Shown here in pieces: positions 1-39,918 of a stretch of DNA of 39,918 bases. Under the pieces are notes generated by a model. That model did no database searches and was not told where the DNA came from. It saw nothing but the letters and a program-made list of their open reading frames with translations. The position numbers and the translations under genes were made by a program. Positions within the stretch are counted from its first letter, which is position 1. Each line of letters opens with the position of its first letter. Source of the DNA: a virus; IMG/VR virus record IMGVR_UViG_3300044974_000026, positions 1-39,918 of that record; one strand, written 5' to 3'.

Positions 1-243
1 CTGTTCTTTAGCAGCATTAACATTTACTTTAGGCTTTTTAGCCTCAGCACGCTTTGTGTCAACAGCATCGCTGGCTTTCTTAAGTTCAACTCTAAGTTTT
101 TCTAATGCTGCTTTTGCTTTTTTAAACTGCGCACTACTTGGACTGGCGCTTTTAATAATCTGCTCATTTTGATAAATGGCAGTTCCGATAACTCGTACTG
201 CTTCTTCTGGGGTTTCAAAATCTTTAGAATAACGCTCTGCCAT
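1..243 (-). CDS. Virion-associated protein, N-terminal part (cut by window edge)
   Basis: The ATG is at 243, immediately after the TAA of the preceding gene (TAAATG), and the frame is open to base 1, giving 81 codons. The visible part is a charged, probably helical region rich in Lys, Ala and Glu, running into a Lys/Ala/Val linker at the edge. It lies at the end of the terminase-portal-giant protein series and is co-directional with it. The open frame at the right edge (38964-39918) begins in a similar low-complexity Lys/Gly/Asp linker and lacks a start, so the two are probably halves of one internal virion protein. Joining base 1 directly to base 39918 does not keep the frame. Function unknown. 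Confidence 0.7.
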   Translation of the reverse strand, partial: MAERYSKDFETPEEAVRVIGTAIYQNEQIIKSASPSSAQFKKAKAALEKLRVELKKASDAVDTKRAEAKKPKVNVNAAKEQ

Positions 244-639
244 TTAAATCGCCTTCGCCCTTCTAACATCCTGCAATACCTCGTTATAGATAGCATCTAG
301 GTAACGGTTCTCTTGCTGTGTGCGAAACTCTGGGGTTTGTTGCACCATTTCAGTAACGGCAGCCTGACGACCAGCAACATCTGTTTGAGCAGATTGGTTG
401 AGGAACATGCTGATAGCCTTAGTGCGCTCAGCACCTACGGCATTACGACCAAGGATTTGGTTGTAGATGTTCTGGACATAAGCCTCGGCATCTTGGCTAG
501 TAAACTGTGGACCCTTGGGTACATTGCCACCCATGGTGGAGTACTTCTCAAGAAGTGCTGCAAGGTCTACACCACCAGCAGGTTTACCTGTTCCAGCAGG
601 TGTGCCTGATTCTGTCTTAGGCTTTTTGTCTGTTGACAT
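244..639 (-). CDS. Small virion-operon protein, 131 aa
   Basis: The ATG at 639 overlaps the stop of the 1945-aa gene by one base (TAATG), so translation is probably coupled. The first 40 residues are polar and Gly/Pro/Lys rich. The rest is helical, with a segment around residues 50-75 (AEAYVQNIYNQILGR) of the kind found in phage virion-associated helical proteins. No catalytic motif is visible. From its place among head genes it is likely an internal or head-associated protein, but I do not recognise a named family. Confidence 0.75.
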   Translation of the reverse strand: MSTDKKPKTESGTPAGTGKPAGGVDLAALLEKYSTMGGNVPKGPQFTSQDAEAYVQNIYNQILGRNAVGAERTKAISMFLNQSAQTDVAGRQAAVTEMVQQTPEFRTQQENRYLDAIYNEVLQDVRRAKAI

Positions 640-3600
640 TAAACTACCACCGTATCATTAATGAAGTAACGATTAAGGAATTGTTCAAACTCTGGACTTT
701 CAGCAATTAATTGTTGTTTAACTTGGTCAAGTACATAAACAATATCTTTATTGCTTTGAGCCGATAACATTGCAGACCCACCAGCAGCATCACGCTGTTT
801 AAGTATGAAAGCAATCTGGTCACGGGCATCAAGGTATGTAGCCATAGCCTTGACAACTGGGCGGTCACCATTTTGTGCCATCCAGTTCTTGTCGCTTAGA
901 GCCTTCTTTAGTACAAGCGCACGGCGCTCATACTTACCACGGTCTGGTGAGATGTACTCTGAATACCAGTCAAAGTTTTCTTCTGCCTGCGCACGAGTCC
1001 ATAGTTGCTTAGCGCCATTAATCATTTCCATGCGTGGGTCATCATCGGAAACGATGCCGTTCTGAATCTTGTATGCGTTAATCTGACCCATTAGTGAGTT
1101 GAACTGAGTCCAACCACGCTTGATGTTTGCATCGCGTAGCAATTCTTCAGGGCTGCGATTCTGGCGGTATGTGTTCTTTGAGCCAGGATATGCACCTTGG
1201 CGGTACTGCCATTGATATGCAGCCTGACTGAAAGTGTATTGACCATCAAAGTCATTAGCCAAGAAACCAATGAGTTCTGGGTTATCTGAGGCTTCAGCCT
1301 CTGCCATAAGCCCACGGAATCTCTTAAGGTTCTTAACTGTATCCATGTTAGCCTCAAGGCTGCCAGGTGACTTAGAAAGGCTAACCGTAGCCTCAAAGTA
1401 ATCTGGGTACATCTCAAGGAATCTAGCCTCTGCCTCGCCTGGACCGTATTGATTTAGGAACTGGCGGTATGTCTGTTGGTAGAAGTCCATCTCTGGGCTA
1501 ATAGCAACTGGCATCGTGATAGAACTGAACGCACGAAGCATGAAGAACTTGTTTGTCTTGTCAGTAATCTCTTGCAATGTAGGCTCATCTGTGCGCTTAC
1601 CACTGTTGTAGTTGTAAGCCTCATAGCGAAGCATCTGATTGAAGGTACGGACATACAGTTCATCCTGTGTCCACATAGAGCGTAGACGGCGGAAGGCTGC
1701 TGGTGCAAATAAATCTGTTGCAGTCTGTGGCATGCCTGCAGGGAAGAATGGTTTAAACGCTTCCTCAAGTTCTGGGCGATTGCGCAGAATCAAGTAGGTT
1801 GGTAGCACTGCATAAGGACCAAATCCTGGGTTACCAGGCTGTCCTTGGGTAATAACATCTAGTGATGACAGTGGAATATTGACTGTCTTAAACGCATTAT
1901 TGGCAACTTCACGCCACTGCTTAGGCAGTGAATCAATGAAGCCTTGTGGAACCTGAATGACTAGGTTAGCCATACGCTCACCTGCTAAATCCTTAGCATC
2001 GGTAACGCGGTTTCCATCTTGGTCAATAACTGTCTGACCATTTACAAGTTGTGCAATGGTACGACCTGCGGTGGCTACAGCCTGTGGATTCTCAGCCACA
2101 ATGCCTGACCAACGCTTTGCAGTGTTTTCAAATGCTGCATAGAACGGGAACAGCAACTGCATTACTTGGCTAGATGAAGCACGGGTACGGCGTACAATCG
2201 TAAACAAAGTACGCTCTACCTCACGGCGTGAATCTTCTCTAGCGCCACGAATGGCAGAGTTGATTTCTTCAGCAGTAAGTTTCTCTGTGCCCTTGGCAGC
2301 AGCAATGTTCTCTATGTTTACCTTGACCTGACGGTTGTAGGTTGCTCTAGCCAATGGATGGCGAGCAAATACATCTTCAGGTAGTGAACCTAGGAAGCGC
2401 ATTACACGGCGGTTAAAGGTATCAATGAGGCGTTCTTGGTCGCGGAATTCTTTGCTTGTTGTAACAAGAAGTCCGTTAATATCTGGCAGGTTCTCTGGGT
2501 TATCACCGAAGCGATTACGCAGATAGTTCTGTAGTTCCCCACCTGAAAGTGGCTTACCATCTGGACCTGCTGTGCTAAAGAATAGGGCTGTTTCTTCATC
2601 AGGCAAGTAGAGTTTAACTGCTCCACGAGTGATGTTAATTTTCTCTAGCAAGTCCTCGTCTAACTCTCCACCCTTAAGCGCTGTCAAGCCAAAGGCTTGG
2701 CGAGGTGTGGTGTATGTATCGTTAGCGTATAGACGACCCTGTGAGTTGCGAGTCAACCAACCAAGAATATCTTGGTCTGTTTCACCATCAAGAATCTTGC
2801 GAACAATAGGGTCCATGATTCCTGTTTCAGGGTCACGGAAGTGCATGTTCAAAACATTTGACCAAGCCTCAAAGTAGCGTGGGTCATTGTTCTTAACTGT
2901 GCTTACTGTGCGAGCGCCAATACCAGTTGAGAAAGCCATTTCTTGTGTACCAATCATGGCGTTCCAAGTATCTTCAGCAGATGTGCGACCCATAAACCAT
3001 GTCGCATCTTGGAATACTTCTGGTACTTCGTAGTTATAGCCTTCTGCCTCAATGTTCATGAAGCCATAACCAGTGCGCTGTTTAATAGCGTTTGATTCAG
3101 CACGACCAATCCGTGCGTTTAAACGACTGGAGATGTCATCAAGATACGCATGTGACATGGTGTAGAGGCGAGCCAAGTTTTCAGCAGCATCTTCCACGCC
3201 ATTGTTAATCATGGCATCTACATTTTCCTTGGTGTAGTAAGGAGATACTGGTGCTTCTTGACGGCGTAAAGCCTTACGAGCAGCAGTACGAGCAAGACGG
3301 CGTTGCTTGGCTGTAGCCATTGGCTGGTCAAGCATTGGCAAATCTTCAGCAGCCTGAATTGCTGCACGCTCTTGCATTTGTGTAATTGAGCGTTCAACAG
3401 AGCGCTTACGCCCTGCGGATGCTACTGCCTCTGGTAGAACGATATTAGATACTCCACCAGCAAGTGCATCATCTTGTACGACTGCACGACCAAAACCTTT
3501 TTCACGCATGTACTTGGTTACAGGGTCATTAGAATCTTGCCAACCCTTTGACTTAACCCATGCTTTGTAATTTGCAGACTTGCCACCGAAGGCAGCCTCA

Positions 3601-6476
3601 CGCAAATCTACTGGGACATCTGCCCACTTGGTTAGATACAAAGCCTCGCCATATACACGAACTGGCTGTGGTTTGTTCATCGTGCCTTGTACACGGAATA
3701 CTGAACGGCGGAATAACTCAGGTTCTACCTTGAGTACACCTTCTTCGGCTAGGCGAATCTGGTTCCAATCAAGAGATTCAACCTTGCGCCATCCGCTTGG
3801 AGTACGCATTTCAACAATCTTGCCCGCGTTCTTAGCAGCAATCATGTCTGTTAGTAAGTTATCTGCAGCCTCATCAAGAGTTGCAGCACGGCGTTCTGCT
3901 GAACGCTCTGCGCTACCTGCACGCTTGATAATTGCTTTCTGCTCATCAATGGTTTGCTGTAATAGGTTTACATCCCATTGTGTCTGACCAGCACGGCGTA
4001 ATTCTTTTTGTGCTTGAGTAAGATTATCTTGCGCTTCACGCAAAGTCTTACGAGCCTTAGTTAAACTTGCTCCAACATCACCTATTTTTCCGGGGCGACC
4101 TGTTGGTGTCTGTAGATAATTCTCAGCAGAATGTGTAGTAAATCCAGTTGAATAACGAGCAGCGATTGATGGCGATGCTGATGTTGCAAGCACTCGTGCT
4201 TCATCAAGTTTAAACGCTGCATCTGGGCTGCCATGATAAAGAGTCACAGACTCTAAATCTGCAAGCACACCACGAAGGGTACGAATCTCATCTTCAGCAG
4301 TAAGTGGTCCAACATCTGGAGTAAGGCGTACTCTAAATACATCGTTTTCTAAATCACGGATGCGGTCCGATACAGCCTTAGCAAGTTGCTTACGGCTCAT
4401 GTCAATAGAGCGTAGTTTGTCTACCTCAGACATGAAGGCGTATTGCATGGTTGGAATGTCGTCTAAGCGACCAGCCATAACATTTACTTGGTCAATAAGG
4501 CGGTTAAAACCAACTTTGCGGTTAGCAAAGAAACGCTTTACGCCTTCTGAACCACCTGCTGCAACCATTGCTGGTAGGGCAAAGCCCTTAGCCAACATAG
4601 ATAGTTGCGCTTCTGTAATGTTACGAACTGTGTAACCAAGGCGCATAAGCACCGAAGTCTTGAAAATATCATTAATGGTTGCTAGGGCAGATAGACCCTT
4701 TTGTGTGCGGAAGGTTAAGTCCTCAACATTAAGTCCATCTAGGATGCCAGGAAGGATTCTTTCGTGAGAATCAATGGCATGCTTTAGTTTACGCAAGTCT
4801 GCGATAATGACGGTGTTTGCTGACTCACGCTGTAGAACTGGCGCAATGGCATGAACTACCTGACCGTTTTCTAGATAAGAAACAAAGCCTTGGTCGCGGT
4901 GCTGCTTGATGCGAGATGCACGGCGATAGTCAAAGATTGCATACAACTTATCAATAGTTTGCTGGTCATAGTTTGGGAACAAGGTAGCCAAAGCAACCTT
5001 TTCTGCCTGCTGGATAATTGCATTGCGCTCGCCAGTTGAGGCAGCAGCAAGGTATCTATCCGCAAATCCAGCGCCTGCTGCGCCAAAGCGACCTGCTGAA
5101 AGTTCATTTGCTTCACGCAAGAAGGCGTTAAACTCCACATAGGAATCGCCATCGTTGACATTGAATACACCGCTTGGCATTTCTTTTGTAAAGAAATTAA
5201 CTACCTTAACGATTGGATGAAGGCTGGTCTTTTGGAAAGTTACGCTATCTGCTTCAGCAAATACTGCCTGTGCTTTGGAGCGTGACTTCTGAGCCAGTTT
5301 ACCTTCCCAAGGTCCACGGCTAAATCCATACTTTAATTGACCGCCTGTGCGGGCTGTGTTGAGAGCCTCTGCAAAACGCTGGTCATAAGCATCACTTGCT
5401 TCATCAGTAAGTTTAGTGATGTAGTCGCCAGCAGCCTTGTTGTACTCAGGTGATGTAAGTAAATCTCCATCTGTCTTACCCTCAAGGTATTGACGATGTT
5501 GGTGTGGCACATCGCTGAGATTGTTCATGACAAGTGCAACTTCAGGCTCTTGTGATGCAATCTTGGATACTGATTCAGCATCGCGGTACATAACAGCACG
5601 GAAAGTATCTACAACATCCTGCTCTGTCTGGGCACGACCAAAGAGGTATGCCATGGCATCAGGGTTTGTAACTTTCTTCTTGCGCCAGTATTCATACTGT
5701 TCACGAGCATTGCTGTTTGCAAGAAAATTAATATCTGTAAGTCCTTCACCCTTGCCTTCAAGGGCTTGGGTAAGGATGTTGTTTAAACGCTCCTCAGTCA
5801 TTGCAAACTTGCCAAATACTGCACGGGCTGTCTTACCAGAAATCTGGTCAAGCATTGGTGCCTTGGCTGCAATGACAGCGCCTTTGCCAATAAATCCAGC
5901 AAAGGTTAGTGGGTCAACGATTGTTGATGCTGTAATGTCTTGCACACCAGATAGGAACTTTCCAATGTACTGGTTGCTAAACGCAGCATCTCTGTCCTCC
6001 TGGTTGAAAATATCAAAACCAGCAGAGAGAAATCTAAGGTTGTTATCTGTCCACTCTTGGAACCAACCACTCTTATCTCCTACGGTACGACCTGGAGAAA
6101 GAACAGAAAGGGTTGCCTGTCCAAGAGAAATGTTTTCTTTTTCACGCTCTACACGAAGTGTGTAATCTGCGTAAGACTCACCTGGAGCCTTAAATTTGTT
6201 ATACATAAATGGCTGGTCAAGGATGGCTTCTACACCCTGACGGCGTGCTTTTCCGCCTAATTCGTATGATGCTTCACCAACGGCAAGTAATCCACCAACA
6301 GCAGCACGAACTGGTGTTGATGCAACCTTAACGGTGTTCTTTACGAAGTTAACGCCATCTATGTACCACGGGTCATCGTTGCTACCCGCAGTTGCAATGT
6401 CTTTAAATAGTCCTGGCAAGCCTGTGAAGTCAACTGCTGACTTCGCCATTTTGCCTAGGTTATCAATCCAACTCAC
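639..6476 (-). CDS. Giant virion-associated protein, 1945 aa, with ART-like segment
   Basis: Very long single frame starting at a GTG that overlaps the previous stop (GTGA), with GAAGG upstream. It sits two genes after portal, where phages often place internal or ejected head proteins. The N-terminal 250 residues hold hydrophobic stretches and a DPLTFAG motif I associate with large phage internal proteins. Near residue 745 is LYHGSP and near 940 is VYGEALYLT, resembling the first two motifs of ADP-ribosyltransferase folds, separated by a coiled-coil-like insert (about 798-880) rich in Lys, Glu, Gln and Arg. The C-terminal 600 residues are aromatic and helical. I see no phage RNA polymerase motifs, although N4 carries a similarly large virion polymerase. 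Four GTTTAAAC sites lie inside. Function is inferred; the ART resemblance is tentative. Confidence 0.85.
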   Translation of the reverse strand: MSWIDNLGKMAKSAVDFTGLPGLFKDIATAGSNDDPWYIDGVNFVKNTVKVASTPVRAAVGGLLAVGEASYELGGKARRQGVEAILDQPFMYNKFKAPGESYADYTLRVEREKENISLGQATLSVLSPGRTVGDKSGWFQEWTDNNLRFLSAGFDIFNQEDRDAAFSNQYIGKFLSGVQDITASTIVDPLTFAGFIGKGAVIAAKAPMLDQISGKTARAVFGKFAMTEERLNNILTQALEGKGEGLTDINFLANSNAREQYEYWRKKKVTNPDAMAYLFGRAQTEQDVVDTFRAVMYRDAESVSKIASQEPEVALVMNNLSDVPHQHRQYLEGKTDGDLLTSPEYNKAAGDYITKLTDEASDAYDQRFAEALNTARTGGQLKYGFSRGPWEGKLAQKSRSKAQAVFAEADSVTFQKTSLHPIVKVVNFFTKEMPSGVFNVNDGDSYVEFNAFLREANELSAGRFGAAGAGFADRYLAAASTGERNAIIQQAEKVALATLFPNYDQQTIDKLYAIFDYRRASRIKQHRDQGFVSYLENGQVVHAIAPVLQRESANTVIIADLRKLKHAIDSHERILPGILDGLNVEDLTFRTQKGLSALATINDIFKTSVLMRLGYTVRNITEAQLSMLAKGFALPAMVAAGGSEGVKRFFANRKVGFNRLIDQVNVMAGRLDDIPTMQYAFMSEVDKLRSIDMSRKQLAKAVSDRIRDLENDVFRVRLTPDVGPLTAEDEIRTLRGVLADLESVTLYHGSPDAAFKLDEARVLATSASPSIAARYSTGFTTHSAENYLQTPTGRPGKIGDVGASLTKARKTLREAQDNLTQAQKELRRAGQTQWDVNLLQQTIDEQKAIIKRAGSAERSAERRAATLDEAADNLLTDMIAAKNAGKIVEMRTPSGWRKVESLDWNQIRLAEEGVLKVEPELFRRSVFRVQGTMNKPQPVRVYGEALYLTKWADVPVDLREAAFGGKSANYKAWVKSKGWQDSNDPVTKYMREKGFGRAVVQDDALAGGVSNIVLPEAVASAGRKRSVERSITQMQERAAIQAAEDLPMLDQPMATAKQRRLARTAARKALRRQEAPVSPYYTKENVDAMINNGVEDAAENLARLYTMSHAYLDDISSRLNARIGRAESNAIKQRTGYGFMNIEAEGYNYEVPEVFQDATWFMGRTSAEDTWNAMIGTQEMAFSTGIGARTVSTVKNNDPRYFEAWSNVLNMHFRDPETGIMDPIVRKILDGETDQDILGWLTRNSQGRLYANDTYTTPRQAFGLTALKGGELDEDLLEKINITRGAVKLYLPDEETALFFSTAGPDGKPLSGGELQNYLRNRFGDNPENLPDINGLLVTTSKEFRDQERLIDTFNRRVMRFLGSLPEDVFARHPLARATYNRQVKVNIENIAAAKGTEKLTAEEINSAIRGAREDSRREVERTLFTIVRRTRASSSQVMQLLFPFYAAFENTAKRWSGIVAENPQAVATAGRTIAQLVNGQTVIDQDGNRVTDAKDLAGERMANLVIQVPQGFIDSLPKQWREVANNAFKTVNIPLSSLDVITQGQPGNPGFGPYAVLPTYLILRNRPELEEAFKPFFPAGMPQTATDLFAPAAFRRLRSMWTQDELYVRTFNQMLRYEAYNYNSGKRTDEPTLQEITDKTNKFFMLRAFSSITMPVAISPEMDFYQQTYRQFLNQYGPGEAEARFLEMYPDYFEATVSLSKSPGSLEANMDTVKNLKRFRGLMAEAEASDNPELIGFLANDFDGQYTFSQAAYQWQYRQGAYPGSKNTYRQNRSPEELLRDANIKRGWTQFNSLMGQINAYKIQNGIVSDDDPRMEMINGAKQLWTRAQAEENFDWYSEYISPDRGKYERRALVLKKALSDKNWMAQNGDRPVVKAMATYLDARDQIAFILKQRDAAGGSAMLSAQSNKDIVYVLDQVKQQLIAESPEFEQFLNRYFINDTVVV

Positions 6477-6928
6477 TCTAAGCCTTCAACCTGACTACGG
6501 ATGTAGCGATACCAGTTGCGAGTTGCATTAGAGGCGCGTGGTGATTCTGCAACCTTTGCATAAAACGGTAGGTATGCAGCAAGTTGAGCAATATCTTGGT
6601 TGTTCTGTGCTTTAAGCATGGCAGGTGCTGCCATAACTTCTTCGCCTGCGTTAGGTCCAAGCGCTCCACCAGTGTCAACGCCTTCTTCAGGATACTGGGT
6701 TGGAGCATCTAGTGGAACAATTCCGTCTAAAGAAATCTTTGGCATGGCACCTTGCGCTGCATACGATGGTTTGTTGGCGGTATTTTCTCCAGCCATCGGC
6801 TGTGATGTTTGCAGTTCATAAAAATCTTGTGCATTATCAATACCTGCTGCATATCGTGCAGGTTGTCCATTAGTTCCAGCACCACCTGTGCCAGATACTA
6901 GGAAGTTATTTTCTTTTGCCTTTGCCAT
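6473..6928 (-). CDS. Virion-operon protein, 151 aa, unknown function
   Basis: ATG at 6928; its TGA overlaps the GTG of the giant protein. The first 110 residues are low-complexity (Gly, Ala, Pro, Asn). The last 40 are helical and end in an aromatic/Arg-rich segment (NATRNWYRYIRSQVEG). No domain recognised. The position between portal and the giant protein suggests a head-associated or assembly role. Confidence 0.75.
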   Translation of the reverse strand: MAKAKENNFLVSGTGGAGTNGQPARYAAGIDNAQDFYELQTSQPMAGENTANKPSYAAQGAMPKISLDGIVPLDAPTQYPEEGVDTGGALGPNAGEEVMAAPAMLKAQNNQDIAQLAAYLPFYAKVAESPRASNATRNWYRYIRSQVEGLE

Positions 6929-7026
6929 GATTACCTTTCGCTATAAGAGCGCATTTAAATTTTAATGAGCAGTTTCTCCACATGCTCAGGTGGGCGCTGG
7001 CAGCGATACCGAGCGCTATTCTTTGA

Positions 7027-7191
7027 TTACTTGCTGCGTGAACCGCGAGTTCCGCTTGGATTGCTTGAGAAATAAGTCTTTCCACCCTTTGAGGAAGCCT
7101 TCTTAGCCATAAGTGGCTTCATTGTGTTTGGCTTTCCTGCTGAACCTTGGTTTGCTGGCTTCTTGCCTGCTGCCTTCTTCATTTTCTTCAT
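7027..7191 (-). CDS. Lysine-rich 54-aa microprotein
   Basis: Short frame with a very good ribosome binding site (GGAGGTGA about 5 bases before the ATG at 7191). It begins MKKMKKAAGKKP and stays Lys/Ser/Gly/Ala rich to the end, with no acidic residues. It lies 13 bases after the portal stop, on the same strand. Basic microproteins like this recur near the head genes of this genome (33914-34519). It may bind DNA or be a minor virion component; function unknown. Confidence 0.65.
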   Translation of the reverse strand: MKKMKKAAGKKPANQGSAGKPNTMKPLMAKKASSKGGKTYFSSNPSGTRGSRSK

Positions 7192-7204
7192 ATCGTCACC
7201 TCCC

Positions 7205-9025
7205 CTACGCTACTGGTAGTCGTCTGACGAGGGAAGCCTGAAGATTAGGTTCACCTCTTTGGGTTAAACTTGCAAGTAGTGATTGAACATCTGGGCGACC
7301 GCCAGGAGCAATCTGTCCTGGGGCGACACCAACCATGCGACCTGTAGCACTTAGACCTTCAGGAAGTTGCCCCGCACCTGGCGGGACCGCACCTGGTTGC
7401 CCAAGCATGTCGGGACTTACTGCTTCAGGGGTCATCGCGCCAGGTGGGGGAGTCTGAGGCTGAAACGCATCAGATACTGCCTTTTCAATAGAGGCACCCT
7501 TCTGGCGTTCGTTTATGACTGTAGACAACTTGTACAAAATGTCTGATGGGTCTTGTCCCTGTGAAGCAAGTGCTGGAATTGCTTGTGCATAAGAAGCGAT
7601 AGCCTGCTTCATTGCATCACGCAAATCCTCTGTGTCAACCTTTTCTTCTTCTTGTGTTGCATTGAAGGAGAAAGGCATTTGACGGCGTAGGAAGTCACGG
7701 GAAATTAATTTATCTCCACGAGCCTGTAGACCAAAGACCAATGCACGGTTCGGGTCAAGTCCTGCCATCAAACCATACTGAACATCAACAGTGTAGTCAC
7801 CGTCAATGTCGCGGGATGGTTTGTATTTAATTGAGTATGGAACTCCGTTGCGTGTACCACGCAATTCTTTTTCCATAGTTCCAAAAACATTTTCGTCAAC
7901 TTTGAGCGCAAGCCCAAGAAGTTCTACGAAGGCACGAGCAAACATTGCATGGGCTGTCTTGATTTGTGTATCAAATCCACCCATCAAAGCCTGTACGCCA
8001 CGACCTGTGACGATGGAGGCATCAATGTTTCCTGTGCGGGATTCTGGGTATCGTGACCCTAGGCGCAGTTCTCCTTCAAGTACCTGCTGCTGTGCAAAAG
8101 CACCTGCTGGTATCTCAATAGGCAATCTGCGAACATCTGAAGGTCGTTCAGTTCTAATAACAGCATCTGGTCCAAAGGCTAACTCATTTACATCTTGAGG
8201 GGCTACGAGGGGTGCTTGAACCGCTTTAGTCGCTGCTTCAAGAGATAGAAGCGCATAGCGAGCCTTAGCAACCTGAATTGCAAGAACATCGTCAAATTGA
8301 CCTCGCGTTTCGCCATCCAAGGATGGTCGCTTAACAACGCGAACAAGACATTCACCAATCGGATTAGCCGTGCGGTCAATGACGATATTGTTTCTTTGAG
8401 GGACAAAAAGAATATCTTGGTCTTTGTCATGATAACGAACAATCTCCAACATTGAGTCTGTAGAATCTTTGTCATACAGTAAATGTGCATACTCTGGGTA
8501 TGCGCTCATCAATTCAGCCAATGGCTTCTTGATGCGCTGGTACATGCCATGTACTTTGCCGAATCTGTCAATGATTGGGTAGCATCCATAGGAATCCATG
8601 AAGCGGATGCGTGGCATGTTGTTTTCTAAATCAACTTCAACCTGAGCAGGTACGAATCCATAGGATACATAACGGTCTGCTGCAGTAAACATCTGACTTT
8701 GTAAATCAGAGAAGTCAACATAAGAGTTAACGATTTCTTCGCGCTTATCAGCCTTCTTGCGTTCTTTGTCAGACACCATAGATGGTGAATTGCAGTTAAA
8801 TGCAGGCAAAGGTGCAATAACTTCTGATAAGTCACGGGCTGAGATGTCAACCATATTCGCAACGATTGGGTTCTCAAACGGACCGTCTGGGAACAAATCT
8901 GGGTATACATCGCGCATACGACCTTTACGAACAAGAAGTACTTGTTCCATGCGGGTGTCACGGTCAGAGTACAACTGGCGGTAGCGCTCATAGTTGTTTT
9001 TAATCTCGTCAAGCGAAAGTGGCAC
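7205..9025 (-). CDS. Portal protein
   Basis: Forms the dodecameric ring at the capsid vertex through which DNA enters and leaves. About 606 aa, normal for a portal, directly downstream of terminase as usual. The N-terminal 60 residues are charged helices, the middle is the mixed alpha/beta stem/wing region, and the C-terminal 90 residues are Pro/Gly/Gln-rich and probably disordered. I chose the GTG at 9025 because AGGAGG lies five bases before it; an in-frame GTG two codons upstream overlaps that Shine-Dalgarno sequence. The assignment rests on size, composition and neighbours more than on a short motif. Confidence 0.85.
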   Translation of the reverse strand: MPLSLDEIKNNYERYRQLYSDRDTRMEQVLLVRKGRMRDVYPDLFPDGPFENPIVANMVDISARDLSEVIAPLPAFNCNSPSMVSDKERKKADKREEIVNSYVDFSDLQSQMFTAADRYVSYGFVPAQVEVDLENNMPRIRFMDSYGCYPIIDRFGKVHGMYQRIKKPLAELMSAYPEYAHLLYDKDSTDSMLEIVRYHDKDQDILFVPQRNNIVIDRTANPIGECLVRVVKRPSLDGETRGQFDDVLAIQVAKARYALLSLEAATKAVQAPLVAPQDVNELAFGPDAVIRTERPSDVRRLPIEIPAGAFAQQQVLEGELRLGSRYPESRTGNIDASIVTGRGVQALMGGFDTQIKTAHAMFARAFVELLGLALKVDENVFGTMEKELRGTRNGVPYSIKYKPSRDIDGDYTVDVQYGLMAGLDPNRALVFGLQARGDKLISRDFLRRQMPFSFNATQEEEKVDTEDLRDAMKQAIASYAQAIPALASQGQDPSDILYKLSTVINERQKGASIEKAVSDAFQPQTPPPGAMTPEAVSPDMLGQPGAVPPGAGQLPEGLSATGRMVGVAPGQIAPGGRPDVQSLLASLTQRGEPNLQASLVRRLPVA

Positions 9026-9039
9026 ACCCACCTCCTGTT

Positions 9040-10896
9040 CTAATAGATGTCGCTAAGTGTTACTGTGTATTGCTTTGATTTATCGTATGGAGTATGGAAC
9101 ATACTTAGACTGTTATGCGTGCGAGCATAAGTTCTCGCATTAGCAACACGGTCACGGCATCCAAGTTCTGCAAACCAGAACGCCATCACGGTATCTGTCT
9201 TTTGCGCTTTTGGCGCATCTGGATACCAGGTAATGAGTTGTTCAATTAAAGTCTTTATACCTTCAGAGGCATGAGTTGATGGGAACTCAATAAGAGCATT
9301 GCCATCTTCCCAACCATGGAATAGGGTCGTCAGGGATGCAACTCCGAAGTTCGTGTCCCATTTGTTTTGACCCGTATGATGTTCTCGTAAAATTGCACCC
9401 CGTGACGACAGGTATTCCCGTACCTCACGGTCCTGAGTTAACATCGTTTGAAAAGCATTTTTCTCAATACGCCACTCAGAAATCTTGTACTGGTCAGTCC
9501 AGTCTTTGATTAGAGTTCTAATCTCATCAGGCTTCATTCCTGCTTTGTTTGATACATCTAGCAGATAGCGTTTCTGTGTAGAAATATCTATTGCTAGACA
9601 TACGGCTGCTGTGTAACCAGAGCCTGCAGGGTCAAGCCCTGCGATAACGATAAGTCCATCCATGCCTTGGGGTCGTACCCCTGCTTTACCTTTAGGTATG
9701 CGACCAATGTTTCTTGCACCATTGATAACGCCTTTAATGGCATCAGATGGAAATGCTGAGTCCTCATGTACCTGCTGTTGCTGGTAGACCATTGCCCAGA
9801 GGTTTGGAGATAGACGACTTCGTTTCTTCAGAAGTGCAGGTCCATCCCACTTACGGTATAGACCGTCTTTGTCGGGTACGCCTTTACCAGATACTGGTGG
9901 CATATTGGTCTTAGCCCAGAGGGTTACCCAATTATCTGGGTCCTCGTCAAATTCTAAAACGGCTGGTTGTGCAAAGTAAGTCCAAGGGGAAGTTTCATCG
10001 GGGTAGCGCATAGGGTCGCGTAATTCCGAATACAAGTCCCTTGGGCGAAGGCGGGTGCCAATAAGTAGCAACTTGCCACCATCTTCGTCAATACGGGACA
10101 TAACCTCAGACTGAATCCAATCAATCTGCTTTTCGTACTCATGGGCATTGGTGTTATCCACGCAGTCATCCATGATAATCAAATCGGCACGGGCACCGTA
10201 AATATGCCCTCTAATGCCGATAGCCTGTACGGTAGGGTCCTTTTCGCCAGAGTCGCGTGCCTCTGAGGATAGGTAAATTAGGTCCTGCTTCCACGAATCA
10301 GAATTTTTTTCAAAACCACCTGGTGGTCCAAAAGTGAGTTGTAGGTCCTGATACTTAGGATGCGTTAGTCTGTTCTTGATGGAGAGCAGGAACTTCTGTG
10401 CCATAGCCTGTGTCTTGGACACAATCATGATTCTGATATTAGGGTTCTGGCAAATCCGATAGACAGCATAGTTGACCGTAATGGTCGTGGACTTTGCGTG
10501 TTCTGGTGGGGTGTTGACAATCAATAAGTCGGGTGCCCCTACCTCGTAGGTTATAGCAGGGTGTACATCCGAAGGTTCTCTACCCTCTAATAAATCTATC
10601 CAATGGCGTTGGTGTGTAAATACCTGTGTGCCTAGATATTTCTCTGAGAATTCGGGGAAGGGTGGTACTTCCCCTCGTGAGCCACCTATTTCGCCTCTAG
10701 CGGTCATGGACCGCACTTTGTCTACAGCAGTGGCAAACTCAGAGTCCACCTTACGGTAGTACTCATAGGTCTTGACGGACCTGCCCACGGCATCCATAGC
10801 CCTTTGGACAGAGTAGCCCTGCATTAAAAAATCAATAATTTGCTTCTTGATAGCATCGCTTTTATGCGAAGCAGAGGTAGTTCGTTTTCTTTCCAT
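9040..10896 (-). CDS. terL: Terminase large subunit with N-terminal HTH-like region
   Basis: The packaging motor: ATPase and nuclease that cuts concatemeric DNA and pumps it through the portal. 618 aa from the ATG at 10896 (GGGAG upstream; a TTG four codons earlier is less likely). Walker A-like PPEHAKST at 130-137, Walker B LIIMDD at 239-244 and the nuclease motif GLDPAG around Asp422 are visible. Residues 14-60 look like a helix-turn-helix with the character of a small terminase subunit (QGYSVQRAMDAVGRS), and I find no separate small-subunit gene. It is the first gene of the late operon, next to the long non-coding region, so the packaging site could lie there. Confidence 0.95.
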   Translation of the reverse strand: MERKRTTSASHKSDAIKKQIIDFLMQGYSVQRAMDAVGRSVKTYEYYRKVDSEFATAVDKVRSMTARGEIGGSRGEVPPFPEFSEKYLGTQVFTHQRHWIDLLEGREPSDVHPAITYEVGAPDLLIVNTPPEHAKSTTITVNYAVYRICQNPNIRIMIVSKTQAMAQKFLLSIKNRLTHPKYQDLQLTFGPPGGFEKNSDSWKQDLIYLSSEARDSGEKDPTVQAIGIRGHIYGARADLIIMDDCVDNTNAHEYEKQIDWIQSEVMSRIDEDGGKLLLIGTRLRPRDLYSELRDPMRYPDETSPWTYFAQPAVLEFDEDPDNWVTLWAKTNMPPVSGKGVPDKDGLYRKWDGPALLKKRSRLSPNLWAMVYQQQQVHEDSAFPSDAIKGVINGARNIGRIPKGKAGVRPQGMDGLIVIAGLDPAGSGYTAAVCLAIDISTQKRYLLDVSNKAGMKPDEIRTLIKDWTDQYKISEWRIEKNAFQTMLTQDREVREYLSSRGAILREHHTGQNKWDTNFGVASLTTLFHGWEDGNALIEFPSTHASEGIKTLIEQLITWYPDAPKAQKTDTVMAFWFAELGCRDRVANARTYARTHNSLSMFHTPYDKSKQYTVTLSDIY

Positions 10897-10920
10897 AGCA
10901 TCTCCCAAGACGGGGTATTT

Positions 10921-11091
10921 GGAGTCTTGGGGCTAAACTCCTAACCGAAGGCGAAGTCCAAACGAAGCCGAAGGTTAGGGCTTCTACTAGGGCGACCCCT
11001 TAGGGTCGCAGTTAGTGTTCGGAGGCTCCGATAATTTCGCCTCCTCACTAGTACTATAGGTGTCCAAAAGGTCCTCATCGGACACTTTTGG
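10921..11091. repeat. Cluster of stem-loops upstream of terminase
   Basis: Inverted repeats seen here: GGAGT/ACTCC (10921-10941), CCTAACC/GGTTAGG (10940-10979), a perfect 7-bp stem GCGACCC with loop CTTA (10992-11009), TCGGA/TCCGA with loop GGC (11019-11031), which overlaps GGAGGC/GCCTCC (11021-11044), and GTGTCC/GGACAC (11060-11085) nested with CCAAAAG/CTTTTGG (11064-11091). None is followed by a good T-run, so they are not typical terminators. They lie in the leader of the late operon or in a packaging or operator site. Confidence 0.55.
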
Positions 11092-11175
11092 GTATGTGAT
11101 TTACGCCACATCTATAGTAAATCAGCAAAAGTGCAGGTCGGAGCCACATTTATGGGGGGCGAGGACTAGCAAAGT

Positions 11176-11199
11176 TATGTATGTATACACACATACATA
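11176..11199. repeat. Short A/T-rich hairpin
   Basis: TATGTATGT and ACATACATA form a perfect 9-bp inverted repeat around the loop ATACAC. It could extrude as a cruciform or bind a dimeric protein. It lies in the middle of the non-coding control region. Confidence 0.5.
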
Positions 11200-11245
11200 C
11201 ACTCGCACGCGTTTTAAAAACCCTGGGGTGCTTTACAGCACCTCA

Positions 11246-11303
11246 CACTGCTACTTGCAACACTGCACGGCACTGCTTGGCACGCTGCACTGCACTGCAT
11301 TGC
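11246..11303 (+). repeat. CACTGC iterations (iteron-like)
   Basis: Exact CACTGC at 11246, 11261, 11271, 11288 and 11293, with variants CGCTGC (11283) and CATTGC (11298). Two more exact copies lie outside the cluster at 11405 and 11547. The cluster is ahead of an A/T-rich stretch, as in iteron-type origins, but it may also be simple-sequence drift. Confidence 0.45.
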
Positions 11304-11512
11304 AAGAACTAGCAGGGCAGGCGGTTACAACTGCACAATCTCGTGCGCTGCATACATCGCCCCGCGCCCCGCCCCGCATTGTTTAAACACTCAAGCATTG
11401 CCCGCACTGCTGCCGATAGTTGAAAGTTCAACCAATCACGGGCAGCGCTGCAATCTGCTGCCAATCGGTAACATGCAAAAAACCCAATAAAATCACAAGC
11501 AATCTCACAACC

Positions 11513-11678
11513 GCGTTTTACCAAATATCACAAAACCATTGTTTTACACTGCTTTTTTGCTTGTTACTCACTTTCCAATTTCATGGCGTGAGAGGTTGTA
11601 GCGTGGCACGGCGTGAGCATCGTTTAAACCGTTTTACCAAAACAAGCCAAAAGTGATTGTTTTACGCTGTTTTTATGG
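11513..11678 (+). repeat. Imperfect direct repeat
   Basis: Two copies of a unit made of GTTTTACCAAA followed after about 12-14 bases by ATTGTTTTACRCTG and a T-run. Copy 1 runs from 11515 to about 11559 and copy 2 from 11631 to about 11675, 116 bases apart. TTGTTTTACA recurs at 14408, just ahead of another early gene, so the element may be part of early promoters or a regulator site. Confidence 0.5.
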
Positions 11679-11699
11679 GTTGTTGTAATCCGTTTAAAC
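11661..11699 (+). promoter_or_regulatory. Candidate early promoter with GTTTAAAC at its start site
   Basis: TTTACG (11661-11666) and TGTAAT (11684-11689) are separated by 17 bases and lie about 70 bases before the first early gene. The GTTTAAAC at 11692-11699 covers the expected transcription start, which would suit an operator. The hexamers match consensus only moderately. Confidence 0.3.
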
Positions 11700-11759
11700 C
11701 TATGCAACAATTCGGGCATCGGCGCAACACGGTGCCGATTGACTGGAAAGGCTCAAAAC

Positions 11760-11927
11760 ATGGCACGCCATGCATCAAGCGAAACTGCAACCAAGCAGAC
11801 AACCCGCCTGCGCAAAGTTCTTTGTGAGGTTGACGGTTACATTGCAAGAATCTCACGCTCAACCCTTATCACCTACGGCAGCCCAATCTGCCCCGCCTGC
11901 AATCAACCAATGAGAGAGGCGCGTTAA
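11760..11927 (+). CDS. Small basic protein with CxxC, 55 aa
   Basis: ATG at 11760 with GGAAAGG nine bases upstream, first gene of the plus-strand early operon. The N-terminal half is Arg/Lys/Thr rich and the C-terminus carries CPAC, half of a zinc ribbon (or a dimer-forming zinc site). It stops two bases before the ATG of the amidoligase. It may bind nucleic acid; no family recognised. Confidence 0.6.
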   Translation: MARHASSETATKQTTRLRKVLCEVDGYIARISRSTLITYGSPICPACNQPMREAR

Positions 11928-11929
11928 TC

Positions 11930-12724
11930 ATGACAACAACTTTTGGAATGGAGTTTGAAATCCAAGGCTTGAACCCAAGCCGTGCAGCCTCCGTACTCAA
12001 CAACGCAGGCATCACATGCAGCGCAACCAACGCAACGCATGAAACCTCCGACAACTGGAAAGCCGTTTATGACGGCAGCGTTGGAAACGGCGCGGAGGTT
12101 GTATCCCCAATCCTTAACCCTGCCCGTTTAAACGAGGCTCACAAAGTCACCAAGGCGCTCAAAAACGCAGGCGCACGGGTAGACCGTGCCACGGGTTACC
12201 ATGTCCACATTGGCGTAAACGCCTTTGGCGAATGGGGAAACGGCGGAGAGGATAACCTCGCCCGTTTTGTTCTCAACTGGTACGCAGTACACGGCGCAAT
12301 CGCTGCACTGGTAGCGCCAAGCCGTTTAAACAATCGTTACTGTGCAATTCTTGACCGCCGATACGCGGAGGCTCAAGCCAATTTCACCGCCAATCAAAAC
12401 CGTGGCGCAATGAATGGCAACCGCTACACCTCGCTCAATCTTGAATCCATGCACCGCCACGGCACCGTTGAAATACGCCTACACCAAGGCACGCTAAACG
12501 GCGTTAAGGCAATCGCATGGGCGCAATTCGTGGCAAGCATGATTAATGCCAGCGTAAACGGCTCAGACCTAACAACGATTGACGAACTCAATCCATGGAG
12601 CCTTGGCACGCTGCCACAGGTTGAAACCTGCAAAACCCTGCTTGATGCGCTTGTTGTGACTGGCAATCTCAACTCAAGCACGGGCGACTGGCTCAAGAAC
12701 CGCGCCACCAGTTTAAACGGGTAG
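11930..12724 (+). CDS. Amidoligase-family enzyme (COOH-NH2 ligase, GCS/GS-like fold)
   Basis: 264 aa. Motifs in family order: FGMEFE at 5-10 (metal/ATP-binding Glu pair), Asp48 with Glu56 and SP at 59-60, His91 and His93 (GYHVHIGV), NRYTSLNL at 164-171, and GTVEIRLHQGTLN at 178-190. This pattern matches Amidoligase_2 enzymes (Pfam PF12224), glutamine-synthetase/gamma-glutamylcysteine-synthetase-like ligases that couple a carboxylate to an amine using ATP. Such genes in phages and bacteria are known to sit near glutamine amidotransferases, and here one lies 650 bases downstream (13375-14226). The substrate is unknown: peptidoglycan stem peptides, a host protein or a small molecule are all possible. 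It contains three GTTTAAAC sites, each read as Leu-Asn. Confidence 0.88.
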   Translation: MTTTFGMEFEIQGLNPSRAASVLNNAGITCSATNATHETSDNWKAVYDGSVGNGAEVVSPILNPARLNEAHKVTKALKNAGARVDRATGYHVHIGVNAFGEWGNGGEDNLARFVLNWYAVHGAIAALVAPSRLNNRYCAILDRRYAEAQANFTANQNRGAMNGNRYTSLNLESMHRHGTVEIRLHQGTLNGVKAIAWAQFVASMINASVNGSDLTTIDELNPWSLGTLPQVETCKTLLDALVVTGNLNSSTGDWLKNRATSLNG

Positions 12725-12730
12725 CAGGTA

Positions 12731-12784
12731 GCCCGCCCCTAGTGGGCGTGCGTGGGTGCAATCCCCACGGCGGGCACGAACGCC
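12731..12784 (+). ncRNA. Structured RNA candidate, tRNA T-arm/acceptor-like
   Basis: Between the amidoligase stop and the next start. GCCCGC/GTGGGC (12731-12736 with 12742-12747) forms one hairpin. GTGGG/CCCAC with the 7-base loop TGCAATC (12752-12768) forms a second that looks like a tRNA T-arm. GGCGGGC (12769-12775) can instead pair with GCCCGCC (12731-12737), giving an acceptor-like stem. A third option pairs GGCG and TGC (12745-12751) with GCA and CGCC (12774-12784). There is no anticodon arm and position 2 of the T-loop is G, so this is not a functional tRNA. It may be a leader RNA controlling the downstream gene. Confidence 0.4.
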
Positions 12785-12825
12785 ACGGAAAGCCCGTTGC
12801 GTTTAAACAGATAGGACTGGAAACC

Positions 12826-13158
12826 ATGTACGAACAACCAACAGCACGCGAGCAATTCGCCCGCGATTGCATGCTTGTACTAGAAAACACACGCCCCGCA
12901 TACGAACACATCATGAAGAAAGCCAAGCGTTTAAACGCTAACGGCGAACCAGCGAACACGAACACGCACGCGTTGGCTGAATTTATCCGCGACTATGTGG
13001 AGAACACCATCGGCTTCGCCGTTGACCCCAAGCACAAGGAATCGGGAACCGTAGGCGCGTTACTTATCGCCCAAATCTGCACGGGTTGGGGAATTAATCC
13101 CTTCTATGACATGGCGCAAGACTTCATGAAAGCAGCAGCAGAAAGCGTAGGTGTTTAA
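12826..13158 (+). CDS. Conserved-looking hypothetical protein, 110 aa
   Basis: I use the ATG at 12826 (MYEQPTAREQ); the frame is open further upstream, but that extension would translate the structured RNA element. The protein is soluble and mostly helical, with many charged residues and a hydrophobic Gly-rich segment near the end. Its TAA is formed by a GTTTAAAC site (13153). It lies between the amidoligase and glutamine amidotransferase genes. No family recognised. Confidence 0.65.
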   Translation: MYEQPTAREQFARDCMLVLENTRPAYEHIMKKAKRLNANGEPANTNTHALAEFIRDYVENTIGFAVDPKHKESGTVGALLIAQICTGWGINPFYDMAQDFMKAAAESVGV

Positions 13159-13160
13159 AC

Positions 13161-13238
13161 ATGGAATACCTCAACGGCTCCGCGCTCGTACTGATTGCGC
13201 TCCTAGTGTGGGCACTGTACAAGGTGCGCAACTCATGA
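13161..13238 (+). CDS. Single-pass membrane micropeptide, 25 aa
   Basis: MEYLNGSALVLIALLVWALY then a short basic tail. Nearly all of it is one transmembrane helix (about residues 7-20). The stop overlaps the next ATG (ATGA), and the start is two bases after the previous stop. The tight packing supports a real gene. It could anchor or regulate a neighbour at the membrane. Confidence 0.5.
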   Translation: MEYLNGSALVLIALLVWALYKVRNS

Positions 13239-13312
13239 GCAGCGAGCGTTTAAACGAACGCGTCATGTGCGGTGACTGCTTGCGACCCGATTGCAAGGGT
13301 TGCGAGCGCTAA
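13235..13312 (+). CDS. Cys-rich micropeptide, 25 aa
   Basis: Starts at the ATGA overlap with the membrane micropeptide. Four cysteines in the pattern CGDC-x4-C-x2-C fit a single zinc knuckle. It carries one GTTTAAAC site read as Arg-Leu-Asn. Function unknown; the start-stop overlap is the main support. Confidence 0.45.
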   Translation: MSSERLNERVMCGDCLRPDCKGCER

Positions 13313-13330
13313 CCGTGCATGTGATACACT
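13300..13330 (+). promoter_or_regulatory. Candidate promoter for the glutamine amidotransferase gene
   Basis: TTGCGA (13300-13305) and TACACT (13325-13330) with 19 bases between, about 45 bases before the ATG at 13375. The -10 is good; the spacing is slightly long. The -35 overlaps the end of the preceding micro-ORF. Confidence 0.35.
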
Positions 13331-13374
13331 TCACCCATTAACCAACCAACAACAACAGACTGGAGATACAAAAT

Positions 13375-14226
13375 ATGTGCGGAATCGCAGGCTATTGCCT
13401 AGACCCTAAGCATTACTCACGCATTACCACAAGCGACCTCGCAGGGCAGATGCTCTACGACATTGAACACCGTGGACAACACGCAACAGGCGCTGCATGG
13501 ATTAACCCACGCAACGGCAGGCGTGTCATTAGCAAAGCGCCAACCAGCGCCACAAAGTTCGTGCCCAAAGCAGGCTCACGCCTATGTGACGGCGCGACCA
13601 CTGCAATCTTGCACACACGATGGGCAACTCAAGGCTCACCGAGTATCGCAAGCAACAACCACCCAATCCCACGCGGTAAAATCGTACTCACACACAACGG
13701 ACACATCAGCAACGACACCGAATTGTTTAAACAACTAGGTGTTCCTCGCGTTGGTCAGGTTGATAGTGAGGCTGCTGCTGCACTGATTGCCTTCTCCGAT
13801 GGCAAGCCTTGGGAAATCCTGCCCGAACTCTATGGCACGGCAGCGCTCGCATGGATTACACAACACGACCCACGAACGCTACACCTAGCCCGTGTCAATT
13901 CCTCCCCGCTATGGCTCGCGCAAGCCAACACAGGCTCGTTGTTCTACGGCTCAACACAGGAAACCGTAGAGAACGCTGCAATCATGGCAGACTGCGAGAT
14001 TGACTGGCTACATGAAGCAGCAGAGGGCGAGTACTTCAAGGTGCGTGACGGTCATGTGACCGAGTATCAAACCTTCACGCCTCGCACCTACGAACGCACA
14101 AACTGGTGGAGCAGTTACAGCCAGCCTGCCTACGCAACCGAACTTGATTACTTGGGCAGATACAACCAACGCAAGGCGGAAAAGTACGCTCGTTGGTGGG
14201 AGGACAAAGACGAACTAGCCTTCTAA
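13375..14226 (+). CDS. Class II glutamine amidotransferase, stand-alone
   Basis: Releases ammonia from glutamine through an N-terminal nucleophile cysteine. 283 aa beginning MCGIAGYC, so Cys2 becomes the nucleophile after Met removal. LHTRWATQG, NNHPI, LTHNGHISN and DSEAAAALI are the conserved glutamine-site motifs shared with GlmS/PurF glutaminase domains. No synthase or transferase domain follows: the C-terminal 70 residues are Tyr/Trp/Arg-rich and unlike SIS or PRTase. It therefore probably feeds ammonia to a partner, the amidoligase at 11930-12724 being the obvious candidate. GGAG lies nine bases before the start. A terminator follows at 14242, so the module ends here. One GTTTAAAC is read as Phe-Lys. 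Confidence 0.92.
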   Translation: MCGIAGYCLDPKHYSRITTSDLAGQMLYDIEHRGQHATGAAWINPRNGRRVISKAPTSATKFVPKAGSRLCDGATTAILHTRWATQGSPSIASNNHPIPRGKIVLTHNGHISNDTELFKQLGVPRVGQVDSEAAAALIAFSDGKPWEILPELYGTAALAWITQHDPRTLHLARVNSSPLWLAQANTGSLFYGSTQETVENAAIMADCEIDWLHEAAEGEYFKVRDGHVTEYQTFTPRTYERTNWWSSYSQPAYATELDYLGRYNQRKAEKYARWWEDKDELAF

Positions 14227-14241
14227 TAGTTTAAACAAGAG

Positions 14242-14268
14242 AACCCTCGCTGCGGCGGGGGTTTTTTT
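14242..14268 (+). terminator. Rho-independent terminator after glutamine amidotransferase
   Basis: Nine-base-pair stem (AACCCTCGC with GCGGGGGTT, one T-G pair) around loop TGCG, followed by seven T. It lies 15 bases after the stop, with a GTTTAAAC at 14229 between. Confidence 0.85.
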
Positions 14269-14400
14269 GTGCGCACAAATTGTAGCCAGATTATCTCTAC
14301 TGTTTAAACAGTTCACTCACTGCCGCCTGGAACCAGGTGTTCCATTACCTAGTGTTTAAACAACGCGTAAAATAATTTTAAAATTTCTGGTTGTAAATGC

Positions 14401-14430
14401 TTGACTTTTGTTTTACATGTGCGCAATACT
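14401..14430 (+). promoter_or_regulatory. Promoter for a probably leaderless early mRNA
   Basis: TTGACT (14401-14406), 18-base spacer, AATACT (14425-14430). The ATG at 14437 is where transcription would begin, so the message may be leaderless, as is common in actinobacteria. GTTTAAAC copies lie upstream at 14302 (inside the 12-bp palindrome CTGTTTAAACAG) and at 14354. Confidence 0.5.
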
Positions 14431-14436
14431 TACACC

Positions 14437-14658
14437 ATGACAGAACAACAAAGAACACAGCAGGAAATCAACACACTTCGCGCTAAGTTATTTAACAAAG
14501 CCGAACACATACTGAGAGAACTCTATCGTGACGACTTTCAGGTTATCTACGCCGAACTCTGCAAAGAGGCAGGCATTACTTGCCCACGCAATGACAAAGA
14601 TGCAGTGCGTGCAAGGTACCACCAACTAATCAAAGACATGAAACGACAGGAGAACTAA
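14437..14658 (+). CDS. Small helical protein, 73 aa
   Basis: First gene after the promoter at 14401. No Shine-Dalgarno sequence precedes the ATG at 14437, in keeping with a leaderless start; the upstream in-frame TTG (14401) lies in the -35 box and is unlikely. Highly charged, helical, with two cysteines. The C-terminal half is basic (ARYHQLIKDMKRQEN). No family recognised; possibly a small regulator. Confidence 0.65.
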   Translation: MTEQQRTQQEINTLRAKLFNKAEHILRELYRDDFQVIYAELCKEAGITCPRNDKDAVRARYHQLIKDMKRQEN

Positions 14659-14662
14659 ACAA

Positions 14663-14839
14663 ATGTACCTAGCGACTGGAGAAATGGTAGGAATCATCAT
14701 TGCACTAATCAGCGCACTAACCGTGCTTGGTTTTGCAATGAAAGACAACGCCCGTTTAAACAAGTACAACACATACCTACGCAAGCGTAACTTAGAACTG
14801 CTCAAGAAACTTGAGAACTCAGTAGAAAGACCCTTCTAA
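14663..14839 (+). CDS. Small membrane protein, 58 aa
   Basis: ATG at 14663 with AGGAGA nine bases upstream. One transmembrane segment (about residues 8-25, VGIIIALISALTVLGFA), then a basic, probably coiled cytoplasmic tail carrying one GTTTAAAC (Leu-Asn). Its stop overlaps the next start (TAATG). Function unknown. Confidence 0.65.
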   Translation: MYLATGEMVGIIIALISALTVLGFAMKDNARLNKYNTYLRKRNLELLKKLENSVERPF

Positions 14840-14976
14840 TGAGTAAATACACAGTATGGGTTGGCGGTGGCGAAGTCAACGACTACTACCTAACAGAGGC
14901 AGAGGCAAACGACATTGCCCAAGCATGGAGGGACAAAGGCTACGATGAAGTAGCAGTGGAGCGTGTAAACAAATGA
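14839..14976 (+). CDS. Small soluble protein, 45 aa
   Basis: Starts MSKYTVWVGGGEV and overlaps both neighbours (TAATG before, ATGA after). The beta-then-helix pattern (YYLTEAEANDIAQAWRDKG followed by VAVERV) resembles small phage proteins with one helix packed on a short sheet. No function assigned. Confidence 0.6.
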   Translation: MSKYTVWVGGGEVNDYYLTEAEANDIAQAWRDKGYDEVAVERVNK

Positions 14977-15119
14977 GTACCTGCGGAGTCTGCGGTGGCA
15001 CCATATCAAACACGCTCGTACCACACGGAGCAATCTGTGATGACGACATAAAAGCACCAAGCATCAACGACCTAATGAAATCACTAGACGAAGAAGAAAT
15101 GGAGGGAGAAAATGAGTAA
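14973..15119 (+). CDS. Small Cys-containing acidic protein, 48 aa
   Basis: ATGA overlap with the previous gene. CGVC at residues 4-7 and one more Cys at about 22 suggest a small metal site; the C-terminal half is strongly acidic. Its last eight bases overlap the next gene, whose Shine-Dalgarno sequence (GGAGGGA) lies inside it. Function unknown. Confidence 0.55.
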   Translation: MSTCGVCGGTISNTLVPHGAICDDDIKAPSINDLMKSLDEEEMEGENE

Positions 15120-15477
15120 ACCAAGACCAGTCAAAGGTGTAGTAATACGCCCCGATGGAACGCATGAGGAAAAGTTGTTTAAACAATTACCTGACTACCA
15201 AACAGGTGTTGATGGAACGATTGATGCCGTGCGTTTATACGATTACAACGGCATGGAAGTAGCCAACCTATATGTAAATGATGACGGACTACTGATTGGC
15301 TTGCCACTGAATCCAATGGCGAGCGCTATATCTTTCCTATTCGGCAACACGCCCCACCTTGTGGGCAATGTAGTTGCAGTAGGTAAGGCTGATGATGAAG
15401 GCTATGACACAGACCTTCCTGAATACTTACTCACACTGATACGAAACATCAGTGCCAAACAGGAACAGGAAGCATAA
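15112..15477 (+). CDS. DUF3846-like protein, 121 aa
   Basis: Contains DGTIDAVRL, YVNDDGLLIGLPLN and PHLVGNVVAVG, a pattern I recognise from DUF3846 proteins, which are small and common in actinobacterial phages and plasmids; their function is not established. Start supported by GGAGGGA seven bases upstream. The stop overlaps the next gene's ATG (TAATG). One GTTTAAAC is read as Phe-Lys. Confidence 0.75.
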   Translation: MSKPRPVKGVVIRPDGTHEEKLFKQLPDYQTGVDGTIDAVRLYDYNGMEVANLYVNDDGLLIGLPLNPMASAISFLFGNTPHLVGNVVAVGKADDEGYDTDLPEYLLTLIRNISAKQEQEA

Positions 15478-15917
15478 TGTTTAAACGATTAGTCGCCATC
15501 TTCCTCATCGTCACTGCATCGGTGGCGATAGACGACAGGTTCTTTGACAAATCACATGTGCCTCTCACACCATCGGTTAATGATGGCAAGGTGGCAGGCA
15601 CAGTGGTCGCCTTCTATGAGAACGAATACCAGCGTTATGCAGTGGACATGCTCATACAAATGGACAAACTAGAACAATGGACATGCCTCTACACATTATG
15701 GACACGAGAAAGTAACTGGAATCCACGCTCTCTCAATCGCAAGTCAGGCGCGTATGGAATTGCACAGTTCATGCCAGCAACATGGAAACTTGTAGGGTTT
15801 AAACGCACTGATGATGGGTTTGTTCAAGTTGAGGCAGGACTTGCATACATACAGCGCAAGTACGGTGGCAACATCTGCAAGGCGCTCGGCTCAAATCTAT
15901 CAAGAGGGTGGTACTAA
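15477..15917 (+). CDS. Secreted SLT-type lytic transglycosylase
   Basis: Predicted to cleave the glycan backbone of peptidoglycan outside the membrane. 146 aa. The N-terminus (MFKRLVAIFLIVTASVAI) is a short basic segment plus a hydrophobic core, so a signal peptide or anchor. Catalytic Glu78 sits in WTRESNWNP, and GAYGIAQFMPATW at 91-103 is the second SLT motif. It lies in the early operon, far from the lysis cassette at 23543-24462, so it may act in entry, wall remodelling or superinfection control rather than lysis. The ATG itself is part of a GTTTAAAC-containing stretch (15479). Confidence 0.85.
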   Translation: MFKRLVAIFLIVTASVAIDDRFFDKSHVPLTPSVNDGKVAGTVVAFYENEYQRYAVDMLIQMDKLEQWTCLYTLWTRESNWNPRSLNRKSGAYGIAQFMPATWKLVGFKRTDDGFVQVEAGLAYIQRKYGGNICKALGSNLSRGWY

Positions 15918-16102
15918 TGACCGAATATCAGGAACTAATACAAGGCTTAAAAAAGCACCTCATTCTCAGTGGTCTTACCTACAACGCAGAGGTACCATGG
16001 GAACCAATAATCACTAAACCAGTACGCGTTGAGATACTGGTAGCCTCAGTTATGGAGTATCTAAATGCAACAGGCTACGCCAACACAACCAAAATTTCAT
16101 AG
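15917..16102 (+). CDS. Small protein, 61 aa
   Basis: ATG at 15917 overlaps the previous stop (TAATG), preferred over a GTG nine bases upstream. Helical with a Pro/Trp-containing middle. It overlaps the WhiB start by 38 bases. No family recognised. Confidence 0.55.
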   Translation: MTEYQELIQGLKKHLILSGLTYNAEVPWEPIITKPVRVEILVASVMEYLNATGYANTTKIS

Positions 16103-16424
16103 AGTTCGCAAGGCTCTGCGTTTAAATGACCGCATGTATTACACGCTGTCGTACAACGCACGCAACTTTGAAGGTGCTAAATGCTTTGGAGTACCGACCG
16201 AAGTTTTCTATCCACTAACGGATAAGTTCACACCTGAGGAGGAGCGTTACATAAGGGAGCGAGTATGCGGTGGCTGCCCAGTCATTGAAGCCTGCGCCGA
16301 GTGGGGATTAGCCCACGAACGCTACGGTATATGGGGTGGAATGACACCAGTGATGCGTGATAGGGAGCGCAGACGGCGCAAGTGGGGACTAACCGACCCT
16401 GCCTTGAGCAACAACCAAAGATAG
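16065..16424 (+). CDS. whiB: WhiB-family transcription regulator
   Basis: Actinobacteria-specific iron-sulfur regulator that partners with the primary sigma factor. 119 aa with the four cluster cysteines at 40, 68, 71 and 77 (C-x27-C-x2-C-x5-C), the GIWGG turn at about 88-92 and a basic tail (RDRERRRRKWG) for DNA contact. This is the clearest host marker in the window. Start chosen at 16065, overlapping the previous gene; a later ATG at 16134 would keep all cysteines. It is the last gene of the plus-strand early operon and is followed by a terminator. It could redirect host sigma-dependent transcription or mimic a host WhiB. Confidence 0.95.
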   Translation: MQQATPTQPKFHRVRKALRLNDRMYYTLSYNARNFEGAKCFGVPTEVFYPLTDKFTPEEERYIRERVCGGCPVIEACAEWGLAHERYGIWGGMTPVMRDRERRRRKWGLTDPALSNNQR

Positions 16425-16440
16425 GTTAGACTAGAACAGC

Positions 16441-16485
16441 AAGCACCGCCTAGGTACCAGTCCCGAAAGCGGTGCTTGTTTATTT
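16441..16485 (+). terminator. Terminator after whiB
   Basis: Nine-base-pair perfect stem AAGCACCGC/GCGGTGCTT (16441-16449 and 16469-16477) with a 19-base loop, followed by TGTTTATTT. It separates the converging early (plus) and replication (minus) operons. The minus direction lacks a T-run. Confidence 0.75.
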
Positions 16486-16660
16486 ATGAAGCAGATTTAT
16501 CACCAGTAATAATACGAATAGCCCAGTCAAGACCAGTGTTTAAACCTTTAGACCATTCATCTTTCTCTGTAATCTTTGAGTACTCAATTTTCTGTACAAA
16601 CTTTTGTACGAACGCATTGTGTAGAAGGTTAAATCTTTCAAAGAATTCATCTTCCGTCAT
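16484..16660 (-). CDS. Small hypothetical protein, 58 aa
   Basis: Last gene of the replication operon. ATG at 16660 overlaps the dNMP kinase stop (ATGA). Starts MTEDEFFERFNLLHNAF; helical, with aromatic residues. GTTTAAAC sits two bases before the start codon (16662) and again inside (16538). No family recognised. Confidence 0.65.
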   Translation of the reverse strand: MTEDEFFERFNLLHNAFVQKFVQKIEYSKITEKDEWSKGLNTGLDWAIRIITGDKSAS

Positions 16661-17193
16661 AGTTTAAACACATTGTGCATGAGCATAAATATCTCATCAG
16701 ATAAATCATCAAGAGTTCCATCGTTGTAGATGGCGCGTTTAAACATGTGATTATCTAAAGCGTGTTCACTGATATGGTCATTGACTGCAGCATGGTTGTG
16801 TCTGTTGATGCGCCACACTTCCCCGCCTTGGCTCTCAATCATGCGTGCTTCGTTAGGAAAGCGCACATCAGGAATGACAATGCGTTCCCCTTCTGCAATC
16901 TCATTGAACAAACGCCACACCCACACATCTTCATGGATTAACTTACGCCCGACTTCAGTGCCCATGACTTGTAGCAAACGGCGCACTTCATCTTTAGCCT
17001 TGGCTATCTCCCACCCATACATCTGGACTATCTCGTTTAAACGGTGACCATCGTGAAGAATGGGGTTCAACGCAAGCAACGCCTGTCTTATTCCATCTGC
17101 AAATGCCATTCGTTTAAACCCATAGTTAAGCACGAGCAACTCGGCAACTGTATCTTTACCACTGCGAGCGTATCCACTCAGTCCGATAATCAT
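16657..17193 (-). CDS. Deoxynucleoside monophosphate kinase
   Basis: Phosphorylates dNMPs to dNDPs, recycling host nucleotides for phage DNA. 178 aa. P-loop GYARSGKDT at 7-15, typical of phage dNMP kinases (T4 gp1-like P-loop NMP kinases), then FADGIRQ, the lid-like arginine region and IVIPDVRFPNEA, the Walker-B-like strand of this family. AAGGAG lies seven bases before the ATG at 17193. In the replication operon, between a micro-ORF and the last gene. Four GTTTAAAC sites fall inside or at its ends. Confidence 0.9.
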   Translation of the reverse strand: MIIGLSGYARSGKDTVAELLVLNYGFKRMAFADGIRQALLALNPILHDGHRLNEIVQMYGWEIAKAKDEVRRLLQVMGTEVGRKLIHEDVWVWRLFNEIAEGERIVIPDVRFPNEARMIESQGGEVWRINRHNHAAVNDHISEHALDNHMFKRAIYNDGTLDDLSDEIFMLMHNVFKL

Positions 17194-17195
17194 TC

Positions 17196-17357
17196 CTACT
17201 CCTTCTTGTATGGGTCGTCTAACTGTTCTTTACCGCAAGTCATGCACCAGTAGTACTCAACTGGGTCGTCAATGCCATCACCTGCTAGTGTGCCAATCCA
17301 AAAATGGACACCAAACAAACACTTTAATCTGTTGTAATAATGCCAAAGATAAATCAT
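17196..17357 (-). CDS. Small protein with CxxC, 53 aa
   Basis: ATG at 17357 overlaps the sigma-like gene's TGA (ATGA); its TAG is two bases before the kinase start. Aromatic N-terminal half (MIYLWHYYNRLKCLFGVHFW) and a WCMTCGK motif near the end that could bind zinc with the upstream cysteine. Function unknown. Confidence 0.6.
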   Translation of the reverse strand: MIYLWHYYNRLKCLFGVHFWIGTLAGDGIDDPVEYYWCMTCGKEQLDDPYKKE

Positions 17358-18034
17358 TCTTGTTCCTCTTGGTTTCTAATCTCTGCTCTTGCTTCTGCGT
17401 TACTGCGAACACGCCTACGCCCACGCCACTGCGGTGCTTCGCCACCCAACCTGTCTTGCAACTTGGTTAGCGCACGCTTGACACGCTTACGCATCGCTTC
17501 TTCGGTGGCACCGTATGATTCAGCAAGCGCACCAAACTCCATACCACCATCGGCATAGCGCATACGCAACAGGTTTCTATCGTTCTCGTTTAAACGCTCT
17601 AGCCCTGCTGCTACATCTGACAGTAGCGCGACACGATTGCCACCTTCTGAAGGTTTAGCACTGCGTGAAATGTATTCACTACTCATGTCAGGCGTATCAG
17701 TCCACCCCTCATGAGTCCACACATCACGCAACAGTTCATGCAATACCTCATGTGTGTAGTAGAAACTGTCATTCATAGGTGAGCGTGACAAATGCGAGCG
17801 CTCTTTAGCAACATACTTTTGCGCTTCGTTATAGAAAGTCTTACGCAGTTTAAACTTCAGGCTTTCTTCTGCTGTCCACTGTTCCACCTTGTGCCAGTGT
17901 TCAAGCGCCCACAAAGACAAGTGCTGGTACACATCGTCAGTGGTTACAATCCCACGGTGCATGCGGTTAGCACGGGTTGCCACTTGACGGGCAACGCCGT
18001 AAATAGTTTCCCAAACTTTGTCTTGGCTATCCAT
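17354..18034 (-). CDS. Sigma-70-like RNA polymerase factor
   Basis: 226 aa from the ATG at 18034, preceded by GAGGAG. The C-terminal half has region-4 character: LERLNENDRNLLRMRYADG then a helix-turn-helix (FGALAESYGATEEAMRKRVKRAL), and an Arg-rich tail. The N-terminal half (VTTDDVYQHLSLWALEH through FYNEAQKYV) resembles a divergent region 2. It probably directs host RNA polymerase to phage promoters, perhaps the late operon. It could instead be a sigma-like regulator without full promoter recognition. GTTTAAAC occurs twice inside. Confidence 0.8.
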   Translation of the reverse strand: MDSQDKVWETIYGVARQVATRANRMHRGIVTTDDVYQHLSLWALEHWHKVEQWTAEESLKFKLRKTFYNEAQKYVAKERSHLSRSPMNDSFYYTHEVLHELLRDVWTHEGWTDTPDMSSEYISRSAKPSEGGNRVALLSDVAAGLERLNENDRNLLRMRYADGGMEFGALAESYGATEEAMRKRVKRALTKLQDRLGGEAPQWRGRRRVRSNAEARAEIRNQEEQE

Positions 18035-18036
18035 CG

Positions 18037-18492
18037 TCACTCCTCGTTAACTATCTCATCAACCCAGTAGTGTTTAAACTCTGCAGCATCTACGAAGATA
18101 ACAAGGTCGCGCTCTTTAGTATCCCAACGGGTATGGAATACGGGTACGATATTGCCTAGTTCACGGGCTGGTAGAATCAACAACCCATCAGCAAATCTAA
18201 AACAAATACGATGGAAACACTCAACCCCATCTGTATATGGTGGAGCAATTAGCATCTGTTGTAACTTATTGAATGGAAAAATGGCAGGTTTACTACTGTC
18301 ACTCTTAAGCCACTTGATTTCCATGTCACCGATATAGTTCTCACGGTCATTGCCGTGCAATTTAGTTACATGATAGTCAGTAAAATAAAAGCGAGGCGTG
18401 GTATAAAACTTCCACGGGTAAAGTTCAGCAAGTTTGGCAGCCATGATTTTCTCACGCTTACCGTCACCGTATACTTGGCGTATTGGTTCCAA
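18037..18492 (-). CDS. Possible PD-(D/E)XK-type nuclease, 151 aa
   Basis: TTG start at 18492 directly after the Toprim gene's TAA; an internal ATG at 18444 is the alternative. Asp56-x-Glu58-x-Lys60 (GDMEIKWLK) follows a strand and is preceded by acidic residues, which is suggestive of a PD-(D/E)XK nuclease core but not decisive. It lies within the replication operon. Otherwise unrecognised. Confidence 0.55.
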   Translation of the reverse strand: MEPIRQVYGDGKREKIMAAKLAELYPWKFYTTPRFYFTDYHVTKLHGNDRENYIGDMEIKWLKSDSSKPAIFPFNKLQQMLIAPPYTDGVECFHRICFRFADGLLILPARELGNIVPVFHTRWDTKERDLVIFVDAAEFKHYWVDEIVNEE

Positions 18493-19113
18493 TTAAACAC
18501 CTACTCGTTTGCGTAATCCCTCTGCTCCTTCAGCAAGGAACACATCGTTTACATCTTGGTTATCGGGCATGAACACGGGGAATACATTGTCCAATTCACG
18601 GGTGATTGTCTTAGCCATCTCTTTGCCTGCGTTATCACCATCGCAGAACAACATAATCTTTTCCCAGTCAGCAAGGACACGGGAGTAAAACGGTTTCCAG
18701 TTGTTAGCACCAGGCAATCCCACAGCAGAGAAGCCCACTTGTGTGGCGATGATGGTGTCTAATTCACCTTCGCAAATCACAAGGAAATCTGTATCATCAT
18801 TGAGCGCCTGAACATTGTAAATGTGGGTGCTGGCTCCTGGTCTTGATAGATACTTCGGTCCACTGTCATTGTTTAAACTACGGAAACGAATGTCAATCAC
18901 ACCTGATGGAGTCAAGTAAGGGATAGCCAACTTACCAAGGTAAGGTTCATGCCCTGCTTCAGGATTCGCCACGAAGCCGAGGCGGAACATACGAGCCGTT
19001 GCCTCTGCTATACCGCGACTCGCTAGATACGGTAGCGCTTCGCCTAGGCTTCCTTCGTAGTTCTCCGTTGCTTTCGCCAGTAATTCTCTCTGCGATTTTG
19101 AGAGCCTCGCCAT
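18493..19113 (-). CDS. Toprim-domain DNA primase subunit
   Basis: 206 aa. Toprim motifs: ICEGELD with catalytic Glu115, and DGDNAG at 158-163. The N-terminal 100 residues match the part of DnaG-like primases that precedes Toprim (FRSLNNDSGPKYLSRPG). It makes RNA primers for replication together with the zinc-finger protein encoded just upstream. AAGGAG lies six bases before the ATG at 19113. The first 155 bases overlap the 3' end of the zinc-finger gene in another frame, so the primase is split into two polypeptides. Confidence 0.9.
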   Translation of the reverse strand: MARLSKSQRELLAKATENYEGSLGEALPYLASRGIAEATARMFRLGFVANPEAGHEPYLGKLAIPYLTPSGVIDIRFRSLNNDSGPKYLSRPGASTHIYNVQALNDDTDFLVICEGELDTIIATQVGFSAVGLPGANNWKPFYSRVLADWEKIMLFCDGDNAGKEMAKTITRELDNVFPVFMPDNQDVNDVFLAEGAEGLRKRVGV

Positions 19114-19357
19114 AGGTAACTCCTTCTCGTTTCATAATGAGTGAATACACATCGCCTGCCATGTCGCAAGCAAAACATCTAAAGCCACCGTTGTCTATGT
19201 TTAAACGAGCAGACTTTACATGGTCATTGTGGAAGGCGCAACGCACTGATTGCCACCCGCCACGGTTAGTAGAGATTACAAATCCGTAGTGTTCTAATAC
19301 TTTAACGATGTCATGCTTAGAGGTTGGCGAGGACATCACTGAGTTTCTGAACGACAT
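18959..19357 (-). CDS. CHC2-type zinc finger primase subunit
   Basis: 132 aa from the ATG at 19357; a GTG at 19366 and an ATG at 19336 are alternatives. Zinc ligands Cys40, His43, Cys61 and Cys64 lie in VRCAFHND and GFRCFACD, the classic DnaG zinc-binding module that selects the template start site. The C-terminal 40 residues are basic and low-complexity and are dual-coded with the Toprim gene. It overlaps the Hjc-like gene's end by about 40 bases. One GTTTAAAC codes Leu-Asn between the zinc ligands. Confidence 0.88.
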   Translation of the reverse strand: MSFRNSVMSSPTSKHDIVKVLEHYGFVISTNRGGWQSVRCAFHNDHVKSARLNIDNGGFRCFACDMAGDVYSLIMKREGVTYGEALKIAERITGESNGELRRKPRRSATVSSESRYSRGNGSYVPPRLRGES

Positions 19358-19679
19358 ACGCTTCACCAACTCCCTTGTTGCTTGCCTTGATAATCACCAG
19401 TGGGGTAGGTGCAACGGCTAGTCGTTTAGCAACTCGGTAGTTCTCTGCCTCAATCTCTGCCTCACGAATCCAACCCGATAAATCAATGCGACCATCACGG
19501 CGTGGAGCCTTGGCTTCAACAACATAGGCACCGTTAACTCCTGGAACAAACACATCACCAACATCGTTGCGACCTGCACGAGGTAAGCGTTGTGCGTTTA
19601 AACCTTGCTCCATAAACCAATCGGTTAGGTCAATCTCCCACGCTGCGCCTCTACGCTTGTTGCTCTTTTGTAGACTCAC
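19317..19679 (-). CDS. Holliday-junction-resolvase-like PD-(D/E)XK nuclease
   Basis: 120 aa from the GTG at 19679, preceded by GAGGAGAG; upstream in-frame ATGs lie inside the previous gene and are unlikely. Glu15 (GAAWEIDL), Asp42 (NDVGDV), Glu55 and Lys57 (VVEAKA) form the E-D-ExK core of archaeal Hjc-type and related nucleases. Probably resolves branched replication intermediates or trims DNA before packaging. Overlaps the glycosyltransferase end by 29 bases. Confidence 0.8.
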   Translation of the reverse strand: MSLQKSNKRRGAAWEIDLTDWFMEQGLNAQRLPRAGRNDVGDVFVPGVNGAYVVEAKAPRRDGRIDLSGWIREAEIEAENYRVAKRLAVAPTPLVIIKASNKGVGEAYVVQKLSDVLANL

Positions 19680-20388
19680 GCTCTCTCCTCTCTGCTGCTT
19701 CAACTGCTGCCCAATACAGGTTGTAGTAGGCATCATCAAATGCAAACCGTTTCATGTGCTTGGCAATCACACCAGTGTGGGCATGTACGGGTATGCCCGC
19801 AGCCTTAACCTTTCGGAAGAAGGAAATGTCCTCACCAATAAACTTCTCGCCACGCTCGTTGTTCTCACCAAACCAAAACTGATTTGGGAACTTCTCGTTT
19901 AAACTTTTGAGTACGCTCTTGTGCATCATCACTAGACCCATACCCGCATTGTCAACCTTTACTACTTGGTTCTTAGGTAAAGGGTGGAGATAACTAATCT
20001 CATACTCGTTGCCTGTTTCATTAAAGACACATGGCATTGGCTGCATGAGCGAGCCTTCCATGTTCTTACTAATGAAGTAGACACCGCTTACTACGGGGCG
20101 TGCAACTTTGTCAGCCGTATCCCATAGAGTCTTGAGCATCTCTTTAGTTAGCACAATGTCAGAATCAACCCATAACGCCCAGTCAGTCCCAACCTTTTGC
20201 CACATCTCTATGGCAGCCTGTCGCTGGCGAGCAATCTGATTACCTTGGACACGGATAGCATTGTTAACTGGCACGCCAACACTTGCTGCGTGAATCAATG
20301 TATAGACCAAACCTTCAGTGAACTTGCCATCGGTTGTGCCATTATCACACCACACGATAGATAAAGTTTCTTTGTTGCTATGAACCAT
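19651..20388 (-). CDS. GT-A fold glycosyltransferase-like protein
   Basis: 245 aa from the ATG at 20388 (AAGAGGA ten bases upstream). The DxD-like WVDSDIVL, then VDNAGMGLVMMHKSV and GEDISFFRKVKAAG, are in the order seen in GT-A (GT2-like) transferases that move a sugar from a nucleotide donor. No membrane segment. It sits inside the replication operon, which raises the possibility of DNA or phage-protein glycosylation, although similar proteins are common in actinophages with no known target. Confidence 0.8.
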   Translation of the reverse strand: MVHSNKETLSIVWCDNGTTDGKFTEGLVYTLIHAASVGVPVNNAIRVQGNQIARQRQAAIEMWQKVGTDWALWVDSDIVLTKEMLKTLWDTADKVARPVVSGVYFISKNMEGSLMQPMPCVFNETGNEYEISYLHPLPKNQVVKVDNAGMGLVMMHKSVLKSLNEKFPNQFWFGENNERGEKFIGEDISFFRKVKAAGIPVHAHTGVIAKHMKRFAFDDAYYNLYWAAVEAAERRERESTKEQQA

Positions 20389-20797
20389 GGTTATGAATCC
20401 TCTTTTCAGACTTATCAATAACTGTCATTGCGTTCTCGGCTAACTCTTTAAAGTTCTCCGACATAAGAATTAGTTTTTCTGTGACTTCCCTTCTGCATCC
20501 TTCGTCACATTCTTCCCTGAGATGAGAAGCAAGTTGTTCCACATAGTCAGCAAACTGGAGTGACTCAAGCCAGATGGCGGAAGGATTGAAGATTTTGTTT
20601 GTCGCTTCATCAACATATTCCACAAAGTTAGGAAGTTCATTCAGTAGAGTTTCCTTCAGTTCCTGTGGAATGTTCGCTTCCTGTATCGCTTCCTCCACCA
20701 TCTCTGGTGTAATTGACTGTTCCAACTGAAAGAAGTGTTTTGTATTCTTCTTCCGTGAGTTCTTTGAACTGTCCCGTTTCTTTCTTGCGCCAAACAT
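20378..20797 (-). CDS. Helical hypothetical protein, 139 aa
   Basis: ATG at 20797 with GGAG five bases upstream. The first 23 residues are very basic, then a long acidic helical region (ITPEMVEEAIQEANIPQ). Overlaps the upstream gene by 161 bases in another frame, and the glycosyltransferase start by 11. An internal ATG at 20701 would shorten the overlap. No family recognised. Confidence 0.6.
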   Translation of the reverse strand: MFGARKKRDSSKNSRKKNTKHFFQLEQSITPEMVEEAIQEANIPQELKETLLNELPNFVEYVDEATNKIFNPSAIWLESLQFADYVEQLASHLREECDEGCRREVTEKLILMSENFKELAENAMTVIDKSEKRIHNHGS

Positions 20798-20966
20798 AAG
20801 TTCTCCATCCCACTGTCCAAGTAAAGTTCCTAGGTAAAAACATTAACTGCGCTTTCATATCTGTAATCAGTGTCTTAGTTGGCACGACCACATCTTGGCT
20901 ATCAATGGAACCTACAAGGCTGCCTTCATTACCAACCTCTGTTAGTTCCCAATCAGAATTCGTCAT
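20637..20966 (-). CDS. Hypothetical protein, 109 aa
   Basis: ATG at 20966 chosen because GAGG precedes it; in-frame ATGs upstream lie within the membrane micropeptide gene. The N-terminal 75 residues look like a compact beta-rich domain (WTVGWRTYVWRKKETG). The last 35 are Gly/Ser/Thr/Glu-rich and are dual-coded with the next gene. Function unknown. Confidence 0.6.
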   Translation of the reverse strand: MTNSDWELTEVGNEGSLVGSIDSQDVVVPTKTLITDMKAQLMFLPRNFTWTVGWRTYVWRKKETGQFKELTEEEYKTLLSVGTVNYTRDGGGSDTGSEHSTGTEGNSTE

Positions 20967-21087
20967 AATCATCCTCGTATTCGGGTTCGTCAAAATCAAT
21001 TACAATATCTATGACCGCCATCGTAATGATGAGTGCTACGCCAACAAGTATTCCGAAGGCTGCAAGGATTGCAAGCAAAGTTTTCAC
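20953..21087 (-). CDS. Membrane micropeptide with acidic tail, 44 aa
   Basis: GTG at 21087 overlaps the helicase TGA (GTGA). One transmembrane helix (about residues 3-30, LLAILAAFGILVGVALII) followed by an Asp/Glu/Tyr tail. Found between replication genes and tightly overlapped on both sides. Function unknown. Confidence 0.55.
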   Translation of the reverse strand: MKTLLAILAAFGILVGVALIITMAVIDIVIDFDEPEYEDDYDEF

Positions 21088-21863
21088 GGTGCCACCAAGT
21101 CCTTAATCTGCATACTGGCAGGGTCATAAGCAAGCCATACTGGTGTAGCACCATTGGCATCGGCTGGTCCATATCGGTTCTTCACAGCACACACACCCAT
21201 TGATGCAAGTTGTCCGTGTACTGTAAGGATTAACGAAGGAGTCTGCGCAATTTTGCCATGCAACGCAGAGCGTGGCGGGCAAGGATTACCATTGACACCT
21301 TCACTTGTATGGTGACACACAACGACAGCAGCGCCAGTATCTCTAGCCCACCACTTGAGTTCTCTCATAAGTGTGCGTAATCCGCCCCACTCATCTTGTC
21401 CATCAAGGGTTACATCTACTGCGTTATCAAGCACAATGAGTTCAACATCTTTACCAAGTCGCTCACGAGAAGCAAGGATTGCATCCTCAACATCTTTAAG
21501 CGTAGGTGCTGAATCAAACTCCCACATGATGTGGTCAGCAGGCTTTAGCATCTGTGCTGCCCATTCCCTGTCTGCTTCCATCATTGGTTCTACTTCTGCC
21601 TGTGTCCTACCAGTTAACATCGCAAGTAAACGCAGGCTCATAGTGTGAGAGTGCGTATCTGCTGAGATGTATAGCGTTGGTACTTGCACATGCACTGCAA
21701 GTGACAGAGCAAGTGTTGATTTACCAGCCCCTGGAGGACCAGCAATCATGCTTACTTCGCCCCGTCTAAACGCTATCTGCTGCTCCAGCATGGAGCGCCA
21801 CACTGTTGGAAGCGTGGCACCCCCTGCTGATGCAGTCCTGATTGCGCGAGAAAGGAGGCGCAT
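21084..21863 (-). CDS. RecA/DnaB-like replicative helicase ATPase
   Basis: 259 aa. Walker A GPPGAGKS at 42-49, Walker B LIVLDN at 141-146, and CHHTSEG near 190 in the position of the sensor motif of RepA/DnaB-type hexameric helicases. It lacks a DnaB N-terminal domain, so it is the short RepA-like form. It probably unwinds DNA at the fork together with the split primase downstream. Stands between the zinc-ribbon protein and the membrane micropeptide. Confidence 0.85.
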   Translation of the reverse strand: MRLLSRAIRTASAGGATLPTVWRSMLEQQIAFRRGEVSMIAGPPGAGKSTLALSLAVHVQVPTLYISADTHSHTMSLRLLAMLTGRTQAEVEPMMEADREWAAQMLKPADHIMWEFDSAPTLKDVEDAILASRERLGKDVELIVLDNAVDVTLDGQDEWGGLRTLMRELKWWARDTGAAVVVCHHTSEGVNGNPCPPRSALHGKIAQTPSLILTVHGQLASMGVCAVKNRYGPADANGATPVWLAYDPASMQIKDLVAP

Positions 21864-21866
21864 GAA

Positions 21867-22259
21867 CTATACAGTTACCTTGTTTTGGCAAGCCTGACCC
21901 TGTGGCTTAGGGCAAGCGTAGAACGCCTTGTATGGGCGACCAGTAGCCTTAGCAATACCTGCTGGTACGAAGCGCATTGGTCCTGCACCGCAAGCACAGT
22001 CAGGTGCGCCTGCTGCTGGTGCTGGTTGTACTGGGCGTGGTGCTGCGGTTGTGCCGTGTACTGGCACAGCATTTGGAAACGCATCCTTGACAACTGCCAT
22101 ACCTTCAACAGTTTTCTCAAGGTCAACAAGCGCAGCAAGGCGCTGTGTTAGTTGGTCAAGCAACAAGTCAAGTTCAGCACCATCTTGGGCACGAAGGTTA
22201 ATCAACATGCCATCCTTCTTGGTCTTGAAGTTGATTTGGATTGGTGAGTTTTCACTCAT
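21867..22259 (-). CDS. Zinc-ribbon protein of replication operon, 130 aa
   Basis: The N-terminal 60 residues form a beta-then-helix unit (INFKTKKDGMLINLRA). A Pro/Ala-rich linker follows, then a C-terminal ribbon with CAC, YACPK and QACQ cysteines and GRPYKAFYAC. The ribbon resembles those at the ends of topoisomerases and phage single-strand-binding-type proteins. GGAGAAG precedes the ATG at 22259. It may bind single-stranded DNA; not proven. Confidence 0.7.
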   Translation of the reverse strand: MSENSPIQINFKTKKDGMLINLRAQDGAELDLLLDQLTQRLAALVDLEKTVEGMAVVKDAFPNAVPVHGTTAAPRPVQPAPAAGAPDCACGAGPMRFVPAGIAKATGRPYKAFYACPKPQGQACQNKVTV

Positions 22260-23121
22260 CTGTATCTTCTCCTAGTTCGGGGTATTTGTGTGATTCGGAA
22301 CCATTAACTGCATAGCATGCGTGATTGACAGAACATGTACCGCACATAAAGCCTGGCTGTGGGATGAAGATGTTGTTGTCTACCGCAGTCTTAAAGCCCT
22401 TAACCTGTGAGGCTAAGCGCCGTTCAGTGTAGTGAGATAAATCTACTGGCTCGGTTAACTCACCAGTACGAGCCATGAAGTAGGCACCCTTAACAGGGCG
22501 GATACCCATAGCCTTCTCGCACATAATCGCGTATGTACCTAATTGGGTGTAGGTAACAGGTGGCTTGCTTGAAGTCTTGAGGTCAACGACTACAAGTTCC
22601 CCATCGGGAGAAACCATAAGTCGGTCAAGAAATCCTTTCATCAAGACTCCACCGATTTCTACATTGAGTTCAGTTTCAATGGCTGCTTCACCACCTGACA
22701 GCAGGTATGGCTGGTACCCACTATCCTGTCTAAACTGAATCCAAAAATCCACCATCTTGGGTCCATTGTCCAACCACCACTGCGCATCCTCTTTGTTGGG
22801 ATACGCCTTGGTAGCCCTGCCACCAGCACGGAACGGCATGCCGTTGTCAGCAAGACGATAGTTCTCCTCCCACCGTGCAGCAAATACTGCAGTAGGGTTG
22901 AAGTCCCCTTGAAGGGGTGGGATTGTGTCGTATATTTCTGTTGCCTCATGTAGAGATTTGCCACCTACTAGCCAGTAGGATGGGTTCTCAGGCACTTTCT
23001 GTATGCGGGTAAGGTAGAACGACCAGCCACAGTTAAGCCATGTACTCATGGCGCTGTGGGAGATGTATCCCTTCCCTGTTTTTTCTTCTAGTGTCATAGC
23101 AATAGAGGAGTTTACATGCAC
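22252..23121 (-). CDS. Cas4/RecB-like PD-(D/E)XK exonuclease with Fe-S-type cysteines
   Basis: 289 aa, first gene of the replication operon. The core is visible as GFLDRLMVSPDG then VVVDLKTS (D and DxK ligands), followed by a helical TQLGTYAIM motif. Cys31 near the N-terminus and CGTC plus a further Cys near the C-terminus match the iron-sulfur cluster pattern of Cas4/AddB-type nucleases. Starts at GTG 23121 after AGGAG; an in-frame ATG at 23097 lacks a ribosome site. Likely processes DNA ends for recombination. Confidence 0.85.
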   Translation of the reverse strand: MHVNSSIAMTLEEKTGKGYISHSAMSTWLNCGWSFYLTRIQKVPENPSYWLVGGKSLHEATEIYDTIPPLQGDFNPTAVFAARWEENYRLADNGMPFRAGGRATKAYPNKEDAQWWLDNGPKMVDFWIQFRQDSGYQPYLLSGGEAAIETELNVEIGGVLMKGFLDRLMVSPDGELVVVDLKTSSKPPVTYTQLGTYAIMCEKAMGIRPVKGAYFMARTGELTEPVDLSHYTERRLASQVKGFKTAVDNNIFIPQPGFMCGTCSVNHACYAVNGSESHKYPELGEDTDE

Positions 23122-23180
23122 CTCGCTCCTCTATCCTGCGACACGCCGAGAGAACTACAAGGCTGTAATTCAAAAATCGC

Positions 23181-23186
23181 TATACT
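23181..23186 (+). promoter_or_regulatory. Possible -10 box
   Basis: TATACT about 28 bases before the start of the lone plus-strand gene at 23214. No convincing -35 is seen. The 92-base gap also must hold the promoter of the divergent replication operon, which I could not place. Confidence 0.3.
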
Positions 23187-23213
23187 CCTGTTCGTGCAGA
23201 ACGGGTTAAGTGT

Positions 23214-23429
23214 ATGTGTCTGCTGAAGCGTAAGCGAAAGCAGAGCGTAGTTAAGCACAGTTATCGCGGAATTCCAACTCATGCCTGTCCTTGTGGCAGT
23301 GTTGTTTTAAAAGTTAATTGCATTTTTGAAGATGGCGAAATTGTTTTGTGGTTTACAGAAGCGGAGTGCGCATTGTGTGGCGCTGAGTTGACAGCACCTA
23401 CTCCACTTGATACTGTCGGCACGCCTTGA
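23214..23429 (+). CDS. Zinc-ribbon protein, 71 aa
   Basis: A single plus-strand gene between two minus-strand operons. Basic N-terminus (MCLLKRKRKQSVVKHSYRG), then CPC and CALCGAEL, a C-x-C/C-x2-C zinc ribbon with a beta hairpin between. The Shine-Dalgarno sequence is weak. Divergent from the replication operon and ended by the terminator at 23484, so it is its own transcript and may be a regulator. Confidence 0.6.
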   Translation: MCLLKRKRKQSVVKHSYRGIPTHACPCGSVVLKVNCIFEDGEIVLWFTEAECALCGAELTAPTPLDTVGTP

Positions 23430-23483
23430 AGTAATAGGGGAAGTTATTTCAGGGTACTTTCTACTAACGGACAAATAAAAAAA

Positions 23484-23520
23484 GCCCCCGCTCATCAAGA
23501 TTTCTCTTGACGGCGGGGGT
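23484..23520. terminator. Bidirectional terminator between lysis operon and zinc-ribbon gene
   Basis: CCCCCGC/GCGGGGG (23485-23491 with 23513-23519) plus an inner stem TCAAGA/TCTTGA with loop TTTC. Followed by TCTTTTGTTT on the plus strand and by a seven-T run on the minus strand. It ends the late operon and the small plus-strand gene. A GTTTAAAC (23526) adjoins it. Confidence 0.9.
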
Positions 23521-23542
23521 CTTTTGTTTAAACAGTATTAAG

Positions 23543-23725
23543 TTATTTTGCTCTGCCGAATTCGCTTGCGGAAGGGTCCAACCACTTCAACACTGGACCG
23601 AGGAAGCCTGCGAGGGCAGCCATGCCTAGTGTTTTCAAATCGGTTTCGCCAGCGAGGTAGAGCGCGATTGCAGCAGATGCTGCAGCACGGAACCATGTGA
23701 GCGATACTTGCTTTAGTGTTTCCAT
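23543..23725 (-). CDS. Holin-like membrane protein
   Basis: 60 aa, directly after the endolysin with a one-base overlap (TAATG). Two hydrophobic segments (about 10-27 and 33-48) separated by a short polar turn (AGETDLKT), and a charged C-terminus. Size, position and topology fit a holin that times release of the M15 endolysin, but similar size proteins can be antiholins. Confidence 0.75.
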   Translation of the reverse strand: METLKQVSLTWFRAAASAAIALYLAGETDLKTLGMAALAGFLGPVLKWLDPSASEFGRAK

Positions 23726-24255
23726 TATTTGCCTTTCTTGTTAGCCAAACCATGAACCTTGCAGCAGGTGCATACTTCAGATACAACCTTTGCAGGCTTT
23801 TTCTTAGGTGATGAACCGATGGCTTCTGCCACTATCTGCTTGGCTAGGCTTGGTTGATTTTTCCACCAGAACCAAGGGCTTGTATCGTTGGCAAACTCTG
23901 GCTTGATGGAACAGTGCAGGTGTTTATTATGCGGATTACTACCCGTATATTTTCGGTCACCCTGCTTGGCGTATTTCCGTGACCAAATCTTTCCGTTGAA
24001 GATGAGATAGTCAACTCTGTTATCTTCTTTGAGTTTCTGAAATATCTCGTGACAATCAATTCCGTTTGCGGGGTCATGGGTTAAGTCTACCGCAAGACCT
24101 GTGTTGTGGTCTGAGTTAGGACTTAGTTTTAAATGTGCAGTGGAAGGGAGTAAACCGTCTGAGGCTTTCTTGCGTAGGGGTGCAAGGGCAGTCGCCTGGC
24201 GTAGCATGGACATGGCAGCAGGGCTGGCAGACTTGGCAACCTTGGGTTTGTTCAT
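23725..24255 (-). CDS. Endolysin, M15 (VanY-like) peptidase
   Basis: 176 aa. SDHNTGLAVDLTHD (His50, Asp57) and HNKHLHC (His112/His114) are the zinc ligands and catalytic region of M15 D,D/L,D-carboxypeptidase-type endolysins, which cleave peptidoglycan stem peptides. The C-terminal 45 residues, with a Pro/Lys linker and a CTCC motif, may be a wall-binding or metal segment. No signal peptide, so a holin is needed. Lies between a membrane protein and the holin. Confidence 0.88.
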   Translation of the reverse strand: MNKPKVAKSASPAAMSMLRQATALAPLRKKASDGLLPSTAHLKLSPNSDHNTGLAVDLTHDPANGIDCHEIFQKLKEDNRVDYLIFNGKIWSRKYAKQGDRKYTGSNPHNKHLHCSIKPEFANDTSPWFWWKNQPSLAKQIVAEAIGSSPKKKPAKVVSEVCTCCKVHGLANKKGK

Positions 24256-24258
24256 TGG

Positions 24259-24462
24259 TCACTTCCTCAAAACTTCTTTGACTAGTTCGGTTAATAGGTC
24301 AACTTTTTCTTCAAGGTTATTTACCTTGTCTTTAAGACTTGACCCGCCATTGGGTTTGAGTTCCGACAAGTAGTGTTTAGTTAGATGCTTGACACCCATG
24401 GCTAGTGCGCCTATTAGGGTGGTTACGGATACGGCTAAAGCAGCCCAATCAGCAGGAGTCAT
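24259..24462 (-). CDS. Membrane protein with coiled-coil tail (lysis cassette)
   Basis: 67 aa. One transmembrane helix (about residues 7-24, AALAVSVTTLIGALAMG) followed by a heptad-patterned coiled coil (VNNLEEKVDLLTELVKEV). This type is common beside actinophage endolysins as a second holin-like protein. Stops three bases before the endolysin start. Confidence 0.7.
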   Translation of the reverse strand: MTPADWAALAVSVTTLIGALAMGVKHLTKHYLSELKPNGGSSLKDKVNNLEEKVDLLTELVKEVLRK

Positions 24463-24480
24463 GTTTCTATCCTTATGTGT

Positions 24481-26451
24481 TTATACGACAGTGCGTGCGG
24501 TTATCATTAAAATTCCACCGTAGCCTGAGAAGTTTCCAGATGGTGGGGTTGTGCGGGTGAAAGACACCTGCTCAATCACTGCTTCAATAGGTTCTCCATC
24601 AGCAGTGAAATCCTGAATGATTACGGTTTCGCCTTGTGCTTCCATCTGCTCCAGTGCTTGGAGTCTGCCGAGTGCGTAGCCCTGGAAACCCATGATGTTT
24701 TTATTGCGGTCACGCTCGGAGTCAAAACAAAAGACAGGGATTTGAATAACACGAGCGCGGGTAGGAGTAGGCAGAGCCTTAATAGAGTAACCGTAAATAA
24801 CAGCGCCAGTCGTGGCAGTTGTATCGTTACGATTGAGGCGGAATTTAAACTGCGCTTCAACTCCAACATCTTCAAAAACCGATGACAAGTCGTAGTCATA
24901 ATCAGTAGTACTCCCTTGTGCTACGGTACGGAAGGCTGTATCTACTCCGTTTTCTACACGGAAAATATCAATGTCACCTTGTAGCGTACCTTCAGTGCGT
25001 AGTTTTAAACGCTTCCATGCTTTGTTCTCAAGGGTTTCGTAACGAATAATACCTGTGGTTAGTTCACCTGATTCAACAAGTTCAGTGGCATGCTCAATAA
25101 ATAAACCGTCACCGTTTACACAGAAGGCAATTCTGCCATCACCTAAATTACAGACACCCTCTACCTTACCAGTAGTGGATTCTGCATAGACATCAGTAGC
25201 ATAGGCATACGCGCCATTTGATAAGGGTGATGATAAGTCAACACGGTATACGCCAGAGTATCCACCAACGCCAGAGTCAACACCAGCAATAATGAACTTG
25301 CTGTATGCGCTCATCTTGAATACACCCAAGTTGTTTTCAAATATAAGCGGTCCGTAAGAAAGGTCGCCAACTTCATTGGCTATTGCGATACGCAGACCTC
25401 TGCTTGTTCCTATGGCAACATAAGTTCCAAGGTAGCCAAGCAAACCAGTTACTTCTTCTCCACTTGGCAGCGTTACTACGCTAGTCATGGTATTTAAAGT
25501 TCCATCATTTGCAACAGTAATCTTGTAGACATTACCCTGCTCACCAGAGAATCCACCAACATAAATTGCTGCGCCACCTTCGGTTATAGCCCTGAAGGTA
25601 TAACCAGTTGGCATGGTGCTGCTGCCGTTTACTGGGGTAAGCGTGCTGAGGTTGATTGAGGAGCCAGAGTTTCTATTAATTTCATAGACAAATGTGTTTT
25701 TGTTTGTGTCATGAAACCCAAGCATGAAACGGTTTTTGACATAGGCAATAGTTGCTGTTTGTGCGTTTGCTGTATTGATTGCGTAGTCCTGATGTAGGGC
25801 AGGGGAGGTTTCATCAAATGAATATCTCCACACCTTAGTTGGCGTTACCATCATTAAGTCATTACCGCCCATGGCAACAGCAATGATGTTCTCAGTAATT
25901 GCAGAGTTGTTAATAATGGTTGTTTCTGAATAATCACTTACTCTGATTCTTAGGACACGGATTGTTTCCGTGGATGAATACTTAACTAATATCAGATACT
26001 CAATGCCACCAATGATGGTGTTAAATACACGGCTATCGCCAGTTACTGCCTCCTGTAGGAATGTTCTGCGAAGCAGAGAGATTCTTCCTGGAGTCCAAGG
26101 ATTGATGCCGACAGATGAACTAAAGCGAAAGCGTGCTTCCTCTAAGGTTCCAGTGATTGGCTCTTGGTATGTGCTGCCTGTTCCAAGGTGGAATGATGAC
26201 TGGCTGCGAATCCAGTAACCTGAACCTGAGAGTGACTGCTCACCTGGGTCGCGTAGTTGGTCTACACGCTGAGTACGAAACTCTGCAGTCTGACGGCGAT
26301 ACGGAGTATTGTCTGTAATCGCTGCAATGAAAGGCATGCCACCAATAGCAAAGTCATACTTGTATGTGGTTGGGTCGTAGTATGTGGAGATGCGACCCGA
26401 TAGGTCAATGATTACGCGTTCAGATATATCGGGCGGTCTGCTGTCTACCAT
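24481..26451 (-). CDS. Tail protein with beta-propeller-like repeats, 656 aa
   Basis: Long beta-rich protein, the last large gene before lysis. Residues about 150-450 contain repeated strand-turn units with glycine pairs (YVGGFSGEQGNVYKI, AIGTSRGLRIAI, IAGVDSGVGGYSGVYRV) that suggest a beta-propeller. The C-terminal 150 residues are a separate beta domain (FRVENG, VIQIPVFCFDSERDRNKN). Likely a minor tail or spike protein in host contact. The exact role is inferred from position. Confidence 0.7.
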   Translation of the reverse strand: MVDSRPPDISERVIIDLSGRISTYYDPTTYKYDFAIGGMPFIAAITDNTPYRRQTAEFRTQRVDQLRDPGEQSLSGSGYWIRSQSSFHLGTGSTYQEPITGTLEEARFRFSSSVGINPWTPGRISLLRRTFLQEAVTGDSRVFNTIIGGIEYLILVKYSSTETIRVLRIRVSDYSETTIINNSAITENIIAVAMGGNDLMMVTPTKVWRYSFDETSPALHQDYAINTANAQTATIAYVKNRFMLGFHDTNKNTFVYEINRNSGSSINLSTLTPVNGSSTMPTGYTFRAITEGGAAIYVGGFSGEQGNVYKITVANDGTLNTMTSVVTLPSGEEVTGLLGYLGTYVAIGTSRGLRIAIANEVGDLSYGPLIFENNLGVFKMSAYSKFIIAGVDSGVGGYSGVYRVDLSSPLSNGAYAYATDVYAESTTGKVEGVCNLGDGRIAFCVNGDGLFIEHATELVESGELTTGIIRYETLENKAWKRLKLRTEGTLQGDIDIFRVENGVDTAFRTVAQGSTTDYDYDLSSVFEDVGVEAQFKFRLNRNDTTATTGAVIYGYSIKALPTPTRARVIQIPVFCFDSERDRNKNIMGFQGYALGRLQALEQMEAQGETVIIQDFTADGEPIEAVIEQVSFTRTTPPSGNFSGYGGILMITARTVV

Positions 26452-26460
26452 GCTGCTCCT

Positions 26461-26583
26461 TTAAATTGATGTCCAATCACGAATGGTTCCGCCACACTTG
26501 GGGCAGATATAGGCTTCATTCTTGCCTTCTTGAATCCATTGTTTATGGGCTGCGTTGTGGGCAGCCCAGTCAATGTCATTCAT
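26461..26583 (-). CDS. CPKCGG micropeptide, 40 aa
   Basis: ATG at 26583 overlaps the stop of the previous gene (TAATG). Helix of Trp/His/Ala residues, then AYICPKCGGTIRDW, a half zinc ribbon. Function unknown; the coupling and a clean stop support a real gene. Confidence 0.55.
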   Translation of the reverse strand: MNDIDWAAHNAAHKQWIQEGKNEAYICPKCGGTIRDWTSI

Positions 26584-26807
26584 TACTTGCCTAGTGCTGC
26601 GATTTCTTCTGCGGTTAGACCGAGTGCTGCTAGTTTGGCTTCGGCTGCAGCCTTGGCTGCTGCCTTTGCTTCCTCTTGAGCGATGCGTTCTGCTTCTGCT
26701 ACAGCGAAGGCTGCTGCATCTGCTTCACGCTGTGCGATTTCTTCAGCAGTGAGTTCTACCTCAGTGGTGACTCCTGTTGAGCAATCTACTACGAGTTTGG
26801 TTGGCAT
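26583..26807 (-). CDS. Small acidic/alanine-rich helical protein
   Basis: 74 aa from the ATG at 26807, with AAGGAG eight bases upstream. The upstream in-frame start lies in the previous gene. A short beta hairpin, then a long Ala/Glu helix ending in LTAEEIAALGK. Small helical proteins of this kind commonly follow phage tail fibre genes and may act as assembly chaperones; that role is inferred. Confidence 0.65.
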   Translation of the reverse strand: MPTKLVVDCSTGVTTEVELTAEEIAQREADAAAFAVAEAERIAQEEAKAAAKAAAEAKLAALGLTAEEIAALGK

Positions 26808-26817
26808 TGTTTTCTCC

Positions 26818-27330
26818 TTATGAGTTCTTGATTCCGTAAAGGGTAGCGGTTGAATATTGGACAAAGGAACCATTGTTTAAGTCTAAAGTAATGCTTGTAA
26901 TTGCAGAACTTAATGATATTCTTCCAGCAGTAAAATTAACAATAGCAATAGTAACATTGTTTTCTTGTACTGCATCTACAGAATAACTTTTATTATTACT
27001 TGAAGTATAGTTTGAAATGTAATATTCAAGATTTCCAAAGGCAGATGCTGTTGCAGTAGAACCAGGAACATAATAATCCAAGTCATACGTTGTTGCGCTG
27101 TATACGGTATCTCCGTCAGCCCACGCTCTCCGTTTAGCATAGTTTCCAGATGTTGTGTTATTGTTAAAATATAACCAACCACTGTCAATAGTATTTGATG
27201 CTCTATCGCTACGCAAAGATGCTTTTATTGATAGGTCGGTATATGTTGCAGGAATATTGGTAAATTCAATAGTTCCTGAGCCGCTACTTCCAACTTCAAC
27301 AGTGGCTATTTTTGTATACGTAAAAGGCAT
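26818..27330 (-). CDS. Tail-tip/receptor-binding-type protein C
   Basis: 170 aa, all beta. One of three adjacent related proteins: FTNIPATYTDL near the start, NNNTTSGNYAKRRAW in the middle, a Tyr-rich strand (YYISNYTSS), a hydrophobic AITSITLDL and the end LYGIKNS. The shared plan suggests a jelly-roll-like carbohydrate-binding head. By eye it is poorer in GC than the rest of the window. It lacks the N-terminal LLVGN segment that gene A has. Confidence 0.65.
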   Translation of the reverse strand: MPFTYTKIATVEVGSSGSGTIEFTNIPATYTDLSIKASLRSDRASNTIDSGWLYFNNNTTSGNYAKRRAWADGDTVYSATTYDLDYYVPGSTATASAFGNLEYYISNYTSSNNKSYSVDAVQENNVTIAIVNFTAGRISLSSAITSITLDLNNGSFVQYSTATLYGIKNS

Positions 27331-27338
27331 AGTATCTC

Positions 27339-27848
27339 CTAAGCAGCAGTAATGCCGTAGAGTGATGCAGTTGAGCCTGCGATTATATTTCCACCATCGG
27401 AATAAAAAAAGTTAATAGATGTTATTGCGGAAGTTGAGCGCCATAAACCACCTATTGCATCAGTTGCATTACTGGCATTATTTGCTCTTGATAAAAATGT
27501 TTTATATGTTGTGCTGTTAGAATAATTTAATATTTGAACAACATAACTTATATTTCCTAATGTGGTAGAATTACTAGCACTGTAACTAATTCTTCCTACA
27601 GTTGCATTTGTATTCCTAGCAGATAATACTGAAGTACCATTACCGTATAAATAAGTGTTAGAATAATTACTTCCAGTATCAGAATTAAATCTAATCACAG
27701 ATTCACCGTTATAACCACTTGCTATGGCTGTATTTAAAACTAAAATTAAATCTGTGTAACTGCCACTAATGTTAGTAAAAGTAATACTAGAAGTAGCAGT
27801 AGTAAGTGTTGTGTTTGCTATTGTTTCGTATGTGACTCCTGCTGCCAT
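27339..27848 (-). CDS. Tail-tip/receptor-binding-type protein B
   Basis: 169 aa beta protein related to its two neighbours: ITFTNISGSYTDL, IRFNSDTGSNYSNTYLYGNG, a variable middle, GGLWRSTSAITSINFF and the ending LYGITAA. Asn/Ser/Thr-rich surface and low GC (parts near 30% by eye) fit a recently exchanged receptor-binding module. No LLVGN segment. Role inferred from position and sequence type. Confidence 0.65.
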   Translation of the reverse strand: MAAGVTYETIANTTLTTATSSITFTNISGSYTDLILVLNTAIASGYNGESVIRFNSDTGSNYSNTYLYGNGTSVLSARNTNATVGRISYSASNSTTLGNISYVVQILNYSNSTTYKTFLSRANNASNATDAIGGLWRSTSAITSINFFYSDGGNIIAGSTASLYGITAA

Positions 27849-27850
27849 AG

Positions 27851-28447
27851 TTATCCTTTTATTCCATATAAAGCAAAATGAGAATATTGTTGGAATTTTG
27901 TTGCTGCATAACCTTGGTTAAAAGTTATTTTTGTTACTGCTGCTGTATTTTGCCATATTCCTCCAACTAAACTTACTTGTCCAGTTCCATTTGCATCTAC
28001 TGCAGAAAAAAGTCTAGTAGTAGTTTTTTTGTTAGTGTTTGTATAATCTAGTATATCTATAACTAAAGCACCAAATATACTAGTCATACCAGTTCCACTG
28101 CCAGCAAATCGTTCAAGAATAATTCCAGCATCAAGATTTGTGTACGCTGAATCATAAGCGGTAGCACCATCGCCATAAAGTTCGTGGTCAAAATAATTAC
28201 CTAAGTTGGTGTCAGTATTAAAAGTAATATAAGGTGAGTTGAGGTCAGCATTTCTATCAGTTTTACCTAATACTCGCAACTGCAAATGAGTAAAAGTCTG
28301 AGGTATGTTATCAAATACCACAGTAGCGCTTCCACTGCTGTTGACAACTGTTGTAGCAATGGATTCAAATGATGGCGGCATATAGGCATCATTGCCCACC
28401 AACAGATTACCTCTGCGTAGTTTGTTCTTTATGCTGACTACAGCCAT
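27851..28447 (-). CDS. Tail-tip/receptor-binding-type protein A with LLVGN N-terminus
   Basis: 198 aa. The first 25 residues (KLRRGNLLVGNDAYMP) match the start of the two glycine-rich fibres upstream. The remainder shares the beta-domain plan of proteins B and C: FDNIPQTFTHLQL, ITFNTDTNLGNYFDHELYGDG, GGIWQNTAAVTKITF, ending LYGIKG. It thus joins the N-terminal tag of one family to the domain of another. The stop-start overlap with the gene before (TAATG) shows coupling. Confidence 0.7.
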   Translation of the reverse strand: MAVVSIKNKLRRGNLLVGNDAYMPPSFESIATTVVNSSGSATVVFDNIPQTFTHLQLRVLGKTDRNADLNSPYITFNTDTNLGNYFDHELYGDGATAYDSAYTNLDAGIILERFAGSGTGMTSIFGALVIDILDYTNTNKKTTTRLFSAVDANGTGQVSLVGGIWQNTAAVTKITFNQGYAATKFQQYSHFALYGIKG

Positions 28448-28809
28448 TAGGCTATTACCTCATCCCAAGATAGGGTTGCTTCATTCCAGGTGTACATCTT
28501 GCCATCAGTTGGGTAAGGAACTGGAGGCTGCCACTTAGCATCAGCATCTAGTGTCCACGAAGGGAATGGCTGAGGGGCATAGAAGTAATCATTGCTTGCA
28601 TCATAAGTATAACCAATGCCTGCATAGTTTTTACGGAAATTGCCATTGTAGGAAGTCTGCTTCCACTTGGTATCTTCACCAAAGAGTGACTTGCAGAACA
28701 AGATACCCTTGACTTCGCTTTCAACTCCGTCAAGTAGTAGTTCATCGTTGGCTACAACGATTACCTGTGTGACTATGTTGTTGTCGTCTAGTTGTGCAAA
28801 GTGTGCCAT
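28447..28809 (-). CDS. Conserved phage structural protein, 120 aa
   Basis: Begins MAHFAQLDDNNIVTQVIVV and contains FCKSLFGEDTKWKQTSYNG, FRKNYAGIGYTYD and PQPFPSWTLD, a pattern I recognise from proteins found in many aquatic phages, cyanophages included, usually next to tail fibres. Function not established; probably a virion or fibre-associated component. Mixed alpha/beta with many aromatics. Confidence 0.75.
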   Translation of the reverse strand: MAHFAQLDDNNIVTQVIVVANDELLLDGVESEVKGILFCKSLFGEDTKWKQTSYNGNFRKNYAGIGYTYDASNDYFYAPQPFPSWTLDADAKWQPPVPYPTDGKMYTWNEATLSWDEVIA

Positions 28810-28818
28810 TTTTCTCCT

Positions 28819-29712
28819 TTATGCTGCATATCTAACAATTACAATACCGCTACCACCATTGGCACCACCGCCGCCACCGTTACCTCCACCACCAGAACCG
28901 CCTCCAGTATTTATAGTTCCAGCAACTGCAGCAGAAGCGTTTAATCCACTATCTCCACCGCCACCAGTTCCACCTGTTGCTCTTGTTGTCGTAGAGTTTG
29001 GTCCTCCACCTCCACCACCAGCATAAGTCACAGAAGAACCAGAAATAGAAGATGAAGAGCCATTACCACCATTGCCACCAGTGCTTCCAGATGCAGCATT
29101 TCCAGTAGCACCCGCACCACCGCCTCCGCCGCCAGCAAAATTTCCAGCAGGACCAGCACCAGCACCACCACTATTACCTTCAGATGGGGAGTATCCACCT
29201 TCGTTTCCTGTACCTGCGGGGCGACCAGGTGGTTGTTCGGCTCCTGAGCCACCACCACCTGAGCCACCATTACCGCCAGGAACACCGTCTGGATAACTTT
29301 GATTACGCTCTCCACCATAACCGCCGCCAGTTGCAGTTATGCTTGAAAATACAGAATTACTTCCTTTATTTCCGCGAGTAAAGGTTGCTGGCGTTGAACC
29401 GCCTGCTCCTATGGTTACGGTATATCCAGTTCCAGAAGTAACAGATAATGCGGTTCCACCAACATTAGTCCTAAAACCACCACCACCACCGCCACCACCC
29501 GAACTGTATCCACCACTTCCACCACCTGCAACTACAAGATATTCAACAGATAAGTTTTCGCTAGGAGTAAAAGTTCCAGATGATGTAAAAGTATGAATCC
29601 AATAGCCACCAGAATAAGCAGTGGTTCCACCAGTTGCTTTAGGAGCAAATGCAGCATTACCAACAAGCAGGCTACGGCTGAAGGTTCCGTTCTTAAGACT
29701 TCTGATTGCCAT
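28819..29712 (-). CDS. Glycine-rich tail fibre protein 2
   Basis: 297 aa. N-terminus SLKNGTFSRSLLVGNAAFAP is shared with the upstream fibre and protein A. The rest is extremely glycine-rich (SGGGGGGGGF, SGGNGGNGS and similar), a composition known from phage tail adhesins that form polyglycine bundles, bind receptors and vary quickly. Ends with GSGIVIVRYA, a closing strand also seen in the neighbour. The one-base overlap (TAATG) links the pair. Confidence 0.75.
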   Translation of the reverse strand: MAIRSLKNGTFSRSLLVGNAAFAPKATGGTTAYSGGYWIHTFTSSGTFTPSENLSVEYLVVAGGGSGGYSSGGGGGGGGFRTNVGGTALSVTSGTGYTVTIGAGGSTPATFTRGNKGSNSVFSSITATGGGYGGERNQSYPDGVPGGNGGSGGGGSGAEQPPGRPAGTGNEGGYSPSEGNSGGAGAGPAGNFAGGGGGGAGATGNAASGSTGGNGGNGSSSSISGSSVTYAGGGGGGPNSTTTRATGGTGGGGDSGLNASAAVAGTINTGGGSGGGGNGGGGGANGGSGIVIVRYAA

Positions 29713-30680
29713 TAGAAAGTTATACTCCCTGTTCCAGTAAATACATAATAGGTGTATCCTCCACCTGTATTCCTTGTTGGAGAACCAGTTGTTGCTGAGG
29801 CAGTAACATCTCCAGAAATTCTGAAAATAACAATACCGCTACCGCCTGAACCACCAGTTGAGTTTCCAATATTACTTCCTGTTCCACCGCCTCCTCCGCC
29901 ACCTGTATTAGCGTCAGCATTAGAGCCATTATGAACTGAATTTCCTCCACCATCTCCACCGCCACCAAGTCCGCCAGTTCCTTTATTTTGTGTAGTCCTA
30001 CCACCAGCACCACCACCGCCACCAGCAAAATAATAGTTACCGCCTGATAGTTCACCAAAACCTGTTGTTGAACCGCCTGAAATTGCTGTATAAGAACCAT
30101 TGCCGCCGTTGCCGCCGTTATATGTTCCTGCACCACCTGTGCTTCCGTTGGCTCCAGCACCACCACCGCCACCACCACCAGAACCATTTACGGAATCGGT
30201 TACTGAGGCTGCTCCACTATTACCTTCTGCTGGACTATAACCACCTTGATTACCTGCCGCACCTGCTTGTGTTCCACCACCAGCACCTGAACCAGAACCA
30301 CCTGTGTTAGAAGTCCAATTGCTATTTGTTCCGTTGCTTTGACCGCCACCTGTGCAGGTAAAAGTTGTAAATCCTGTTCCTGCAATAGAACTGTTACTAC
30401 CTTTAGTTCCATTACCTTTAGCAGTTCCACCAGCCCCACCTGCACCAACTGTAATAGTGTAAGAAGTGCCAGCATTAAAAGTTTGTGAAGTGGCAGTTCT
30501 ATAACCACCCGCACCTCCACCGCCACCGCCAGTATCAGAGCCACTTTCAGAACTGCCAGCGCCTCCGCCTCCTGCAACAACTAAAAAATCAGCAGTTCCA
30601 GGAAAAGGTATATAAGCAGCATTACCTACAAGCAAACTAGACGGTGATACGGTACCTGTCTTGTAACTTGTGATTGACAT
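29712..30680 (-). CDS. Glycine-rich tail fibre protein 1
   Basis: 322 aa paralogue of fibre 2. N-terminus SYKTGTVSPSSLLVGNAAYIP, then FLVVAGGGGAG, Gly/Asn/Ser repeats and GSGIVIFRISGD near the end, followed by a 30-residue tail rich in Thr and Tyr. Likely a distal adhesin. Start and stop overlap both neighbours (TAATG). Confidence 0.75.
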   Translation of the reverse strand: MSITSYKTGTVSPSSLLVGNAAYIPFPGTADFLVVAGGGGAGSSESGSDTGGGGGGAGGYRTATSQTFNAGTSYTITVGAGGAGGTAKGNGTKGSNSSIAGTGFTTFTCTGGGQSNGTNSNWTSNTGGSGSGAGGGTQAGAAGNQGGYSPAEGNSGAASVTDSVNGSGGGGGGGAGANGSTGGAGTYNGGNGGNGSYTAISGGSTTGFGELSGGNYYFAGGGGGAGGRTTQNKGTGGLGGGGDGGGNSVHNGSNADANTGGGGGGGTGSNIGNSTGGSGGSGIVIFRISGDVTASATTGSPTRNTGGGYTYYVFTGTGSITF

Positions 30681-31015
30681 TAGGCGTTAGACTCATCTCC
30701 GAATGCCTGGAATGCAATGTTTGCAGTTGAGGCATAAACCTTGATAACATCGCTAGCAGCAAGGGTGATACCAACAGTAATGATTGTAGTATCAGATGCA
30801 CCTACTGTGATGTCATATCCGAAGTATTGCTTGTTTAGAATAGTTGCAGATACATCAGCAGCAGGCTGAATGATGATACGGAATGTAGCAGCAGTAGCAG
30901 TAAGGTTTGCTACAGAGATGCTAGATACTACCGCTTCCTTCGCAGAAGGAACGGTGTATAGGGTTGTTACAGTTGTCGCAGATGGGTTTGATTGCCCAAG
31001 GACTTTTTTAGCCAT
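30680..31015 (-). CDS. Small virion protein with beta sandwich-like pattern, 111 aa
   Basis: Begins MAKKVLGQSNPSATTVTTLY, followed by alternating beta strands (AVVSSISVANLTA, FRIIIQPAADV, YDITVGASDTTIITVGITL). This pattern occurs in small phage proteins next to fibres and may be a decoration or collar protein. AAGGAG precedes the ATG. I do not know its function. Confidence 0.7.
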   Translation of the reverse strand: MAKKVLGQSNPSATTVTTLYTVPSAKEAVVSSISVANLTATAATFRIIIQPAADVSATILNKQYFGYDITVGASDTTIITVGITLAASDVIKVYASTANIAFQAFGDESNA

Positions 31016-31030
31016 TTAGTTATTTCTCCT

Positions 31031-32740
31031 TTAAGCGCCCATCAGCATAAATACTGACGGTGTTGGGTCGGTTACGATTGCTGCCCACGAAGCGGTTGTT
31101 CCGTTCGTAGTCAAATACTTTCCTGAGTTGCCAGTCTGGCTAGGTAGCGCATCTACGCTAGCCCACGATGAGGTGGTTCCATTTGTGGTCAAATATTTTC
31201 CAGACTGACCAGCCTGAGCAGGAACTACATACGCACTTGCTGTATCTAGGTTAAGGGTTACCGCACCAGAGGTGCCACCACCTGTTAAGCCAGTTCCAGC
31301 AGTGACTGCTGTGATGTCACCAGTAGATGTAAATACCTGCCATGATGATGTGCTTCCATTCCAGACATACATGTTTCCATCTGTGGTGTTGTAATAAATA
31401 ACACCAGCAGTTAAAGGGTTTCCATCGTTGTCTGTGGTTGGGGCTGTTGCCTTTGGACCAAGATAACGGTCATCAAATGACTCCCAAGCAGTTTCTGCAG
31501 ATGTAGCACTTGTTGCTGCGCTGGCTGCAGATGTGGCTGCTGCAGTGGCACTTGCTGCTGCGGAGGTAGCGGATGTCGCTGCTGCCGTAGCAGAGGCTGC
31601 TGCAGAGGTTGCTGAGGTAGCAGCAGCAGTAGCAGATGCACTTGCGCTGGAAGCCTGAGCGATTGCAATGGATGCTGCACTGTCTGCGCTTGTCGCACTT
31701 GTTGCTGCTGCAGTTGCGCTGGCAGCAGCACTGGTTGCTGATGTGGCAGCAGCCGTTGCACTATTTGCAGCACTGGTTGCAGAAGTTGCAGCAGCAGTGG
31801 CACTTGTCGCAGCCGATGATGCTGATGTTGCAGCAGCACTTGCTGATGTAGCAGATGCGCTTGCACTGGCTGCAGCGCTTGTAGCACTGGTTGCTGCAGC
31901 AGTAGCGCTCGCAGCAGCGCTTGTTGCGCTAGTAGCAGCAGCCGTGGCTGAGGCAGCAGCCGAAGTAGCAGAGGTGGCTGCAGCGCTGGCAGATGATGCC
32001 GAAGCAGTGGCGCTGTTAGCAGATGCTGTTGCACTGTTTGCTGCAGATGTTGCACTGGTAGCAGCAGCAGTAGCGCTGGCTGCAGCAGAGGCAGCCGATG
32101 TTGCTGCTGCTGTTGCTGAACCAAGAATACTATCTACATAATTCTTTGGTGTTGCAGATGAGTCAACCATTCCAGCGCTGGATAGACCAGTGATTACTGG
32201 AGAGCCAGAGATGGTTGGGCTTACGAATGTAGCGCTAGAGGCTGTAAAAGAACCTGTGAATGTACCGCTTGAATAAACTTTATTGGTAAGGGTCTGAGCC
32301 TTAGTCGTACCAACAACCGCGCCATCACCAGAGGCAATACCGTGAACATGTGTTTGTCCAGCAGCCACAAGGATTGCTTGGTCAATATCGTAACCACGGG
32401 CTGCAATGTGATTCTGTGATTCACGGAAGTCACGACCCGATACACCGTGACGAACTACTGCACCAGCAGAGTGTGCTACGCCTTGGGTATTGTCAGCGCC
32501 ACGAGTTACTGTAAGGGTTGTGCTACTACCAGAGGTAACTGTGACAACTTCTTCTTTAGAGGTATCTGGGTCAACAATAAGCGTGTATGGATAATCTGTT
32601 GGGAATCCACTGATGGATGCCACAATGAATGATGTGTTGCTTGCCCCTTGTGCCTGTGCGGGGATGGATGACTGGAGCGAGGTTTCTACTGCGGTTGAGG
32701 AGTAGTACCGCGCTGGTGAGCCTGGGTCGCCTGCTGCCAT
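31031..32740 (-). CDS. Long tail fibre with Ala/Ser/Thr coiled repeat
   Basis: 569 aa. The N-terminal 200 residues are a beta domain that should attach to the tail (GDPGSPARYYSSTAVETSL; DPDTSKEEVVTV). Residues about 207-416 are Ala, Ser, Thr and Asn in a 14-residue period (two heptads), expected to form a trimeric coiled coil. AWESFDDRYLGPK and PTTDNDGNPLTAGVIYYNT, common in phage fibres, follow the repeat. The end has two copies of SGKYLTTNGTT with SWA. It is the main fibre and should support the smaller fibres encoded after it. Confidence 0.85.
   Translation of the reverse strand: MAAGDPGSPARYYSSTAVETSLQSSIPAQAQGASNTSFIVASISGFPTDYPYTLIVDPDTSKEEVVTVTSGSSTTLTVTRGADNTQGVAHSAGAVVRHGVSGRDFRESQNHIAARGYDIDQAILVAAGQTHVHGIASGDGAVVGTTKAQTLTNKVYSSGTFTGSFTASSATFVSPTISGSPVITGLSSAGMVDSSATPKNYVDSILGSATAAATSAASAAASATAAATSATSAANSATASANSATASASSASAAATSATSAAASATAAATSATSAAASATAAATSATSAAASASASATSASAAATSASSAATSATAAATSATSAANSATAAATSATSAAASATAAATSATSADSAASIAIAQASSASASATAAATSATSAAASATAAATSATSAAASATAAATSAASAATSATSAETAWESFDDRYLGPKATAPTTDNDGNPLTAGVIYYNTTDGNMYVWNGSTSSWQVFTSTGDITAVTAGTGLTGGGTSGAVTLNLDTASAYVVPAQAGQSGKYLTTNGTTSSWASVDALPSQTGNSGKYLTTNGTTASWAAIVTDPTPSVFMLMGA
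31490..32120 (-). repeat. 42-bp-period repeat encoding coiled coil
   Basis: Degenerate repeat of about 15 units of 42 bases giving units such as ATSATSAAASATAA. Third positions vary between units (GCA/GCT/GCC/GCG), so the protein pattern is better kept than the DNA. Open frames on the other strand here are shadows of the repeat. Confidence 0.8.
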
Positions 32741-32748
32741 TTTCTACC

Positions 32749-33642
32749 TTATCTCTGATAGTGCGAACGGATTGGATATTGACGGCGTTGGTTATTCGCC
32801 ACTTCGTTTAAACGCTGTTGATAAATGTTGTACAAGAATCTGGAGGCGTTCTGACCTGAACCATTTGGTCGCACGCCATCAAGAATGTCTGCTGCTGCAG
32901 ACTGAGGACCAAGGCGTGAAGGGTCCAAGAATGAAATCATGCGGAAGGCTGCGCCATAGATGACAACATCCTCCGAATATGATGGAAAGCCTGTTACTGT
33001 TTCGTACTCTTGATTGTCGCTAGTAAGCAGCGTTGGGCGCTTGCTATAGGTGACATGTACGGTTTGTCCAGGAACAATCTCTGAGTAAACAGATAGGCTC
33101 TTTGTGGTGCTAAAAGCATCTGAGTCTGCAGTTCTATCTAACTGCCATGCACGGGCAGGGAACCACTCCTTGGAAGGACCCACGATGGAGTAGGTAACTG
33201 ATAGAACATTCTGTACTGCAGCAGGAATCTGGTATGAGTATTGTGCTGCTACATAATCAAAGTCATAAGTACCTACGGCAAATATGCTTGGGTACATAGA
33301 GTCAATGGTGTTGTTAATAGCGTTCTTAATTTCTTGCCGTGGGAACAGTGGACCCATAATCACTTTAGCATCTTGGTTATGAGAAGCAGCACTTGTTCCA
33401 CGCTGCGCTCTACCCCATGGGGCAAGCGTTAAAGTGTTAGCCACATTGTCTGTTGAGTTAACAAATACGATTTCATCATCAATCTGTACATAACCACGAC
33501 CAATGACCGAAGCATCGTAAACACTTAAGGTAGTTGCTGTGCTAGTGGCGTTGCTAACTAGCCATGTTGCTGGCTCTGTATTCTCTGTATAGCCATGCAG
33601 TACAGCCTCAACGCGGTCTGCTAGTTGGGCAAATGTACTCAT
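32749..33642 (-). CDS. Head-tail adaptor / tail-tube-like protein, 297 aa
   Basis: Starts MSTFAQLADRVEAVLHG. A first beta domain (LSVYDASVIGRGYVQIDDEIVFV) carries the RG-Y-QIDDE-V motif known from phage adaptor proteins. A helical middle (NAINNTIDSMYPSIFAV) and a beta domain with VVIYGAAFRMISFLDPSR follow, and the end is basic. Such proteins join portal to tail in short-tailed phages. ATGA overlap with the gene before. One GTTTAAAC (Leu-Asn). Confidence 0.75.
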   Translation of the reverse strand: MSTFAQLADRVEAVLHGYTENTEPATWLVSNATSTATTLSVYDASVIGRGYVQIDDEIVFVNSTDNVANTLTLAPWGRAQRGTSAASHNQDAKVIMGPLFPRQEIKNAINNTIDSMYPSIFAVGTYDFDYVAAQYSYQIPAAVQNVLSVTYSIVGPSKEWFPARAWQLDRTADSDAFSTTKSLSVYSEIVPGQTVHVTYSKRPTLLTSDNQEYETVTGFPSYSEDVVIYGAAFRMISFLDPSRLGPQSAAADILDGVRPNGSGQNASRFLYNIYQQRLNEVANNQRRQYPIRSHYQR

Positions 33643-33914
33643 AGGTTAATGCTCCTTAATGCAGCCACGGCTGATAGTCCAGAGGTACCTGCAAGTTCAT
33701 TGCAGATGGCGTTTAAACCTTTATAGTTATTTGGCTGGCGAGTAGAACTAGCCTTGTAATTGAGGGCAGCAATAAGTCCTTTGCCAGTTGTTCCAGCCCA
33801 CGCATTGGCAGCGCCCTGTGGCGCATCGTAAGCCGTATAAACGGGGTATGTACCGCCATTGGCTAGACGGTTAAGTTCTCCCGTAAGGGTACTTCCTGCT
33901 ACTCCTGTTGCCAT
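33639..33914 (-). CDS. Small virion-operon protein, 91 aa
   Basis: Begins MATGVAGSTLTGELNRLANGG and contains KGLIAALNYKASS and LNAICNELAG; Gly/Ala-rich and soluble. Overlaps both neighbours (TAATG before, ATGA after). One GTTTAAAC (33711) gives Leu-Asn. Function unknown; likely minor structural. Confidence 0.65.
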   Translation of the reverse strand: MATGVAGSTLTGELNRLANGGTYPVYTAYDAPQGAANAWAGTTGKGLIAALNYKASSTRQPNNYKGLNAICNELAGTSGLSAVAALRSINL

Positions 33915-34087
33915 TACTTGCCTTTCTTCTTAGCCTTGCGAGCCACTGCAGCGTTATCTACTAGGTTCGGATACTTCCGACCCGCAGCCTTTGCACGAGC
34001 CTTGGCAGCAGCCTTCTGTGCAGAAGTAAGTCTTGTAGATGTCTTTTTTGGATTCTTCTTGTCCCAAAATGCTTTACCTTTCACCAT
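33914..34087 (-). CDS. Basic lysine/alanine-rich protein, 57 aa
   Basis: ATG at 34087 inside the end of the previous gene. Lys, Ala and Arg make up over half of it (AAAKARAKAAGRKYP, ARKAKKKGK). Histone-like composition; may bind packaged DNA. It is one of a cluster of tiny coupled genes between capsid and adaptor. Confidence 0.6.
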   Translation of the reverse strand: MVKGKAFWDKKNPKKTSTRLTSAQKAAAKARAKAAGRKYPNLVDNAAVARKAKKKGK

Positions 34088-34356
34088 TTCACCTTATTCG
34101 CCCAATATGCTGCGCTCATCTTGCCTTTGGCAATGTTCTTTGCGTGGCGTGCTTTAAATGACTTTTGGCGTTTTGTTGGCTGTCTATCGCCAGTTACGCC
34201 CTGCTGACCAAAACGAATGGTCTTAACTTGGCTGCCTTCTTTTGCAACCACAACATGTGACTTAGTTGGGTGGCTTGGCGTGCGCTTTGGTTTATTGAAA
34301 CCAGACACGCCAGCCCTTGCTAAGCGTGGGTCGCGCTTATTTCTTTTTTCCGCCAC
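34081..34356 (-). CDS. Conserved basic phage protein (DUF6321-like), 91 aa
   Basis: Contains GFNKPKRTPSHPTKSHVVVA, IRFGQQGVTG and RQKSFKARHAKNIAKGKMSA followed by YWANKVKW. I recall this pattern as DUF6321-type proteins, widespread in aquatic phages; the DUF number is from memory. Strongly basic, probably nucleic-acid- or capsid-bound. Overlaps the previous gene by 20 bases. Confidence 0.75.
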   Translation of the reverse strand: MAEKRNKRDPRLARAGVSGFNKPKRTPSHPTKSHVVVAKEGSQVKTIRFGQQGVTGDRQPTKRQKSFKARHAKNIAKGKMSAAYWANKVKW

Positions 34357-34519
34357 GCTTTGCAGCCTTCTTCTTTGCCATTCCTGCTTCGCTCATAGCG
34401 ATAGCAACGGCTTGCTTCTTGGACTTAACAACGGGTCCACCCTTACCTGAGTGAAGGGTTCCACGCTTGTACTCGCCCATTACTTTGCCAACTTTCTTGG
34501 CTGCTGCTTTTTTCTTCAT
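34337..34519 (-). CDS. Conserved basic phage protein (DUF6496-like), 60 aa
   Basis: GKVMGEYKRGTLHSGKGGP and SKKQAVAIAMSEAG form the pattern I know as DUF6496, small basic proteins found in many phages with no fixed function. Lys-rich ends. TAATG overlap with the gene before. Confidence 0.75.
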   Translation of the reverse strand: MKKKAAAKKVGKVMGEYKRGTLHSGKGGPVVKSKKQAVAIAMSEAGMAKKKAAKRGGKKK

Positions 34520-34698
34520 TAGTCGTAATCCTCATCTTCCATGTCTTTATTGTTTGACATACCGATTGGGGATTCACCGATACGGATAATTGGTTTGTTG
34601 TAAATGGCTACATTAGGAGCCTTTGGTAGTTCTGTTGGGGTTCTGCCACCTACACCGTAGGGGGTAACAGTTCCGAAGCAGTTGCACTCAACGCACAT
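34519..34698 (-). CDS. Small Cys-rich N-terminal protein, 59 aa
   Basis: Begins MCVECNCFGTVTPYG, three cysteines in six residues, and ends in an acidic tail (NNKDMEDEDYD). TAATG overlaps on both sides. A metal site or disulfide is possible. Unknown function. Confidence 0.6.
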   Translation of the reverse strand: MCVECNCFGTVTPYGVGGRTPTELPKAPNVAIYNKPIIRIGESPIGMSNNKDMEDEDYD

Positions 34699-34790
34699 TA
34701 TTCTTCCTCATCTTCGTAAATGTCCTCATCTTCTATGGTGGGAGAGGGCAGTCCCCACATTGGCTCTGGAATGATTGAGTTAGTCGTCAT
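34698..34790 (-). CDS. Acidic micropeptide, 30 aa
   Basis: MTTNSIIPEPMWGLPSPT followed by an Asp/Glu tail. TAATG overlap with the next gene and an 11-base overlap with the one before. Support is coupling only. It could be a linker-like regulatory peptide. Confidence 0.4.
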   Translation of the reverse strand: MTTNSIIPEPMWGLPSPTIEDEDIYEDEEE

Positions 34791-35034
34791 CATCCTCATC
34801 CAACATTTTCTTAATCTCATCCTCAGAAGGCGCTTTGTAACTCACCCAACTTGGATAAGAACCTTTATCCATAACAAAGGACAGGGCTAGTTCAGACTTA
34901 AAGCCTGCTTTGAGCAAAGAGTTGTAGTACTCATTAAGCCAAATGCAGTACATTTCAAGTTCTGTATATGACTCATCCTTGACTGTACGCACGCGCTTTT
35001 GCGCTGCTTTCTTGCGTGGTTTGCGAGCAGCCAT
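34780..35034 (-). CDS. Hypothetical protein, basic head and acidic tail, 84 aa
   Basis: Starts MAARKPRKKAAQKRVRTVK, has a helical core (YTELEMYCIWLNEYYNSLLKAG) with a SYPSWVSYKAP motif, and ends in DEDDDD. Between capsid and adaptor genes; probably a head-associated component. No family name known to me. Confidence 0.65.
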   Translation of the reverse strand: MAARKPRKKAAQKRVRTVKDESYTELEMYCIWLNEYYNSLLKAGFKSELALSFVMDKGSYPSWVSYKAPSEDEIKKMLDEDDDD

Positions 35035-35043
35035 TATTCCTCC

Positions 35044-35295
35044 CTATGCTCCGTATGCCTTGCCTGTTTCATTTGAAATTCTTACTGCTTCTTGAACCTT
35101 CTTCATGCTGGTTCCTGCGGGCTGTATGCCCTGAGAGCGGGCATCTCTATATGCCTGTAATTCTTTATCCCACTTGCGGGATGAAACCTGTAGGTTTGAA
35201 TTGGCATCGCCAGTGTTCATAGTCAAGGTGCTGACTTTGCAGCCAAAGCAACCTTCTACAAATTCTGGGTGGGTCTGTTGTTGATGTAGGCTCAT
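35044..35295 (-). CDS. Conserved actinophage-type hypothetical protein, 83 aa
   Basis: HPEFVEGCFGCKVSTL at the start carries a CxxC pair, followed by RKWDKELQAYRDARSQGIQP and a short helix. I recognise the FVEGCFGCK pattern from actinophage head regions, without known function. ATGA overlap with the gene before. Confidence 0.7.
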   Translation of the reverse strand: MSLHQQQTHPEFVEGCFGCKVSTLTMNTGDANSNLQVSSRKWDKELQAYRDARSQGIQPAGTSMKKVQEAVRISNETGKAYGA

Positions 35296-35552
35296 GCTGG
35301 TGTTATGTACTCTCCGTAGCCCTGAGCAGTTAACTCATCGGCTGTTTGTTGGGTAATTAAAGTCTTTGTACCGCCTAGATAGAACTCCTCAGCCTGGTCT
35401 GTCTGTACTTGGCTTGGGTATCTGAACGAGGAGTATACACCGTTTAAACGCAAGACTGAGATTCCACGGGCTAACTTGTAGCGAGCAAAAAGGATGTTAT
35501 CCCCTGCAGGAGTTTCATCTACCGTAGGGGTAGTGAAGTAATACATTGACAT
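35292..35552 (-). CDS. Small head protein candidate, 86 aa
   Basis: First gene after the capsid protein, with AAGGAGG before the ATG. Mostly beta (MYYFTTPTVDETPAGDN, YKLARGISVLRLNGVY, FYLGGTKTLIT). The position right after the capsid gene suits a head-completion or decoration protein. One GTTTAAAC gives Leu-Asn. Confidence 0.6.
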   Translation of the reverse strand: MSMYYFTTPTVDETPAGDNILFARYKLARGISVLRLNGVYSSFRYPSQVQTDQAEEFYLGGTKTLITQQTADELTAQGYGEYITPA

Positions 35553-35567
35553 GAATCCTCCTTAATG

Positions 35568-35617
35568 GACTCACCCCGAAGGGATAGACTTTTCAAATAT
35601 GCCTATCCCTCAGAGTC
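35568..35617 (-). other. Stem-loop after the capsid gene
   Basis: AGGGATAG/CTATCCCT (35580-35587 with 35603-35610) inside GACTC/GAGTC (35568-35572 with 35613-35617). No T-run follows on the minus strand, so it more likely stabilises or is processed from the capsid message than terminates it. Confidence 0.55.
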
Positions 35618-35623
35618 AATCAA

Positions 35624-36802
35624 CTAGAGAGCAGCGATTGAAGAACCAGTTTCAATGCGGTATAGCGCCTCTTGACGGTAGATGCTCCATCCGAGAACAC
35701 CGTACCAACCGATTGGGCGGAAACGCATCAACTTATCAGTCACTGGACCGATAACAACATTTGGCTCCTGTGAAACGGCTTCTGCCAATGCTTGCTTTCC
35801 AGCAAGGATTGTGGAGAATACGCGAGTTACAGGGGTTACAGTTACAACAGTAGTTGCAGTAACTGCAGCAGTGTTAGCGGTATCAACAGTGATTGTGGTT
35901 GTTGAACCTGATGTTGAAAGTGCAGTAATCTTTGCACCTGAAGCGATACCAGTTCCAGCAATCTTGTCGCCGACTTCTGCACGAGTTGCAATTACTGAAG
36001 AAGAAGCAACACCGAAGGTGAAGCCTGCTGATGTACCAGCAACAGTTACTGCTGTGGTAGCAAGAGCGGTCTGGTCTGCACCTGACTTAGCAGAGTACAT
36101 GCGTGGGTTTTCAATGTAGAAAGCACCTTCATAAGTTCCGATGGAACCAGCAAACAAGTTGCCGAGTGAAGCATCGGTGTGTAGGTGCGACTCACGCCAG
36201 CCAACCGAGCCAGTTTCGGCGCGGAGGTCGTGTGAAACTTCTGGGTGAATACCAACCCAGTAGAGGCTGCCTGCACGAGGAACAGCCTTGTTTGAGCGAA
36301 GTTTAGCAACAGCCTTGCGAAGGTCAGCAGAATCAATGGTGTCTGATGCTGTGATGGTCGCTGTGGATGTGCGGGTTCCGCCGTAGATAACATTGGTGCC
36401 TGCGACAAGGACATTCTGTGCCACTGTGTCAAGAGAGTCAGCCATGTTAAATGCGATGATGTCTGCAACTGCAGGGTCAACATCGGAGAGTGAGAACAAC
36501 TGAAGTTTACGAGTAACGAGTGATGCGTTGCCGTATTCGTTAAGAGTAACGGAAACGGTGTCAACATCACTGAGTGCTACTGCATCAATATCTGTTGTTT
36601 CAGAGAGTGTAGAAGTTGCAGGTGTCAAATCGTTGTAGAGTGAGAATACAACGGATGAGCCTGGCATAGCCTGTTGAACAGGCTTCTTATCCGCAACAGC
36701 ACGAATCATTGGCTGAGCGCGGAGGGCAAATTCAACATAACGGTCATACGCGGTTTTTACTAAACCTGCGAGAGCCGAGGTGTCGGTATAAGCATTTGCC
36801 AT
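35624..36802 (-). CDS. Major capsid protein, N4-gp56-like
   Basis: 392 aa. YDRYVEFALRAQPMIRAVAD, AMPGSSVVFSLYNDLTP, VTLNEYGNASLVTRKLQLFS and the closing LMRFRPIGWYGVLGWSIYRQ match the N4-gp56 family of HK97-fold capsid proteins. Residues about 240-322 are a Thr/Ala/Val-rich beta insertion between MYSAKSGAD and VTRVFST that I think typical members lack. Perfect AGGAGGTGA before the ATG, as suits the most abundant virion protein. Confidence 0.92.
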   Translation of the reverse strand: MANAYTDTSALAGLVKTAYDRYVEFALRAQPMIRAVADKKPVQQAMPGSSVVFSLYNDLTPATSTLSETTDIDAVALSDVDTVSVTLNEYGNASLVTRKLQLFSLSDVDPAVADIIAFNMADSLDTVAQNVLVAGTNVIYGGTRTSTATITASDTIDSADLRKAVAKLRSNKAVPRAGSLYWVGIHPEVSHDLRAETGSVGWRESHLHTDASLGNLFAGSIGTYEGAFYIENPRMYSAKSGADQTALATTAVTVAGTSAGFTFGVASSSVIATRAEVGDKIAGTGIASGAKITALSTSGSTTTITVDTANTAAVTATTVVTVTPVTRVFSTILAGKQALAEAVSQEPNVVIGPVTDKLMRFRPIGWYGVLGWSIYRQEALYRIETGSSIAAL

Positions 36803-36842
36803 GTGGGTTCACCTCCTGGTGATTGGTTGATGTATGGGTTGT

Positions 36843-37295
36843 TTAATTCAAACCAAGGAGTGCATCTAAGTCCTCACGAGTTTTGGCTGCAGCAATCTTT
36901 GCAAACGCATCTTCATCTACATCTGGCGCAGTGCCAGTTGCAGCGATGTTATTGATTCTTGCTTGTGCCATAACTTCTGGACTCTTTGCTGCAGGCTTTT
37001 CCTCAGATGGAGTTTGGATTCCAAATACATCGCCATATTCATTTACCCATGTAGTAATTGCTTCCTCAGAGGAGTCAATATCTTGTGGGATAAATGCTGC
37101 AATCTTTGGGTTTAATCCCTTAGCCTGTAGTACATCCTTGACAGTACGCTGACGGGTCTGAGTTTTCAGACCGCTCAACTCCTGTTCTAGTTCTTTTGCA
37201 CGCTTTTCAAGCGCACGGTTTACTTTGCGGAGTTGTCCGACAACATCTGTAGTAGTGTCGTCATCTTCGTCATCGTATTCGTAATTGGTAGCCAT
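36843..37295 (-). CDS. Capsid scaffolding protein
   Basis: 150 aa, just upstream of the capsid gene. Very acidic start (EYDDEDDDTTTD), coiled coil (LRKVNRALEKRAKELEQEL), then KDVLQAKGLNPKIAAFIPQD and TTWVNEYGDVFG, a pattern typical of actinophage scaffold proteins. It guides capsid assembly and leaves the head before or during packaging. GGGAG precedes the start. Confidence 0.82.
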   Translation of the reverse strand: MATNYEYDDEDDDTTTDVVGQLRKVNRALEKRAKELEQELSGLKTQTRQRTVKDVLQAKGLNPKIAAFIPQDIDSSEEAITTWVNEYGDVFGIQTPSEEKPAAKSPEVMAQARINNIAATGTAPDVDEDAFAKIAAAKTREDLDALLGLN

Positions 37296-37416
37296 CTACC
37301 TATCTCCCTTTTATTAGTTGTATTCGCAATCCACAATGCAATTCGGGGAAACTACATTGGCTATTGCTACCAGACTTATACGCCCCCCTGGGCTGGTCGG
37401 TCAGGGTGGGGATTCT

Positions 37417-38961
37417 TTATATTGCTGTTGTGCTTCTTAGTGATGCACCAGTGATACCGCCACCTGCTGCAAATCGGGCTGTTTCACGGGCAGCGCGGCG
37501 TTCAGAGGCAAGTAGTTTGGCTGCATCATCTCCAACGATTGCTCCGACTGCTTCAAGGTCGCTATATTGCTGACCTTCAATCTGTGCTAGTCGGCGTTGA
37601 TTCTGCGCCAGTTGTCGCGCTCTCTGGAACTCTGTTCTAAGTCCAGCGTATGCTGTTTCACCAACTGCTGGTAGTAGAGTTTCAATGTTACTGATGCCCA
37701 TAAGGTCACGAGCAAATCCTGCAGAGGTAGCAGCAGCACCGATTTCAGAGGTGCGAACCTGCTTCTTAATAACAGCCATTCCAGCCTTTGGATTGAGCAA
37801 GTATGTAATAACACCACTCTTGTCAACCTCTGGATAGAATGACTTAAATGTTTCTAGTACTTCTGGGTTTTCATTAACTCGTGTAGAAGCAAGGTTTACT
37901 CGCTCCTCAAACTCACGAGGAGAAACTTCGTTGGCTATGTATGTGCCAAGTGCGCTACGGCTACCAAGGATGTTGGTATCTAAACCATAGGCACGCAATG
38001 TCTGAAGGTAACCCTTTTCATTAGAAATATAAGTAGCCTCATTGATAGTACGACCTGCATCACGCAAGGCTTTCATGCCAGGAAAACGAAGTTGATAAGA
38101 AGCACTCTTTGGTAATTCCATCTTGATTTGAGCAACAGTAAAGTCTTGCTTAATCATGTTGTCAACTTCTTCAGCCAAGTCTGCTAAACCAAGTTCTCCA
38201 AGGGCTGCTTTAAAATCTTGCTGTGCAGTACGGCGGGCTTTGGTTTCAATATCTGTTGCAGTTAATACATTTGAGCCAGTATTAGATGAGCCTGATTGTT
38301 GGGCTATGCCATTAACATAGTTTACTCCACCGAGCATACCGCTAAATGCTTTGCCATTAACCAATAATGGGTCAGAGGATGTGCCAGAACCAGTTGTAGT
38401 GCCACCTTGGTTGTTATTGCTATCTACTTGCAATACACCATTTATATATCTAGCGCCATTGCGATTACCAGTAAATGGAACACCGTTAAATGTTAATGGG
38501 TCGCTGGTACTTCCTGAACCCTTGTATACATCTCCTTTGCCAGGAGCGGGAATGGTAGAAGTAGAACCATCGCTATAGGTAATCGTGATGCTACCGTCTG
38601 CGTTTGTTTTTCTTCCAGTTTCAGTTTTTCCACCTGGTTGACTAGCAGCAAGAACATTTGCTCCAGCAGAACTAATACCAGTTTGTTGAGTTTTTCCACC
38701 AGTAGAGCGTGCTTCAGCACTTGCTGCCATTGGGGAATTAACTGGTGTCTTGTATAATTTCCATGAGCCAGATGTTGCTCCACCAATCCAACTGTAATAG
38801 TAAACAGACTCACCATCAGCAGGAGGAGCCTCTGGGCGAACTGCTGGATTTTGCATAGGATTAGCAGCAGCGCGAGCAGCAAGTTGTTCAGCCATACGCT
38901 TTTCGCGCTCAGCCTTTATTTCATCAAGGCGCTTTTGTCTTTCTTCAGGTGTCAGTGCCAT
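37417..38961 (-). CDS. Internal/virion-associated protein, 514 aa
   Basis: Basic coiled N-terminus, Gly/Ser/Asn-rich middle with two copies of a 29-residue unit (SDPLTFNGVPFTG and SDPLLVNGKAFSG, each followed by YINGVLQ or YVNGIAQ), and a helical C-terminal half. The latter (QLRFPGMKALRDAGRTINEA, then EKGYLQTLRAYGLD and NPKAGMAVI) matches a conserved phage virion protein type I recall from actinophages upstream of capsid genes. It may be an ejected or internal head protein. Start at 38961, four bases from the end of the previous gene. Confidence 0.75.
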   Translation of the reverse strand: MALTPEERQKRLDEIKAEREKRMAEQLAARAAANPMQNPAVRPEAPPADGESVYYYSWIGGATSGSWKLYKTPVNSPMAASAEARSTGGKTQQTGISSAGANVLAASQPGGKTETGRKTNADGSITITYSDGSTSTIPAPGKGDVYKGSGSTSDPLTFNGVPFTGNRNGARYINGVLQVDSNNNQGGTTTGSGTSSDPLLVNGKAFSGMLGGVNYVNGIAQQSGSSNTGSNVLTATDIETKARRTAQQDFKAALGELGLADLAEEVDNMIKQDFTVAQIKMELPKSASYQLRFPGMKALRDAGRTINEATYISNEKGYLQTLRAYGLDTNILGSRSALGTYIANEVSPREFEERVNLASTRVNENPEVLETFKSFYPEVDKSGVITYLLNPKAGMAVIKKQVRTSEIGAAATSAGFARDLMGISNIETLLPAVGETAYAGLRTEFQRARQLAQNQRRLAQIEGQQYSDLEAVGAIVGDDAAKLLASERRAARETARFAAGGGITGASLRSTTAI

Positions 38962-38963
38962 AA

Positions 38964-39918
38964 TTACCCCGCGAATCCAAACATCTTAGCCAAGTCAAGT
39001 GCCATGCCGCTATAGGTTTCCTTTGCATTTCTAGTGTATTGCCATAGTGGGTCTTGCTTGAGAGCCTTAGTAAAGTCTGCAAATGTACGAGCATTGCCGC
39101 TTGTTTTATCAACAACCTTAGCCATAAGGTCATCCCATGTAATGGCTGCAGAATCAACCTCAAGTAGGTTAGCCATCTGGTTTCTGTAACTTGTGGTTAC
39201 TTCATAAAGGCTGCGACCAGCCTTAAGTGACTCAGCAAATGGTTTGTTTTCTGGGGCATCAATAGCCATCTGCTTCATGCTGTTGGTCCAGTAGTTAAAG
39301 TCACGCCCATCTAGCGGGTCAAGCAGGGATGTGTTAATAGCCTTTTCCATATTTGCATCAAGTTTTACGCCATACATGTATGCTGTATTTTTAACACGGT
39401 CAAGGTATGAACCAATGGTTCCACCGCCAGTAAAGATTATGTTGCTCTTTGTGGAAAGGTAGTTTTCTAGTTGGTCATCAGTCCAGTTATTCTTGATTGC
39501 CTCTATAGCAATGCTTTCAATAAACTTGCTATTGTCAATAACTTTGCCTGTTTGTGGGTCAACTGAACGAGGTGCAATTCCAAGCGCTTCAATCTTTGAA
39601 GTAACGGAATCCATATTGTTCTTGACTTTTTCAGCAAAGGTTCCAGCGTTACGAGGGTCTTTGCTTTCCAAAATAAACTGACGGAAACTTGCAAAGTTGC
39701 CTTGCCACCACTGAGTACCCTTGAGGTTCTCCATGAATGTTTCTTCGCTCCAGCCAAACTTTAACGCATCGTCAAAAAGTTTATCAATCTGAGCCTTTTG
39801 TTTTTTATCTTCTACAGTATTAAAAACTAGGCGTAGGTAAGAAACCCATTTTGTTTTATCTTCTTTATCCTTACCATCGCCATCACCTGTACCAGTGCCT
39901 TTACCAGAAGGTGTTTTG
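38964..39918 (-). CDS. Virion-associated protein, C-terminal part (cut by window edge)
   Basis: The frame is open to the last base; 317 residues are visible, starting in a Gly/Asp/Lys linker (GTGTGDGDGKDKEDKTKW). The helical region that follows resembles the C-terminal half of the next gene's product (FTGGGTIGSYLDRVKN, YMYGVKLDANMEKAI), so the two may be related. An internal ATG at 39734 exists but the frame clearly extends upstream of it, so I treat the gene as incomplete. Probably continues into the N-terminal piece at 1-243. Confidence 0.75.
   Translation of the reverse strand, partial: KTPSGKGTGTGDGDGKDKEDKTKWVSYLRLVFNTVEDKKQKAQIDKLFDDALKFGWSEETFMENLKGTQWWQGNFASFRQFILESKDPRNAGTFAEKVKNNMDSVTSKIEALGIAPRSVDPQTGKVIDNSKFIESIAIEAIKNNWTDDQLENYLSTKSNIIFTGGGTIGSYLDRVKNTAYMYGVKLDANMEKAINTSLLDPLDGRDFNYWTNSMKQMAIDAPENKPFAESLKAGRSLYEVTTSYRNQMANLLEVDSAAITWDDLMAKVVDKTSGNARTFADFTKALKQDPLWQYTRNAKETYSGMALDLAKMFGFAG

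Follow-up and report, generated by a model that had tools for sequence, protein, structure and literature searches.

The window analysed here, a 39.9-kb virus record (39,918 nucleotides) which carries terminase, portal and WhiB genes, contains a compact module composed of an amidoligase, a glutaminase and, just behind the amidoligase stop codon, a 45-nt structured RNA resembling the top half of a tRNA. The presence of the WhiB gene identifies the virus as an actinophage. The explanation that we favour overall, with modest confidence, is that the module encodes a glutamine-dependent amide-forming system directed at an envelope peptide, and that the tRNA-like RNA is a separate element. The RNA is a more novel part of the module than the enzyme pair. 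The features of the region are as follows.

11381..19904, no strand assigned: field of the 8-mer GTTTAAAC that holds 30 of the window's 38 copies, several of them located where genes meet
11930..12724, plus strand: amidoligase of predicted GS fold, 264 aa (PF12224, AlphaFold model, conservation)
12731..12775, plus strand: tRNA-top-half-like structured RNA, 45 nt (covariance model, covariation, position)
12776..12808, plus strand: second, sequence-variable hairpin after the RNA (stem 12778-12804 in the window, running into GTTTAAAC)
12826..13158, plus strand: optional 110-aa gene (no Pfam match above the cut-off)
13161..13238, plus strand: 25-aa membrane microprotein MEYLNGSALVLIALLVWALYKVRNS (hydrophobic, recurrent)
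13235..13312, plus strand: 25-aa Cys4 microprotein ending CGDCLRPDCKGCER (Cys4 motif, recurrent)
13375..14226, plus strand: stand-alone class II glutamine amidotransferase (GATase_6, GlmS/PurF-type), 283 aa (Pfam, GlmS match, conservation)
14242..14270, plus strand: intrinsic terminator closing the module (hairpin 14242-14263 and T-run, −14.4 kcal/mol)

The enzyme pair and the genes between

Both enzyme genes reported in an earlier note on this DNA were found intact on the plus strand. The amidoligase matched PF12224 (Amidoligase_2) in Pfam with E=1.4e-24 and 87.7 bits, against a curated cut-off of 22, and was assigned to PHROG 2443. Among 45 distinct relatives the conserved residues are G6, E8, E10, W43, D48, E56, G89, H91, H93, S131, R132, R165, E181, R183 and H185; the ExE, HxH and ExR motifs (E8/E10, H91/H93 and E181/R183) are at least 97% conserved, and we take the active-site positions to be those established for GS. 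When the AF2 model of the protein (pLDDT 89) was used in a Foldseek search, YbdK (1r8g, 2.7e-05) was retrieved, as were GS, Dop and PafA; the modelled fold is GS-like and closest to YbdK and glutamine synthetase. A profile search against PDB sequences produced only spurious matches to repeat proteins, whereas the fold search succeeded. The dN/dS ratio (approx. 0.15-0.35) indicates purifying selection, and homologues of the enzyme are also present in phages of Firmicutes and Bacteroidetes.

The glutaminase matched PF13522 (GATase_6) in Pfam at 1.8e-16 and the GlmS sequence 1xff at 3.3e-13, and was assigned to PHROG 14519. Its N-terminus is Met-Cys, and the class II signature is complete: a Cys following the Met, and the HTRWAT, HNG and VDSE motifs. 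Residues C2, R82, T85, N108, G109 and D130 are kept among the relatives, and presumably occupy the active-site positions established for GlmS. Pfam revealed no fused synthase domain of the kind found in GlmS or PurF. With 283 aa and a single domain, the protein is therefore a stand-alone enzyme, the presumed partner of a separate synthase, and not GlmS or PurF. Its structure model is weak (pLDDT 69.8); its dN/dS ratio (approx. 0.07-0.17) indicates purifying selection, and its conservation exceeds that of the amidoligase. The C-terminal tail ends in ...ELAF; this short conserved tail, with a final Phe in nearly all members of the group and not in the Arthrobacter, Alcaligenes and Vibrio proteins, is perhaps a docking tail. 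A bacterial origin was rejected, as a scan of bacterial genomes with a GAT pattern yielded no true relative.

Relatives were gathered from public viral contigs via the amidoligase and via the glutaminase, and linkage was counted in 72 distinct glutaminase loci, each with at least 1.7 kb of upstream sequence. In all 72 the amidoligase gene lies on the same strand, at most 1.6 kb upstream of the glutaminase gene. Absence of such co-occurrence, or loss of Cys2 or of the amidoligase Glu and His residues, had been proposed as evidence against a joint module; the pairing proved invariant, and the residues, when looked for in the relatives, were kept. The two protein families, the modelled fold, the catalytic residues and the invariant pairing all support the predicted glutamine- and ATP-dependent formation of amides by this pair. 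The view of the module as a discrete cassette ending in a terminator also held: the hairpin and T-run are real, and a terminator-like site follows the glutaminase gene in 49 of 57 relatives, although a generic terminator scan did not call the site at 14242-14270. Judging from its position, the operon is presumably early.

The three small genes described previously do all lie between the enzymes. As a set, however, they are not fixed, since the 110-aa gene is optional, being found in few relatives and absent from most. The two microproteins recur. A hydrophobic microprotein of 25-41 aa occupies the interval between the amidoligase and the glutaminase in at least 49 of 61 cases, and its pN/pS of 0.49 indicates purifying selection. 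The motif CGDCxxxxCxGC, a putative zinc knuckle, occurs just upstream of the glutaminase in 38 of 61 loci; the Cys4 microprotein is likewise under purifying selection (pN/pS 0.16), and in many relatives it is approx. 66 aa long, with a second knuckle. The 8-mer GTTTAAAC, present in 38 copies in the window versus 0.95 expected, often marks gene junctions, including junction repeats of gene insertions and deletions. In the automated breakpoint analysis distant pairs were too noisy, and close pairs alone were interpretable.

A tRNA-like RNA behind the amidoligase stop codon

The structured RNA at 12731-12775, located between the amidoligase gene and the first small gene, had been missed by the earlier note. 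It is composed of (i) a stem P1 (12731-12736 paired with 12770-12775), (ii) a CCC-UAGU-GGG mini-hairpin or D-loop mimic, and (iii) a stem P3 closed by the 7-nt T-loop UGCAAUC. Comparison of the intervals gave the consensus GCCYGC-CCC-WAGU-GGG-linker-CNNNRG-[UGCRAYY or AGCGUWA]-CYNNNG-GCRGGC, and the window copy scored 72.6 bits with covariance model R1. In 27 diverse copies compensatory changes were found in 11 of the 16 pairs (53 cells) and 99.8% of cells were paired, a result reached by none of 500 shuffles; slid controls gave one or two compensatory pairs each. By covariation, then, the RNA is structured. The CCC/GGG mini-hairpin is invariant, so that covariation has no bearing on this part, which may mimic a D-loop instead. 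In the 7-nt loop, positions 1 and 5 change in concert (U-A or A-U), in the manner of the U54-A58 pair, as expected of a T-loop. Folding of the single sequence with its flanks gave z = −0.05, and the structure is visible by comparison only.

The RNA core begins no more than 40 nt after the amidoligase stop codon in 72 of 72 loci, with a spacer of 6-11 nt between the two, and the stop codon is UAA or UAG, never UGA (59 loci). An invariant purine-C follows the stem, and the 3′ end reads RCNR, never CCA. The covariance model detected one copy per genome, apart from a single genome with two, which probably reflects overlapping contig ends. Behind the RNA, approx. 40 distinct sequences contain the second hairpin (approx. 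−9 to −24 kcal/mol), whose stems differ widely; it varies freely yet stays paired, and its 3′ side runs out into GTTTAAAC, ahead of the ribosome-binding site that follows.

None of the Rfam families, including tRNA, tmRNA and the glutamine riboswitches, matched the RNA at or above its gathering score, and ARAGORN called no tRNA, leaving it unrecognised. There was a weak antisense match to an Rfam model that resembles tRNA, and one copy weakly matched the 3′ half of a phage tRNA-Trp. The RNA was not found by blastn among phage isolate records, and a scan of bacterial genomes with the RNA pattern gave nine chance-like matches, the best of 16 bits.

The architecture recalls the top half of tRNA, the tRNA-like domain of tmRNA and the MALAT1 mascRNA. 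As in the top half of a tRNA, an acceptor-like stem is stacked on a T-arm (12 bp of stacked stems), with a T-loop, a D-loop-like AGUGGG and a purine-C after the stem that is reminiscent of the RCCA end of tRNAs. In contrast to tRNA, there is no anticodon arm and no CCA, and the T-loop is UGCRAYY instead of UUCRANY. The likeness is a structural resemblance and not family membership.

The same RNA was identified in contigs with neither enzyme, where it likewise lies close behind a stop codon and precedes unrelated genes; two of these enzyme-free contigs carry WhiB and therefore represent actinophages. The occurrence in phages with neither enzyme shows that the RNA is not specific to amidation, and its role as an amidoligase-specific amidation substrate was rejected as the default. 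Its single-copy state and its presence in such actinophages indicate that it is probably independent, perhaps a processing or 3′-end element. Its constant spacing from the stop codon upstream and the tolerance of different neighbours favour either an element at the end of the upstream message or an independent tRNA-like RNA. In a broader reading, which we judge a little more probable than not, freshwater actinophages possess a new class of tRNA-top-half-like RNA, present in one copy, located a few nucleotides past a stop codon and independent of adjoining genes (a message 3′-end or processing element, or a decoy for tRNA-binding factors); the amidoligase module would be the site where it is found most often. 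Among freshwater actinobacteria, Nanopelagicales are a group from which phages have been isolated (PMC10202952).

The main rival, which we regard as rather unlikely, is a riboswitch that senses a metabolite such as glutamine and controls the downstream small genes and the glutaminase by way of the variable hairpin that precedes the Shine-Dalgarno sequence. The arrangement of a conserved folded core and, behind it, a variable but paired hairpin reaching as far as the next gene's ribosome-binding site would suit such a device, as would the location of the RNA ahead of a glutamine-using enzyme, and T-loops do occur in riboswitch aptamers. However, neither the glutamine riboswitches nor any other Rfam family matched, the RNA also precedes unrelated genes, its position is fixed to the stop codon on its upstream side, and in L131 it is followed by a promoter-like sequence. 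A recoding signal in the amidoligase gene, for frameshifting or for readthrough of the stop codon, is scarcely credible: a compact structure 6-11 nt after UAA or UAG does have the geometry of viral readthrough signals, but no frame is consistently open through the RNA (42%, 36% and 69% of loci), which largely refutes this idea.

If the covariation reading of a tRNA-like RNA is true, an uncatalogued RNA of this kind is added to the phages of actinobacteria, providing a concrete marker with which genes can be located in actinophage genomes and making tRNA mimicry in phage operons a directly testable question.

Predicted reaction and its substrate

In the proposed reaction, glutamine would be hydrolysed by the glutaminase to release ammonia, while the amidoligase, with its GS fold, would activate a carboxylate with ATP and join the ammonia, or a small amine, to it. 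The ammonia may pass between the two proteins. The most likely acceptor would be a peptide of the host envelope with a Glu-type carboxylate, for example D-isoglutamate or diaminopimelate of peptidoglycan precursors, and the membrane microprotein may bring the enzymes to the membrane. As for the RNA, our preferred reading is that it would be recognised like a tRNA, by processing of the RNase P or RNase Z type or as a stable 3′ cap, and so determine where the amidoligase message ends. YbdK, GS and Dop/PafA act on Glu-type carboxylates; because these are the nearest folds, and because the module contains a membrane microprotein, an envelope carboxylate is the substrate that we favour, as a tentative choice held at well under even confidence.

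Although amidoligase/glutaminase pairs have long been annotated in phages, no substrate has been assigned to them. A different chemistry is possible, if doubtful: the amidoligase may use an amino acid, an amine or a protein lysine instead of ammonia, forming gamma-glutamyl or isopeptide bonds, and the GAT would then be an Ntn hydrolase acting separately to trim or degrade what is formed. Some phages encode an amidoligase and a cyclotransferase with no adjacent glutaminase, which indicates that the amidoligase can work without this partner and is in line with such bond formation, as are the Foldseek matches to PafA/Dop and to YbdK-type ligases. The gamma-glutamyl cyclotransferase (PF06094), encoded in all six other amidoligase phages tested, points the same way; on the other hand, it was found in 0 of 13 genomes of the window group, and the GAT, the more conserved enzyme, retains a complete GlmS-type glutaminase motif.

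Amidation of a host protein is improbable. The pair could restore Gln at the Pup C-terminus, or mask the Glu of a regulator, and thereby block host proteolysis or signalling, as the structural similarity to Dop and PafA and the WhiB-based assignment to actinophages might suggest; however, this similarity extends to the GS superfamily at large, the module has no evident link to Pup, and amidoligase homologues occur in phages of Firmicutes and Bacteroidetes, hosts without Pup. Still less probable is modification of a nucleotide or of a precursor of a DNA base. Genes in the vicinity do include those for a dNMP kinase (16657-17193) and a GT2-type glycosyltransferase (19651-20418), but phages whose DNA is normal commonly encode dNMP kinases too, and no thymidylate-synthase-like hydroxymethylase or deazaguanine gene was present among the early genes scanned. 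Of the substrates suggested earlier, the nucleobase precursor is thus weakened, while the others are inseparable by sequence alone. As regards the preferred amide-forming system, the window group represents a reduced form (no cyclotransferase, a single-domain glutaminase, small genes) that could serve as a minimal assay system.

Relation to known phage cassettes

Iyer et al. (2009) reportedly described GS-fold carboxylate-amine ligases as contextually associated with domains of the GAT-II and cyclotransferase types; to our knowledge, the RNA, the microproteins and the cyclotransferase-free form were not described there. In Pfam searches the module showed PF12224 and a class II GATase_6 only, and neither a Mur-ligase-like MurT nor a CobQ-type class I GatD; it is therefore at most a functional analogue of MurT/GatD peptidoglycan amidation.

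The amidoligase/glutaminase pair as such is already known in phages, namely in Arthrobacter cluster AL and the LUZ24-like group. It is annotated in the Arthrobacter phages Kovu and Ottawa, in Alcaligenes QDWS535 and in Vibrio phages. The LUZ24-like phage UFV-P2 carries both genes (PMC3890496), and an AIG2-like protein and an amidoligase are listed for cluster AL (PMC5513430). In two laboratory-evolved Pseudomonas phages, missense changes arose in both the amidoligase and the glutaminase-type genes (PMC11450229), which is consistent with a joint function.

In the Arthrobacter cluster AL phages and their relatives (Kovu, Laroye, Salgado, Ottawa), which are WhiB actinophages, a homologous amidoligase (28-30% identity) is directly followed by a homologous glutaminase (35-38%). 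They differ from the window group in having a cyclotransferase, an N-terminal amidoligase extension (HTH-like by eye) and a gap of approx. 100 nt between the two genes, and in lacking the tRNA-like RNA and the Cys4 microprotein. The LUZ24-like Pseudomonas phages and the Alcaligenes and Vibrio phages contain the same pair in one gene block with ATP-grasp, COOH-NH2 ligase and AIG2 genes; in contrast to the window group, they encode extra ligases (ATP-grasp, PF14395), a cyclotransferase and glutaminases with long C-terminal additions. The window group is thus a variant of a known cassette, without the cyclotransferase, and with a membrane microprotein and usually a Cys4 microprotein.

Further copies of the tRNA-like RNA

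In two of the viral loci compared with the window, L008 and L012, the architecture of the RNA recurs between the amidoligase and 110-aa genes, as an additional copy of divergent sequence (GGGTTG-ACGG-GTTAG-CCGT-TGA-CTAGG-TGCAATT-CCTAG-CAACCC) that is missed by the covariance model. The RNA was also found in six phage contigs (L115, L118, L131, L152, L157 and L162) that have neither the amidoligase, the glutaminase nor GTTTAAAC sites; in every case a stop codon is located a few nucleotides upstream.

Other genes and a gene-poor stretch

The following genes were also distinguished within the window:
15477-15917, SLT lytic transglycosylase (PF01464), secreted-looking, downstream of the module
16657-17193, deoxynucleoside monophosphate kinase, early region
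19651-20418, GT2-type glycosyltransferase, early region
23725-24255, possible M15-like peptidase, recognized by eye; its sole match is PHROG 32486, of unknown function

The terminase and early genes diverge from each other, and the approximately 700 bases that separate them (11060-11760) contain no convincing gene. TGCA-containing repeats are abundant in this stretch, which could harbour an origin or early promoters.

The GTTTAAAC palindrome

The palindrome GTTTAAAC is present in 38 copies in the window (0.95 expected), spanning positions 1751-35449, with 30 of the 38 located within 11381-19904. The sites are frequently found at gene junctions, in the arrangement ...GGT-GTTTAAAC-ATG. Close relatives differ by the gain or loss of entire small genes, and the junctions of these changes are marked by direct repeats that include GTTTAAAC; each of the five listed junction repeats of at least 8 nt contains the palindrome.

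In one lineage of the compared loci (L020, L021, L022 and L040), GTTTAGAC or GTCTAAAC replaces GTTTAAAC at most sites, and in the amidoligase-glutaminase interval these variants apparently occupy the corresponding positions. Since this switch is concerted, it suggests that the sites are recognized by a sequence-specific binding protein, for which the stoperators of mycobacteriophages offer a parallel (PMC9283540, PMC6550527).

Follow-up and report, generated by a model that had tools for sequence, protein, structure and literature searches.

Tagged genes and their neighbours

Three minus-strand genes of the window (the whole stretch of 39,918 nucleotides analysed), starting at 30680, 29712 and 28447, have in common the N-terminal pattern M-x3-S-x-K-x7/8-LLVGN-x2-[YF]-x-P, as a preliminary description of this DNA had proposed and as the open reading frame list and the motif counts given below bear out (Table 1). 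The same description had called two of the products glycine-rich and the third a beta type. Both glycine-rich heads pass the curated HMM cut-off of Gly_rich_2 (PF21722; 24.3 bits), with 78.2 and 46.8 bits, and the third, for which Pfam and PHROGs searches gave no match, is modelled by AlphaFold as a beta sandwich, possibly lectin-like, with a pLDDT of only ~70 in the tag part. Galectins and legume lectins make up much of the list of known structures that match this model, at a best Z of 7.7 (rmsd 4.5, 124 aligned) and with every listed Z below 8; the matches of a second structure search were weak (best E 6.7e-4, TM 0.26-0.31). Sequence searches of the PDB with the heads gave no convincing relative, the best hit of the glycine-rich head being a weak unrelated match (E 0.22).

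The module runs in the order adaptor, fibre, 111-aa protein, heads. Two beta proteins without a tag stand in the same operon of the window (27339-27848 and 26818-27330), and several head-like beta proteins without a tag stand in the operon of another locus, L144; hence, the tag is not required for every head-like protein. No DGR reverse transcriptase or shufflon invertase was found among the portion of window proteins scanned with profiles.

Table 1. Features of the tagged-gene module in the window
Feature	Coordinates	Strand	Evidence or remark
First tagged protein, 322 aa, MSITSYKTGTVSPSSLLVGNAAYIP	29712..30680	-	Type 0 tag, glycine-rich head; Pfam Gly_rich_2 4.9e-12, phrog_2295
Type 0 address peptide and LLVGN junction, residues 1-20 of the 322-aa protein	30621..30680	-	Sequence
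Second tagged protein, 297 aa, MAIRSLKNGTFSRSLLVGNAAFAP	28819..29712	-	Type 1 tag, glycine-rich head; Gly_rich_2 1.2e-21
Type 1 address peptide and LLVGN junction, residues 1-19 of the 297-aa tagged protein	29656..29712	-	Sequence
Third tagged protein, 198 aa, MAVVSIKNKLRRGNLLVGNDAYMP	27851..28447	-	Type 2 tag; beta-sandwich head, putatively lectin-like; pLDDT 84 (AlphaFold)
Type 2 address peptide and LLVGN junction, residues 1-19 of the 198-aa protein	28391..28447	-	Sequence
111-aa jelly-roll protein, candidate hub	30680..31015	-	First tagged gene follows immediately; in contig L096, fusion with a glycine-rich head
569-aa alanine-repeat fibre	31031..32740	-	phrog_38058 tail fiber, 3.8e-158
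Conserved C-terminal peptide of the fibre, DPTPSVFMLMGA, candidate plug into the 111-aa hub	31034..31069	-	53/56 proteins upstream of the 111-aa gene end alike
120-aa protein (phrog_7759), conserved amid tagged genes; rival tag partner or chaperone	28447..28809	-	PHROGs match, synteny
169-aa beta protein without tag	27339..27848	-	Likeness to the head of the third tagged protein judged by eye
170-aa beta protein without tag	26818..27330	-	ORF; likeness judged by eye
297-aa adaptor-like protein, upstream module edge	32749..33642	-	SU10_adaptor 1.4e-6, phrog_7578
656-aa protein (phrog_11667), downstream module edge	24481..26451	-	PHROGs match, gene order

Distribution of the tag

Scans of IMG/VR gave 176 distinct N-terminally tagged proteins in 73 phage groups, distilled from 506 matches of the tag HMM at E<1e-3 in which overlapping loci are each counted; only 10 weaker matches were seen. 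A group comprises the loci that share an identical tagged protein, and near-identical contigs may count apart or together; the two copies of the window (L001 and L002) were removed before counting, and all counts by type and head use 173 tagged proteins from 73 representative loci at E<1e-3, with weaker tags left out. The comparison set of 50 loci includes one that carries an LLVGN tag (L247) and one with a weak tag (L144). The open frame upstream of the tag is shorter than 60 residues in 501 of the 506 matches. Two tagged proteins form a single ORF with an internal tag in contig 3300008110_002905. Across the ORFs of 87 related loci and the window, L[LV][VAI]GN occurs 82 times, 80 of these being the tag and the other 2 both lying in L072; together with the HMM scan, these counts rule out chance resemblance.

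The preliminary description had named two outcomes that would speak against it, namely the tag in unrelated, non-tail proteins and its absence from homologues. Relatives keep the tag, as the 176 proteins attest, and elsewhere it is rare. A search of 84,980 bacterial and archaeal species genomes, limited to the alignment of type 1 tags, yielded 29 candidate stretches, none of which proved to carry the tag, and in 50,697 phage records, searched with the type 1 consensus only, it was found in 2, both ct2KA10, the same kind of phage; for type 1 queries, these results speak against a widespread protein motif, with the qualification that a 24-residue tblastn is insensitive and missed MSIRSLSRST, with which a protein of phiPsal1 begins in a tag-like manner. 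In literature searches, whose coverage leaves out most subscription journals, no paper was recognised as describing this tag. The carriers appear to be uncultured, water-dwelling phages with up to three tagged surface-binding proteins.

Three addresses and one junction

The tag consists of a variable address (residues 1-14/15), of which there are three types, and a common LLVGN junction. The address patterns are M[ST][IV][ST]S.KTG.., MA[IV][RK]S.K[NT]G.FSRS and MA[VC].SIKNK.., with [LM]LVGN at the junction in all three. Arrays with three tags fall independently into one of each type in 41 of 42 cases, and those with two tags have two different types in 16 of 16. The 41 include arrays with types 0 and 1 in swapped order, an order seen in 10 arrays. 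Over 15 columns, address identity is 72% for the same type in another phage as against 44% for other types in the same phage, whereas LLVGN conservation is equal both ways (83% and 85%, respectively), and 170 of 173 tagged proteins have a tag of their own type as nearest neighbour. The "fixed tag" of the preliminary description has to be amended, since three type-specific address peptides, joined to the shared junction, differ regularly between the three genes.

Since the homology of exchanged heads (see below) starts at the LLVGN codons, one could regard the tag as mainly a DNA recombination anchor, that is, as 5' homology conserved for shuffling, the peptide having no docking role; the fixation of some tag codons (all 45 slot 2 tags encode R4 by AGA) goes in the same direction. 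We consider this very unlikely. Invariant tag residues are encoded by several synonymous codons, the leucine at position 16 by five or six, so it is the peptide on which selection acts. Moreover, the residues before LLVGN are kept by type, though exchanged heads become homologous only downstream of them. The rule that types differ within an array (57 of 58 multi-tag arrays) has no DNA-level explanation.

Exchange of heads

Searching for the tag joined to other domains, as the preliminary description had suggested, reveals glycine-rich (Gly_rich_2) heads, lectin-like beta sandwiches and rarer large kinds behind the junction, the last presumably Asp-box-like, Kelch-like or LamG-like, to judge by eye. 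A laminin-G assignment for the L172 head was rejected, at 18.7 bits against a Pfam cut-off of 27.6. Behind the type 2 tag alone there are 33 beta, 21 glycine-rich and 3 other heads. The best head match is of the same type in only 65 of 108 cases, compared with an expected 47.2 +/- 6.0 (p 0.001); this excess is significant, so exchange is not free, and part of it may reflect vertical descent.

The edges of exchange are sharp. The type 2 head of L239 and the type 0 head of L238 have 90.6% DNA identity from nt 52 to 849 of 849, with unrelated tags and downstream flanks; homology begins at the GN codons and ends exactly at the stop codon. The head DNA of the 297-aa tagged protein of the window (28819..29712) likewise matches a type 0 head, that of L103, from inside the tag onward. 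Among blastn alignments of at least 300 nt, 91 of 156 same-type pairs start at nt 1-15 versus 9 of 143 cross-type pairs, and 37 of those 143 start at nt 37-63, the junction. Transfers are counted by tag type and not by slot position, so that L133 and L239, for instance, are cross-slot but same-type. This comparative and DNA evidence bears out, at the level of sequence, the earlier proposal of a cassette system with exchangeable heads.

Ordinary duplication, by which the three genes would be paralogues sharing an N-terminus with no modular exchange, is therefore extremely improbable as a full account. The resemblance between tag types is plain (44% identity within a phage) and two heads of the window fall in one Pfam family, but unrelated head kinds stand behind the same tag type and near-identical heads behind different tags, as in L239 and L238. 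Contradicted by head exchange, duplication can hold for the origin of the tag types only.

Candidate docking partners

The tagged genes lie directly behind a conserved gene for a 108-111-aa jelly-roll protein. In 61 of the 64 groups that have this 111-aa gene, the start of the first tagged gene falls at -1 to +5 nt relative to the 111-aa stop; the 61 include L096, in which the stop concerned closes a fused ORF. In this single contig, the 111-aa domain runs in frame into a tagless glycine-rich head, a fusion junction found nowhere else in IMG/VR. In BFVD, the 111-aa fold is part of 380- and 504-aa "tail fiber-like" proteins. A cultured relative, Pontimonas phage phiPsal1, carries in this order the 111-aa gene, a glycine-rich gene that lacks an annotation and has a tag-like start, and the 120-aa gene. 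On the other side, a MLMGA-type C-terminal peptide is present on 53 and absent from 3 of 56 products of the genes that precede the 111-aa gene, the 56 being those of the 64 groups with an upstream ORF within 60 nt.

A jelly roll raises the question of whether the heads sit on the capsid rather than the tail, the 111-aa protein being a cement or turret protein to which the tags dock. In VIA-align, its model matches the trimeric cement protein of KHP40 (Z 9.3, rmsd 2.8, 101 aligned), the HFTV1 turret (Z 9.3, rmsd 2.9, 96 aligned) and a Pam1 capsid chain (Z 7.5, rmsd 2.8, 94 aligned). Yet the same list is led by plant HDT2 (Z 10.1, rmsd 2.5, 94 aligned), which we take to have a nucleoplasmin-like fold, it ties the Z of 9.3 with unrelated proteins, and it also holds tail proteins (KP1 baseplate cup, Z 8.4; lambda tail tip, Z 7.6). 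Because capsid, tail and plant proteins are all among the matches, the fold says little about the place of the protein in the virion. The order of the genes and the fibre-like proteins among the BFVD matches speak against a capsid location, which we judge quite unlikely, and from gene order we infer a place on the tail. There is no T4gp10 entry among the matches listed for the 111-aa model, which does not exclude one.

The 120-aa gene is the other conserved neighbour, adjoining the tagged genes in 54 of 73 groups (many contigs end early), and its product might read the address in folding or delivery, making the tag an assembly or chaperone signal instead of a structural dock. A precedent is Pam3 gp25, described in PMC9608196 as a dedicated chaperone of a glycine-rich fibre. 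Covariation can be cited on either side. In the 23 phages with all genes, tag distances follow the 120-aa protein with a partial correlation of 0.69 given the adaptor and the 111-aa protein, as against -0.06 for the latter, and in one subgroup of 11 phages the value for the 120-aa protein is 0.78; across 38 phages, however, the 111-aa protein correlates at least as well (r=0.73 versus 0.64). As a test of the dock, covariation consistently favours neither protein. The 120-aa family is also common where no tag was found (41 INPHARED records, versus 2 records with the tag), and a chaperone alone leaves three different addresses per phage unexplained. We regard a purely chaperone-directed signal as unlikely.

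Discussion

The reading that best accommodates these results is docking by address peptide of swappable heads on a small virion hub, most likely the 111-aa protein, to which we give a probability of roughly 0.7. The preliminary description had placed the dock on the fibre or baseplate; judged from the neighbouring genes this is likely, with the 111-aa protein, the 120-aa protein and the fibre as candidate partners. The products of the three genes would be exchangeable adhesin heads, and the address peptide at the N-terminus of each would dock it, probably in trimeric form, at its own distinct site on the hub. The hub, most likely the jelly-roll protein encoded just upstream, would in turn probably grip the C-terminal ...DPTPSVFMLMGA end of the 569-aa fibre. 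Given an address and a junction that are both short and constant, any head arriving behind LLVGN would be placed on the virion at once, and recombination at the two ends of a head, the junction and the stop codon, would thereby move it whole between phages and between addresses.

A more far-reaching version, which we put forward tentatively and think rather less probable than not, is that the three address types are orthogonal, each with its own hub site, so that every virion would carry a defined set of three heads, possibly with each type represented once per hub, and evolution would edit the set one position at a time through LLVGN. The fibre would then be a chain of replaceable parts joined by terminal peptides, the MLMGA plug included, and the GxW[ST]L...WP tags described below would follow the same design with other keys.

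Receptor-binding proteins determine which hosts a phage can infect, which poses the question of how new ones can be acquired while assembly stays intact. The phage studied here appears to plug in new host-recognition heads like swappable tools, and the boundary of exchange can be read at single-codon resolution, in phages without a cultured host. The rule of one address of each type predicts a multi-headed hub. If docking is true, the three peptides would amount to modular connectors of small size, and searches with the tags could locate receptor-binding proteins in metagenomes where the heads are unrecognisable, as with the third head of the window.

Comparison with known systems

The closest parallels are phages whose receptor-binding proteins have short conserved N-terminal peptides and a variable rest; the module has both, with three peptide types and variable heads that would bind receptors. 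As described in PMC6872550, Escherichia phages K1-5 and K1E and Salmonella phage SP6 have two tailspikes, which attach through N-terminal peptides of seven and eleven residues to an adapter that contains a T4gp10-like domain. There, as we propose here, more than one receptor-binding protein per virion is held on a separate small protein by its own very short N-terminal peptide, and the parts behind it vary. Compared by description only, the systems differ in having two addresses rather than three, in heads that are tailspike enzymes, and in a T4gp10-like hub where our candidate is a jelly roll; a shared junction motif with transfer of heads between addresses, as found here, is not among the features that we saw described for those phages in PMC6872550. 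In Klebsiella KP32viruses, according to the same source, a conserved 29-aa peptide on the second receptor-binding protein docks to the T4gp10-like domain of the first. The short conserved N-terminus, the hypervariable rest and horizontal transfer of receptor-binding protein genes are alike, although KP32 has one tagged protein and no three-type set.

Glycine-rich distal receptor-binding domains are also reported for Pam3 gp24, a beta domain followed by a glycine-rich part, and for the gp38 adhesins of T-even phages and S16, with their glycine-rich loops (PMC9608196 and work cited there); this likeness is one of composition, and Pam3, in that account, has a single adhesin, with an alpha-helical N-terminal docking domain in gp24. 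Metaviromic islands of marine phages, identified by read recruitment, contain variable C-termini of fibres and C1q-like proteins (PMC3909814). They have in common with our module a constant N-terminus, a variable host-recognition C-terminus and an aquatic setting, but their constant part, as described, is a T7-like N-terminal domain and not a short address shared by several genes. Closer at hand, other phages with the 120-aa gene, for example Phage DSL-LC04, have a GxW[ST]L...WP N-terminal tag before glycine-rich and laminin-G-like heads, likewise a short shared N-terminus, but an unrelated peptide present at most twice per locus in the loci examined. K1-5/SP6 and KP32 phages thus already exemplify the docking principle; what is new is the set of three addresses, together with the junction and the phage group described here.

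The tagged proteins of the window and their spread

The window, an IMG/VR virus record of 39,918 bases, has the gene content of a tailed phage (terminase, portal, major head protein (PF13252/phrog_1357), adaptor and fibre). Its genes are mostly on the minus strand, and plus-strand genes encode an Amidoligase_2 protein and a protein with a glutamine amidotransferase domain. The preliminary description had proposed that three different proteins begin with one shared LLVGN peptide, and an ORF check bore this out: all three ORFs are real, lie on the minus strand and have the N-termini described. Each carries a tag, made of a type-specific address peptide (residues 1-14/15; types 0, 1 and 2) and the common LLVGN junction, followed by a head. 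Two of the three heads exceed the Pfam Gly_rich_2 cut-off, and the third has no family match in Pfam or PHROG. The glycine-rich heads, known here from sequence, may be likened to the Pam3 gp24 and T-even gp38 tips as portrayed in the literature. The third head is modeled as a beta sandwich (pLDDT 84) matching many galectins and legume lectins; because every Z is below 8, the predicted "lectin-like" character is a lead only. One rare head elsewhere gave a Laminin_G_3 match below threshold.

In IMG/VR, scans with one alignment per tag kind confirmed 55, 53 and 48 loci, each count below the ceiling of 80 loci per scan. A tag HMM found 506 matches at E<1e-3 when run against every ORF of the fetched loci; these represent 176 distinct proteins, and just 10 further hits were weaker. 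For the type 1 tag, none of 29 candidate stretches in the GTDB genome collection was confirmed, and 2 of 50,697 named phage records carry it. The loci sort into 73 groups sharing an identical tagged protein, with three tagged genes in 43, two in 16 and one in 14 (representative loci). Among the 36 groups having both the 111-aa and the 656-aa genes that flank the tagged array, the counts are 29, 6 and 1, and none has more than three. In one of those 6 two-tag groups (L192), the second and third tagged proteins read as one open frame of 573 aa, inside which the type 2 tag lies; this frame may therefore have lost a stop codon, or may reflect a sequencing error.

Coordinates of the features discussed (L-numbers denote related loci fetched for comparison)
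Feature	Locus	Position	Remark
Type 0 tagged protein, 322 aa	window	29712-30680	minus strand
Type 1 tagged protein, 297 aa	window	28819-29712	minus strand
Type 2 tagged protein, 198 aa	window	27851-28447	minus strand
111-aa protein	window	30680-31015	candidate hub
569-aa fibre	window	31031-32740	
Fibre C-terminal peptide DPTPSVFMLMGA	window	31034-31069	same place in related loci
120-aa protein	window	28447-28809	phrog_7759
Amidoligase_2 and glutamine amidotransferase domain genes	window	11930-14226	plus strand
Joined tagged ORF	L192 (contig 3300008110_002905)	from 4317	
111-aa fusion	L096	3698-4828	
298-aa ORF	phiPsal1 (L243, MG835450)	5858-6754	TTG start
GxW[ST]L...WP tag	L091	3347-5032 and 6287-10384	phage bearing the 120-aa gene
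GxW[ST]L...WP tag, further loci	L042, L046, L063, L064, L074, L078, L080, L082, L083, L084, L086		bearing the 120-aa gene

Three addresses kept as a set, with heads that move between them

The tags of 42 three-tag arrays were sorted by three profiles in a leave-one-array-out scheme, and 41 of the arrays held one tag of each type, a count inflated, like the other type-set counts, by kinship of the phages. Types 0 and 1 stand in opposite gene order in 10 arrays, 9 of them among the 41, and all 16 two-tag arrays hold two different types. Over the first 15 columns, identity is 72% for the same type in different phages versus 44% for different types in one phage; the LLVGN part is blind to type (83% versus 85%). 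Two tags of one type in one phage, an outcome to be expected from duplication, were seen at most once, in L059, which is itself ambiguous.

Heads, classed by glycine content and length as glycine-rich, beta or other, number 49, 6 and 1 behind type 0, 50, 8 and 2 behind type 1, and 21, 33 and 3 behind type 2. For 170 of 173 tags, the closest tag in another group shares the type. Of the 108 heads with a BLASTP match, 65 have a best match of their own type, against 47.2 +/- 6.0 expected if heads of one class mixed freely. Heads therefore follow type much more loosely than tags do, though exchange is not free. Four cross-type pairs have at least 70% DNA identity across most of the head, every one aligned from nt 46-52. 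The type 2 gene of L239 and the type 0 gene of L238 share 90.6% identity from nt 52 through the stop codon; the sequences ahead of the LLVGN junction's GN codons and past the stop are unrelated. Of the seven same-type pairs that pass the 70% threshold, six align from nt 1 and the seventh, L133/L239, from nt 70. In the window, the head behind type 1 aligns with the one behind type 0 in L103, with 69% identity over 600 nt and a start inside the tag.

Synonymous codons vary at invariant tag residues (five or six at leucine 16, for example), which argues that selection on the peptide is needed; some tag positions are less codon-diverse than the heads' codon usage predicts, and an additional role of the tag DNA in recombination is possible. 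In the related loci, 61 of 173 heads end in SITF or SITY and 28 in GIKG or IKGA. TAATG stands at the start of 130 of the 173 tagged genes, from which most appear to overlap the preceding gene's stop codon.

Gene order and the candidate hub

Adaptor and fibre genes come first, followed by the 111-aa gene and the tagged genes; the 120-aa gene sits within or behind the tagged array, and the 656-aa gene comes last. In 61 of 64 groups, the first tagged gene starts at a distance of -1 to +5 nt from where the 111-aa ORF ends. A high-confidence model (pLDDT 92.8) shows the 111-aa protein as a beta sandwich of eight strands, which we read as a jelly roll. Predicted viral structures contain this fold both as a small protein by itself and within "tail fiber-like" proteins; the solved structures resembling it include nucleoplasmins and cement proteins as well as a turret and tail parts. 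In L096 the 111-aa protein runs in frame into an untagged glycine-rich head; the junction is absent from every other IMG/VR contig, and the fusion may be natural or may come from assembly. Just upstream of the 111-aa gene, 53 of 56 encoded proteins end in [FL][ML][LF]MG[AGS], mostly DPTPSVFMLMGA; these 53 range from 178 to 779 aa, yet the end peptide is near-invariant. Pontimonas phage phiPsal1 likewise has, upstream of its 111-aa homologue, a short protein ending in LMLMGG. Between its 111-aa and 120-aa homologues lies an unannotated 298-aa glycine-rich ORF with a tag-like N-terminus, MSIRSLSRST; the annotated phiPsal1_022 and 023 use a different reading frame of this DNA.

Conservation, address types, exchange and synteny were observed, and we infer docking, the identity of the hub and receptor binding. 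On the favoured reading, each tagged protein consists of address peptide, common junction and exchangeable head; the address would dock the head to a hub that is probably the 111-aa protein and is itself presumably held by the fibre end. That the 120-aa protein is the tag partner instead is a serious rival, and covariation singled out neither protein as hub. Relatives of the 120-aa protein (phrog_7759) occur in 41 named phage records, including cyanophages, pelagiphages, roseophages and Methylophilales phages.

Comparison with known systems

A second, unrelated N-terminal stretch, approximately R..GG.I....PT..SA.G[VI]W[ST]L.E.Q......WP, was found in 12 loci including Phage DSL-LC04. It stands before glycine-rich, laminin-G-like and other heads, on two genes in some loci, which suggests that aquatic phages in general use the tag design, with differing keys. 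A literature search recognised no description of the LLVGN tag. New here are the peptide family, its three address types kept as a set, the common junction at which heads are seen to pass from one address to another, and the candidate jelly-roll hub. In phages K1-5, SP6 and KP32, according to PMC6872550, short N-terminal peptides dock exchangeable receptor-binding proteins; the short N-terminal peptide and the exchangeable head are shared with the proteins described here, for which docking is presumed.
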